This document shows positions 1-64,000 of a stretch of 64,000 nt of DNA, piece after piece. The DNA comes from Varroa destructor (Eukaryota > Arthropoda > Arachnida > Mesostigmata > Varroidae). Position 1 is the first letter of the stretch, and each line of letters starts with the position of its first letter. A program made the position numbers and the translations under genes. The DNA is taken from contig NW_019211454.1 in assembly GCF_002443255.2 (NCBI RefSeq), positions 53,014,118 to 53,078,117 of the forward strand, in the 5' to 3' direction. The notes beneath the pieces are model-generated. The model worked only from the letters and a program-made list of their open reading frames with translations, was not told the origin of the DNA and did no database searches.

Positions 1-39
1 TAGGAAATTAACTTGCCGTATGTCACTATCTATTCACAG

Positions 40-3000
40 TTATACAATTCTTGCCGCTGAGGAGGCCAAGAAACACTCCGAGGCGAAGGATTCTTCAATC
101 GCTGTTATCTCTAACATTGGTCTTGACAAGGACGAGTACAGATTCGGCAGCACCAAGGTAGAACGCCGACGCACAAAGGACCTTTACTTTTCTTAAATTT
201 TTTTTCCATGACGTACAATCTTTCCGGAATTTTCCACAATTTGCAAACCACTAACATTTTTATTAAAAGGCCTTTAAGAGCGAAATCATTTTTGTTTCGT
301 TTGCAGTCACTCAACCAGAGAGCTCTAGTGTTTTGTGCCTAATGTGATCGGACGTTTTAACACTAATATAACTTCATGAGCTCGGTTATCATTTTAGGTA
401 TAGTTCTTGGCCTTACTTTTGTTCCTTTATACTCTATGAAAACTACACAGTAGTTGCAAGCTAGAACTCCTAAATTCATTACAGAAACCTAACATGTATT
501 GTCCTTCGGTTTTTAAATTCGCTAAACATCTGTCTTAGGTCTTAGCCTTTACTCGTATGGCATGCCTTTCAGTATGAATGATATTTCATACACACGCAGT
601 TGATTCACGGTATGCTTGTATCTGGATCGTATGCCGCGTTTGAGTTTTTATAAATATGAAACACACGTTCCTCGTAGGTCTTTTTCCGTGCCGGTGTCCT
701 CGGTCGTCTCGAGGAAATGCGCGACGAACGTTTAGCTAAGATCATGACGATGATTCAATCAGCCTGCCGGTGGTACCTCTGCAAAAAACACTTCCAGAAG
801 CTCAAGGAACAACGGTACGTAGATTTTTTATTCTAATTTTTATAACGATAATATATACATTTTTATACATCAAGTTATAATAAAAAATACTTCATCACAA
901 ATATACAACAAGACATCTTGTCATGCGTAAGAATTTAATAATGTGCAAAATTGCACGTAAAAAACTCACTAATATCCAATATATCACATATTTTTTCTTG
1001 CAGACTCGCACTGCGCGTCTTACAGAGAAACCTTCGTCAGTTCGCTCAAATGCGCAATTGGGCATGGTGGAAACTTTTTGTCAGGGTTAAACCTTTGTTA
1101 AACATGACTAAGGCTGAGGACGAGCTTAAAGGTAGGCGACGTGGTCAGGCATTAAAAAGGCAATTAATTATAGTCTATAGAAGATGCAGGTATAGGTATT
1201 CGAGGAATCACATGGATACATTTTTCAAATCAAATGATTACAATATACTTTTACAGCTTTGGAGGAGAAACTTAGAGCGGAACAAGAAAAATTCTCCAAA
1301 GAAGAAAAACTGCGCAAGGAGCTCGAGTCCCAGAACCTTAAGCTTTTGCAAGAAAAAAACGAGCTATTCTTGCAGCTTGAATCGGAGCGCACAGGCGCCG
1401 GTGATATAGAACAGCGCCTTAACAAGACGCTAGCTCAAAAAAATGAAGTCGAACGTCAGCTGCGCGAAATGGAGGAACGCTTCCATAAGGAAGAGGATAA
1501 TGCTAATAAACTAAATCAATCCAAGAGGAAACTTGAAAACGAGATTTCCGCTCATAAGAAGGATATCGAAGATTTGCAGCTTTCTTTGCAAAAGGCCGAG
1601 CAGGACAAGCAATCCAAGGACCATCAGATTCGTAATTTAAATGACGAAATAGCACATCAGGAAGAACTTGTTGCCAAGTTGAACAAGGAAAAGAAGGCCT
1701 TGCAAGAGCAAGGAGGTAAGACTATGGAAGACCTGCAGGCCCAAGAAGACAAGGTTAATCATCTGAACAAGGTAAAAACGAAACTTGAGCAAACCCTTGA
1801 TGAGCTGGAGGATTCCCTTGAGCGTGAGAAGAAGATACGTGCTGATCTTGACAAAGCAAAGAGGAAGGTTGAGGCCGACCTCAAGCTTGCTCAAGAAGCG
1901 GTCATAGATCTAGAAAAAAACAAGAAAGAGATGGAGCATGCTATTCAGCGTAAAGATAAGGAGCTCGCTGCTTTGGCAACTAAGCTCGAAGAGGAGCAAT
2001 TTCAGATCAGCAAACTACAGAGGCAGATCAAGGAACTACAGCAGCGTATTGAGGAACTTCAGGAAGAACTTGAGGCCGAGCGTCAGGCCCGTTCCAAAGC
2101 CGAGAAGCAGCGTGCCGACCTCGCCCGAGAGCTTGAACAGCTCTCGGAGCGCTTGGAGGAAGCTGGTGGAGCAACATCCGCTCAGATCGAGCTTAACAAG
2201 CGCCGTGAGGCTGAACTCGGCAAACTTCGTCGAGATCTCGAGGAAGCCAACAACCAACATGAGCAAATCGTATCCGCCCTTCGTCAGAAGAGTAGCACGA
2301 CTGTAGCAGAACTTAGCGACTCAATCGACAACCTAAACAAAAGCAAGGCCAAGTAAGTTAATGGTGTAACTATATTTTCCTGGCATACCTACTGCAGTTT
2401 ACCTATTTAAAAGAAATCTTCCTAAAACGCTCGACAAGGCACTTAGCCAGCATACGATTAAGGTCGATGATAATAGATTCTCGCAATCGACAATGCGAGA
2501 ACGTACAATAAAAAAAATAGTGGTGTCACAGACGACTTACTGCACTATTGAACGCACCATCTCGTGGTAACTACAGGGCACTTGCCAACAAAAAAGACCA
2601 ACCTTCCCAGTCATCCTAATTGCACATTTGATCCCGTCCTTATCATATTCTCTTTTCAAGGCTTGAAAAGGATTGCGCCGGATACAAGGCCCAGGCGTTA
2701 GATTCTCAGTCCTCTCTGGACCATGCACTGAAGCTTCAGGTACATTACGCCAATTTAATTCTCGCATTATGTTCAGTTTCTGAACTTATGTGAAACGTAC
2801 GTTTTAGTTAAAAATTTTACATCTTGTTCTGGAGAAGATAACCTTTATATACATATATCTATTGCTGACACTTAAACGGCAGTGTATAACGTCTATCATG
2901 TATGATCATTAGGCCAATGCCGAGCGCCAAGTTAAGATGCTAGAAGTACAGCTGCAAGATATCCAGTTCAAGCTTGACGAATCGAATCGAACGGTAAATG

Positions 3001-5236
3001 ATTTTGATGCCGCAAAGAAAAAGTTGGCCCTGGAAAACTCCGAGCTACAGCGTCAGCTCGAGGAAGCCGAAAGTCAAATCAGTCAGCTATCTAAGCAGAA
3101 GGCGGCCCTTGCCAGCCAGGCGGAGGAAGCTAAACGCTCGGCTGACGATGAGAATAGGGTATGCATAGGAAAAGCATTATTTTCTTAAATCTGCATGTGT
3201 TTAGCTGAGTCGAACGTATTTATGGATGGTCATATGATGCAGGCGAATAGTAATATTCATTGTGTACCTGTTATTTTTAGGAGCGTTGCGCAATTCTCGG
3301 AAAGTACCGTAATATCGAGCATGACCTTGACAACATTCGCGAAACTCTGGAGGAGGAGCAGGAAGCCAAAGCTGATCTGCAGCGACAACTGTCCAAAGCC
3401 AATGCTGAAGCTCAACTTTGGAGGTCGAAATACGAATCTGAAGGTCTTGCTCGTTTGGAAGAACTGGAGGAATCTAGGAAGAAGCTGCAAATCAAATTAC
3501 AGAGCGCCGAGGAGCTGATTGAAGGTCTTAACGCGAAGTGTTCTGGCCTCGAGAAGACGAAGAATCATCTGCAAGGAGAGATCGACGATATGCAGGCCGA
3601 GGTTGATCGCGCTCAGCAGTTAACTGCTCAGCTTGAAAAAAGGCAGAAATCATTCGACAAGGTCATTGCCGAATGGAAGGCAAAGACCGACGATCTCGCC
3701 GCCGAGCTGGATGCCTCTCAGAAGGAATGTAGGAACTATTCCACCGAAGTGTTCAAGCTTCGTGCTGTCTACGATGAGTCCCAGGAACACTACGAGGCTG
3801 CTAAGCGAGAGAACAAGAACCTCCAAGACGAGCTCAAAGATCTCCTTGACCAGCTTGGTGAGGGTGGTAGATCTGTTCATGAGCTCGAGAAGGCTCGCAA
3901 GAGGCTCGAGTTGGAGAAAGACGAGCTCCAACACGCCCTCGAAGAAGCTGAGGCTGCACTCGAGCAAGAAGAAAATAAGGTTGGTTGGTACAAATTTTTC
4001 ACGTAAAAAGTTTATTTTTATAATATTCAAAGAGTCAACAAAACGTCAGTACTTGAAAACTGCTAATTTTTTAGTTGTCTTTCTAAAAAGTGTTTTCTTT
4101 CCCAGGTGCTTCGCGCTCAATTGGAGCTTAGTCAGGTACGTCAGGAGATCGAGCGCCGCATTCAAGAGAAGGAGGAGGAGTTCGAAAATACTCGCAAGAA
4201 CCACCAACGCGCCCTTGATTCTATGCAGGCTTCCCTTGAGGCTGAGGCCAAGGGTCGCGCTGAGGCTCTCCGGTTGAAGAAAAAACTCGAATCCGATATA
4301 AACGAGCTTGAGATCGCTCTTGACGGAGCCAACAAAGCCAATGCTGAGGCTCAAAAGACCATCAAGAGGTACCAGCAGACGATTAAGGACATGCAGATAC
4401 AAATTGAAGATGAGCAGAAGGCCCGTGATGAGGCTCGTGACCAGTATGCCAATGCTGAACGTCGCGCCAACCAGCTTCATGGCTCCATTGAAGAGACTAA
4501 GCAGCTTCTGGAACAGTCTGAACGAGGGCGCCGATCTACAGAAGGCGATTTGATTGAGCTTCGTGAGCAACACGCTGAACTGGCTGCCAACAACGCTTCG
4601 CTTGGCATGGTCAAGAGGAAGCTTGAAGACGAGATGGCCGCTCTTCAGGCCGATCTTGACGAGGTGATTAATGAGTGCAAGGCGTCAGAGGAAAAGGCCA
4701 AGAAAGCCATGGTTGACGCTGCTCGTCTAGCCGATGAGCTCCGCGCCGAACAGGAGCACGCTTCTTCTCAGGAGAAGATACGCAAGGCTCTCGAAATTCA
4801 AATGAAGGATCTCCAGATCCGTCTAGATGAGGCTGAGGCTGCTGCTCTTAAGGGAGGCAGGAAGCTCATTGAAAAGCTCGAGCACAAGTGCCGCCAGCTG
4901 GAGTCTGAGTTGGAAACTGAGCAACGCCGCCATGGCGATGCTGCCAAGAATGCCAGGAAGGGAGAACGCAGAATTAAGGAGCTGCAGTTCCAGGCCGAAG
5001 AAGACCGCAAAAACCACGAACGTATGCAGGAGCTCGTCGATAAGCTGCAGCAGAAGATCAGCACTTATAAGCGACAGATCGAGGAGGCTGAGGAGATCGC
5101 TGCTATGAATCTGGCCAAGTATCGCAAAGCCCAGCAGGAACTTGAAGACGCTGATGAACGTGCCAATCTCGCCGAGCAGACCGTTGCCAAGCTCCGGGCC
5201 AAAAATCGTTCCTCAGTCAGCATGGCACGCGAGTAA
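40..5236 (+). CDS. Mhc: Muscle myosin heavy chain, copy 1 (5' truncated by window edge)
   Basis: This is the 3' two-thirds of a muscle myosin II heavy chain, the actin motor and thick-filament protein. Exons by splice sites and frame are 40-157 (converter), 678-814 (converter end and first IQ), 1004-1131 (second light-chain site), 1257-2352 (S2 coiled coil), 2661-2739 (S2 hinge), 2913-3158, 3281-3979 and 4106-5236 (light meromyosin, ending ...SVSMARE and TAA). All junctions are GT-AG and keep one open frame. Exon lengths (118, 137, 128, 1096, 79, 246, 699, 1131 nt) match copies 2 and 3 exactly. The IQ region is recognisable ([14 protein letters not shown]), and the rod is a continuous heptad coiled coil. 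The motor domain lies left of the window. Protein and intron sequences differ clearly from copies 2 and 3, so this is an older duplicate. Its second alternative hinge exon is decayed (separate entry). Confidence 0.95.
2429..2502 (+). pseudogene. Decayed alternative S2-hinge exon of Mhc copy 1
   Basis: This sits where copies 2 and 3 carry their first hinge exon (18815-18893 and 35107-35185). Similarity is patchy but collinear: GCTCGA.AAGG at the start, GCCAG, CGATGATA in the middle, and GCGAGA...GTAC at the end. The acceptor AG has become AC, and the exon is 74 nt instead of 79, so it would shift the frame. The downstream hinge exon (2661-2739) is intact, so copy 1 probably makes only that hinge. 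The homology call rests on manual alignment. Confidence 0.7.
2661..2739 (+). other. Mhc: Intact S2-hinge exon of Mhc copy 1
   Basis: This 79-nt exon has AAG acceptor context and a CAG|GT donor. It encodes a hinge starting LEKDCAGYKAQ and ending in LDHALKLQ. It corresponds to the second of the two alternative hinge exons in copies 2 and 3, and it is the only usable hinge exon here. Confidence 0.85.
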
Positions 5237-5460
5237 ATGAATCCAAACCGATGCTGCTTAATTGTCGCAACATAATATTAGCTGTAGAAAAGGCATGAGC
5301 GTAATTCGGGTCTGGCAAAGGGAGGCAATCACCCTATTTTATTTCGATAATATCGAACGCTGACGACAATTAGCCAGGCCCGGTGTCACAATATTGCCCT
5401 TATCAGCGTTTGCAGAACGAAGCGAGCGATTGACATTTTAAAAGAAAAAGAATGTGACCC

Positions 5461-5466
5461 AATAAA
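5461..5466 (+). terminator. Polyadenylation signal AATAAA of Mhc copy 1
   Basis: A canonical AATAAA lies about 225 nt after the copy 1 stop codon in AT-rich sequence. It is the best candidate for the 3' end of the transcript. Confidence 0.5.
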
Positions 5467-8400
5467 TATCATTCACCGCTATCACTTGTTGAACAGAACC
5501 TTCTGTGAACTTCTTTGCAAAGCTAATAAGTAAAAAGTATAATAGGAAGTTTAAAGCTTAGTAAGATAAATGAAAACTCGTTAGCCGAAAAGTCACAAAA
5601 ACGATTTTTTGAGGTTGCGAACAACATGATAAAGAAAGAGCCGAAATTCTGTATAGAATAGACTTGAAACATTTTCTAAATAAGAACGTTTCACTTGCAA
5701 GCAACCTAATAGGTATAACAGTTAACAACTAAATTAACATAAAATTAAGCTATTGATTCGTTGATTCGGGATAGGAGATTAATTCCTAGTTGCGGATACT
5801 TAAATGGTAGAAATTCAATTAAGGATAGACGTAAAATCCGTGTAAGATGTTTAAAAAAAAAGTATTGATTTAATTAGAAAATGCATACTAAGTCTCTGTA
5901 TCATTATATTGAGAATTATCTCTCTGTAATATGATAAAGTAACGGACAAAAAGAGTATCAAATATTTAAATAAATAACTGTTTTCGCACTGCATATATAT
6001 ATGGGTCAATTTTGCATATAAATATACAGCATTTTCTAAGAGAAGAAGGACTTGTCGTTATAAATTTATCCTGCGAACTTCATAAAAAGAAGTACAGTAG
6101 TACGTTAGGCTGGAATATTTGTTTAGTGCCGAAGTTTTGCAAAAGCACTTATAAATTACATTATTATGGAAGAAGGGAATTAGGTAACCTCTTATACGTT
6201 CAAAAGTTTGCCTTTTCTAAGGCTCAACAAAGCAACTATGTCCTGTTGTATCACTATTTCAAGAAAAAAAGCAGGGATTAGAACAAAAGTAGCAATAGAA
6301 GAAGGAAAATTACACCTGTTGAGGTGACTTTTGTTAATTTCAACGTAACGTAGCTTGAAAATTGCAACAATATTACCCTTTCAAACTCTACAGAAATAGC
6401 TGTCAAGGTCATTCACATTAAAAATCATAAATACGGCTACGAAGAATGGTCCGTCGAAGCACGTGACCTTCACCTTGATTCGAGTAGGTCACGTGTCTTG
6501 GGTGATGACTTGACAGTTATTGTACCATACATTCAGAGAATGCTAAAGAAATATGGCCAGTGGATTTGAGTGTGTAGGCGGGCGGTCTTGCCTGAAGGAT
6601 AGGCCTGTTAGAGTCTGGAAAAGAAAACATTAGACGGTTGTGAGCATAAAACCTAGACCTGTTGCAGCGGAACCTCGTCGCTCTAGGTAGCCCACTAAAT
6701 GCAGTCATAGATCATGTTAGGTCCACCCACGATACGCATATATTGCACACAGATTTATCAACGCCTTGAGGCTTTCATCTAGCCAACCGATTCTAGCCTA
6801 TTTGACAGCTAACAAGTCACGCACAAACAAGACGACGACGGAGGTGCTGATGTTTATGAGGACTCTGAGAAACATGTAGTGGGGGTGGATATAATCGTGG
6901 GAAGAAATGTGATCGATGCATCGTTTTAATGGCTCCTTTTGATTTGTTCTCTAATGAATAACTATATAAAATATATAAAAAAAAGAAAAAAAAAACTATA
7001 TATATATAAACGCAACTGTACTCTTTATGTATATATATATATATATAAACAGTACAGCTGCTTTAAATTTGTATATTTGGATCCGAGAAGATCACATGTG
7101 GCACAGGACCACACCGAAATCTGTCGCTTGAATCGGATAAATCCTCAACTTTAGCTGTGTCGATTTGAAAAATCTGCATTGAAGTCTGGGAGTCGATCCC
7201 AGGGTGCCTTTTTTGTCAGCGAAATGTTATAACTATTATGTTGTTACATCGTGGCATAAATGTCAAAATTTTTCTAGGCTCTCTGCCGCAATTCACCGTC
7301 TTCTTTGGGTCAACTGTTTGTCGTAGATGGCATAACTAGAACAAAAATTAATTAAATTAGCAATGTTTTTAAATGTTGACAAAATATGTTTGCTGTAGCA
7401 TATAAAAATAGGTAAAAGACAAATCTCGAAGCTACAGAAAACGGCTATAACCACTGTTTCTTTGCCGCAAATGCTTCTAACATCATAATGCTTGACCTTT
7501 TTATTTTTTCTCCATTTGTTTTAGTCCTATAGTACATTTTACGTACCGGTAAGGTGACACTGCTATAAAATGTTATCCAAGCATTGTAATGTCTCCATAT
7601 TCTTCGTGATCGTAAATTTCCTAAACCAGCTTGTTAGGCTACTATATGAATTCAAAACACACACACTTGTGTGCTTTGAAAATCCCTGCTGTGCCTGTTT
7701 GTGACTCGCTTTGGCTGCTCACGCATTCCTGTCCATTCAGAAAAATATCTAAGAACTGTTTAAATGTATAAGGCGTGTGTCTGTAAAGAGGTTCGACACG
7801 TTTGCAAAGGGACCTATTCGATAAACACAGCGAGTTCCTGCCTTCTTCCCCATTCTTCAGCTATGGCGCCAGCCACCACCGCACAACAACAACGAGAAGA
7901 TAACCAGCGAAGAAAGATTGTCGTTCTTGCATCGCCTTGTCTCTGCCATGAGTCGCTGTTGCTGAGCGAGGGCTCCACTGAAATAATATGCACGAACGAC
8001 CAGCTGTAGCTGGCGTGGTCATCGTTGGCTGGGGAAGCCAGCTGCAGAGTGAAGACCAGCTTCGACGACCGGCCAGTAATAGGAGCCACTGTGGTAGCAC
8101 CGATAACAGCAATAGATCATGCACTATCTGTCGTTGTTAGTAAATAGCTGGGCAGTATTAGGCTTAAGACTCTTTCTTGTGCTAATATGCTCTCCAGCTT
8201 GTAGGTTCAAAAGATAGGGCCCCGTCCGCGTTCGGCTCACCAGAAGCCAATTCAATCACCAGCAGTGACTCGTACCTCCTTAATCAAGGGACTAACTACT
8301 GTCCGTGGTTAGCCAGAGAAACACAAATCGCGCGAGCCATTATACTCCATAGGCAAAATATTCCCGCAAAGAACGACAGACAAACAGACAGAAAGGAAGA

Positions 8401-11400
8401 GCGGCACTGGAATATTAAGCAGCTTTTAAAAACTTCCAAGAGAGCCGTTATGAATGGGTTGCTAGGAAGTTAGCTAGATAAGACTTATACCGTTGTCTAC
8501 TACCGGCGTCTGAAAGAAAAAATGGCACTAGAACAGCGCCGGTACTCGATGTTTTTCGCTCGTCGCAGGATGTCTATAAGCAAACTACGCGACTGACTAG
8601 GCCTAGAGACAGTACAATAGTCAGTGGGCCCATCGAATGTGGCCAGAAAGACCAGGGAGAAGGCATAGAAAACACCTTAGCTTCAATAATAGACACACGA
8701 ATTGTTCTTTACCGACTCAACGCCAGCCAGTGCATGCACAATGCACCAACTGTGCTGGTCTGGGGACAGAGGCATTACGCCGTAGTTGCATTGATTCTTT
8801 TGAAGATGTACTCCAAAGCGACTTTCATAAGCAAGAAACGAACAAATGCCTAGATGTACGTAGCCTAGATGTTTCGCAGTCGGGCGAGCTGGCGAGACTT
8901 TTGTATTTTGCCCGTCATTTGTTTAGTTCGATTATCGAAAAAGTAAGGATCTTCTTAATTTGTTACTAGAATGTAGCGCGATAGGAGAATTTGGCCTATT
9001 CTATCGAGGGCCATTCTTGTGGTCATAACATACTGAGTATTAAACACTACCAGAACTAACGCGCCGCCATAATGACCTATTTAAATATGACTGATGAGAT
9101 TATCTCGGAGCAAATGACATTGGTCTGGTTGGGTTATTGTGCGAAACATGATAATCATAATAAGAATAGGAAGGGAAGGAATAATAAGAATAAGAAGGGT
9201 CAGCGATTATAAAACTGACTAGCTTTTCTGTAGGGTAATACTGTGATTTCTGCTACGATGCGTTTGCAGTAAATAGTCGATACCGCAAATATCGGTATTT
9301 AGTCAAGAACTAAACCTCTATAGACGAAGCTCTATGAGAGACTAAATAGCACTTTTGATATTGTATAATCTGTCTCCCTATCGCAGTATAGACGGACTGT
9401 TTGAAAGTAGTAGACCTGCTATACCCACTCACTAATGTATAACTAAAAGGATTGAGTAATATGGGTCACAGATCAACTTGAACATTACGATTTGTCTTCA
9501 AATTAGATTCTTATTTGTTTATTTCTTGAACATATATCTGGGAACAAATCGGTAAGTAACCAATAGAAGGAATATCTCAAAGTCGCTTGCAGGAGGAAGG
9601 CCAAGACGACTAAATGTGATAAAAGTATGATTTTTGCTGTTTCAAGCAGCCGAAAGGGTAACCTAGTCGGTGAACCTGGGTTAGTGCCCACATAGTCTCG
9701 TGTTGAGCATAAGCGGGTTGGTTGAACAAGCACATTAGGCTTGAATATAGTCGATGTAATAGACAGCCTTGAAGCAGCACCATATGTTTGTGGACAAACG
9801 CAGCAAAGACGGGACATAGGGACCGAGAATATTCAGATACAGTCGCTACTTCAGGTGGGTCTTGAAGCGGCCGCGATGGGCCAGTTGAATCGGCTGCGTA
9901 ATCCCTTAACAGCCGACCTTTTGTCAGACATGTAGCGCACAATGCATTCTATTGACATGGCTAAGCGAGACCCGCGTGGTGGCACGATGCATATTAGTCG
10001 GGAAATTCGCCACAAGCTCAGTCCAAAAGAAATGCGAGCAGCCTGGAAAAAGCCTCAATGGCATTGAATATCAAATGCCAACCCAATGTTTCAAGAAACC
10101 TCAACGTGTCTGTATTCAGTCCCGCCATTCCATAAATTGTGATTATTTTTAACTACAGAGAAAATACTTAAGAGTTGCGAAATATTAAGCTTGTTCGAAG
10201 ACACAATACCATTCTAAAGATACTCACTTCTCAAGTTATAGGGTTATGCTTAAAGCATGATTCCTGTTACGCAGGTACTGCTGGTTAAATAAAAGCTCCC
10301 ATTTATCTAATAGGCAACATAGTATAACGATCTTCATTTTTTTCATATATATATATATATATTTCCCTTTTGAATAAATACGAAGTATGCCACGTCAGAG
10401 AAACTTATAGTGAATTACAGCCAACTTACGGCGTTTGCCTACGTCTGTTTCGTTGATATGTACATTTTATTTGATTTTTATAGAAGTACACGGTTAATCA
10501 TATCTATAATAGCTATAATTTTTTAACTTTATGTGCTGTCTAATAGAATTTAAACACAGTTTCTCATGCAATTATGTTAAGCGCAATTATTTATGCAATA
10601 CGCAGAAGTATACTTCTGTACATTTGATGATATATTAGCAAGGACACTGGTGGCATACCTTTAATCATTAAGGCCATGACTGAAGGCAAAAGAAAAACTT
10701 AGTACACATTTCCATTACTTTATCAGAATTAAGTTACGCTATACCATAGACAGTTTTAAAACTACAATTATTTATGTTATATATATATATATATAAGCTA
10801 GTTCCTAATAGAGGAAGTATCAAAACAGGGAAAGAAACAATAATATACAGACGATTTTCCAACTTGTTTAAAGGGACTTCTCGTACCGTGGTAGGTACAT
10901 TTGATAGGGTACGCAACAAACATATCTGTAAGATAAAGTACTGTGCAGTCCAAATAAAAACGCCAATATATTTTGTGTGTAATTTATTTTATTACGTTTT
11001 CTAGTATAGATTCGTTAATATATGTCTAACCACTAGTTATGTTAGTAGATTTTTCAGCTTGAATTAAAAATGATTCTAACCAACTTCTTGCTAATCATTA
11101 ATACTTGATTGTGGACTGCTCACACCCAGATACTTGACTTATTAAAAAATATCAAGGCGATCCCCCTGAAGGCAACGATAAGCCATCTGAAAACGCCAAA
11201 TCACACTCGCAGCTTCATTCATGAAAATGATTGGTATTATATAATAATAAAAAGATCATCAACTGACAGTTAACTCAAATACGAAGACATCAGATATATA
11301 TGCATATATATATATATATGGAAAGCACTAGCGTGGGGCTCTCTTCGAGCTTTCGTCTGATTCGTGGCAAGCTATGTCAGGTGATTACTGCAGGTTTCTC

Positions 11401-11408
11401 TATGCGCG
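5467..11408. other. Gene-poor spacer between Mhc copies 1 and 2
   Basis: No protein or RNA gene could be supported here. Open frames of 60-110 codons occur on both strands (for example 8637-8969 + and 9503-9942 -) but overlap one another, lack recognisable domains and have no convincing splice context. A GC-richer patch lies at about 7760-8120. TA microsatellites occur near 7030-7047, 10347-10362, 10781-10795 and 11303-11319. A paired CACGTG-containing inverted repeat at 6460-6495 is listed separately. Confidence 0.6.
6460..6495. promoter_or_regulatory. Inverted repeat of E-box plus AGGTCA half-sites
   Basis: CACGTGACCT at 6460-6469 is followed 16 nt later by its perfect reverse complement AGGTCACGTG at 6486-6495. 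Each arm contains a CACGTG E-box overlapping a nuclear-receptor-type AGGTCA half-site. It lies about 1.2 kb downstream of Mhc copy 1 and 5.5 kb upstream of copy 2. A regulatory role is inferred only from the motif symmetry. Confidence 0.3.
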
Positions 11409-11532
11409 ATTTACCTACAGAGCGCTTATTTCATTGCTCGCATTGTCATTTCCCTCACCGCTGCTCGAGCCCTACCTAATGCCACCTAGAACACAACCCT
11501 ACACTGGAAATACATAAATATTGGTAATATAT

Positions 11533-11653
11533 TTATAATTAATAGATTTAAATAAATCGAAGAGATACATTTTTCTTGAATTTTTTTCCCCCCAGAAAGA
11601 CGCTGTCGGTTACCTTTGATACGTTCGGAACCGATCCTTGCTGGTGCCAGCTG
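11533..11653 (+). promoter_or_regulatory. Candidate muscle enhancer motifs upstream of Mhc copy 2
   Basis: A sequence matching the MEF2 consensus (TTATAATTAA, 11533-11542) and a CAGCTG E-box (11648-11653) lie about 460 and 350 nt upstream of the predicted start site. Both are kept in the duplicated copy at 27811-27820 and 27936-27941. MEF2 and bHLH sites are typical of muscle genes, but both motifs are short and the region is AT-rich, so the call is tentative. Confidence 0.3.
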
Positions 11654-11964
11654 ACCATTGATTGCACAATGTCATTTTCATTGAAGATGGTCAACGGCGC
11701 GAGACAACCGGAAAGCTACAGCCCCAAAGAGTCGTCTCTGTTTTAGGCTATAGTATAACTAAATGCCGACGAAAGTTCTTGGACTAGGCTCAACCGGCCG
11801 CTCTGCCGCTATCAGATGCAGGGATGGTATTCAGATTAGCAATAGGCAAGACGCCGTCAAGCGCTTCTCAATTAGTTTGACAAGCCCCATAAATGTAGAC
11901 ACCGACCATTCAAGAACCCGTTATCGGAACCCTCTCTACTTTGTTGAAGGAATCACACAGCAGG

Positions 11965-12016
11965 TATAAAAGGACATTAGAGCTGGGAACGATCTCAGAG
12001 TGCTTGGCTTTACAGC
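11965..12016 (+). promoter_or_regulatory. Mhc: Core promoter and non-coding exon 1 of Mhc copy 2
   Basis: TATAAAAG at 11965-11972 is followed by an initiator-like TCAGAG at 11995-12000, placing the probable start at A11997, 32 nt from the first T of the box. A strong donor (GTAAGTGC) begins at 12017. This gives an untranslated first exon of only about 20 nt, spliced to the coding exon whose acceptor lies at 12669-12670. The same arrangement is conserved in copy 3. Confidence 0.6.
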
Positions 12017-12740
12017 GTAAGTGCAGTGCTTTCCTCCTAGTTCAAATCCTATCCTAAAACCCAAGCTCTGTGACGTCAACTGACACCGAGGATACATCAG
12101 GATGTCGCCAGAGCTTGGGTATCCAACGGGGCTTTTGCCCCTAGAATGAACCCATGGATACCTTGCTTACTATGTGTGCATCAGACCCTAAGCTCAACGG
12201 ATCTGTTTAGCTTAACAGAATTGTTGATTCTATAACAGGCGTTCTTCAACATGGATTTGCTGTTACCAAAGTGCTGTTGGACTATCGAGATTAAAAAATA
12301 ATAATGCTCTATTGAGCACTATTTGCTTAGGTGGCTAGTGAATAATATAGCTTTGCTTACACGAATCTTCTTTGGATATTCCGTAATCGATTTGAATTTC
12401 GTCTTATGAAGATTTCGATTACTAATAGAACATGTTCATAGTTAAAGCAGCAGTGCACGCATATCTCAGCGGATACAGTTTAGATATGCCTCACGCATTT
12501 TTCAACATAATTTTATACTGGCGTTAATTTTTGCTTTTCGTTCACCTAATGAATGGAAGAGTGATCGATAGTCCAAGACATACCAATCCATTGAATAGCT
12601 AAAACGTATTTCCAACAGCTTATAGATGCAGAATCCTCTACGAATGCTATTTCCTCGATGTTGTTTGCAGGTGGGCCAACGGACTCTCAGACGTTTCATC
12701 TTTTCTGGTATAGAAAAGAACCCCAGAACTAGTGGTCAAA

Positions 12741-15700
12741 ATGGCAGCGCAAGACCCTGATCCGAGTGAGTTCTTGTACGTCTCCGCAGAAATGAAGCGG
12801 AAGGATGCTACGAAGCCGTACGATGGCAAGAAGATGACTTGGGTACCCGATGAGAAAGAGGGCTTTGTTCTCGGGAACATCGAGTCCCTTGAGGGTGATA
12901 AGGCCGTCGTCGAAACCCCCGGAGGCAAAAAGACATTCAAAAAGGACCAGCTTCAACAGGTCAACCCTCCCAAGTACGAGAAGTGCGAAGACATGTCCAA
13001 TATGACTTATCTCAACGACGCTTCCGTACTGCATAACCTAAAGGAACGTTACTACGCCAACCTAATTTACGTAAGTATTTTGGATTCGCAATATAATCAC
13101 AAAAATTAATAGGGTTGATGTTTAACATTCCACAACCGCTTTATAGATATTGTACGTACTCAGTTGAATATTTTTGAACATTGCATTTAATTATAAGAAG
13201 TCACGCTAACGTCCGATGAGAATCGGATTGGCTAATAGTTGCTCAATTTTTGTTCTATACAGACTTACTCGGGTCTCTTCTGCGTCGCCATCAACCCGTA
13301 CAAAAGATTTCCCATCTATACCCCTCGTGTAGTTATGATCTACAAGGGCAAAAGGAGGACTGAGGTGCCACCTCATGTATTCGCTATTTCGGACGGTGCT
13401 TACATGCACATGCTCACGGACAACGAAGATCAGTCTATGCTTATTACGTTAGTATATACGCGCCTTCAACCATACACAAGCTATAAGCCCAACAAAATCT
13501 AAAACGAACTTTGGTGTCACCAGCTATCCCTATATTTTTTTGTACTATAAGACCTTCACAGAAGGTAAAAAAACTTTCCCATAAACTTTCAAAAATGCCT
13601 TTATTCTACAAAATAATTGTAAAAGTCTAGTCTCATCTGACTCCCTAAAAGGCTATTTTACCTTCTAAAAGCTTTTCCTTGGCCGACGGTCGGTCAGCTT
13701 CGAACGCTTGAACCTTTTACTGCATGAGAAACGCGAAATACACACTCTCAAGTTCGCAACCACACATGCGTCCCTCCGGCTAGCGTTGCTTACGTTTTTG
13801 TTTCCTTAAGAGACATCCCTTTTTTTTCACATTAAGCTCATATCCCCTGTATTATTCGTTCCTGTACCTTTAATAGAGTTGCAGAGTAATCTCTCGCGTT
13901 TTTTATTTGAATTGACATTGAACTTTTCATTATGGAAATCTTTTTTTTTTCGCGAAAAAATCTTCGTATTTTTTGTACGAATGTTTAGATGGCTAGATGA
14001 TGTCTAGACACGTGACTTATGCATAATTACGTTTTTACACCGCCTTCGCTACAAATCAAGCATTACAGAAACATTCTAAGACCTTTCTTCAGCTCCGATT
14101 GCTGCAAACAATAATCAAAACTAGGAGGAACATAGGCATTCTATGCATCTATAAAAATGGGTACCCGCGATATATAAGTTCCTTTTTTTCGAACTGTCGC
14201 ACTAATACCTTGGTTGTTAGAGTAGATTTCTTAAGTTATTGTACCCAATACCTCTCAGACAACTTCCCAATGTAAATCACTGTTTCTTTGCATTCTTAGT
14301 AACCTAGAAAAGAGCTGTCTATTATTAATCTTTCTGCGCTGTCATAAAATTCTCAAGCGAGCGCATTCGTTTTTTTAGGCACTTGCATTTGCGATAAATA
14401 TTGCAACATATTGGCATTTATTAGACTTGTCGCGATTAGTAATACTCTAAATTGGCCAACCTAAGATTTGAGCTTAACTCGAGAATCACTAAAAGGCCAA
14501 TTCAATTATGATAAGCAACAACTAAGTTTGGAAAACCTCCCACAGCGGTGAATCCGGAGCCGGAAAGACTGAAAACACGAAAAAAGTAATTTCGTACTTC
14601 GCCAACGTCGGTAAAAGTGACAGAAAGGCTGATGCTGATAAGAACAAGCCCTCACTTGAAGACCAGATCGTGCAAACTAATCCTGTTCTTGAGTCGTTCG
14701 GTAACGCTAAAACCACCCGTAACGATAACTCTTCCCGATTTGGTAAATTCATCCGTATTCATTTTGGCCCCACTGGCAAACTAGCCGGTTGTGATATTGA
14801 GACCTACCTGTTGGAGAAAGCTCGTGTGATATCTCAGCAGCCACTTGAGCGTTCTTATCACATCTTCTACCAATTGATGTCCGGTAAAATTCCTGACATG
14901 AAGAAGAATCTCCTGCTTTCCGACAACATATATGACTACCATTATGTATCTCAGGGTAAGGTCGAGATCCCCAACGTCGACGACGGTGAAGAAATGGGTT
15001 ACACCGATGAGGCCTTCAACATTCTAGGCTTCGACAAGGATGAAAAAGATGGTGTGTACAGGATCACTGCTTCTGTCATGCACTTCGGTACGATGAAGTT
15101 TAAGCAGAGACCTCGTGAAGAGCAAGCTGAACCCGACGGCACTGAAGAGGGTGAAAAAGTCGCGAAGCTTCTGGGTACCGATCCGACTGAGCTGTACAAG
15201 AACTTGACGAAACCCAGGATTAAGGTCGGTACCGAATTTGTGACCAAGGGTCAAAGTCAGGGCCAGGTTATGTCTGCTATCGGTGCCCTGTCTAAAGCCA
15301 TGTTCGATCGTCTGTTCAAGTTCTCGTCAAGAAATGTAACGATACCCTTGACACCAAGCAGGCCGTAAACACTTCATCGGTGTACTTGATATTGCCGGTT
15401 TTGAGATCTTCGACTACAACGGCTTCGAGCAGCTCTGCATCAATTTCACCAATGAGAAACTGCAGCAGTTCTTCAACCACCACATGTTCGTGTTGGAACA
15501 GGAGGAGTACAAGAGGGAAGGCATTGACTGGGTTTTCATCGATTTTGGTCTTGATCTGCAGGCCTGCATTGAGCTAATTGAGAAGCCCCTGGGTATTTTG
15601 TCCATCCTAGAAGAAGAGTCTATGTTCCCTAAGGCTACTGACAAGACGTTTGAGGACAAACTGAACAGCACCCATCTTGGCAAGTCGGCTCCATTCCAGA

Positions 15701-18700
15701 AGCCAAAACCACCGAAGAGCAAGGATATTGGCCCCGCCCACTTTGCTATTGCCCACTATGCCGGCACCGTTTCCTACTCTATTACTGGCTGGCTCGAGAA
15801 GAACAAGGATCCTCTTAACGACTGCGTCGTTGACCAGCTCAAGAAGAGTAACCTGAAGCTTCTGCAGACCATCTTTGAAGATCACCCTGGTCTTGGTGGA
15901 GATGCTAAGGCTGAGGGCGGCGGCAAAGGTGGTGGTCGCAAGAAGGGTTCTGGCTTCCAGACAGTTTCTGGCCTGTATAGGGTACGTAGAATCATATTTT
16001 TATGTCCAAAGACCTTAGGTATTTTCGCGTAGTTTATCTCAGTCAATGAGAAGATCGAACCAAATAACGTATCCGCCTAGAATAATCTGTCTATTGTCTT
16101 GTAGTTCTGTGTCCTAAAGTATTTCCATTATGTTCGCCTACAGGAACAATTAAATAAGCTGATGCACACCCTCCACTCGACACATCCTCATTTCGTGCGC
16201 TGTATCATCCCCAACGAGTTTAAGCAACCCCGTGTTATCGATGCCCATCTTGTTATGCACCAACTGACCTGTAACGGTGTGCTTGAGGGTATTCGTATCT
16301 GTCGTAAAGGTTTCCCCAATAGGATGGTGTACCCTGATTTCCGTCAGCGGTAAGCTGCATGGCAAGAAACAAAATATTTTAAGCAAATACGTGTTGTTTT
16401 TTTTCCTGTAAAACTTTCACTAAAGTCAAAGTAAAGTTTATAAAGAACAGATAAAAAAATTGATCTACTTTTAACACCATATTTGGTATGCAGTTACAAC
16501 ATCTTGGCTCCCAATGCGGTCCCTAAAGATTTCGCCGGCGAGCTGAAGGATGCTGGCAGTATGCTGATTTCTCAGACTGGTCTCGATAAGGACGAGTATC
16601 GTATTGGACATACTAAGGTACGACGATCTGACAGTTTTTTACATTTCGCAGGTATACAATTCTGGCTGCTTCGGAAGCTAAGAAGCATTCTGAGGCGAAG
16701 GATGCCTCTATCGCAGTTATTTCAAACATTGGTCTCGACAAGGATGAATATCGCTTCGGTAGCACTAAGGTTGAATGCCACTTGATGGTTTTCACGTTTA
16801 ATGTTGGATCCCGGCTGTTGTCCGGAGAGGACATATGTCCTATAATGTGGCTAACGGTGTTACAAAACTGCCGTTAGAAAATACTCGTTGTCTTCAGCAG
16901 TGTCTGTTGCTGTACCCTGCATGTGATAAGCAAATGTGTTATATATACGCTCTAATTTTCTCTCACGAAATCAACTTTCTTTTTTTTTTCCATTAAATTT
17001 AATCCCATGTAAGGTGTTCTTCCGTGCCGGAGTTTTGGGTCGCCTTGAGGAAATGCGTGACGAGCGTCTGGCTAAAATAATGACCATGATCCAATCGGCC
17101 TGTCGTTGGTACCTTTGCAAGAAACATTTCCAGAAGCTGAAGGAACAACGGTAAATAATTTACCAAAGCTTTATCGCTAGTTATCAGACTCTACGTCAAA
17201 ATGTATGTATGTGTAATAAGTTAATTGTCTAGTGTTGCAAAAAGTAAAATTACAGCATTATTTCATTTTTAGCCTGGCGCTCCGTGTTCTCCAGAGGAAT
17301 CTTCGCCAGTTCGCCCAAATGCGCAATTGGGCTTGGTGGAAACTCTTTGTTAAAGTTAAGCCTCTTCTTACTATGACAAAGGCTGAGGACGAGCTTAAAG
17401 GTAAAGATATCAAACAACAATTATTGCAATATACATAATATATATTTTTAGATAAATAAAAATTTGTACTTACCTAATCATATTCAGAAAAAAAAAGCTT
17501 AAACATATTTTTTAATCGTTTATAATATCTGACGTAAAGAATACTTCGTAACTTTGACATGCAGCTCTTGAAGATAAGCTCAAGGAGGAGATGGAGAAAC
17601 TGGCTAAAGAGGAGAAGCTCCGCAAAGAACTCGAGGCCCAGAACGCCAAGTTGGTCCAGGAGAAGAACGAGCTTTTCCTCCAATTGGAAGCCGAGCGTAC
17701 CGGTGCGGGTGACATTGAGCAGCGACTCAACAAGGTGAATTCTCAGAAAACCGACCTGGAGCGCCAAGTTCGCGAGTTGGAGGAGAAGCTGCACCGTGAG
17801 GAGGATAATGTCAACAAGCTGAACCAAAACAAACGAAAGCTTGAGGGAGAAATCAGTGCTCACAAGAAGGACATTGAGGATCTTCAATTGTCTCTGCAGA
17901 AGGCCGAGCAGGATAAACAATCGAAGGACCACCAGATCCGTAATCTTAACGACGAGATTGCTCAGAAGGAGGAACTCATAGCCAAGCTAAACAAGGAGAA
18001 GAAGTCCCTGCAAGAGCAGGGAAGCAAGACTACCGATGATTTGCAAGCACAGGAGGACAAAGTGAACCATCTTAACAAGGTGAAAGCTAAACTGGAGCAG
18101 ACCCTTGATGAGCTCGAGGATTCTCTTGAGCGTGAGAAGAAAGCCCGTGCCGACCTCGACAAGGCCAAAAGGAAGGTTGAGGGAGACCTAAAACTCGCCC
18201 AGGAGGCCGTGGCCGACCTCGAGAAAAATAAGAAGGAACTCGAACAGACCATTCAGCGCAAGGATAAGGAGCTTGCCGCTCTAGCCACCAAACTCGAGGA
18301 CGAGCAATCCCAAATTGCCAAACTGCAGAAACAGATAAAGGAGCTGCAACAGCGCGTCGAAGAGCTTCAGGAAGAGCTTGAAGCTGAGCGTCAGGCCCGT
18401 TCTAAGGCTGAAAAACAACGTTCAGACCTTGCCCGTGAGCTCGAACAGTTATCAGAGCGCCTAGAAGAGGCTGGAGGCGCCACGTCTGCCCAAATTGAGC
18501 TAAACAAGCGCCGCGAGGCTGAGCTTGGTAAGCTCCGCCGTGACCTCGAGGAGTCCAACTCGCAACATGAGCAGATCGTTTCGGCCCTCCGCCAAAAGAA
18601 CAATGCCACCGTGGTCGAGATGACAGACACCATCGACAATCTCAACAAGCACAAGGCCAAGTATGTATCTAGCATAAACCTCTTATGTCTAGCATACCCC

Positions 18701-21700
18701 TCCCTAAAATATTTATGCTATTATTTTAGTTGTTGTTCAATAAGCAGCTGATACCAAGAGCTCGTTTATATCAATGTTCGTGAACATGATCTAATCTAAA
18801 ACTTAAACTCAAAGGCTCGAGAAGGAAAGGTCCCAGTTCAAGTCAGAGGCCGATGATATGAGACAGAACGTTGAGCACGTTCAGCGAGAGAAGGTACTCG
18901 AGTTTTGGTAATAAAAATAATAAGTTAAGCGATGCAGAGTCGCACTTTCGAGCGCATCGTGGAGCAATCAAATTCAGCAATTTTAACCCTCTAGATCTCA
19001 CTAACCGCATTTTGGAACCCTGTCCTAAATATAACCTTCTTTAAAGACTTGAAAAGGACTGCGCTGGCTTCAAGTCTCAGGCTATCGATGCCCAATCTTC
19101 TCTGGACCACGCTGTGAAGCTTCAGGTATTGTTCTCAATGAAATTTCGGTTGTCACTATATGGCATTATGTTTACACCTACACGATGTCAACGGAAGAGT
19201 AATATCATAGTGATACAAGTACCCACTCACTTCTGCATATTAACTCTGCATTTTTTATATCTAAAGAGCTGGACCTCTACCTAGAAGTTGAGTTGAGAGG
19301 ACTGTTTTTCTAATTTTTCTAACCGTTGACTCAGCATTTGACTAGCATCTTGATCCTGCACCATAATTATGAGCATTTGCATGTGCAAGCGTCTACGTAA
19401 AATCATTTAACCAGGATACTCTCTTTAGGCCAATGCTGAGCGTCAGGTGAAGATGCTTGAGGTACAGCTGCAGGATACTCAGTACAAGCTGGATGAATCG
19501 AATCGTACCGTTAATGATTTTGATGCTGCGAAGAAGAAATTGGCCCTCGAAAATTCCGAACTCCAGCGTCAGCTTGAGGAGGCTGAGAGTCAGATCAGCC
19601 AGCTGTCCAAACAAAAGGCTTCGCTTGCCAGCCAAGCTGAGGAAGCCAAACGCTCTGCTGATGAGGAGAACAGGGTGCGTCATGTATATAACTCCTAATA
19701 ACAGGAGTAAATGGTTTCGAGTATAATATATAAAGTATAGTGGAATACACTTGCTCGTTACTTAAATAACAAAATACATGTTGTTGGTATCATGGGAGCA
19801 CTGCGGTATTATTCAGTCTACATACTGTTCTTTTTATATAGGAGCGTGCTGCTATCCTTGGCAAGTACCGTAATATTGAGCATGACCTCGACAACCTGCG
19901 TGAGGCTCTAGAAGAGGAACAGGAAGCTAAGGCTGATCTTCAGCGTCAACTTTCCAAGGCAAACGCTGATGCTCAGCTCTGGAGGAGCAAGTATGAATCC
20001 GAGGGCCTTGCTCGCCTCGAGGAGCTTGAAGAGTCTAGGAAGAGGCTTCAGATTAAGTTGCAGGGTGCCGAGGAGATAATCGAGGGCTTGAATGCCAAGG
20101 TTTCTGGCCTTGAAAAAACGAGGAGTCATCTGCAGGGAGAACTCGATGATATGCATGCTGAGGTCGACCGCGCCCAGCAGCTGGCCGTTCAGCTTGAAAA
20201 AAGGCAGAAATCGTTCGATAAGGTCATAGCCGAATGGAAGGCGAAGACCGATGATCTTGCTGCCGAGCTGGATGCCTCTCAGAAGGAATGCAGAAACTAT
20301 TCCACCGAAGTGTTTAAGCTTCGTGCTGCTTATGATGAGTCGCAGGAACGCTATGAGGCTGTCAAGCGGGAGAACAAGAATCTCCAGGATGAACTCAAGG
20401 ATCTCCTCGACCAGCTTGGTGAGGGTGGCAGGTCCGTGCATGAACTCGAGAAAGCTCGTAAGAGGCTCGAGCTAGAGAAGGACGAGCTCCAGCACGCCCT
20501 CGAAGAAGCTGAGGCTGCGCTTGAGCAAGAGGAAAACAAGGTTGGTTTGAAAACAGAAAAACAATTAACATTGTTATTTATATAGTTATGGTAATTCGCA
20601 TTTATAAATAGGCTTTCGGTAATCTCATGCTGGCTTTCTGCTTCTAGGTGCTCCGCGCTCAGTTGGAGCTTAGCCAAGTACGTCAGGAGATCGAGCGCCG
20701 CATCCAGGAGAAGGAGGAAGAATTCGAAAACACTCGCAAGAACCATCAACGCGCCCTCGATTCTATGCAGGCTTCCCTTGAGGCTGAGGCTAGAGGTCGC
20801 GCTGAGGCTCTTCGGCTGAAGAAAAAACTGGAATCCGACATCAACGAGCTTGAGATCGCTCTTGACGGAGCCAACAAAGCAAATGCTGAGGCTCAGAAGA
20901 CCATCAAGCGATACCAGCAGACGATGAAGGACATGCAGACACAAATTGAAGATGAGCAGAAGGCCCGTGACGAGGCTCGTGATCAGTATGCCAATGCTGA
21001 ACGCCGCGCCAACCAGTTGCACGGATCCCTCGAGGAAGCTAAACAGCTTTTGGAGCAGTCTGAGCGTGCACGTCGCTCAGTTGAGGGTGAGAACATGGAG
21101 CTGCGCGAAGCTAACAACGAAATGGCCGCTAACAACGCTTCTCTTGGAATGGCCAAAAGGAAACTTGAGGGTGAGATGGCTGCTCTGCAGGCCGATCTGG
21201 ATGAGATGATTAACGAGTGCAAGGCGTCCGAAGAGAAAGCCAAAAAGGCCATGGTTGATGCCGCTCGTCTCGCCGATGAGCTCCGCGCCGAACAGGAACA
21301 TGCTTCTTCTCAGGAAAAGATGCGCAAGGCTCTTGAGATTCAAATGAAGGATCTTCAGGTCCGTCTAGATGAGGCCGAGGCTGCTGCCCTTAAAGGAGGC
21401 AAGAAGCTCATTGAAAAACTCGAGCACAAGTGTCGCCAGCTGGAGTCTGATTTGGAAACTGAGCAACGCCGCCATGGCGATGCTGCTAAGAATGCCAGGA
21501 AAGGAGAGCGTAGAATTAAGGAGCTGCAGTTCCAGGCCGAAGAAGACCGCAAAAACCATGAGCGTATGCAGGAGCTTGTCGATAAGCTCCAGCAGAAAAT
21601 CAGCACTTACAAACGGCAGATCGAGGAGGCTGAAGAGATTGCTGCTATGAACCTGGCCAAGTACCGCAAAGCCCAGCAAGAGCTTGAGGATGCTGATGAG

Positions 21701-21778
21701 CGCGCCAATCTTGCCGAACAGACCGTTGCCAAGCTCCGGGCCAAAAACCGTTCCTCAGTCAGCATGGCCCGCGAGTAG
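12741..21778 (+). CDS. Mhc: Muscle myosin heavy chain, copy 2 (frameshifted in motor exon)
   Basis: Coding exons are 12741-13070 (from ATG; exon starts 12671), 13263-13447, 14546-15981, 16144-16349, alternative converters 16494-16617 or 16652-16769, 17014-17150, 17273-17400, 17565-18660, alternative hinges 18815-18893 or 19047-19125, 19429-19674, 19842-20540 and 20648-21778 (TAG). Landmarks are the SH3-like N-terminus ([13 protein letters not shown]), the P-loop GESGAGKT encoded just after the 14546 acceptor, switch I NDNSSR, switch II DIAGFE, a Gly/Lys-rich loop 2, the SH2/SH1 cysteine helix, an IQ motif and a coiled-coil rod. Two single-T deletions relative to copy 3, near 15322 and 15363, shift the frame by -2 and give TAA at 15366-15368. 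The rest of the gene is open and its splice sites are intact. It is either a very young pseudogene or carries assembly errors. ATG 12741 is chosen because it starts the conserved MAAQDPD N-terminus. Confidence 0.93.
15321..15368 (+). other. Mhc: Double 1-nt deletion and premature stop in Mhc copy 2
   Basis: Against copy 3 (31613-31662), copy 2 lacks one T in AAGTTTCTC (now AAGTTCTC, around 15321) and one T in AGGCTCGTAAA (now AGGCCGTAAA, around 15363). The net change is -2 nt. The frame reads into TAA at 15366-15368, after about 445 codons and just before switch II. Everything else in this 1,436-nt exon matches copy 3 almost base for base. Confidence 0.9.
16494..16617 (+). other. Mhc: Alternative converter exon A, Mhc copy 2
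   Basis: This 124-nt exon encodes [13 protein letters not shown]...DEYRIGHTK, 41 complete codons after a shared split Arg codon. It has a TATGCAG acceptor and an AAG|GTACGA donor. Its phase equals that of exon B, so either one can join the 16349 donor to the 17014 acceptor. It codes the converter, the region that sets lever-arm mechanics and muscle speed, and corresponds in position to the Drosophila Mhc exon 11 set. Confidence 0.9.
16652..16769 (+). other. Mhc: Alternative converter exon B, Mhc copy 2
   Basis: This 118-nt exon encodes [13 protein letters not shown]...DEYRFGSTK (39 complete codons). It follows exon A after an intron of only 34 nt (16618-16651). Splicing A to B is therefore probably sterically impossible, and it would also repeat the converter. 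It is homologous to the converter exon visible at the left edge in copy 1 (40-157). Confidence 0.9.
18815..18893 (+). other. Mhc: Alternative S2-hinge exon A, Mhc copy 2
   Basis: This 79-nt exon encodes [17 protein letters not shown]... and ends VQREK. It has the same phase and length as hinge exon B (19047-19125), so only one can be used per mRNA without duplicating the segment. It occupies the position of Drosophila exon 15a/15b, which sets the S2 hinge. The equivalent exon in copy 1 is decayed. Confidence 0.85.
19047..19125 (+). other. Mhc: Alternative S2-hinge exon B, Mhc copy 2
   Basis: This 79-nt exon encodes [16 protein letters not shown]... and ends HAVKLQ. It uses the TTTAAAG acceptor and the CAG|GTATTG donor. 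The 153-nt gap to exon A contains no other coding sequence. Confidence 0.85.
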
Positions 21779-22219
21779 AATAGCCATCGACAACGCTTAA
21801 TAGACTGACACTTCCCGCAATATCTGTCCGCTCAACCATCCACATTATTACTAATAATAATAATAATTGTTAGATCATCTCGTCCTCGATGCACCCGGAA
21901 CTTTCCGCTGTTCGCGCATTAATACGATATGCCTTGGTGATTTTCACAGCAGATATTGCGGGTACGTTCTGTGTGCCTGTTACTGGGAGACAGTGATGGT
22001 GCCACGAGCTTGCCGACAACAACTGAAGAAACGTAACGCGCTGCTTTATCTCACCGACATCGACTACATATTGGCAACCCGCTACCACAAGCTGACAAAC
22101 TCGTCAGTTGGTTATAAACCATAGGCACACTCATGAGAAACTCTCCCGTTACAACTGTCCTGCGTTATCGAAGGCTTAATATACGAACAGCCAGTAAGCC
22201 CACATTACGATTAGCCTCA

Positions 22220-22266
22220 AATAAATGCGTCATCATTGGCCTACACACGATATTGTTTTTAATAAA
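22220..22266 (+). terminator. Polyadenylation signals of Mhc copy 2
   Basis: AATAAA occurs at 22220-22225 and again at 22261-22266, 440-490 nt after the stop. Both are conserved in copy 3, where the first is at 38493-38498. Confidence 0.5.
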
Positions 22267-22577
22267 ACAACCCTTGATATTAACTGTGTAGCGTTGCATT
22301 TATCTTGGAATTAACAACAAAGTAGTACTTATTCGAATGTAAATATAGCTTTTAAAGGAGTTTAAACATTTTTGAAGATGCTATAATAGGCAAAATGATC
22401 CGTAGAATACCAAACAATCTTCTCAGTTGTTTTGAAAGAGTGGTTGTTTAAAGACTTTCTAACAGCGAATTGCGTTACTTCAGTTACTATCCAAATTCTT
22501 AGTATGCGTAAGTCTTTAGCTGTTTTATCTATTATGTTAGTTTTGTATAGTAATGGCAGTAAATTAATCGCCATACT

Positions 22578-22861
22578 GTGTATGACTTGGTTTTAAAGAG
22601 AAGGTTTCGTTTCGCCAAGGATAGGACTAATAAACAGTTGCGTGTACATCAAGTACAGGCTAAAAAAAAGCACGAGCTCAAAGCGGTCAAACATTGTAAA
22701 AAAGGCTTAAAATATCCTAAGCATATTAATCGTCGAAGCTCTATCTCGGCAATCCAAATGACAACTGATATTCTTTTCTTTCAATCCTATGTCAAAAATC
22801 TAGTTGTACCAAATCTAGCTCTTAGAGCCGCTTTGATGAAGTTTCGCGCCCTTTCCATTTA
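22578..22861 (+). pseudogene. Unrecognised basic ORF remnant downstream of Mhc copy 2
   Basis: An open frame of about 94 codons has no in-frame ATG at its start. It encodes a Lys/Arg-rich segment (starting KRRFRFAKDRT) and ends ALMKFRALSI. The duplicate at 38862-39158 keeps the frame: the two length differences are 3 and 9 nt. However, most substitutions between the copies change the amino acid, as expected of neutral decay. It may be a fragment of a mobile element or old gene. No family was recognised. Confidence 0.3.
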
Positions 22862-25800
22862 AATCTTACTGAGCACCGTCCGGTGCGCTCCATGAATCCA
22901 TTCTTCGAATTTCTTAGGATCCGTGTGAAAACTGGTTTTCGATCAGAAAAGGAAATGTTTAGTTTTGGTGAGGTTCATCCAGCACAGAAAGATTAGTTAA
23001 TAGATGATCTTCGCTCAAATTCCAGAAACGACGCAGTGTCTTCTTCGTTAAAGGAAATTTGCTTTTCACTCTAGAAATTCCTGGCTTTCATCTGGTTCTG
23101 GGAATATGAGCGCATATCTATTACGACAAACAGCCCGCAAAAGGTTTCCCTAATTTGAACGTGTTAACCTGCAGTCTTGGGTTAATATTTATTAACTCTT
23201 CATATCTGTCAGTCAAATTATAATAAGACCTTATAATTTGAAAACATTAATATAGTAATTAATCATCAATGCTATATATTGATTTTAAATTTTATTGACT
23301 TATTAATGAAATAATATAAGGCTCATGACGCTTACCATTACATGCCTTTTTTTTTTTGTAATTTTATCTACTAGAGTCTAAACGCTCTAACTACCGATAA
23401 ATCAATTGATAATCTAAGATTTATCATACAATGTATTAATTAAAACAAGCTGAGCGACAATCAACATTGTTGTTTTCGTTATTGTGGTAAAGCGAAAACA
23501 AAAAAGATGATACTATTTGGCCAAAACAACTATAGGATTTTTTATCACAACGATCGTTATTAGATTATTATATTATATTATTATAATTATATAGGTTATT
23601 ATATTAGAAGATTAAAATACTGCACGAGTTTGCACTCGTTTCCATTTACTCATATAATATTTACATTTTGTCACTAATTAAATTGACCGAAACAAATAGA
23701 TTACATAACGGCATAGACAATACATCGGTGGTTGCTTTCTAACAATATATAATAACGCTAAGTAGTAAATAGTAACAATAAACGCGACAAAACAAGTCAG
23801 GAAAACTGAGATAATAATAGACTAGAAATACGATAATAATAACCACTCCAACAGCTCACAGACAGCAACGACTGGTGTAATAACTAAACGCTGAATAAAA
23901 CCATCACCTCTCAATAAAAAAAATGATACGAAAAATAAGCAACAACGCCTCCTAAATACTAGAAAAAAATAAAAATAACCAATAGGTCATAACAATTATA
24001 ACTGATAAAAATGATAACAAGTGGTGAAAAAGGAAAATTTTTTTAGAACATTTCTGTACCAACAAACCACTTTTTAGCAGAAGTAAAGTGCAATGTTTTT
24101 TATTTCCTTTCTTGTTACATCAAGGTAACCATGTTCTTGATTGGCCTTGTGACTATACCGTGGTAACGTGCTTCCTTCTCAAATGTGAGGATTTGAAAAT
24201 GACTTAGGTTCGAAATCAATATGTAGTATTCGAAGCATTTATGCATAATGATAGTATACGGGAGCACGATTGCTATTTATTTATCGTAAGGCAGTTTTGA
24301 AATTTTTAAGTATTCGTACGCCAGTTATCATTGTTCACCGTCGGCGGAGTCTCTTTTCGGATACCGAAAATGTAAAGCCAATTCTGTGACGAAATCTTCC
24401 CAGAAAAACTTTAGCTTTATATTCAAGTGCTTAATTATAGGCTAGTAATTCCCGCAGAAAGGTCGTCTGTTTTTGAGACGCTCGATTATCTTGTTTATTA
24501 ACGCTGTTAGCGTAGTCTAATTTAAACCACTGCACCTACGCGAGCAAAGTAACATCTACCGTTCAAGAAAAAGCTCTTTCTGAAGCTGATGAAGTACACG
24601 CAGAGCATACACTGATATACAAGTTATTTAAAAGTATATCTACCTTTGTATTTACGAGCCATGCTAAGATAATGGTGAGAAGCGTAGCGCCAAAGCCCCC
24701 CGTTTAAGCAGCTGTATCGTAATAATCGTTTCGATCAACCGTCGTTAAGCAATATGGCCACTAGACGTAGGCCTAATGAGCTCACCGCCAGCCGTTTAAG
24801 CCGAAACAACTTCCTGATTTCCAAAGATTGAACGTAGTTACTCATAGCTTCAAACGAAAGAAAAACGGGTTTTCTAAACCTTTTCAATTGGACCATCTAT
24901 AATATCCCTACTACTTCAATAGCAGAGCAGTGTGATTGTGAAAGGCTGATCGATCTAAATGCAAGGCCCGATCTAAAATACGGTGTGCGCATGAGGCTGG
25001 AAGAAGCAGCAACCTCCTTGAGACGCATGGTAGATCTACAATGACGCGGAGAAGAAGGCCTGAACTTGTAGTCGTCGATTCGACGGGTTGCCCTCCGCCT
25101 TGCGTTAGTTAAGAGACCGTTTGAAATAATGCAAGAATCGCTCTTGTTCGTTTCTCTGCAGTGTCTTATATTATAAAAGAGCAGCTTCAAGGTAATTTCG
25201 CAAATTTTGCTGTTCTTGAAAACATCCATTGTGGTTATCTACCTCTTTCTCTTATTGTTTCAAAATGCACGCGATATATATATATATATATATGGAAAAT
25301 AAGAAAATATTATCTAAAAGGCTACTGGTGTACGCCTTTTTATTTGTCAGCTATTCGTATCCCATAAATTCACATTGGTAGACATCCACATTTACATAAC
25401 ATTAAAACTGTTTCCAGGCTATACTTAACTTTAGGCTTGTTGGGTGGTATCGTCTGAAACACACCTTGCTTTCTTTAGCCCTACAGGTGTATTACGAGAG
25501 TTGTAACTCGTAAGGCGTTCATAGCAAAATATTTGTGCATTCTGAAACACATGCGATGTACTCAATGCGACGAGCATATTTAGCCAGGTATAGAGCTTTG
25601 GACCTTCTGGAAACAACAGTTTATTATTTAATCATGCGTTTTGATGAACCACCAAACAGCATTGGCTAAATTTTGGTATCTGTCTATATATTATCAAGGC
25701 TATTCAAGCATCTCAATCTTAAAAACGTGGTGAAAAGGCAGTTCTATTTTAGAGACCCGCTCAAAAATAGTTTATGCGTATCGATGAGCTTTTCGCAGAC

Positions 25801-27684
25801 TTTAGAAGCGTTTAGCGGCCTAGGTTCGAATCCTAAGGTAGCCACACTTAGCTTCTTCTCTACCGGTTTGAACACTGATCTTGAAATAAAAAAAAAAACA
25901 AGGGCCCCCCGTAAACAAATAGGGAAATTCGTTCTACGATGAATGCTACACACCAGATAGGTCTTCAAAAGGGGCCGAGACACGAAACTGAGAACGACGA
26001 ACCACGTGAACTTCGTGCTGTTACTCCCGATTATAACTATATGGTAAATGAATCGTGTATAATTCGTCTCCCTGGATTCATTAAGTCTAAAGGTGTTCTG
26101 GGCCGACGTAAACGCATAATGCAATCCTGTGCACCATCCGCCCAGCAGGTCAGATCCAGCAGTAGAAAATAAACATGCAGACAAAATAACTTGCGTATAC
26201 AGATACTTTTTTACATATATGAACGTATGATAAATACCAAATTGGATATATTGCCCACAGTTCTGTTAGATTTATACTGTTTTCAAGCACATTTGACATT
26301 CTAGACTGCTAACAAAAATTCGGCCTTATTTTCTAAAAAAGCGTCCCACCAAGCTTAGTTAATTGTTGAAAAAGCTTCACTGGGTGGCCCTTTTGTACAG
26401 GTTACGGTATTTTACAATAACTAAGGGTGCAAAGGATACTTTTTTTGAAGAAAAAAATTATCGTTTTTTATTTGAAGCCATTTTAATCTGCTCATTACAA
26501 TTGAGTCACTTTGAAGTTGAACTTCAGTAAGACAATAGCCCAGAAAATTTATCAATTCGTGCTTCTATTCTTTTACGGGTGCGGCATTTTAATTGGAATC
26601 TTTTAATACGTTTTGTTTCTAAAACTATTTGAGTAATTAAATAATAAGAAAATATTTCAAAATATTACATATGCTAGACACGTAAATTTTAACTATATAT
26701 ATATATATATATATACAACCCTGGCGCAATACACCGCCTATCTGGGGTGATTCAAAAATCTTATAATCTCATTTTTGGGGGTTTGCTCAGCGCGTAACGA
26801 TTAGGTAATAGCTGATCTTCGCTTAGACTCCGAGAACGACGTACGTAGCGGATGAACGCATGCCCATTACCACAAACAGCATGCTAATATTTGCTCCGAT
26901 TTACGTGCCTTACCCTGTATGCAGGGCGTGAGACACATCTTGTTCTGCCAAAGTTTAGGCAGAACGCTGGTAAAATTAGATATGCGATATGCCTTTCTCT
27001 ACTTGTATTATGCTTGACCGTCCCAACATTTGAATTATGGTAAGATTATATATATATAAATTTTCTAACACAGTTACATATTTTTCTCGGTGCGTTGAAA
27101 AGTAAAATCCTATAGCTTTTTTGTTTACACCTAGATACTTCAAAAATATGACAGCGGCAACTCGGAGGCATATCTGAAGTCATATTTTCTGAAAGTCTAC
27201 ACATCCGACTATTAACTTCGGGAGTGCTGAAACAGCTAAAACAGCAATTGCACTACCAAAGCAACAGTTCTTTTGGTAATTGCTTTCAGACTTTGTGGCA
27301 ACACGCACTCTACGTTAATGTTCACATCGGGATGCGTTTTAGCGCAAATGGCAAATAAAAGTTTACGTAATAAAATAAATTTAAAAAATATTCCCTGTCG
27401 TTGAAATTAGGCGATAAGGCTAACACGAGCAGGGTACGACAAAATATGGTAATTCATGAAGATATTCTATCAGTAATATTAGATATGAAATTCGTAATTC
27501 CTGTTGGTGCAATCAAAGAACCTTTGAATTCAACTGGAATAACCGTATATATTTCTTCTCACAAAAAGAATGCTCCGGGCTATCTGAATCACGAAGAACC
27601 TTTACAAAATAAAAGAGCAGAAACCATGAGAAGCACCGTTTTATATCTATTTTGTTATAAACAAATAGAAACGACAGGTACAGT
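22862..27684. other. Spacer between Mhc copies 2 and 3
   Basis: No gene could be supported. The stretch includes about 3.7 kb (about 23116-26850) and about 0.36 kb (about 27004-27365) absent from the matching flank of copy 3. TA microsatellites lie at 25274-25293 and 26694-26715. A possible tRNA-derived retroposon sits near 25790-25898. A second conserved but start-less open frame (27401-27772, ...PLNSTGI...) also occurs at 39605-39811 in unit 2. Confidence 0.6.
25790..25898 (+). mobile_element. Possible degenerate tRNA-derived SINE
   Basis: A box-B-like GGTTCGAATCC lies at about 25824-25834, followed within 65 nt by an A-rich tail (AATAAAAAAAAAAAAC, about 25885-25899). A tRNA-like head with a poly(A) tail suggests a SINE. 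No good box A or acceptor stem is visible, and target-site duplications were not found, so confidence is low. Confidence 0.25.
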
Positions 27685-28252
27685 ATTTGCCTACAGATCA
27701 CTTATTTCCACGTTCGCATTGTTATTTCCCTCACCACTGCTCGAGCCCTACCTAATGTCACCTAGCAAATAACTCTATACTGGAAATGTTTAAAAATATT
27801 GATAATATATTTATAATTAATAGATTTTTCTTCCCGACAAATAGAAAAGATACGCTTTCCTTGAATTTGCCTTCTCCCGAGAAAAACGCTGTCGGTTAAC
27901 TTTGAATCATAGTCGGAACCAATCCTTGCTGGTGCCAGCTGATCATTGATTACTAAATGTCATCCTCATTGAAGATGGTCAGCGGCGCGAGACAACCGGA
28001 AAGCTGCAGCCTCGACGAGTCGTCTCTGTTTTAGGCTATGGTATAGGTAAATGCCGACGAAAGTTCTTGGACTAGGCTCAACCGGCCGCTCTGCCGCTAT
28101 CAGATGCAGGGATGGTATTCAGATTAGCAATAGGCAAGACGAAGTCAAGCGCCTCTCAATTAGTTTGACAAGGGCCATAAATGTAGACGCCGACCATTCA
28201 AGAACCCGTTATCGGAACCCTCTCTACTTTCTTGAAGGAATTACACAGCAGG

Positions 28253-28304
28253 TATAAAAGGACATCAGAGTTGGGAATGATCTCAGAGTGCTTGGTTTTA
28301 CAAC
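28253..28304 (+). promoter_or_regulatory. Mhc: Core promoter and non-coding exon 1 of Mhc copy 3
   Basis: TATAAAAG at 28253-28260, initiator-like TCAGAG at 28283-28288 (predicted start A28285) and donor GTAAGT at 28305 repeat the copy 2 layout exactly, giving a 20-nt exon 1. The acceptor for the first coding exon is at 28961-28962. Upstream, MEF2-like (27811-27820) and CAGCTG (27936-27941) motifs are conserved. Confidence 0.6.
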
Positions 28305-29032
28305 GTAAGTGTAGTGCTTTCCTCCTAGTTCGAGTCCTATCCTAGGACCCAAGCTCTGTGGCTTCAACAGACACCAAGGATGCATCAGGATGCCGCGTGA
28401 CCTTGGTTGTCCAATGGGGCTTTTGCCCCTAGAATGAATCCATGGATACCTTACTTGCCTGCTATGTGCGCGTCAGACCCTAAGGTCAACCAATCTGTTC
28501 AGCTTAACAGAATTGCTGATTGTATAACAGGCGTCCTTCAATATGGATTTGCTGTTACCAAAGTGCCATTGGACTATCGAGATCAAAAAATAATAATGCT
28601 CTATTGAGCACTATTTGCTTAGGTGGCTTGTGAATAATCCAGCTTTGCTTACACGAATCTTCTTTGAGTATTCAGTAATGGATTTGTATTTCATCTTATG
28701 AAGACTTCGATTACTAATAGAACATGTTCATAGCTAAAGCAGCAGTGCACGAGTATCTCATTGGATACAGCTTAAATATGCTCCACACGTTTTTCAACAT
28801 AATTTTATACTGGCGTTGGTGCTTGCTTTTCGTTCACCTAATGGATTGAAGAGTGATCGATAGTCCAAGACATACTAATCCATTGAACAGTTAAAACGTA
28901 TTCCCAACAGCTTATAGATACAGAATCTTCTACGAATGCTATTTCCTCGATGTTGTTTGCAGGTGGACCAACGGACTCTCAGACGTTTCATCTTTTCTGG
29001 TATAGAAAGGAACCCCAGAACTAGTGGTCAAA

Positions 29033-32000
29033 ATGGCAGCGCAAGACCCTGATCCGAGTGAGTTCTTGTACGTCTCCGCAGAAATGAAGCGGAAGGATGC
29101 TACGAAGCCGTACGATGGCAAGAAGATGACTTGGGTACCCGATGAGAAAGAGGGCTTTGTTCTCGGGAACATCGAGTCCCTTGAGGGTGATAAGGCCGTC
29201 GTCGAAACCCCCGGAGGCAAAAAGACATTCAAAAAGGACCAGCTTCAACAGGTCAACCCTCCCAAGTACGAGAAGTGCGAAGACATGTCCAATATGACTT
29301 ACCTCAACGATGCTTCTGTACTGCATAACCTAAAGGAACGTTACTACGCCAACCTAATTTACGTAAGTATTTTGGATTCGCAATATAATCACAAAAATAA
29401 ATAGGGTTGATGTTTAACATTCCACAACCGCTTTATAGATATTGTACGTACTCAGTTGAATATTTTTGAACATTGCATTTAATTATAAGAAGTCACGCTA
29501 ATGTCTGATGAGAATCGGATCGGCTAATAGTTGCTCAATTTTTGTTCTATACAGACTTACTCGGGTCTCTTCTGCGTCGCCATCAACCCGTACAAAAGAT
29601 TCCCCATCTATACCCCTCGTGTAGTTATGATCTACAAGGGCAAAAGGAGGACTGAGGTGCCACCTCATGTATTCGCTATTTCGGACGGTGCTTACATGCA
29701 CATGCTCACGGACAACGAAGATCAGTCTATGCTTATTACGTTAGTATATACGCGCCTTCAACCATACACAAGCTATAAGCCCAACAAAATCTAAAACGAA
29801 CTTTGGTGTCACCAGCTATCCCTATATTTTTTTGTACTATAAGACCTTCACAGAAGGTAAAAAAACTTTCCCATAAACTTTCAAAAATGCCTTTATTCTA
29901 CAAAATAATTGTAAAAGTCTAGTCTCATCTGACTCCCTAAAAGGCTATTTTACCTTCTAAAAGCTTTTCCTTGGCCGACGGTCGGTCAGCTTCGAACGCT
30001 TGAACCTTTTACTGCATGAGAAACGCGAAATACACACTCTCAAGTTCGCAACCACACATGCGTCCCTCCGGCTAGCGTTGCTTACGTTTTTGTTTCCTTA
30101 AGAGACATCCCTTTTTTTTCACATTAAGCTCATATCCCCTGTATTATTCGTTCCTGTACCTTTAATAGAGTTGCAGAGTAATCTCTCGCGTTTTTTATTT
30201 GAATTGACATTGAACTTTTCATTATGGAAATCTTTTTTTTTTCGCGAAAAAATCTTCGTATTTTTTGTACGAATGTTTAGATGGCTAGATGATGTCTAGA
30301 CACGTGACTTATGCATAATTACGTTTTTACACCGCCTTCGCTACAAATCAAGCATTACAGAAACATTCTAAGACCTTTCTTCAGCTCCGATTGCTGCAAA
30401 CAATAATCAAAACTAGGAGGAACATAGGCATTCTATGCATCTATAAAAATGGGTACCCGCGATATATAAGTTCCTTTTTTTCGAACTGTCGCACTAATAC
30501 CTTGGTTGTTAGAGTAGATTTCTTAAGTTATTGTACCCAATACCTCTCAGACAACTTCCCAATGTAAATCACTGTTTCTTTGCATTCTTAGTAACCTAGA
30601 AAAGAGCTGTCTATTATTAATCTTTCTGCGCTGTCATAAAATTCTCAAGCGAGCGCATTCGTTTTTTTAGGCACTTGCATTTGCGATAAATATTGCAACA
30701 TATTGGCATTTATTAGACTTGTCGCGATTAGTAATACTCTAAATTGGCCAACCTAAGATTTGAGCTTAACTCGAGAATCACTAAAAGGCCAATTCAATTA
30801 TGATAAGCAACAACTAAGTTTGGAAAACCTCCCACAGCGGTGAATCCGGAGCCGGAAAGACTGAAAACACGAAAAAAGTAATTTCGTACTTCGCCAACGT
30901 CGGTAAAAGTGACAGAAAGGCTGATGCTGATAAGAACAAGCCCTCACTTGAAGACCAGATCGTGCAAACTAATCCTGTTCTTGAGTCGTTCGGTAACGCT
31001 AAAACCACCCGTAACGATAACTCTTCCCGATTTGGTAAATTCATCCGTATTCATTTTGGCCCCACTGGCAAACTAGCCGGTTGTGATATTGAGACCTACC
31101 TGTTGGAGAAAGCTCGTGTGATATCTCAGCAGCCACTTGAGCGTTCTTATCACATCTTCTACCAATTGATGTCCGGTAAAATTCCTGACATGAAGAAGAA
31201 TCTCCTGCTTTCCGACAACATATACGACTACCATTATGTATCTCAGGGTAAGGTCGAGATCCCCAACGTCGACGACGGTGAAGAAATGGGTTACACCGAT
31301 GAGGCCTTCAACATTCTAGGCTTCGACAAGGATGAAAAAGATGGTGTGTACAGGATCACTGCTTCTGTCATGCACTTCGGTACGATGAAGTTTAAGCAGA
31401 GACCTCGTGAAGAGCAAGCTGAACCCGACGGCACTGAAGAGGGTGAAAAAGTCGCGAAGCTTCTGGGTACCGATCCGACTGAGCTGTACAAGAACTTGAC
31501 GAAACCCAGGATTAAGGTCGGTACCGAATTTGTGACCAAGGGTCAAAGTCAGGGCCAGGTTATGTCTGCTATCGGTGCCCTGTCTAAAGCCATGTTCGAT
31601 CGTCTGTTCAAGTTTCTCGTCAAGAAATGTAACGATACCCTTGACACCAAGCAGGCTCGTAAACACTTCATCGGTGTACTTGATATTGCCGGTTTTGAGA
31701 TCTTCGACTACAACGGCTTCGAGCAGCTCTGCATCAATTTCACCAATGAGAAACTGCAGCAGTTCTTCAACCACCACATGTTCGTGTTGGAACAGGAGGA
31801 GTACAAGAGGGAAGGCATTGACTGGGTTTTCATCGATTTTGGTCTTGATCTGCAGGCCTGCATTGAGCTAATTGAGAAGCCCCTGGGTATTTTGTCCATC
31901 CTAGAAGAAGAGTCTATGTTCCCTAAGGCTACTGACAAGACGTTTGAGGACAAACTGAACAGCACCCATCTTGGCAAGTCGGCTCCATTCCAGAAGCCAA

Positions 32001-35000
32001 AACCACCGAAGAGCAAGGATATTGGCCCCGCCCACTTTGCTATTGCCCACTATGCCGGCACCGTTTCCTACTCTATTACTGGCTGGCTCGAGAAGAACAA
32101 GGATCCTCTTAACGACTGCGTCGTTGACCAGCTCAAGAAGAGTAACCTGAAGCTTCTGCAGACCATCTTTGAAGATCACCCTGGTCTTGGTGGAGATGCT
32201 AAGGCTGAGGGCGGCGGCAAAGGTGGTGGTCGCAAGAAGGGTTCTGGTTTCCAGACAGTTTCTGGCCTATATAGGGTACGTAGAATCATATTTTTATGTC
32301 CAAAGACCTTAGGTATTTTCGCGTAGTTTATCTCAGTCAATGAGAAGATCGAACCAAATAACGTATCCGCCTAGAATAATCTGTCTATTGTCTTGTAGTT
32401 CTGTGTCCTAAAGTATTTCCATTATGTTCGCCTACAGGAACAATTAAATAAGCTGATGCACACCCTCCACTCGACACATCCTCATTTCGTGCGCTGTATC
32501 ATCCCTAACGAGTTTAAGCAACCCCGTGTTATCGATGCCCATCTTGTTATGCACCAGCTGACCTGTAACGGTGTGCTTGAGGGTATTCGTATCTGTCGTA
32601 AAGGTTTCCCCAATAGGATGGTGTACCCTGATTTCCGTCAGCGGTAAGCTGCATGGCAAGAAACAAAATATTTTAAGCAAATACGTGTTGTTTTTTTCCT
32701 GTAAAACTTTCACTACAGTCAAAGTAACGTTTATAAAGAACAAATAAAAAAATTGATCTACTTTTAACACCATATTTGGTATGCAGTTACAACATCTTGG
32801 CTCCCAATGCGGTCCCTAAAGATTTCGCCGGCGAGCTGAAGGATGCTGGCAGTATGCTGATTTCTCAGACTGGTCTCGATAAGGACGAGTATCGTATTGG
32901 ACATACTAAGGTACGACGATCTGACAGTTTTTTACATTTCGCAGGTATACAATTCTGGCTGCTTCGGAAGCTAAGAAGCATTCTGAGGCGAAGGATGCCT
33001 CTATCGCAGTTATTTCAAACATTGGTCTCGACAAGGATGAATATCGCTTCGGTAGCACTAAGGTTGAACGCCACTTGATGGCTTTCACGTTTAATGTTGG
33101 ATCCCGGCTGTTGTCCGGAGAGGACATATGTCCTATAATGTGGCTAACGGTGTTACAAAACTGCCGTTAGAAAATACTCGTTGTCTTCAGCAGTGTCTGT
33201 TGCTGTACCCTGCATGTGATAAGCAAATGTTTATATATACGCTCTAATTTTCTCTCACGAAATCAACTTTCTTTTTTTTTTCCATTAAATTTAATCCCAT
33301 GTAAGGTGTTCTTCCGTGCCGGAGTTTTGGGTCGCCTTGAGGAAATGCGTGACGAGCGTCTGGCTAAAATAATGACCATGATCCAATCGGCCTGTCGTTG
33401 GTACCTTTGCAAGAAACATTTCCAGAAGCTGAAGGAACAACGGTAAATAATTTACCAAAGCTTTATCGCTAGTTATCAGACTCTACGTCAAAATGTATGT
33501 ATGTGTAATAAGTTAATTGTCTAGTGTTGCAAAAAGTAAAATTACAGCATTATTTCATTTTTAGCCTGGCGCTCCGTGTTCTCCAGAGGAATCTTCGCCA
33601 GTTCGCCCAAATGCGCAATTGGGCTTGGTGGAAACTCTTTGTTAAGGTTAAGCCTCTTCTTACTATGACAAAGGCTGAGGACGAGCTTAAAGGTAAAGAT
33701 ATCAAACAACAATTATTGCAATATACATAATATATATTTTCAGATAAATAAAAATGTGTACTTACCTAATCATATTCAGAGAAAAAAAGCTTAAACATAT
33801 TTTTTAATCGTTTATAATATCTTACTTAAAGAATACTTCGTAACTTTGGCATGCAGCTCTTGAAGATAAGCTCAAGGAGGAGATGGAGAAACTGGCTAAA
33901 GAGGAGAAGCTCCGCAAAGAACTCGAGGCCCAGAACGCCAAGTTGGTCCAGGAGAAGAACGAGCTTTTCCTCCAATTGGAATCCGAGCGTACCGGTGCGG
34001 GTGACATTGAGCAGCGACTCAACAAGGTGAATTCTCAGAAAACCGACCTTGAACGCCAAGTTCGCGAATTGGAGGAGAAGCTGCACCGTGAGGAGGATAA
34101 TGTCAACAAGCTGAACCAAAACAAACGAAAGCTTGAAGGAGAAATCAGTGCTCACAAGAAGGACATTGAGGATCTTCAATTGTCTCTGCAGAAGGCCGAG
34201 CAGGATAAACAATCGAAGGACCACCAAATCCGTAATCTTAACGACGAGATTACTCAGAAGGAGGAACTCATAGCCAAGCTAAACAAGGAGAAGAAGTCCC
34301 TTCAAGAGCAGGGAAGTAAAACTACCGATGACTTGCAAGCTCAGGAGGACAAAGTGAACCATCTTAACAAGGTGAAAGCTAAACTGGAGCAGACCCTTGA
34401 TGAGCTCGAGGATTCTCTTGAGCGTGAGAAGAAAGCCCGTGCCGACCTCGACAAGGCCAAAAGGAAGGTTGAGGGAGATCTAAAACTCGCCCAGGAGGCC
34501 GTGGCCGACCTCGAGAAAAATAAGAAGGAACTCGAACAGACCATTCAGCGCAAAGATAAGGAGCTTGCCGCCCTAGCCACCAAACTCGAGGACGAGCAAT
34601 CCCAAATTGCCAAACTGCAAAAACAGATAAAGGAGCTGCAACAGCGTGTCGAAGAGCTTCAGGAAGAGCTTGAAGCTGAACGTCAGGCCCGTTCTAAGGC
34701 TGAAAAACAACGTTCTGACCTTGCCCGTGAGCTCGAACAGTTATCAGAGCGCCTAGAAGAGGCTGGAGGCGCCACGTCTGCCCAAATTGAGCTAAACAAG
34801 CGCCGCGAGGCTGAACTTGGTAAGCTCCGCCGTGACCTCGAGGAGTCCAACTCGCAACATGAGCAGATCGTTTCGGCCCTCCGCCAAAAAAACAATGCCA
34901 CTGTGGTCGAGATGACAGACACCATCGACAATCTCAACAAGCACAAGGCCAAGTATGTATCTAGCATAAACCTCTTATGTCTAGCATACCCCTTCCTAAA

Positions 35001-38000
35001 ATATTTATGCTATTATTTTAGTTGTTGTTCAATAAGCAGCCGATACCAAGAGCTCGTTTATATCAATGTTCGTGAATATGATCTAATCTAAAACTTAAAC
35101 TCAAAGGCTCGAGAAGGAAAGGTCCCAGTTCAAGTCAGAGGCCGATGATATGAGACAGAACGTTGAACACGTTCAGCGAGAGAAGGTACTTGAGTTTTGA
35201 TAATGAAAATAATAAGTTAAGCGATGCAGAGTAGCACTTTCGAGCGCATCGTGGAGCAATCAAATTCAGCAATTTTAACCCTCTAGATCACACTAACCGC
35301 ATTTTGGAACCCTGTCCTAAATATGACCTTCTTTAAAGACTTGAAAAGGACTGCGCTGGCTTCAAGTCTCAGGCTATCGATGCCCAGTCTTCTCTGGACC
35401 ACGCTGTGAAGCTTCAGGTATTGTTCTCAATGCAATTTCGGTTGTCACTATATGGCATTGTGTTTACACCTACACGATGTCAACGGAAGAGTAATATCAT
35501 AGTGATACAAGTACCCACTCACTTCTGCATATTAGCTCTGCATTTTTCTATATCTACCTAAAAGTTGAGTTAAAAGGACTGTTTTTCTAATTTTTCTAAC
35601 GATTGACTCAGAACTTGACTAGCATCTTGATCCTGCACTGCAATTATAAGTATTTGCATGTGCAAGCGTCTACGTAAAATCGTCTAACCAGGATACTCTC
35701 TTTAGGCCAATGCTGAGCGTCAGGTAAAGATGCTTGAGGTACAGCTACAGGATACTCAGTACAAGCTGGATGAATCGAATCGTACCGTCAATGATTTTGA
35801 TGCCGCCAAGAAGAAATTGGCCCTCGAGAATTCCGAACTCCAGCGTCAGCTTGAGGAGGCTGAGAGTCAGATCAGCCAGCTGTCCAAACAAAAGGCATCG
35901 CTTGCCAGCCAAGCTGAGGAAGCCAAACGCTCTGCTGATGAGGAGAACAGGGTGCGTCATGTATAAAACTCCTAATAACAGGAGTAAATGGTTTCGAGTA
36001 TAATATATAAAGTATAGTGGAATACACTTACTCGTTACTTAAATAACAAAATACATGTTGTTGGTATCACGGGAGCACTGCGGTATTATTCAGCCTACAT
36101 ACTGTTCTTTTTATATAGGAGCGTGCCGCTATCCTTGGCAAGTACCGTAACATTGAGCATGACCTCGACAACCTGCGTGAGGCTCTAGAAGAGGAACAGG
36201 AAGCTAAGGCTGATCTTCAGCGTCAACTTTCCAAGGCAAACGCTGATGCTCAGCTCTGGAGGAGCAAGTATGAGTCCGAGGGCCTTGCTCGCCTCGAGGA
36301 GCTAGAAGAATCTAGAAAGAGGCTTCAGATTAAGTTGCAGGGCGCCGAAGAGATAATCGAGGGCTTGAACGCCAAAGTTTTTGGTCTCGAAAAAACGAGG
36401 AGCCATCTGCAAGGAGAACTCGACGACATGCATGCTGAGGTCGACCGCGCCCAGCAGCTGGCTGTTCAGCTTGAAAAAAGGCAGAAATCGTTCGACAAGG
36501 TTATAGCCGAATGGAAGGCGAAGACCGATGATCTTGCTGCCGAGCTGGATGCCTCTCAGAAGGAGTGCAGAAACTACTCCACCGAAGTGTTTAAGCTCCG
36601 TGCTGCTTATGATGAGTCACAGGAGCACTATGAGGCTGTCAAGCGGGAGAACAAGAATCTCCAGGATGAACTCAAGGATCTCCTCGACCAGCTTGGTGAG
36701 GGTGGCAGGTCCGTGCACGAACTCGAGAAAGCTCGTAAGAGGCTCGAGCTAGAGAAAGACGAGCTCCAGCACGCCCTCGAAGAAGCTGAGGCTGCGCTTG
36801 AGCAAGAGGAAAACAAGGTTGGTTTGAAAACAGATAAACAATTCGTATTGTTATTTATACAGTTATGGTAATTTGCATTTACATATAGGCCTGAGATAAT
36901 CTCATGCTGGCTTTCTGCTTTTAGGTGCTCCGCGCTCAGTTGGAGCTTAGCCAGGTACGTCAGGAGATCGAGCGCCGCATCCAGGAGAAGGAGGAAGAAT
37001 TCGAAAATACTCGCAAGAATCACCAACGCGCCCTCGATTCTATGCAGGCTTCCCTTGAGGCTGAGGCTAGGGGTCGCGCTGAGGCTCTTCGGCTGAAAAA
37101 AAAACTGGAATCCGACATCAACGAGCTTGAGATCGCTCTTGACGGAGCCAACAAAGCAAATGCTGAGGCTCAGAAGACCATCAAGCGATACCAGCAGACG
37201 ATGAAGGACATGCAGACACAAATTGAAGATGAGCAGAAAGCCCGTGACGAGGCTCGTGACCAGTATGCCAATGCTGAACGCCGCGCCAACCAGTTGCATG
37301 GATCTCTCGAGGAAGCTAAACAGCTTTTGGAGCAGTCTGAGCGTGCACGTCGCTCAGTTGAGGGTGAGAACATGGAGCTGCGCGAAGCTAACAACGAAAT
37401 GGCTGCTAACAACGCTTCTCTTGGAATGGCCAAAAGAAAACTTGAGGGTGAGATGGCTGCTCTGCAGGCCGATCTGGATGAGATGATTAACGAGTGCAAG
37501 GCGTGTGAAGAGAAGGCCAAAAAGGCCATGGTTGATGCCGCTCGTCTAGCCGATGAGCTTCGCGCCGAACAGGAGCACGCTTCTTCTCAGGAAAAGATGC
37601 GCAAGACTCTTGAGATTCAAACGAAGGACCTCCAGGTCCGTCTAGATGAGGCCGAGGCTGCTGCCCTTAAAGGAGGCAAGAAGCTCATTGAAAAACTCGA
37701 GCACAAGTGCCGTCAGCTGGAGTCTGATTTGGAAACTGAGCAGCGCCGCCATGGCGATGCTGCCAAGAATGCCAGGAAAGGAGAGCGTAGAATTAAGGAG
37801 ATGCAGTTCCAGGCCGAAGAAGACCGCAAAAACCACGAACGTATGCAGGAGCTTGTCGATAAGCTCCAGCAGAAAATCAGCACTTACAAGCGGCAGATCG
37901 AAGAGGCCGAAGAGATTGCTGCTATGAACTTGACCAAGTACCGCAAAGCCCAGCAAGAGCTTGAGGATGCTGATGAGCGCGCCAATCTTGCCGAGCAGAC

Positions 38001-38055
38001 CATTGCCAAGCTCCGGGCCAAAAACCGTTCCTCAGTCAGTATGGCCCGCGAGTAG
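29033..38055 (+). CDS. Mhc: Muscle myosin heavy chain, copy 3 (complete)
   Basis: The coding exons are 29033-29362, 29555-29739, 30838-32275, 32438-32643, converters 32787-32910 or 32945-33062, 33306-33442, 33565-33692, 33857-34952, hinges 35107-35185 or 35339-35417, 35706-35951, 36119-36817 and 36925-38055. They sum to 5,799 nt with converter A (1,932 residues) or 5,793 nt with B (1,930), normal for a muscle myosin. The motor holds P-loop GESGAGKT (173-180), switch I NDNSSR (231-236), switch II DIAGFE (454-459) and SH2/SH1 Cys694/Cys704. The neck carries IQ-type light-chain sites, then a coiled-coil rod to ...SVSMARE. The protein should form thick filaments in muscle. Rod substitutions against copy 2 include Ser to Phe in a KVSGLEK motif and Ser to Cys in ECKASEEK. 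The motor segment from P-loop to loop 2 is one unbroken 1,438-nt exon. Confidence 0.97.
32787..32910 (+). other. Mhc: Alternative converter exon A, Mhc copy 3
   Basis: Its coding content is the same as 16494-16617. The donor is AAG|GTACGA, followed after only 34 nt (32911-32944) by exon B. Confidence 0.9.
32945..33062 (+). other. Mhc: Alternative converter exon B, Mhc copy 3
   Basis: This 118-nt exon is equivalent to 16652-16769. It has the TTTCGCAG acceptor, is in phase with exon A, and is mutually exclusive with it by both spacing and coding logic. Confidence 0.9.
35107..35185 (+). other. Mhc: Alternative S2-hinge exon A, Mhc copy 3
   Basis: This 79-nt exon ([17 protein letters not shown]...) is intact. 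It is the counterpart of 18815-18893 and of the decayed copy 1 exon. Confidence 0.85.
35339..35417 (+). other. Mhc: Alternative S2-hinge exon B, Mhc copy 3
   Basis: This 79-nt exon ([16 protein letters not shown]...) has the same phase as hinge A. It is the counterpart of 19047-19125 and 2661-2739. Confidence 0.85.
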
Positions 38056-38492
38056 AATAGCCATCGACAACGCTTAATAGACTGGCACTTCTCGCAACAT
38101 TTGTCCGCTCAACCCATTCCTCATTACTACTCATAATAATTGTTAGATCATCTCATCCTCGATGCACCCGAAACTTTCCGCTGTTCGTGCATTAATGCAA
38201 TATGGCTTGGTGATTTTCACAGCAGATATTGCGGGTACGTTCCGTATGCCTGTTACTGGGTGACAGTGATGATGCCACGAGCTTGCCGACAACAACCAAA
38301 GAAACGTAACGCGCTGCTTTATCTCGCCGACATCGACTACATATTGGCAACCCGCTACCACAAGCTGAAAAACTTGTCAGTCGGCTATAAACCATAGACA
38401 CACTCATGACAAACTCTTCCGTTACAACTGTCCTGCGTTATCGAAGGCTTAATATACGAAGAGCCAGTAAGCCCACATTACGATTAGCCTCA

Positions 38493-38498
38493 AATAAA
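38493..38498 (+). terminator. Polyadenylation signal of Mhc copy 3
   Basis: AATAAA lies about 440 nt after the TAG stop, at the same relative place as in copy 2. A second AATAAA lies about 40 nt further on. Confidence 0.5.
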
Positions 38499-38861
38499 TG
38501 CGTCACCATTGGCCTACACACGATATTGTTTTTAATAAAACAACTCTTAATATTAACTGTGTAGCGCTACATTTATTTTGGAATTAAGAACAAAGTAGTA
38601 CTTATTCGAATGTAAATACAGCTTTTAGAGGAGTTTAAACATCTTTGAAGATGCTATAATAGGCAAAATGATCAGTAGAATACATTGTGTTTACCAAACA
38701 ATTTTCTCAGTTGTTTTGAAAGAGTGGTTGTTTAAAGACCTTCTAACAGCGAATTGCCTTATTTCAATTACTATCTAAATTCTTAATATGCATAAGTCAT
38801 TAGCTGTTTTATCCGTTATGTTAGTTTTGTATAGTAATGGCAATAAATTAGTCGCCATACT

Positions 38862-39158
38862 GTGTATGACTTGGTTTTAAAAAGAAGGTTTCGTTTCGCC
38901 AAGGATAGGACTGATAAACAATTGCGTGTACATCAAATAAAGGCTAAAGAAAAAAAGCACGAGCTGAAAGCGGTCAAACATTTCGAACATTGTAAAAAAG
39001 GCTTAAAATATCCTAAGCATATGAATCGTCGAAGCTCTATCTCAGCAATCCAAATGGCAACTGATATTCCTTTCTTTAAATCCTATATCAAAAATTTAGT
39101 TGTACCAAATCTAGCTCTTAGAGCCGCTTTGATGAAATTTCGCGCCCTTTCTATTTGA
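38862..39158 (+). pseudogene. Unrecognised basic ORF remnant downstream of Mhc copy 3
   Basis: This is the duplicate of the frame at 22578-22861. It has a 98-codon open frame without an initial ATG, with one extra Glu codon and a three-codon insertion relative to the other copy. The family is unknown and it is probably a relic. Confidence 0.3.
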
Positions 39159-40225
39159 ATCTTACTGAATACTGTCCGGTGCGCTCCATGAATCCATTCT
39201 TCGAATTTCTTAAAATCTGTGTGAAAACTGGCAGTAACGTAAACCATCGATTTCGATCAGAAAAGGAAATATTTAGTTTTGGTGAGGTTCATCCAGTATA
39301 AAAAAATTAGTTAATAGATGACCTTCGCTCAAATTTTAGAAACGACGCAATGTTTCTTTCATTAAGACAAATTTGGTTTTCACTCTAAAAATTATTGGCT
39401 TTTACCTAGAAAATGAACGCATGCCCATTACCACAAACAGTATGCCAATATTTGCTTCGATTTACGTGCCTTACCCTGTATGCAGGGCGTGAGACACATC
39501 TTGTTTTGGCAAAGTTTAGACAGAACGTTGGTAAAATTAGATGTGCGATATGCCTTTCTCTACTACATACATAATAAAATAAATTTTAAAAATATTCCCT
39601 GTCGTTGAAATTAGGCGATAAGGCTAACACGAGCAGGGTACGACAAAGTGTAATAATTCATGAAGATATTCTGTCAGTAACGTTAGACATGAAATTCGTA
39701 ATTCCTGTTGGTGCAATTAAAGAACCTTTGAATTCAACTGGAATAACCGCATATTTTTCTTGTCACAAAAAGAATGCTCCGGGCTATCTGAATCACGAAG
39801 AACCTTTGTAAAATAAAATACCAGAAAGCATGAGAAGCATCGTTTTATATATTTTTCGTTATAAATAAGTAGAGACGACAGATAAAATATATATTACCAC
39901 ATTGCTAATAGTAAAAACCTTTTTTATTTATATTACAAGCCTTATTAATCGCGTATGTTGTGATAATAATTCCGTACTGATTTACCTTCTACCTAAGCCC
40001 ACCGTTTATGACGTCTAATTCAATCACCACCAACTTGCAAAACACGTTTATTTTTTTTATCAATACTATATTACACATGAATTCTTTCTTACTACATTTG
40101 ACTGTGCAGTCTTTTATATTACAATTCTGGATCGTGTTAGGTGCATGGGGGCGAATCTAGAAAGTGCGAGCTCCATGTAAACATTCTGGATTTATCTAGC
40201 AGTTGCTAGATGGCACCACCATCGC

Positions 40226-40232
40226 TATAAAG
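40226..40232 (+). promoter_or_regulatory. TATA box of the broken sHSP-like gene
   Basis: TATAAAG lies about 180 nt upstream of the first ATG of the remnant. The preceding sequence, CTAGATGGCACCAC, matches CTAGGTGGCGCCAC just upstream of the TATA box of the intact paralogue (reverse strand near 56924-56943). The two genes therefore were duplicated with their promoter. Confidence 0.55.
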
Positions 40233-40407
40233 ACATCTGATACTGGAACGGTGGCACGATTTACCTTCCAAAAACTGCAGAGCGCGTATCCATGCAAAAT
40301 CAGTAGCATAAGTGCGTTTCAAGGAATTTTCGTGATTTAATGAAATAAGCTAAGTCACCGCATTAATTGTCCATCTGCCTGTGCAGTGTGCAGCGATTAA
40401 CCTCATC

Positions 40408-41443
40408 ATGATGCTAGCCATGTTACAACCATGGCAGCCGACCTGGCTAATGGGCCCTGGAGATGGCTACATGCGTAGACTCTTTCTTCGTCGACGTCTC
40501 AAGATGTCATCGGATCATCCTCTCAGACTATCTCTTTACCGGCCATTAGAACCTCGCAGTCAGTGCAAAAATATACGGCGCCGTCAACCCACTTTGGATG
40601 ACTTGGTAAACCCGATTCCATCTTTGAAACCATTCGTCGACCCGCCGAATAATTTAGAGTCTGCGTATAAATTCGAGCGAATTTGTAAGAAGTAGAATTT
40701 CCAGAGCACTTTCAATCAGAAATATATGTAAAAACTACAGCAGTAACATCATTGGGAATGCACTGCTTCATCCACTTAGGTGGCAACGGAATAATACTGT
40801 TAACGAGGTACGAGCAGAAATGCAGCTTCCTTCCAATCTGCGGAATTTAGAAGACTTGAACGTCGAATTGGACGAAGCGACTCGAATAATCACATTAAAG
40901 GCTCGACATGTCGTTCATCCTGATAACTGCCGAGTTTTGAATTAGGAGTACTCTCAGCGGCTGGACGATTCAGTTGACTTAAGCCACCTCCAAGTACCAG
41001 TCAATATTTGCAAAGGTAAACTTGAAATCACAGCACCTCTCCAACCAATTAACCCATCTGACAAAGCCACTTCCCATACAGTGGAAACAGGCCCCGAGAG
41101 TGTTGATAGGAAAAAAGTTGTTCACAGTGAAGAGGAACAATCACCACAATCGGATGTTCAAATGACCACTTCCCATGCAGTGAAAACAGGCATCGAGACT
41201 ATCGATAAGAAAAAAGTTGTCCAGAGTGAAGAAAGACAATCACCACAATCAGATGTCGAAACTACTAAAGAAAATAAGAGTGGTATGAAAGACGCTACGA
41301 TCACTGAGAAAGGTGAACAGGATCAAGCAGAAAGAAATGGCGCAATCCGTGAGCGTGCGATGGAAATCGAAGACATAGGCGTTGACGAAGAGTCCGACCG
41401 CATTTCCATCTCACCAAGTGGGACTTATAGTGTGAACTGTTAA
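40408..41443 (+). pseudogene. Small heat shock protein-like pseudogene (paralogue of 55869-56735)
   Basis: The reading frame starts at ATG 40408 (MMLAMLQPWQ, matching MFVSVLQPWE of the intact paralogue) and ends at a stop after 40695. Homology then continues in the +1 frame from about 40670. In that frame lie an alpha-crystallin-like segment (AEMQLPSNL...NVELDEATR...), the conserved YSQRLDDSVDL and the strand ending LEITAPL. A TAG at 40943-40945 interrupts it, where the paralogue has Trp. The tail to 41443 is open and ends with EIEDIGVDEESDRISIS, shared with the paralogue. It contains an internal duplication around KKVVHSEE and KKVVQSEE. One frameshift plus one nonsense codon indicate a pseudogene, unless both are sequence errors. 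AATAAA follows at 41557-41562. Confidence 0.7.
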
Positions 41444-41496
41444 TATCGCACGCAGTCAAGCAAAACATATTCGTATTGAATATAACCCATAAATAT

Positions 41497-41820
41497 GTAC
41501 CACAGTGCTACACATGTAAATATACCACAGCGCTACATACGTAAATAATGTAATGCAATAAATTAAATATATGTAATGTGAACAATTTGTCTTCACTTAC
41601 AGCGTAGTACTATTTATCTTCTCTTCTATTTTATCCCTTAAACATACGTAATTCGAATGTGAACAATATGTTTTACTTACAGCGTAGTACTATTTGTCTT
41701 CTCTTCTATTGTATCCCTTAAACATATGTAATTCGATTGTGAACAATACGTTTTTAGTAAGAGCATAGTACTACTTGTCTTCTCTTCTATCGTATACCTT
41801 TGCTATAATACGCGAGCCTC
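41497..41820. repeat. Tandem repeats 3' of the sHSP-like pseudogene
   Basis: Two short units built on ACCACAG.GCTACA lie at about 41497-41547. Three copies of an 80-81-bp unit follow, with GTGAACAAT starting at 41578, 41659 and 41739. Each copy contains CTTCTCTTCTAT and a GTAGTACTA or similar. The third copy is the most diverged. Confidence 0.75.
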
Positions 41821-41829
41821 ATATCTTCT

Positions 41830-43584
41830 GCTTGTAATATTCTATAATTTAGATAACTCAGATAACTCAAGCGGGCGAATCAACATGCATACTATATATT
41901 ATCTCTTTTTCTGTGTGTTCCATCAGATAGAAAACACAAGATGTTGATATGCTGACGTTGAAGAGAAATCGACGCGAAAGTTCACGAAGTTTTACTCTTT
42001 CGATGGACGAAGAGATGGACCCATTTCATTCAAAACAGGTCCCATTGTAAGATTAACTTGCTAAATTATTTAACAACGAGAAAGCTAATGAGAAATTTAT
42101 TAACTTCATTGAATCATCTTTATCTGATTTTTGCTTCTAAGATTTACAGTCCGCTTTTTAACCTGGTTGCTATATAACTCGAGCAAATGGCATTGATGAC
42201 TCCGTTTCTGAGAATGAAATTTGAGTAAATTTTACGTAAGTGAAGCATAATTACCAAAAATCATGTTTGATAGAGTCTTTTAGACCCGATCCTCAATATG
42301 TATAGGAAACACCTGATCCTGTAGATTTTGGTTCCCAAAAAATCCTTAAAAACAAGTCCAGCGAAGTCGCATTAGAAGGTGAAATTAAATATCATGCCAG
42401 AAATTATGCGTTCGCCGAATTTCTTTTTAACACCTTCAGCGTTCCGAATGCGCAATAGCAGCTGGTACCGTTCCATATTTCCTAAATCTTTAACTAGTAT
42501 CTCTTACACGAAAACGGTTAACATGGACGTTATAAAAAAGCCATCTGCTGCCACCTCCTGCTCAGAATTTTGACTATGTGATTACTTTAGCCACTTGCAA
42601 GTGGCTGGAAATATTTCGTTTGCTCATATGCGGCGATTCTGCTTATTAGGCAAAAACGCGAATCAGCTGAAAAAATATATGACACAAACTTAACGCAGCA
42701 TAAAGCTGTTCCTCATCGCACATAGCAAACAAGTTTTGCATGATCTGAAGGTTTAAGTTGCTGAGCTAATTGAACCACACGGGATCGCACACAAATCTCA
42801 AAGCAACACGCGCGATAGTACTCTACATCTCCCAAATGCTGTAGTTGCCGCAGAATCGCGGTGTTTGGATTCTCCAACGTGTTCACAAATACTGCAGTAA
42901 TTTATTTCGTGTTAACTCTCCATGAACGGCTAAGATATGGGCGAACAGGTACGGACTAAGTAATTTTTAACTTTTTCACAAAATCGGGCGATAGGGGCTT
43001 GTAAGTTCTAGGACACCTATTAAGCTGTGTGCGATATCGTCATGAAGACTGGACCTTAGAGCAACTGTTCTCGAAAAAAACTTAGTTCTCCGATTTAAGC
43101 CCATGATGAAACAATGTTTTTTGTCAACTACTGTAAAAGGTATATAGTCTGCATCCGCAAACATTAACTTTTTGATTAAATTGATACATAGCTAACGAAT
43201 AATCTTAATGTGTATCCGCGTATATTTTCTGCTATATTGTAACATTTTTTAACGAGAAGAGCTGACAATTATAAATCGTGTAATGATGATAATATTGACG
43301 AACGTTTCTTTCAATATAAAAATAAATATTAATGTATAAATTTATAACTACTTCAATTACGCTTTCTAGAGCAACGATTTTTAGTGGCTCAATAGCCTTC
43401 CCACTTTTGTCTTGTGACCTTAAAAAATAGCAGCATAAGATTTGTTCAATGCTATTTGAACTTGCTGGAGCATTTGTAGCATTTAAACATCACAACGAAA
43501 TTTTTTAAATCTATGAAAAAAAAACACGCTGACATACAACATGACATCCATTGTATTTGTTTTCTTTCCCCAAATTTCGTTAAA
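41830..43584. other. Gene-free stretch
   Basis: No gene, RNA or repeat of note is seen. Short open frames (for example 42379-42573 + and 42976-43164 -) have no recognisable domain or splice support. The last few hundred bases should include the RpS15 3' end, but no canonical AATAAA was found on the minus strand. Confidence 0.5.
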
Positions 43585-44821
<1,237 letters not shown>

Positions 44822-44880
44822 GGTTCGGTTTTTTTATAAAATATTAACACCTCAAGAACCTTACTCGTCTAGAGCCACGA

Positions 44881-44890
44881 GGGAAAAGAG
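44881..44890 (-). promoter_or_regulatory. RpS15: 5' TOP-like transcription start of RpS15
   Basis: On the minus strand the sequence reads CTCTTTTCCC, a pyrimidine tract beginning with C, about 60-70 nt upstream of the RpS15 ATG. Terminal oligopyrimidine starts are standard for ribosomal protein mRNAs, so transcription probably begins at or near 44890. Confidence 0.5.
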
Positions 44891-45403
44891 CGTCGTACCG
44901 GAAACACAACGACGCCATATTTGATTCCTTTGTTTACCAAAATACCTTATCTTCTCGCTAAAATGTTATTAAAATCGTGCAAATATGTCTATGTTTATAT
45001 AATATTCGTGAGAATTTGGGGTGTGCTATTAATATTCCGAATAAATGGAAGCACTTTCGATCCGGCAAGTGATTTTGTTTGACGCCATTGTCGTAGCTTT
45101 GTTGAGCCGAAGTGCGCGCAATTTCAAACTCCATTCAAAATGGCACGTGTCGACCTGCTTATTGTCGTCAATCGTTTGTAGACTACTAACAGTTATAAGC
45201 GGCGAAGCAGCAATGTAAATATAAGTTTTTCTCCCTTAATAAATATTGAATAGCTTTATTTTTTACACAAGTTGCGTAGTACGTGTCGTTGGCGGAACGT
45301 TAAGCAACGAGCCCTGATCTTTCTCAACTAGGAGTTTAACCACCCAAGTCGCCATCTCGGCAATCGTTATTTTTGTGAGTGATAGAGATTTCGGCAAAGC
45401 ACA

Positions 45404-47478
45404 ATGGTTCGAAAGTTGAAGTTCCATGAACAAAAACTTCTTAAAAAAGTTGATTTCATCAATTGGGAAGTTGATAACAATCTCCATGAGGTGAAGATTA
45501 TGAAGAAGTACTACATTCAGAAACGCGAAGACTATACAGCGTAAGTAGATAAGCTATAACACTTATCACTATGTCAAGACTCATCTATCAATGATTAACA
45601 TTAGAATAATGTTAATCGTTGATAGTAATAATTTTCCATTTATGAATTATATAGACAAATAATTGGTTTAAATGAACTTACCCAGTGTGTTTGTACAAAT
45701 AATTTGTGAGAACGTTTGTGAAAAAAAGCGAATTTTTATTATCTAGAAGGAGCGAATTAATCAAGACAGTAACATATCTTGCAGATAAAAGCGCTTTAAA
45801 CTTATTAATGAATAAAAATCATGAATTTTTTCAGTGTTTTACGAGCAAAACAAAGATTTAATTTGTTTATTCTATATATCCACAACGTAGCGTTAATTGC
45901 CATTATTTTCACATTGATACTTATAAATTGGTAAAGTTTATGAACGTATGTAGCAACATGTCTACAATATGACATATATACATTATTTTGTGATAGAGAA
46001 AGATACCAATTTATTTGGGGACAAACCGCTACGAGCATATCGCAATCACAAGGGTCAACGTAAACAACGTGCACCCCATAAGGTCTCTCGATGCACGCAC
46101 GTTTCAAGATGAACATCTATAGCATTAGCTATAGTTTGTGTCATTTAATAAATATACATTTATGAATAGATAGCTTTGAATAATCCACTAATAGTTAATA
46201 GGCTACATTTTTTGGACCTTGCAGGTACAATAAGTTGGCCCGGCAAATACGCGAATTGGCGCGAAAAATTCGAGACCTCGATGCTAAGGACCTGTTTAAA
46301 GAGTTATCTACTAAGGAACTTCTAAATAAACTGTGTGTAAATCGGCTACTTGCACCATGCAACCGCTAAAGTATTAAAGTGGCCTATGTAAGCATAGGAT
46401 TTAACTAATTGTTGTGGTAGTTAAAAATCACAGACACCATCTTGACTTGTCTACGATTGTTCATCGTTATCTATTGAAATTGGTTCAGTGAATGAGTTTT
46501 CGGTCCAACGATGAATTAAGAAGCATATCTTGCCGATGTTAATTTCAAAATTAAGCTATGGGCAACTTAAGATAACTTTCCTTCGCAGGTATGCGATGGG
46601 CATTATTAATGAAAGGTCAAGCCTTGAGGTGGTTGACACAGTGACTGCATCGTCGTTTTGCCGACGACGGCTGCCTGTTGTGCTGAAAAAACTCGAAATG
46701 GCTGAGAACCTCAAAGCCGCCGTTGAGTTTATCGAAGCTGGACACATTAGGTTAGTGATGGTAGGCAATTACACAAAGACATTTCCACTGAATTACGCCT
46801 ACAGAATTGTCAATCGTGAAGGAGATCGTACGTATTTGCTATGATGAAGATCTTGCTTAGCTATAACATATCACATTTGGCTCCGGAGTTAACAATATAT
46901 AATTAATTTAACGTAGTCTACTTTATAGGTAGTAGTTTGTGTCGTTGCTTTTTGTTACTTGTGACCGACATATTTGTGCCATCTATTTGCTTTGATTTAG
47001 CAGAATTGGACCAGACGTGGTCAGTGATCCAGCATTTTTAGTTACTAGACAGTTGGAGGACTTCATCACGTGGACGGATGCCTCGGCAGTCCGTAAGCAG
47101 GCTCTTAGATACAACGAAATGGTGCGTACAACGGTAGATACATAGGCATGTTATACTGAACATCTAAACTCAACCTTAATTCCATATTAGACCCTGACAG
47201 ATCCTGAATTCCCTTAAAAATATTAAAAAAAAAAAAACAGAAGAGATCTTTCCTGTTTCGCAACGGGTTGGTCAATCGTTACTTTATTCATATATCTATG
47301 CCTCAATATATATTCAACTCCAGAACAATGCTATTTAGGAAAAAAAACAGAAATTTCTGTTTTAATATGGTTGATATTGAGACCATTATTTTTGCTTGTG
47401 TTTTATTTGTTAACCGGGTATCGATATATGCATTTTGTCCATGTATTCCAGAACGACGATTATGATCTAATGGCCTAA
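45404..47478 (+). CDS. IMP3: U3 small nucleolar ribonucleoprotein IMP3
   Basis: The gene has five exons: 45404-45540 ([23 protein letters not shown]...), 46225-46332, 46589-46750, 47004-47121 and 47452-47478 ([11 protein letters not shown]). Together they give 552 nt and 183 residues, against about 184 in animals. The S4-type RNA-binding part is clear ([14 protein letters not shown], then FIEAGHIR split into [15 protein letters not shown]). IMP3 belongs to the U3 snoRNP/SSU processome in the nucleolus and is needed for early 18S pre-rRNA cleavage. Exon 2 uses the donor GTGTGT after CT (46332), which restores the conserved Leu-Tyr-Ala-Met-Gly reading. The final exon is only 27 nt. AATAAA lies at 47643-47648. 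Confidence 0.95.
45585..45625. repeat. 18-bp inverted repeat in IMP3 intron 1
   Basis: The arms 45585-45602 and 45608-45625 are reverse complements with one mismatch, separated by a 5-nt loop (AGAAT). In RNA this would form a tight hairpin. It resembles the 21-bp palindrome at 63888-63934 in loop size and AT-richness. Confidence 0.6.
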
Positions 47479-47642
47479 ACATCTACGCAGAAGTTTTGCG
47501 CACAGAAAGGTGTCTCTCGTGGTACTTGAGGAAAGATGTTGTATTTAAGAAGAATTGTATTTAAGTTACGCAGTGAATGGTTAATATTATTCGTGTTATA
47601 GCTTATCACATGTGTACATTTATATACTGAAGTTCTGTAATC

Positions 47643-47648
47643 AATAAA
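47643..47648 (+). terminator. IMP3: Polyadenylation signal of IMP3
   Basis: AATAAA lies 165 nt after the IMP3 stop codon. Confidence 0.55.
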
Positions 47649-47659
47649 ACACGCTACGC

Positions 47660-49868
47660 TTAATTGCTACGTATTTTTTCTGCGTATCCATGTGTCATCA
47701 ATTTATACCGCGACTTATAAATGAGTAAACAAGACCGAAAAATCTTAATAAAAGTGGTTATATAAATAAGGCATTAGAGGTCATACTTATTGAGTTTAAT
47801 AAACATTTTAAACCTGGTTTCCCTTGCCGAATAGAAGTGTATCTTATTTCTGACAAGATGTAGACAAAATCCTTCGAAAAAAAAAGAACGATTTAAAATG
47901 CAAATAATCCTTCAAAGATTTGACATAAATATTTGTTAGAACATGTCATGCGTAGCTCACAAACTTAAGTAAGGCGATTAGTAACCTATAACTTGTAGAT
48001 TAGTTATACTGATCTGAGCAGTTACAGCGTTGCTAGATATCTTTTGACATTTTCTTGAACTAATGCCAAAAATTATCCAAGATTTTTGGCAAAAGGGAGA
48101 AAGCTTAATAAAAAGGATTACAATTGCTAACTATTGCTAAAATAAACTCCATAACTGTTTTTTCCTTTACTATTTGATGAAACTTCATATTGTTCGCAAA
48201 GCTTTGCCTATTAACTGAATCTTTTTCGTACTAAAAATTAATTTTTAGAAAAAAATGTCAATGCGCTATTGAGAACAACTATAGCAAATAAACGGGCTGA
48301 CTTCAGATGACTATCCTTGTAACAGGATTTTTTCATTGATAACACGGACAATTTGTTAACTTTGGTTGAACACCGGTGATTACACTTAATAAACCACAAA
48401 GATCTACCTTATTTTTGATGCGCGATTTGTTGTCGTTAAGCCCGATGTAAGGAAAGCGCATTTCAAAAAAGATGTATTTATGCGTCAAACATAGTGGTAT
48501 AGTTACTAAGATACAACCAAATGGGTTAGAACTTCTCCATCTAACTATACCAATTGTACCGTCTTGTACAGAAAGTTCAGTGTACGCAGCAGTAAAAAGC
48601 AAACAATCAACGATTTTGGCCTAAAACTTCGGTGTCGGTTAAATCATGTTTGATGATGTCGAATCTATGATTTAACGTAGGAAATGTGGTCACTATGGTT
48701 ATAGCTATTTTAATATTTAAAATCCTGCTTTAATAATCTCAACTGAAGATTGTTTATTTTGTAAGCCATACGAAATACTGCATAGAAGTACAAAATGTCA
48801 GAAAATTGGTAAAAACAGCACTGATGTTTGGCGTATTTAAAAACGTGGAGTACATTTTTTTAATACAATGGAATACGGATTACGATCTGACGCGACAGTT
48901 ACAAATAGAATCGTAAGCGGACGGAATGGCATTTTATATAAAAACAAAATATTATTAAAAAGGTTGACCAAAAGTATTGCGTTCCGCCAATAAACATTTT
49001 GGGCTAAATATTCTAGACTGGCTTCAGGCTATCTCTTTTCTGATTGTGTTTGAAACGAGGTTTCCTAATTTTCATTACACCACAAATTTATGGCGATTAC
49101 TTGCGATTGCTGTCAATATATGTTATAACCGTCCCTCTACGGTGAAATTGTCACTGTTTTAATCACTGACTTCACATCTAAAATACGTATCGGAATGATT
49201 TGGGCTCAATGACTGTTCGCTAGAGACAACACAAGTATCATAATGATATATAATGTATAATACGCATTGCAATGAGAGTTGGCACCAATCATAAAATCAA
49301 AAATAGTCTTTACGCCTTTTCAGTTCTTAGTTTTTATATAGTTTTGTTATTTCACTGTTAACTTCCATTCAGTTAGCTACCAAAAAAAGTTACGCATATT
49401 CGGTAATTACGTGATGGGCTTTGGCTTACTTAATATAAACGCATACAAAAGTTGGTCGTAAAATTGTATATCCTGTTTATCTACCCTTAACATTTTAAAT
49501 TCGATAAAAATAGTCCTTTAACATTTGAGGTACAAAATGGAAGTTATCACTACTATGTAACGTATATGTGTTATATTTTAAAGTTCATTGTGGGGAGCAA
49601 AAAACATGGGCACATTTATTGTATTCCGCTGGGCGAGTGGGCCCGTGTTCAACATACCTGAATTTCCTCGTACAAAAATTGTCAGTTGGTCGCATTATCG
49701 CATCTGAGTGGAGTAAAAATGTCACTTTTGTTCCGTCAGCCATAAGAAAATCAAAAACAAAAAAACAGTGAATACTTGCGTTAGCGTCATGATGAGACAG
49801 CTATTTTTGTAGTTGTAACGTCCAGCGATGCGTGCGACATTAGTTGCGCTTCCTATTTCTTGTTCGTC
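47660..49868. other. Gene-free stretch
   Basis: This is AT-rich sequence without recognisable coding, RNA or repeat features. The open frames seen (48333-48602 - and 49568-49771 +) have no identifiable domain. Confidence 0.5.
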
Positions 49869-49876
49869 TATATAAA
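49869..49876 (+). promoter_or_regulatory. TATA box of the small secreted-peptide gene
   Basis: TATATAAA lies about 55 nt upstream of the ATG at 49929. Transcription would start near 49900, giving a leader of about 30 nt. Confidence 0.5.
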
Positions 49877-49928
49877 CAGCGCTTGTTTTAACACTCGCAC
49901 GATGTAGAACAACTTAGGCAATATCATC

Positions 49929-50076
49929 ATGGCATTCAATCGCACCCTATCGGTAAGTACGTGAAACACAAATTCAAACACGTGTTTGACTAAATCCATG
50001 AACAAAAGTCCAATCAAATGATATAGAAAGTGCTCAGAGTTACATTTTATATTTTACAGGCGGCTCTCTGAGAGAC

Positions 50077-50126
<50 letters not shown>

Positions 50127-50486
50127 GAATAATAATATATATATTTAAAGGCAGCTCATATGATTCGTTCATGAATTTTAGTCTGTAACAAAAAATTGAG
50201 CTGACACTATGGAGTACAGACAACTAAGCTTAGCTTCGTTTTTTTCGTTTTTCTTTTGTTTATTATGGGCAATAATTAGTTCCTTGTAATAATACTGCTC
50301 ATGATGATGATAGTGGTAGCATCTGACGAAGAGGCTGAAGATCAAACGGCAGCTCCATCTGGGTATGGCAACGATGAAGGAAGGGGCGGTGGACAAGACA
50401 ATGAAGGCTACCTCGACATGGGAGCATATTCCGGTCAAAACGGAGCTTTTGGGTGGTATGCAGGACATCCCGTCGGAAGATACTAA
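49929..50486 (+). CDS. Putative secreted Gly/Tyr-rich peptide, 76 residues, two exons
   Basis: Exon 1 (49929-49952) encodes MAFNRTLS and ends at a strong donor, TCG|GTAAGTAC. Exon 2 (50280-50486) follows an ATTAG acceptor, continues FLVIILLMMMIVVAS in the same frame and ends in TAA. Together they form a classic signal peptide of about 23 residues, split by the intron. The mature part is about 53 residues, starts acidic (DEEAEDQ) and becomes rich in Gly, Tyr, Asn and aromatic residues (QNGAFGWYAGHPVGRY end). It contains no cysteine or dibasic cleavage site. A TATA box lies upstream and AATAAA at 50819-50824. The family is not recognised; a cuticle, silk-like or antimicrobial peptide is possible. 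The intron (327 nt) holds a long AT repeat. Confidence 0.65.
50081..50122. repeat. AT dinucleotide microsatellite
   Basis: About 21 uninterrupted AT units lie inside the intron of the secreted-peptide gene. This is the longest simple repeat noticed in the window. Confidence 0.9.
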
Positions 50487-50818
50487 TGCGGTGATAATCA
50501 TGATAATAACAAAGATGAAGACACATAGTGGACGTGTTGTATTGCAATTTAAGAATAAGAGCACATTCATAGTCAAGCAAGGTACACAAGGAAATGATTG
50601 ACAATATAATCTAACGTATACAATAGAATCGATAGTTCTTTTGAGTGACCTTGGGCTAACCCTATAATAATGTCTGGAAGTTTTAGGCTGCCCAAGACCA
50701 CAAACATAAAAGAGTAAAGGCTGTTTTTTGGAGCATTGATTTATACTATAGGAAACCAGAAAGTAAAAGGTAGTAGAACACCGTCTACAAACGGCTGATT
50801 TTTGGCCACAGCAGCTGA

Positions 50819-50824
50819 AATAAA
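50819..50824 (+). terminator. Polyadenylation signal of the secreted-peptide gene
   Basis: AATAAA lies about 333 nt after the stop codon. No other gene on this strand lies between. Confidence 0.4.
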
Positions 50825-50829
50825 AGGAA

Positions 50830-53800
50830 CATATATTTAGAAATTTCGCGCATTATTTATCTTTGCACTTAATAAGCAAACATGGCTGCTAACCGTCCTG
50901 TGAAGCACGCCGAATTTAAAAATAAGTATAAAAGTCATAGCAATAACGCTTAACTTAATAAAAAAGTATTTTTATTGTTTCTTTTTTAAACTGATCCTAC
51001 ATATGCACTAAAAGTTTCGAATTGACTAAATGCTTAGGATTCGTTTACGAAAAAATATCAGTGCTTGAATATAATGATATCAATTAAAAAGATTACCATG
51101 ACTGTAATCTGATCATGATTGAATCATGCTGAAATCAGGACTGAAACCTTCCATGAACGTTCGTTTCGTTCAGGGGTTAACATATTTAGCGCGCTAGGGC
51201 AGTCGATATCAAGGCGTCACATCATCGGTATATAATATAGCTAGATCGGTACGTAACTTAATTTTAGTGCTTTTACCTCTACTATTATTTGGTAGTCCAG
51301 TTTTTTAGTCAACAGAGTGATGCATGTTAAGCATAGATTCTCTTGGAAACCCTGTTCAATTTGTCGCAGCAATAATTATACAGTAGATCCACACGGCGAA
51401 CGTGTAAGCTCATTCTTCCATTTGCGGGTGGCGCATATATGCCTCTAAAATGAATAATATTTTTTACGAATAAAGGCGATTTTCTCGTGGAAATAGCAGA
51501 GAACACGTTAAATTCGTATTAACATATAGTACAATTGGTACACGATGCGATTTACTTAAATACTAATAAAGACAAACGGAAAATAAAGAAAACAGCTTAG
51601 GATCATAAGCTGGATATCAAAGGTTAGTTACGGTGCGACTTTTTTTTATAAAAGTGGTAGTGACCGTAATTGCTTTGTTGAAACCATCGCTCAAAATGTT
51701 TTTAGATTTTCTCTTTGTAAGGATGCTTAAAAAAGGTCTCAAATCCTAGATATGAATTTGCCACAGACACCCAAAGATTCAGCTTCCATATGGCATGGCA
51801 TTTTTCGTAAAAGGTAAATCAAACATTTTCTCGTAAGCGCATGAAGCAATTATTCGAGCAGCGTATTGTCAAACACATTTTAGTTTAATCGTTATCTTAT
51901 GTAGCAAGACAATGCAATATATACCTAATTATTGTACACTAATAAAAGTTGTTTGATATCTGTCATATTTTTTATTGAATCTTAATTAGTGAAATTATTG
52001 CTTTTCTTGAATCCTTGAGTCGTTGTTCAAAAATACTAATAAAGTAGATAGCATCTATTAGTAGTTAATTCATCAATTTTAAAACCGACAGCTGCTGAAC
52101 TTTTTGTACGTAGCATTGCTGTGATAGATTAATGTTTAATTACTTCTTGATAAGCCAACAAGCTGCTATATATTAAAGTGGTTGATTAGACAGACATTTC
52201 TGTTGGCATCATATAGACGAAACAGTGGTACAATTATGGAACTGGTAGAGGAATTTGTACAAAAATTTGGGTCGGATCATGATACTAGCGATATCTCTAT
52301 CTACACATGAATATTCACGGACATACCGCAGCCAAAAGCAAACTTAATACAAATAGTTGGTACCATGCAACATTACAGATTTCTCCTGTTGCATCGTACA
52401 ATTTGTCTTTGAACACCTTAAGCTCATAGGCGGTGATGATTACTAGATAATGCAGTTTTAAGCTAAGAACCCCCCGCGGGTAGCAGGCAATAGAAAACGG
52501 AGTATAAATCTAAGCAGTAATTTAATTTAATTCAAACGTGAATCTATCACGTAGATGAAAATAGCTTCGGCTGTGGCTGTAGTAACTCTAATGAAAAGGC
52601 TGCCATTCGTTTAACCACAGTAAAACAGTTAAAGGTTTCTTTTCTAGCTCATATATTACGTTCTATGAAATATTAGAATTTGAAAGTATTTTTGTTGTTA
52701 TAAATTCTAGCAGGAATACCGACATTGAGTAAGCGTTCAGCAAAAAATATCTTTAGTGCAACCTTCCATGAGTATAGTATTTGCATATAAACTCGCTTTG
52801 AATTAAGGAATAATTGGAAATGCCGAATTCAGCGCGCGGAATCATCAAATATCTGTCCTATACGTAATTTCATAAAATCACGCATCCTTTTTCCAGTTAG
52901 CGTTCGTATCTAAGCATTTATGTTGGTAGCGTGCAGTAGTAGTCACTTACTGCCAACGGATAAAGCTAGGTAGGATTCGAGATTATGAGCCAATACTCAG
53001 TTGGATGAATGGTCAGATTTTTCTTCTCGAAATTAAACTTTTCGCTTTTGAGGGGGTTTCGCATAATAGGGTTTATTATGCACACAGACGAAACATAATT
53101 ATGGAAAGACGGAACACATCTTCCTAGCACTAACATTTTAAACCAAGAAAAATATGCTTGATTCATACATTTTTCGTTATAAATAAACTACGGAACACTT
53201 TGTGAAACGTTTATCAATAGAATATTCATAGTATAGCTAGTATCTGTCAGCTGCACTTATAAAGTAGAGGAGTATATATTTTTCGAAGAATTATTACATT
53301 AATTACCTTTTCTGCTCTTTTAAAAAACATGTATGAGAACCAAGTACTCTCTTTCATACACTGTCTAGCAAATGCATGCAGGCCCTTTTCTCTGGTTTTA
53401 GCGCGTTCGCATCGAAGGCAACCGGAAATAGGAAGCTTATTTCTAGCAGATGATTCATGTCTATGTCAAACTCCTAACAACGATGTACATGAAAAAAAGT
53501 ATTGCTGCACTCCGTTTCACTTAATTAAATTAATACTATTATCTGCTTGTATTACTGAACGAGTAAATATTTTTTGTTTTTAACAAGAATTAATTATAGT
53601 TGCTTACAGCGGGAATGTAAGATCACATTGCTTTTCAATTATCGTATAATTACTCTATTAAAAAATAGAAAGTAAAAGGAGCTTTCCGATAAATATAAGT
53701 ACGTACCGTCTGACCCATGTTTATCTGTCGTTATACCGAGTGTAGACTACATATTGAACATTCGAACTGAATGAGCTTTAACGCCAGCCTAAAACCATTA

Positions 53801-55014
53801 CGGAAATGTAGTATAGTGTATTATATGCATATTCCGAATTCTCTCTTCAAATAATTGCAATTAAGCATTCCAGTAAGGGGTAAGACATTTAGGAGAATGT
53901 ATGCTCTACCATGCAAAAACTAGCGACCGTGTTACTAGAGAATCGATTGAATTGGAGACTGTTTGTTTGGGTATCGTTCTGGTCCATCGGTTCATTGTTT
54001 GTTGACGCCCTATAAGATTATCGAAAGGCAGTGGAGTTTTCAGAAATAGTTATTCTTATTAGTATTATTATCCTCGAACTGCTGATTCGAACTTTGCACG
54101 AAAGAAAATCAATTTTTTATCATTTATTCCTAAATGGCCTTCTATTGTAGCATTAAATATTACGCTTTTGTTTTGGACAAGCCATCTGGATCGATCCTCA
54201 CCGGCTTTAAGTAGCCTCCGGGGCAGCCTCACGATGACCTATTTTTTTAAACCATGATTCGGCGAATTAAAGTAGGTTTTAGCAATAGTCAACCAACACG
54301 ATTTTCCGCAGCAAATACATTGATGCCAGTGTGGCGTGATGTAACGTGCCGATAACCAAAAATCGGTCGCCTTAGCTGAATACTCATTCAACTAAATGTA
54401 TATTTACGCGCCACACTCACAGACACACGTTTACGAGAAGATTTAAATCACTAAATGAGACTATCCCTCTATATTTTTTTTAACATTACTCGTATGCTCC
54501 CATTCCTTCGATAAAGCATTCCGTTATACTAACGTTAACGTCGCCTACATAAGAATTTCCAAAATTACATTAACAATTTATATTGTTGGTACATTACCTG
54601 ACTACGTCTAAAATAAAGTTTCATAAGACATGCTCTAATAATTAGAAACCACTTTGCTTGAAAAAACAACACATTTAACAATTTGATGGTTTTCGTTGAT
54701 TACCATTTCTTTAGGGCTCAGTTCACTGATGTAAACATGATATGGTCATTGATAAATATTTATGCCCAATTTGTAATTTCAACATCAATTGTCAGGCCAC
54801 GATCATAGTAAAATCTGTATACAAAATACTGTCACGGCAAGATATATTGCTATTAAGAGCAACCGAACGCTGACCCTGTCCTCTCTTAGCATCGATTGGA
54901 AATTATAATGTCGCTATTCGGAACATGGGGTTATTTACTGTACGAGTTTTCATGAAATCGATTGAAAAAGAGAATGCTATTGACAAAAGTAAAAATCTAT
55001 TGTGGTCAGGGCTT
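50830..55014. other. Gene-free stretch
   Basis: No supported gene is present. The open frame at 53329-53583 (+) has several cysteines but no signal sequence or known domain. The rest is AT-rich sequence without visible structure. Confidence 0.5.
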
Positions 55015-55430
55015 TAGCTAATTAATAGATCTAATAAACAAATTACTATATATAAATTGACGATTAAATTAATGATTAAATTAATAGAACTAATAGACAA
55101 ATTAGTATATAATTAATAGAACTAATAGACAAATTAGTATATATAAATTAATAATTAATTATACCTATTATAGGTAGACGCAATAGAGTTTAGAGATCGA
55201 TTTATTCACTACTTCAATTTAGCTAATTAACAGAACTAATAGACAAATTAGTATGTATAAATTAACGATTAACTATACCTATTAATGATTAAGCTATATA
55301 AATTAATGATTAATTATACAATGAATAATTATACAATGAATAATTATACCTATTATAGGCAGACGCAATAGAGTTTAGAGATCGATTTATTCACTTTAGA
55401 GATCGATTTATTCGCTACTTCTACTTTTTT
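55015..55430. repeat. Nested AT-rich tandem repeat block
   Basis: The unit AGAACTAATAGACAAATTAG recurs at about 55086, 55118 and 55232, with a diverged copy near 55027. A second unit containing TTTAGAGATCGATTTATTC occurs three times (near 55189, 55372 and 55392). ATTATACAATGAATA is duplicated near 55315. The units are interleaved, which suggests repeated slippage or unequal exchange. Confidence 0.75.
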
Positions 55431-55671
55431 CTATGAAGTTCACCTTCTTAAAAGGTGAAGATTAACTTAGGTCGGCCGAGGTATCGCCGGGGAGGGGCCA
55501 TTGTCGCTTTTCACCGTTAACAAGCTGTTCACCATTAACTTTAATTAATTTGCGAAAACGAAACAGCTACATTAACGTATGACACGACCCAATTATATTA
55601 CAAAAACGACCCAATTATATTGAAACGCTCAAACATTGCCCTTACTACTTGTTCGGTGTATATTTGTAGCT

Positions 55672-55677
55672 TTTATT
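55672..55677 (-). terminator. Polyadenylation signal of the sHSP-like gene
   Basis: The minus strand reads AATAAA about 190 nt after the stop codon of the 55869-56735 gene. Confidence 0.45.
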
Positions 55678-55868
55678 TTTTACGAATTTAATGTAAAAAT
55701 ATTGCATATTTAAAATATATACAATAGAAACAGCGCTTGGGCAACAACTTTACGTGGTCCGATTCACCGTTTCTAAGCTTCACATAACGGACTCACAAGC
55801 TTTGGTTACCGCTGCTTTATCACAGTAAACAGAACTCATAGGTAATTGACTTCTGGGCTCCAGCAATT

Positions 55869-56735
55869 TCACTCGGTAAATGAGATCGACATCTTGTCGC
55901 TTTCCTCGTCTGGCCCAATATCTTCAATCTCGATAGGCTTCCAATTAATCGGTCGAGTTAGTTTATTTTCTTGCTGTTGGCTTGAACTCATACGAGTGTC
56001 AATCTCAACTAAACTTCTGTTATCTCTCGTTTCAGCAGATGCCTGGACGTCAGCTCTCATTTGATTTGACCGTAAGGCTAAAGAGACATGCTTGAGAGGC
56101 GCCCGCAACTCAAGTACACCCTCGTGGGGGTTCAGGTTAGCCTTAATTTGATTCAGTTGAATTGCCTCATCAAGACGTTGCGAGTATTTCCATCGTGGTG
56201 AGGTATAATGACAGCTACCGCCATGAGTCTTTAACCTGTTGTTGTCAACAGCACAAACAGTCACCATACGTGTTGATTCATCGAGCTCGATGTTAAAATC
56301 ATCGGAACTTTCCAGGTCGAACGGAAGTTGCAGTCGACCATAATACTCGCTGGATTTGTCGTCTAGTGTCCATTGAATTATCTCAGGCGCTCTGTTGACT
56401 TTTGAAACATCATCGCGAACCGCTGAAGCCATACGTAATTGGTCCAATGACAAAAGTTTACTAAAGCCTTCAATCATAGTATCCAATCTTCGCTCCGCTG
56501 GTGTATAATTGCATTTGTGCAACGTCTCACAATCGCTGCCATACTGGAAACGGCGCACGGGTTTTGACTCATTATTACACGGGTTTAGTTTCGATCGACG
56601 CCAAATAACAGACTTCATATCCGCCAAGCTGCGATGATTATGGCCGTCTTGGTGCCTACAGCAACGGCTACCACCGCGTATTGGCCCACCAGAGAACACC
56701 TCGGCCTCCCAAGGCTGTAAAACGCTCACAAACAT
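55869..56735 (-). CDS. Divergent small heat shock protein (alpha-crystallin/Hsp20-like)
   Basis: This is an intronless gene of 288 residues. The only in-frame ATG near the 5' end is at 56735. It aligns with the start of the broken paralogue at 40408 (both have LQPW five residues later), so it is chosen. Residues about 145-225 look like an alpha-crystallin domain: FNIELDESTRMVTV, the YSQRLDEAIQL strand region and GVLELRAPL at the end. The C-terminal tail has KPIEIEDIG, which contains an I-x-I motif of the kind small heat shock proteins use to dock between dimers, then an acidic DEESD segment. Small heat shock proteins are ATP-independent holdases. The long N-terminal arm (about 140 residues) is unusual. 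Family assignment is by manual motif matching. Confidence 0.65.
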   Translation of the reverse strand: MFVSVLQPWEAEVFSGGPIRGGSRCCRHQDGHNHRSLADMKSVIWRRSKLNPCNNESKPVRRFQYGSDCETLHKCNYTPAERRLDTMIEGFSKLLSLDQLRMASAVRDDVSKVNRAPEIIQWTLDDKSSEYYGRLQLPFDLESSDDFNIELDESTRMVTVCAVDNNRLKTHGGSCHYTSPRWKYSQRLDEAIQLNQIKANLNPHEGVLELRAPLKHVSLALRSNQMRADVQASAETRDNRSLVEIDTRMSSSQQQENKLTRPINWKPIEIEDIGPDEESDKMSISFTE

Positions 56736-56916
56736 TCTACGTTTGCTGGTTTGTGTTTTCAAGTTAATGAACGACCACTGGTATTCCTAAACCTGGCGTT
56801 ACTTCAAATGCACTTCACGAACCAGATTCTTCGACATACGTCTGCTAAATGAGTACCTAATTCCTTTAGCAGATGAGTGTTTCACAATTCTACAATGGAA
56901 AGCTACTTAGTGCGCT

Positions 56917-56924
56917 CTTTTATA
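56917..56924 (-). promoter_or_regulatory. TATA box of the intact sHSP-like gene
   Basis: The minus strand reads TATAAAAG about 180 nt upstream of the ATG, preceded by CTAGGTGGCGCCAC. Both the box and the preceding element are shared with the promoter of the broken paralogue near 40207-40232. Confidence 0.6.
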
Positions 56925-56993
56925 TCCACGGTGGCGCCACCTAGTCGGTGCTGAAGATATCTCGTATCGCCTCGAAGCAACTCGCACGGCGTA

Positions 56994-57001
56994 GAATGTT
57001 C
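56994..57001. promoter_or_regulatory. Possible heat shock element half-pair
   Basis: GAATGTTC gives the inverted GAAnnTTC arrangement recognised by HSF, about 70 nt upstream of the TATA box of the sHSP-like gene. A full element needs three units. A third is not in register, so this is weak. Confidence 0.3.
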
Positions 57002-60000
57002 GATATCATTCTCCCAGATGCTATTGCGCGCATTAGTTAGCAGGCGAAGCCAACTGACAGAACTGGTAAGTGTTCGCCAGCTACAAACTAATCCTCATGC
57101 GAAGGAATAAAGGAATGCTAAAACTAAGCAGTGATCCACTTTACCAATCATAATTTCATAATTGTCTGTTATTTTTGTTAGGTAATTACACAAATAACTC
57201 ACATAGCAGTTTCAAAATATACAAGCGTTGTCAGTCATCATATATGAATATATTCAGTTGATAATTAGCTGGAATTTATCTTAAATTGATTCGCACCACC
57301 TGCTTGTGAATTTCACGATACAGTTCCCGGACTGAGTTTTCAGACAAAATAATTCATATTAAATATTTCTGTATCCATACGTATATTAAATTAAAAAGGA
57401 CATATACTGCATAGCCTGTGCGAATAAAGAGAGTTGTTCTTGTTTATGTTAATTTGAATCAGTTAGACTTTAAATTAAAAAAAAAAGATGAGTTCAGTTA
57501 AAATTGACCAGGCTACTGCATTTCTAAATAGTATGAGCTATGTCCAGGGGACGACAGTCTTCAATTCTATAAAACGGCGCTATCTGATCGAAGATTTTAG
57601 CTACATATAAATAATAATTCTGTGTTTGCAAGATGGGAAAAACGGACTTATTGAGCTGTTGGCTTTGTGAACGCAGCGGTTTGAACGGTCGAAAGATACG
57701 GGGGTCTTTGCTTTGAGCCCTCCTAGTTACTCAGGTATTATACGTATTATTCGAATAAGGAAGTTCTCAATAAGCACTTACATTTAACTACCGGAGTATT
57801 TTAGATTCTCATTCAGGTTGATCTGTAGTCAGGCTGGCTGTATGAAAAGCTTGATGTCTAGGTGCCACACAAATTGACGCAAAACAATTTACTTGATGCA
57901 TTTCCATCTGCGAGAGTTTACAAAAATGCAGCAAAATCCATTCGTTTCTAAAATTGTTGACCATGGATAATAAAAGTCGGTCACATACGACAATGTATAA
58001 ATATGAAAAAGCGCGCTTTACAATCTGTGGCAGAGCTAAGACTGACGCCAAGGAATGTTATGCTATCTGTTTATTGGGATTGGAAAGGGCTCGCGCACTG
58101 AGTTGCTGCCGTCCGGCAAAACAACTGATTCGGGTTTCTATCGTCACAAAAGAAGCCAGAAGATCATCGACCAAAATGACACTTATTTAATTTAGTAATA
58201 TGATTTTAATATATGGTTTAAAACTTGGCAATACGTTTTCGAGAAACTAATATATATATATATACGTACATAATTTTTTTTTACTTCTTTATTTATGCAC
58301 GTCCTATATTATATACTACATTCATTCAATGTACGCAGATGATGTAAACATATACGAGAGTCGACAAATACGATGGCAACTTGTTGTCGCGTGATATCCT
58401 AGACGAGCTTTAAGTGTGAAGCAAGAGATCAGACTTAAAACTTCGAAAAACACGTTATTCTACGCTTTTAACACGGATTTATCAATCACGCACATTCTAT
58501 TGACGAACTCAATTCCTAAACGGTGGGAGGTATCCATTATCGAGCAATCACTATAACAGCTAATCTAAAATACACAGGGTACTATTTAATTACTTTAACA
58601 CGATTAACACTCCGCTTTAATAGGACAGTATGATCATTGGTTTTAAAAGACCATATTTTGTATGTCAAGCTATTTAAGATCCTGGATATTCATGGCATAT
58701 GCAGCATCTTTGTGGCACTCAGGTCTACAACCCTTTAGGAAGTTGGAAATGCGTACACAAGACACGCTTTCTTTAAATGTCAATGTAAGGGAAGCACCTA
58801 GGAATTTGTCAATTTGCGATAGCTTCAAAGCCGTTAACAAATGAACGTTTGAATGTATCAGAAACCACCCACCGAGTCTGAAAACATCAATGTTCAACAC
58901 AATTGAGACAACTACTAAATCTGGCAATAGTACTGGTGTGAAATATTCAAATTAGCAACATAGTCAAAAAAATGGTGTGTAGACGATTTATTCTTATAGG
59001 AATCCTCTTGTGTGCTGCGCGGGTAGTCACCAAACAGTATGTGAAAGTTTCAAAATTATCTTTCGCATCCGTGCGCCATTAAAATAAATCCTTAAATAAA
59101 ATATACCATTATTATCATGATTGAAGGAAAAGTTAGTGAGTTCAGCAAAAAGCGTTGACATAATATATGCAATACAAACACAATATATATAATACAAAAA
59201 ATGTATAATAGTCAAACACAAAAAACTATCAATTATATTTATCTTCAATTCGTGTAAACATATACTAGGTAAGCGGTAATTGCGAGAAACCCCAGTATCT
59301 TTAATTCTAGGACAAAACGAAAGGTATATGGGTGAATAGAGGTCTAATTTGCCTCCAAGACATGCCCCCACCAGAAGACCATGTATTTTTTATACAACGA
59401 CACAACATGAGCTAATATATCTAGATATTTCATATAACCGTGTTGCATAGTTACGCCTACGGTTTAAATATAATAAATAATACACAGCTTGTATTGAAAT
59501 TTGATTTAAAATGTAATAATATTGTCGTAAAGTAGGGCACTTTAGTACTTATATTACGGTGCCGTAGGCATGATTTTTACATTAATTGTTCTATCGCGTG
59601 TATTCTAATGTATTTCCATATTTAAAATGAAAATTATTTCAGTGGCATAGAAAAATTCAAATAATACGTCGGTATAAAGTATTACACTGCTAACTTTTTG
59701 CTTTACTTTAAATTATTTGATAGGGTTCCCATGCTATTCTTCTATCGGTCGGCTAATAGACGGTTTTTTCGGCGAATAAAGTAGGTATACGAAAGGAGCA
59801 TTAATTGCTAGATTCAGCTGGGCAGCTTGAGAGGAATGAAAGCCTGTCTTTACCTTCCCATTGCGTTTAAAAAATTTTTAGTAAAGTCCGCCTTCTCTGA
59901 TCTCATTAAATCATCTGAGGTGCTCATATATAAAATTTTTGGGAAATTAATCATTTCCCTTGCATAGAGGACCGCCGAAGGGAATCGTATGTCATCCATC

Positions 60001-63000
60001 AGAAATTAGCGTTTTTCCAGTGAGGGAATATAGAAGAAAGTGAGATATGCGGCAATTAGGTCAGCTTACTTAAGCTGGAGTGCAGTTAATTTAGAGCCGT
60101 CCAGAGAAAGGTTTTGCTAAGCGAAATGGGTATATAAAATGTACCGATAATAAAATTCAAATACAGCCAAATTACTTTCTGATTAGCTAATACGAACTGC
60201 CGAGAATAAAGCATTTATGCAGCCGTTCGTACAAAGTACGTACATGCACCTACTTATACTACAACGAAGACAACAGCTTGTAGTTTTTTTTTATCAGGAC
60301 TGTTTTATTGATATATCTCTTTTTTCAATGCCCAGCAATTTTCCCCTCGAGTGACAGCCTTGGCAGAAAAAACACAAGCTGAGCAGGGTGGCCTTGACCC
60401 TTGTAAATCAACACTGAACTGATACCTGCTTCTTCTGTCTTTCGGCTGATTATTGGCTATGATATACCATGCTTACGATCTGATAGACCTCGCCGGTCCC
60501 CTAAACGGTGCGTCATTTTTTCCTTAAATAGGAATGATACGTGCTGGATTTGGTCACCACATCGGTACTAGATGGGCGAGCAAATTACGTTATCATTGAT
60601 AAATATGTGATCTCAAGCTAAACTCTACCTAACGTTTTCGGCTAGATATACAACAGGTTCGTTTTCCTGCAGCCTTCATTTACGGGTTCGTCAGCTGAAA
60701 AGTGCAGGGATATACTAAATTGGCGACAAATAAATACTTCAAGTTGGTAACCATCTACACTTTGTTGATGCTAGAAAACATCAACTAGCATTCTATGTAC
60801 TACGTATCACTAAACAGTGAACGAAATTATGAATATCGTTTCACGCGAGAATGCATACAATTTACGCATTCGGGCTCCTTGCAAAACCTAGTGAGACCAG
60901 ACGGAGTAATAAATACGGCAACAATCAAGTCAAAACAGTACGACCATTCGAATAATGTAGAGACTGAATAATGGCTTTTCGTGGACAAATAGCTAAAGCT
61001 AGCATTGCCCAAAAGTATTTAATCACACTAAAAACATATAAAGCCACACATTAAATAGATAACTGCATGAAATGCTGCCGCATTTCGAAATTCGGGATAC
61101 CTTGTCTCACCTTGCAAAGCACAACTGCTCATAGAGCAGTTACAAACATAGGTAATCTTGCTTGAATACATTACCATCCTTTATGTTTAGAGAGTTTTTT
61201 TTTAATTAAATCATATTTAGTGGATCTCCTTCGCACAGTTGGTGGTTATCTTTTTGCTGGTGCAGATACCGGCATCTCCCTGTAGGTATATATCACACTA
61301 TGTGTGACTAAATGAAAAAAAAATTATCGAGCAATGTTAATTGAATATTATCACTTGGGTAATGGGTAATGTGTAATTGTATTTGCTAGAACTCGTTTAC
61401 ATGTCGCGTGAATGTGTGCAACTCGTTCCGACTGATATCGTACCACCGCACAAAGATTATTTGATTTCTAGTAACTCAAATATTATATGTATTTTTTTAT
61501 TTATTACATATCGCTCTACCCGCAATGTCTTAAAAACCTTGAGTTCTTGCCGCAAGGTTTCCTTATTAAACTGTTGATTATTTAGATAAAATAATACATT
61601 ATTCTTTTCAGAGCATTTAGGCGGTTCTCCATTGCTTGTCAGCAATGAAATGACCCGATCTCACACGCTGTTTCAGGTATCCGCTAGTATCACCAGATTT
61701 TGCCATTCGATTATTATTTTTCTGTGAAATTAGTAACGAGGCAAGAAAGGGGTAATTTTACTGAGCTTGACCAAGCACAATACTGTACACCGGTATGCAA
61801 TTGAGTTATACGACATTCCCTCGCCCTTTCGTTCTATCTCCCTCAAGATACGCACAGTTGATCTGCATGTGCTGTAATTCTTAAACTAGATCGCAATTAA
61901 GTACTGAAGCAGTCTGAAGATCGGCTATCGAATCAATCCAAATAAGATTTTTGCTTTTGAATAAATTGTGCAGCATCACTTAACCACAAAGCAGCTCGAA
62001 CGTACCCAGCAAACGAGCTTCAGCACTTAATTTTTCGGACATCTATGCTTTTCACTGCTCATAATTATGGCCACCCATTTGAATAGATATATTTAATTGT
62101 TGTTCTGGCTCGAATAATTTTGCTGCTTTACTACATGTTATGTAGTAAGGATATGCATACTACACAAATGCGATTGTCAAAGAAATTTTATAGTCGTAGT
62201 AACATCATGTGCGATGGCGAACAAGGAATTGACCTGGTAACATCAACATAAGCTAGACCAGCCTTTCTGTATATCTAACGAACTTCATATACATATATGT
62301 ATTGCCTAGCAATACCACCAATAGTTGATACTGCGTTTGTCTGTTCTCAAATAAGTGATAAAATAATAAAACAGAACAAAGTAAAAGCAAGTACTAAACG
62401 GCATTGTTTTGCCGTAGGCATCTAAAAATGTACGAAGATTTGAACAAGAATAATAGTCGACTGAGCTGACAGTCAGAAATAGTGGCTTGTAAGCTCACTA
62501 AGCGTTCAATATTACAAAAAAAGCTAACTATGGCCAAATACTTAAGAAGCAAAGGTATCATTATTTATACATTAGTAGAATTTTGCACTTATTTTTTTCA
62601 CACCCCGGCTCAAGCGAATATCGCTTGCTGGGTGTGCCAAGCCTAGAGTAATCATACAGTCAGCAAAGTCCAACCTAAAGAGATCTAGCTGGATCACAAA
62701 ACGCAGTGTCGAACACATAAAAACTCTGGTACTGCCTACACTTGTATCGCACACATTATGAACACGTATGCTATTCGTTCGTCTCTACCTCTTTCGGCCT
62801 CGAATCACCCGTCTTCAAGATAGCATCAAGTTTACTTCTTATCCTCCTTGTTATCGCTCAGCTTAATTATGACGTTACCTCAGAATCTGCTACGATACCT
62901 CAAGGCCTCATGTCCACAGACTTAAACACACCCAGGAACGAACTGGAACACTTATAAAGCCGTACAGACACGCACAAACACACATACACACACTTACATT

Positions 63001-63142
63001 CATAAATTAGCGATCACTCCAGCTAGGTTTTTCTGTCCTTCACCCTATTGTCTTTGATTTACAAGTCTCTTTTTTGATGGATATTTGTCTAGCTTTAGCT
63101 TTATCTTTCATAGCTCAGCTGCCGACCACCTAATTTGAATTA
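57002..63142. other. Long gene-poor stretch
   Basis: No gene could be supported. Short open frames occur (57488-57610, 57954-58190, 58670-58927 and 61377-61577) without domains or splice context. A TA run lies near 58250-58264. A hydrophobic, signal-like open segment at about 62818-62957 is listed separately. The sequence is otherwise AT-rich and featureless. Confidence 0.5.
62818..62957 (+). other. Possible terminal exon with a hydrophobic signal-like segment
   Basis: After a TTCAAG acceptor-like site the frame reads IASSLLLILLVIAQL, then a polar tail ending RNELEHL and a stop. No in-frame ATG precedes it, so it would need an upstream exon, as in the secreted-peptide gene at 49929. No good upstream exon was found. 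It could be chance. Confidence 0.2.
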
Positions 63143-63519
63143 CTACGAGTGACAGATCTTTTCGGTCATTTCTCGAAGCGGTTCAAGCTCTTTTTCGCTG
63201 ATCAGATGGAATTCATCGGTGAAGTAGTAGAAATGTTTGTAGCACGTGTTGACATGTGCCTCGGCGCCAATGGCGACGATCTTGTCAAAATGGTGAATAT
63301 AAACATGAACAAACACGCGAAACAGTCGAGTTAGGATTTTCTTGCACGTCTTCTCGAAGCTCTTTGGAAATGGGGTGTCCGCCGAAGTCGGAAACAGCTC
63401 CTCGTTGTTAATCTGCGATTCAATCCAGTCCATTAGCAGGGAGATATACTGACGTGCTGGTAAAGCCTGTGGCTTCTTGTAGCGATCCTTATCGCACCAC
63501 AGATACTCGAACCGTGCAC
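63143..63519 (-). CDS. Mob3: MOB kinase activator, MOB3-like (last exon only)
   Basis: This is the terminal exon of a minus-strand gene. A TTTTAG acceptor precedes 63519, and the frame begins with the last two bases of a Gly codon, then ARFEYLWCDKDRYKK. The exon encodes 124 residues, including MDWIESQINNEELFP, ILTRLFRVFVHVYIHHFD and GAEAHVNTCYKHFYYF, and it ends ELEPLREMTEKICHS. MOB proteins bind and activate NDR/LATS or MST-type kinases in Hippo-related signalling. The two zinc-ligand histidines (in EAHVN and YKHF) are here. The paired cysteines should be on the missing upstream exon, which lies beyond the right edge or was not recognised in 63520-64000. The NTCYKHFYYF and ELEPL.EMT sequence favours MOB3 over MOB1. 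Confidence 0.9.
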
Positions 63520-64000
63520 CTAAAATGAACATTGAAACACATAATGAACAAACAGCAAAATCAACAGGTTTCAACTTATAGGCTAACCAAAATGGGAATG
63601 TATGTATATCAAATCCGTGTATCTTGTGTATTGCAATAGGAGTTCATAGCCCCATATCCAGAACTTTACATGGGCTGCACAAACAACAAACTAAACGTAA
63701 ACACACTACGCACATTTCTAATCGACCGATCGACTCATACAGATATTTTGCCATACAATCAATCACATTGAAAATGAAAATAAATATTCAGTGTATGCAT
63801 GCGAAATATGGACTGAAAAAAATCTACGTGCACACTTTAGTCCCATTACCAATGATTTTTTGTTATAAGTATTAAGTAAACAATACGCTTATCATTATTA
63901 CACTTAGTTTTATACTAAGTGTAATAATGATAAGTGTACACCAAAGTACTATCTATTATATTTGAGATACAATTAGCTTCAAATTTTGATTAAGTGAATA
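63520..64000. other. Intron of the MOB3-like gene
   Basis: The sequence upstream of the last exon on the minus strand shows no further MOB coding segment, so it is probably intronic. It contains the palindrome at 63888-63934. Confidence 0.5.
63888..63934. repeat. Perfect 21-bp inverted repeat with 5-nt loop
   Basis: The arm 63888-63908 (starting CTTATCATTATT) is the exact reverse complement of 63914-63934, with the loop TTTAT between. It would form a strong hairpin in either strand. It could be a miniature palindromic element or a small hairpin RNA source. No target-site duplication is obvious. Confidence 0.85.

Follow-up and report, generated by a model that had tools for sequence, protein, structure and literature searches.

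A 34-nucleotide gap between alternative converter exons as a probable splicing switch in tandem muscle myosin genes of Varroa destructor

Muscle myosin heavy chain (Mhc) genes lie in tandem on contig NW_019211454.1 of the mite Varroa destructor (assembly GCF_002443255.2), and the window analysed here, a stretch of 64,000 nucleotides (positions 53,014,118 to 53,078,117 of the forward strand), contains two complete genes and a truncated one. Matches to the myosin-head profile in the contigs of the genome, obtained by a search that covered 366,193,577 bases in 112 contigs, reveal that the array extends to the left beyond the window and consists of four copies, numbered 0 to 3; the head of copy 0 is found about 24 kb to the left of the window, and the remainder of copy 1 is likewise to its left. 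A separate Mhc gene, outside the array, is located on C3; over the 6.5 kb searched there it showed one converter exon and no second one. In the genes of the array a single fused exon of about 1.44 kb covers the motor region between the P-loop and loop-2 (14546-15981 and 30838-32275), so that alternative exons inside that stretch are impossible there; the gene on C3 retains three introns across the same region. Exon E3 of copy 2 carries two single-base deletions in comparison with copy 3 (15320-15364, about 43 nt apart) that break the motor frame and could reflect a genuine loss or else an error of sequencing within a near-identical repeat. The features on which the following analysis is based are collected in Table 1.

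Table 1. Features of the Mhc array in the window; positions are counted from its first letter
Feature	Position	Strand	Remarks
Copy 1, final 39 nt of the 40-nt A-B gap	1..39	+	First G and degenerate exon A left of the window
Copy 1 converter exon B	40..157	+	118 nt
Copy 2 Mhc coding span	12741..21778	+	Two 1-nt deletions in E3 vs copy 3
Copy 2 exon E4, upstream of the switch	16144..16349	+	Ends CAGCG|GT, phase 2
Copy 2 converter exon A	16494..16617	+	124 nt, 41-letter peptide
Copy 2 A-B gap	16618..16651	+	34 nt; CTGAC 16628-16632, predicted branch A 16631; T6 tract; CAG acceptor
Copy 2 converter exon B	16652..16769	+	118 nt, 39-letter peptide; weak donor AAG|GTTGAA
Copy 2 exon E6, downstream of the switch	17014..17150	+	Enters phase 0
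Copy 2 tail-hinge alternative exon a	18815..18893	+	
Copy 2 tail-hinge alternative exon b	19047..19125	+	
Copy 3 Mhc coding span	29033..38055	+	E1-E8 open; other exons from splice sites and open frames
Copy 3 exon E4	32438..32643	+	
Copy 3 converter exon A	32787..32910	+	124 nt
Copy 3 A-B gap	32911..32944	+	34 nt; CTGAC 32921-32925, predicted branch A 32924
Copy 3 converter exon B	32945..33062	+	118 nt
Copy 3 exon E6	33306..33442	+	
Copy 3 tail-hinge alternative exon a	35107..35185	+	79 nt
Copy 3 tail-hinge alternative exon b	35339..35417	+	79 nt, 153 nt downstream of a

The segment under study, comprised between ...YPDF.QR and VFFRAG, aligns with the muscle myosin chains 8exw and 5w1a, which are Drosophila structures, and corresponds to the converter; the boundaries of its exon are shared by P0122 and P0124 of Tropilaelaps and by P0125 of Varroa. 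Two consecutive exons, A and B, of 124 and 118 nt, are available for this segment in copies 2 and 3, and both enter in phase 2 (CG|N) and leave in phase 0. The A and B peptides are 53% identical in copy 2 and 43% in copy 0; adjacency, identical phases and similar length and sequence are the features of a cluster-10 pair, the name given by Kollmar and Hatje to the converter alternative exons of arthropod Mhc (PMC3912159). The 34-nt gap with GT and AG ends that the original prediction had described in both copies was re-measured at both places and confirmed, with the same sequence, GTACGACGATCTGACAGTTTTTTACATTTCGCAG. This agreement counts as one observation and not two, since the 500-nt blocks surrounding the switch show 99-100% identity between copies 2 and 3, which rules out using them as independent support for each other; their identity is the product of recent homogenisation or duplication, and it is copies 0 and 1 that supply the independent support.

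In copy 0 (L010) the A/B pair is intact, its two exons lying 36 nt apart and encoding an A peptide of 41 letters and the B peptide YAILAAQEATKHAKPNDATAAVISAIGLDRDEHRFGVTK. For copy 1, an exon A had been predicted just outside the left end of the window. The position proved correct: a G directly precedes the window, the gap (GTAGGAAATTAACTTGCCGTATGTCACTATCTATTCACAG) is 40 nt long and before it lies an exon A of 115 nt (L009:4003-4117). An obviously working exon was not what it turned out to be, however, as this exon is open but degenerate (YKILALNATPANYAAGGKESSFMRVNLNKHDFRCPLTE), its peptide sharing 34-36% identity with those of the three further A exons used for comparison. The gap thus measures 36, 40, 34 and 34 nt in copies 0, 1, 2 and 3, all four lengths having been re-measured.

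Estimates of substitution (NG86) indicate how long these copies have been separate. For exon B, dN is 0.045 and dS 2.75 between copies 1 and 2, and dN is 0.256 and dS 1.79 between copies 0 and 2; for exon A, dN between copies 0 and 2 is 0.126 and dS is not computable and was taken as saturated. From these values copies 0, 1 and 2 are judged to be old paralogues in which the A and B peptides are nonetheless constrained. With the exception of the degenerate exon A of copy 1, the exons group by type rather than by copy and, because the A exons resemble A exons and the B exons resemble B exons across copies, the pair is older than the gene duplications. The neighbouring introns have changed length among copies, from 243 to 520 nt for the one between B and E6 and from 96 to 144 nt for the one between E4 and A, but the gap only between 34 and 40 nt, and in paralogues of such age its shortness is retained rather than accidental.

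A gap of 34 nt had been described as too short for splicing. As a universal rule this does not stand, because introns of about 25 bp occur in some ciliates (PMC5014332) and splicing takes place in humans for introns as short as 43, 49 and 56 nt (PMC4463651), so the claim can only be specific to this genome, where it rests on the background sampled here. The 11 other introns of copy 3 are at least 107 nt long (the 153-nt gap of the tail hinge, discussed below, is not counted) and the shortest measured intron of the array, in copy 1, has 96 nt. Elsewhere in the genome, intron lengths were estimated by subtracting three times the profile gap from the DNA gap between neighbouring matches within 20 kb and 20 profile positions, which is an approximate measure, and 86 of the 87 estimates are about 101 nt or longer. 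The minimum is 138 nt among the 39 estimates from other myosin genes, the separate Mhc gene on C3 included (61 of 76 rows used, after dropping 14 rows of the array and a near-full-length single-exon match), and 101 nt among the 12 from chaperonin genes (21 of 23 rows), where the shortest case was confirmed in the sequence as exactly 101 nt. Among the 36 kinesin estimates (66 of 66 rows) the minimum is 26 nt, followed by 113 nt. The 26-nt value is an artefact: the candidate intron is a 26-nt tandem duplication with respect to a near-identical copy, which has one open frame. The two kinesin-like stretches concerned (L022 and L023, at G000:C2:38609200-38610700 and 38635900-38637400) are about 26 kb apart and identical at 1388 of 1458 aligned columns, and in the one with the tandem duplication the frame is shifted. 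The 86 estimates are a small sample of a genome with 94,154 introns of mean length 3,299 nt (PMC6773775), and the survey is blind to short introns divisible by three, which can be read through within one match. In-frame inserts inside matches are no longer than 66 nt in the 27 myosin rows looked at and than 36 nt in 15 chaperonin rows, and in kinesins they measure 51, 63, 69, 75, 192, 192, 195 and 312 nt, those of 51-75 nt being devoid of stops; inserts of 33-75 nt are probably coding.

In copies 0, 2 and 3 a branch-like motif and a pyrimidine tract lie close behind the donor of exon A. In copies 2 and 3 the motif CTGAC, and in copy 0 CTAAC, fit the consensus CTRAY and place the predicted branch A at +14 and +16, counted from the first base of the donor, in both cases 20 nt from the AG end; these sites are predicted by the motif alone. 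A pyrimidine-rich stretch follows, so that copies 0 and 2/3 share a module made of 8-10 nt of donor, the common ATCTRACAGT, then pyrimidines and AG. The CTRAY motif is absent from the gap of copy 1, which has TTAAC instead, with its A at +12 and 28 nt from the AG end. Since the entire gap is 34-40 nt long, any branch site inside it lies at most 40 nt from the donor of A, and the predicted spacing is below the limit of about 50 nt for interference of the alpha-tropomyosin type. On these grounds the A-to-B junction looks sterically blocked. The donors of A and B are GTACGA, GTGCGA, GTAGGA, GTTGAA, GTAGAG and GTAGAA, none of which resembles a U12-type donor. The U1 match in copies 2 and 3 covers 6 of 9 positions for the donor of A and 4 of 9 for that of B (GTTGAA), the latter below the 5-7 of 9 of the 11 other copy 3 donors scored, and B might therefore be used rarely.

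The reading frame offers a second safeguard. In copy 3 the A-only and B-only frames are open through the modelled exons, E1-E8, and encode 1214 and 1212 amino acids. The large motor exon of copy 2, the copy to which the original coordinates refer, carries the two deletions. Both exons are 1 mod 3 in length, and therefore inclusion of both or skipping of both breaks the frame: with A and B together a stop occurs at amino acid 771, ten codons beyond the A-B junction, with neither exon at 742, 22 codons after E4, and with retention of the gap at 834. The original prediction mentioned the shared phase without drawing this conclusion. Exclusion at the protein level would thus be largely assured even if the steric block leaked. 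It had been proposed that steric hindrance enforces exclusion by itself; the blocking looks supported by the predicted branch positions, whereas "by itself" has to be given up, as loss of frame also excludes.

Another pair of alternative exons is predicted in the rod of copies 2 and 3, with exons of 79 nt that are also 1 mod 3 and encode peptides of 26 letters each. We match it to the published cluster-11. Its gap is 153 nt, so that exclusion is predicted in one and the same gene with and without a short gap, and these genes do not need a short gap in every case. In copy 1 only the second tail-hinge exon is intact, and an apparent decayed first exon, lacking a proper acceptor, is seen at about 2430-2510; the Tropilaelaps protein P0124 still contains the first tail-hinge exon. 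Together with the degenerate exon A, this decay suggests that copy 1 is seemingly fixed on the B and b forms. In Tropilaelaps P0122 both tail-hinge alternatives appear to be present, joined by a few odd residues (QREKVLKFRLEKDC), which is probably an error of the gene model.

From all these data we consider it probable that A and B are tandemly duplicated, mutually exclusive converter exons of the cluster-10 type, in which the joining of A to B is sterically blocked and the leaks lose the frame. U1 at the donor of A and SF1/U2 at the branch site of B would be unable to share the short gap and, as the two are not accommodated together on it, A could not be spliced to B. Exon E4 would then join either A, whose donor would in turn join E6, or B, with A skipped, and leaked products would be out of frame and destined to be cleared by nonsense-mediated decay. 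The winner would be set by the donor of A against the acceptor of B combined with its weak donor, tuned by tissue factors, and the outcome would be two motors with different converter sequences and hence different kinetics.

Other explanations have to be weighed against this one. Frame and nonsense-mediated decay alone could give apparent exclusion, with A-B splicing occurring and its products being degraded, and the gap would then be a leftover of a tight duplication. The stops reached by all three aberrant products and the 1 mod 3 length of both exons would suit such an explanation, as would the tail-hinge pair, where exclusion would not depend on a short gap, and the fact that 377 of 629 human clusters of mutually exclusive exons (60%) include exons whose length is no multiple of three (PMC5740500). 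We regard it as unlikely, however, because an intron of 34 nt would be far below the 86 estimates obtained elsewhere and because the gap remained steady across old paralogues while a neighbouring intron doubled. Slightly less likely still, in our opinion, is that exon B is dying in copies 2 and 3, where A would be effectively constitutive, B-type converters being provided by copies 0 and 1. The poor U1 match of the B donor points in this direction, and so do the Tropilaelaps annotations, in which the copy-2-like P0122 has A and the copy-1-like P0124 has B; yet the B exons of copies 1 and 2 differ at only 2 of 39 residues despite a dS of 2.75, and the frame, acceptor and branch-like motif of B are intact.

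A genuine ultra-short intron, with the transcript containing both exons as a non-productive off-state, would agree with the GT/AG ends, the branch-like motif and the existence of the ciliate and human introns mentioned above, but the early stop in its product and the lack of any comparably short intron among the 86 estimates make it very improbable. Base-pairing between docking and selector RNA elements is a known mechanism for insect exon clusters such as Dscam, and a competition of this kind could in principle set the exclusion here as well; since no ungapped inverted repeat of at least 12 nt was found between E4 and E6 of copy 3 (32438-33442), in a coarse test on one copy, we deem it the least probable of these explanations. 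The switch formed by steric block and frame loss is, from what the sequence offers, likely to be real, retained and doubly protected, with steric and frame safeguards acting together.

More tentatively, and with a confidence that stays somewhat below an even chance, this switch can be placed in an evolutionary frame. The steric arrangement may have survived at least two old gene duplications with its length kept to 34-40 nt, the donor of A and the branch block of B having merged, in copies 0 and 2/3, to form a minimal module; copy 1 may have lost both "A" alternatives, and the converter isoforms would be divided between a splicing choice and fixed gene copies.

The annotated proteins of mites give an indirect hint, at the level of annotation, as to which exon is used. 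For residues 700-900 of the A isoform, the closest proteins are two Mhc of Tropilaelaps mercedesae (96% and 85%) and a Mhc of Varroa destructor (79%), after which come another mite and ticks, none above 72%; two longer-scoring rows, from a rotifer and a bird, are at 46-54%. Exon A is annotated in P0122, and exon B in P0124 and in Varroa P0125, in which all 39 B residues are equal to those of copy 0. The search for further proteins with exon B gave 6 matches out of 10 candidates, with P0124 as the closest (93%) and the others, which include three new proteins (P0241-P0243), at 44-64%. In copies 2 and 3 we would expect A to be the default and B the regulated choice.

Both the enforcement of exclusion by steric and frame constraints and the converter exons of mite Mhc are already known, and the Varroa genes are a fresh, well-resolved example of them. 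Metaseiulus occidentalis is also a mesostigmatan mite. It has four Mhc genes, three of which (Mhc3/Mhc4/Mhc5) are in tandem and have cluster-10, two of these also having cluster-11 (PMC3912159). The similarity to Varroa is close, as both show tandem genes with a converter pair, an additional Mhc outside the array and cluster-11 in some copies only; unlike Metaseiulus, the Varroa array has four copies, one of which, copy 1, is seemingly without both "A" alternatives. Gap lengths and branch spacings are given here for Varroa, whereas the accessible part of the Metaseiulus account contains neither a gap length nor a mechanism (PMC3912159). Among the papers listed for Varroa or Tropilaelaps there was no work on Varroa Mhc splicing, which is weak evidence.

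The best parallel for the proposed block is found in exons 2 and 3 of rat alpha-tropomyosin, in which the donor lies 42 nt before the branch site and thereby prevents assembly across the intron (PMC6572816). The upstream donor is too near the downstream branch site for efficient joining in alpha-tropomyosin and probably also in Varroa; the block is experimental in alpha-tropomyosin, whereas in Varroa the even shorter spacing, with the branch A at +14 or +16, is predicted from sequence. In humans, 57 of 629 clusters of mutually exclusive exons (9%) have a donor-branch distance below 50 and are counted as potential steric interference (PMC5740500). A short distance and lengths not divisible by three are thus each found in part of the human clusters; in Varroa the two safeguards are present together in a total gap of 34-40 nt. 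The converter exon exists in alternative versions also in insect Mhc, as exon 11, for which the arthropods studied have three to five variants, all except the last with a GC donor (PMC2257972); Varroa differs in having two variants, both with GT donors.

With spacings of 34, 36 and 40 nt in one genome, these genes would be a compact natural test of the limit on the distance between a donor and the next branch site, and the pair with the 153-nt gap offers a contrast to the short-gap pair within the same gene. The array also suggests that splicing isoforms and tandem gene copies trade places in the muscle motor of a bee parasite of economic importance. If the evolutionary reading proposed above is true, it would provide both a natural series for the spacing limit and a case of splicing isoforms turning into separate genes.

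The window includes a few further open reading frames. Those at 40946-41443 (+) and 55869-56786 (-), in opposite orientation, share the motifs YSQRLD... and EIEDIG.DEESD..SIS; no significant Pfam family was found for either, and we take them to be, possibly, diverged small heat-shock-like paralogues. The one at 63143-63643 (-) belongs to the Mob1/phocein family.
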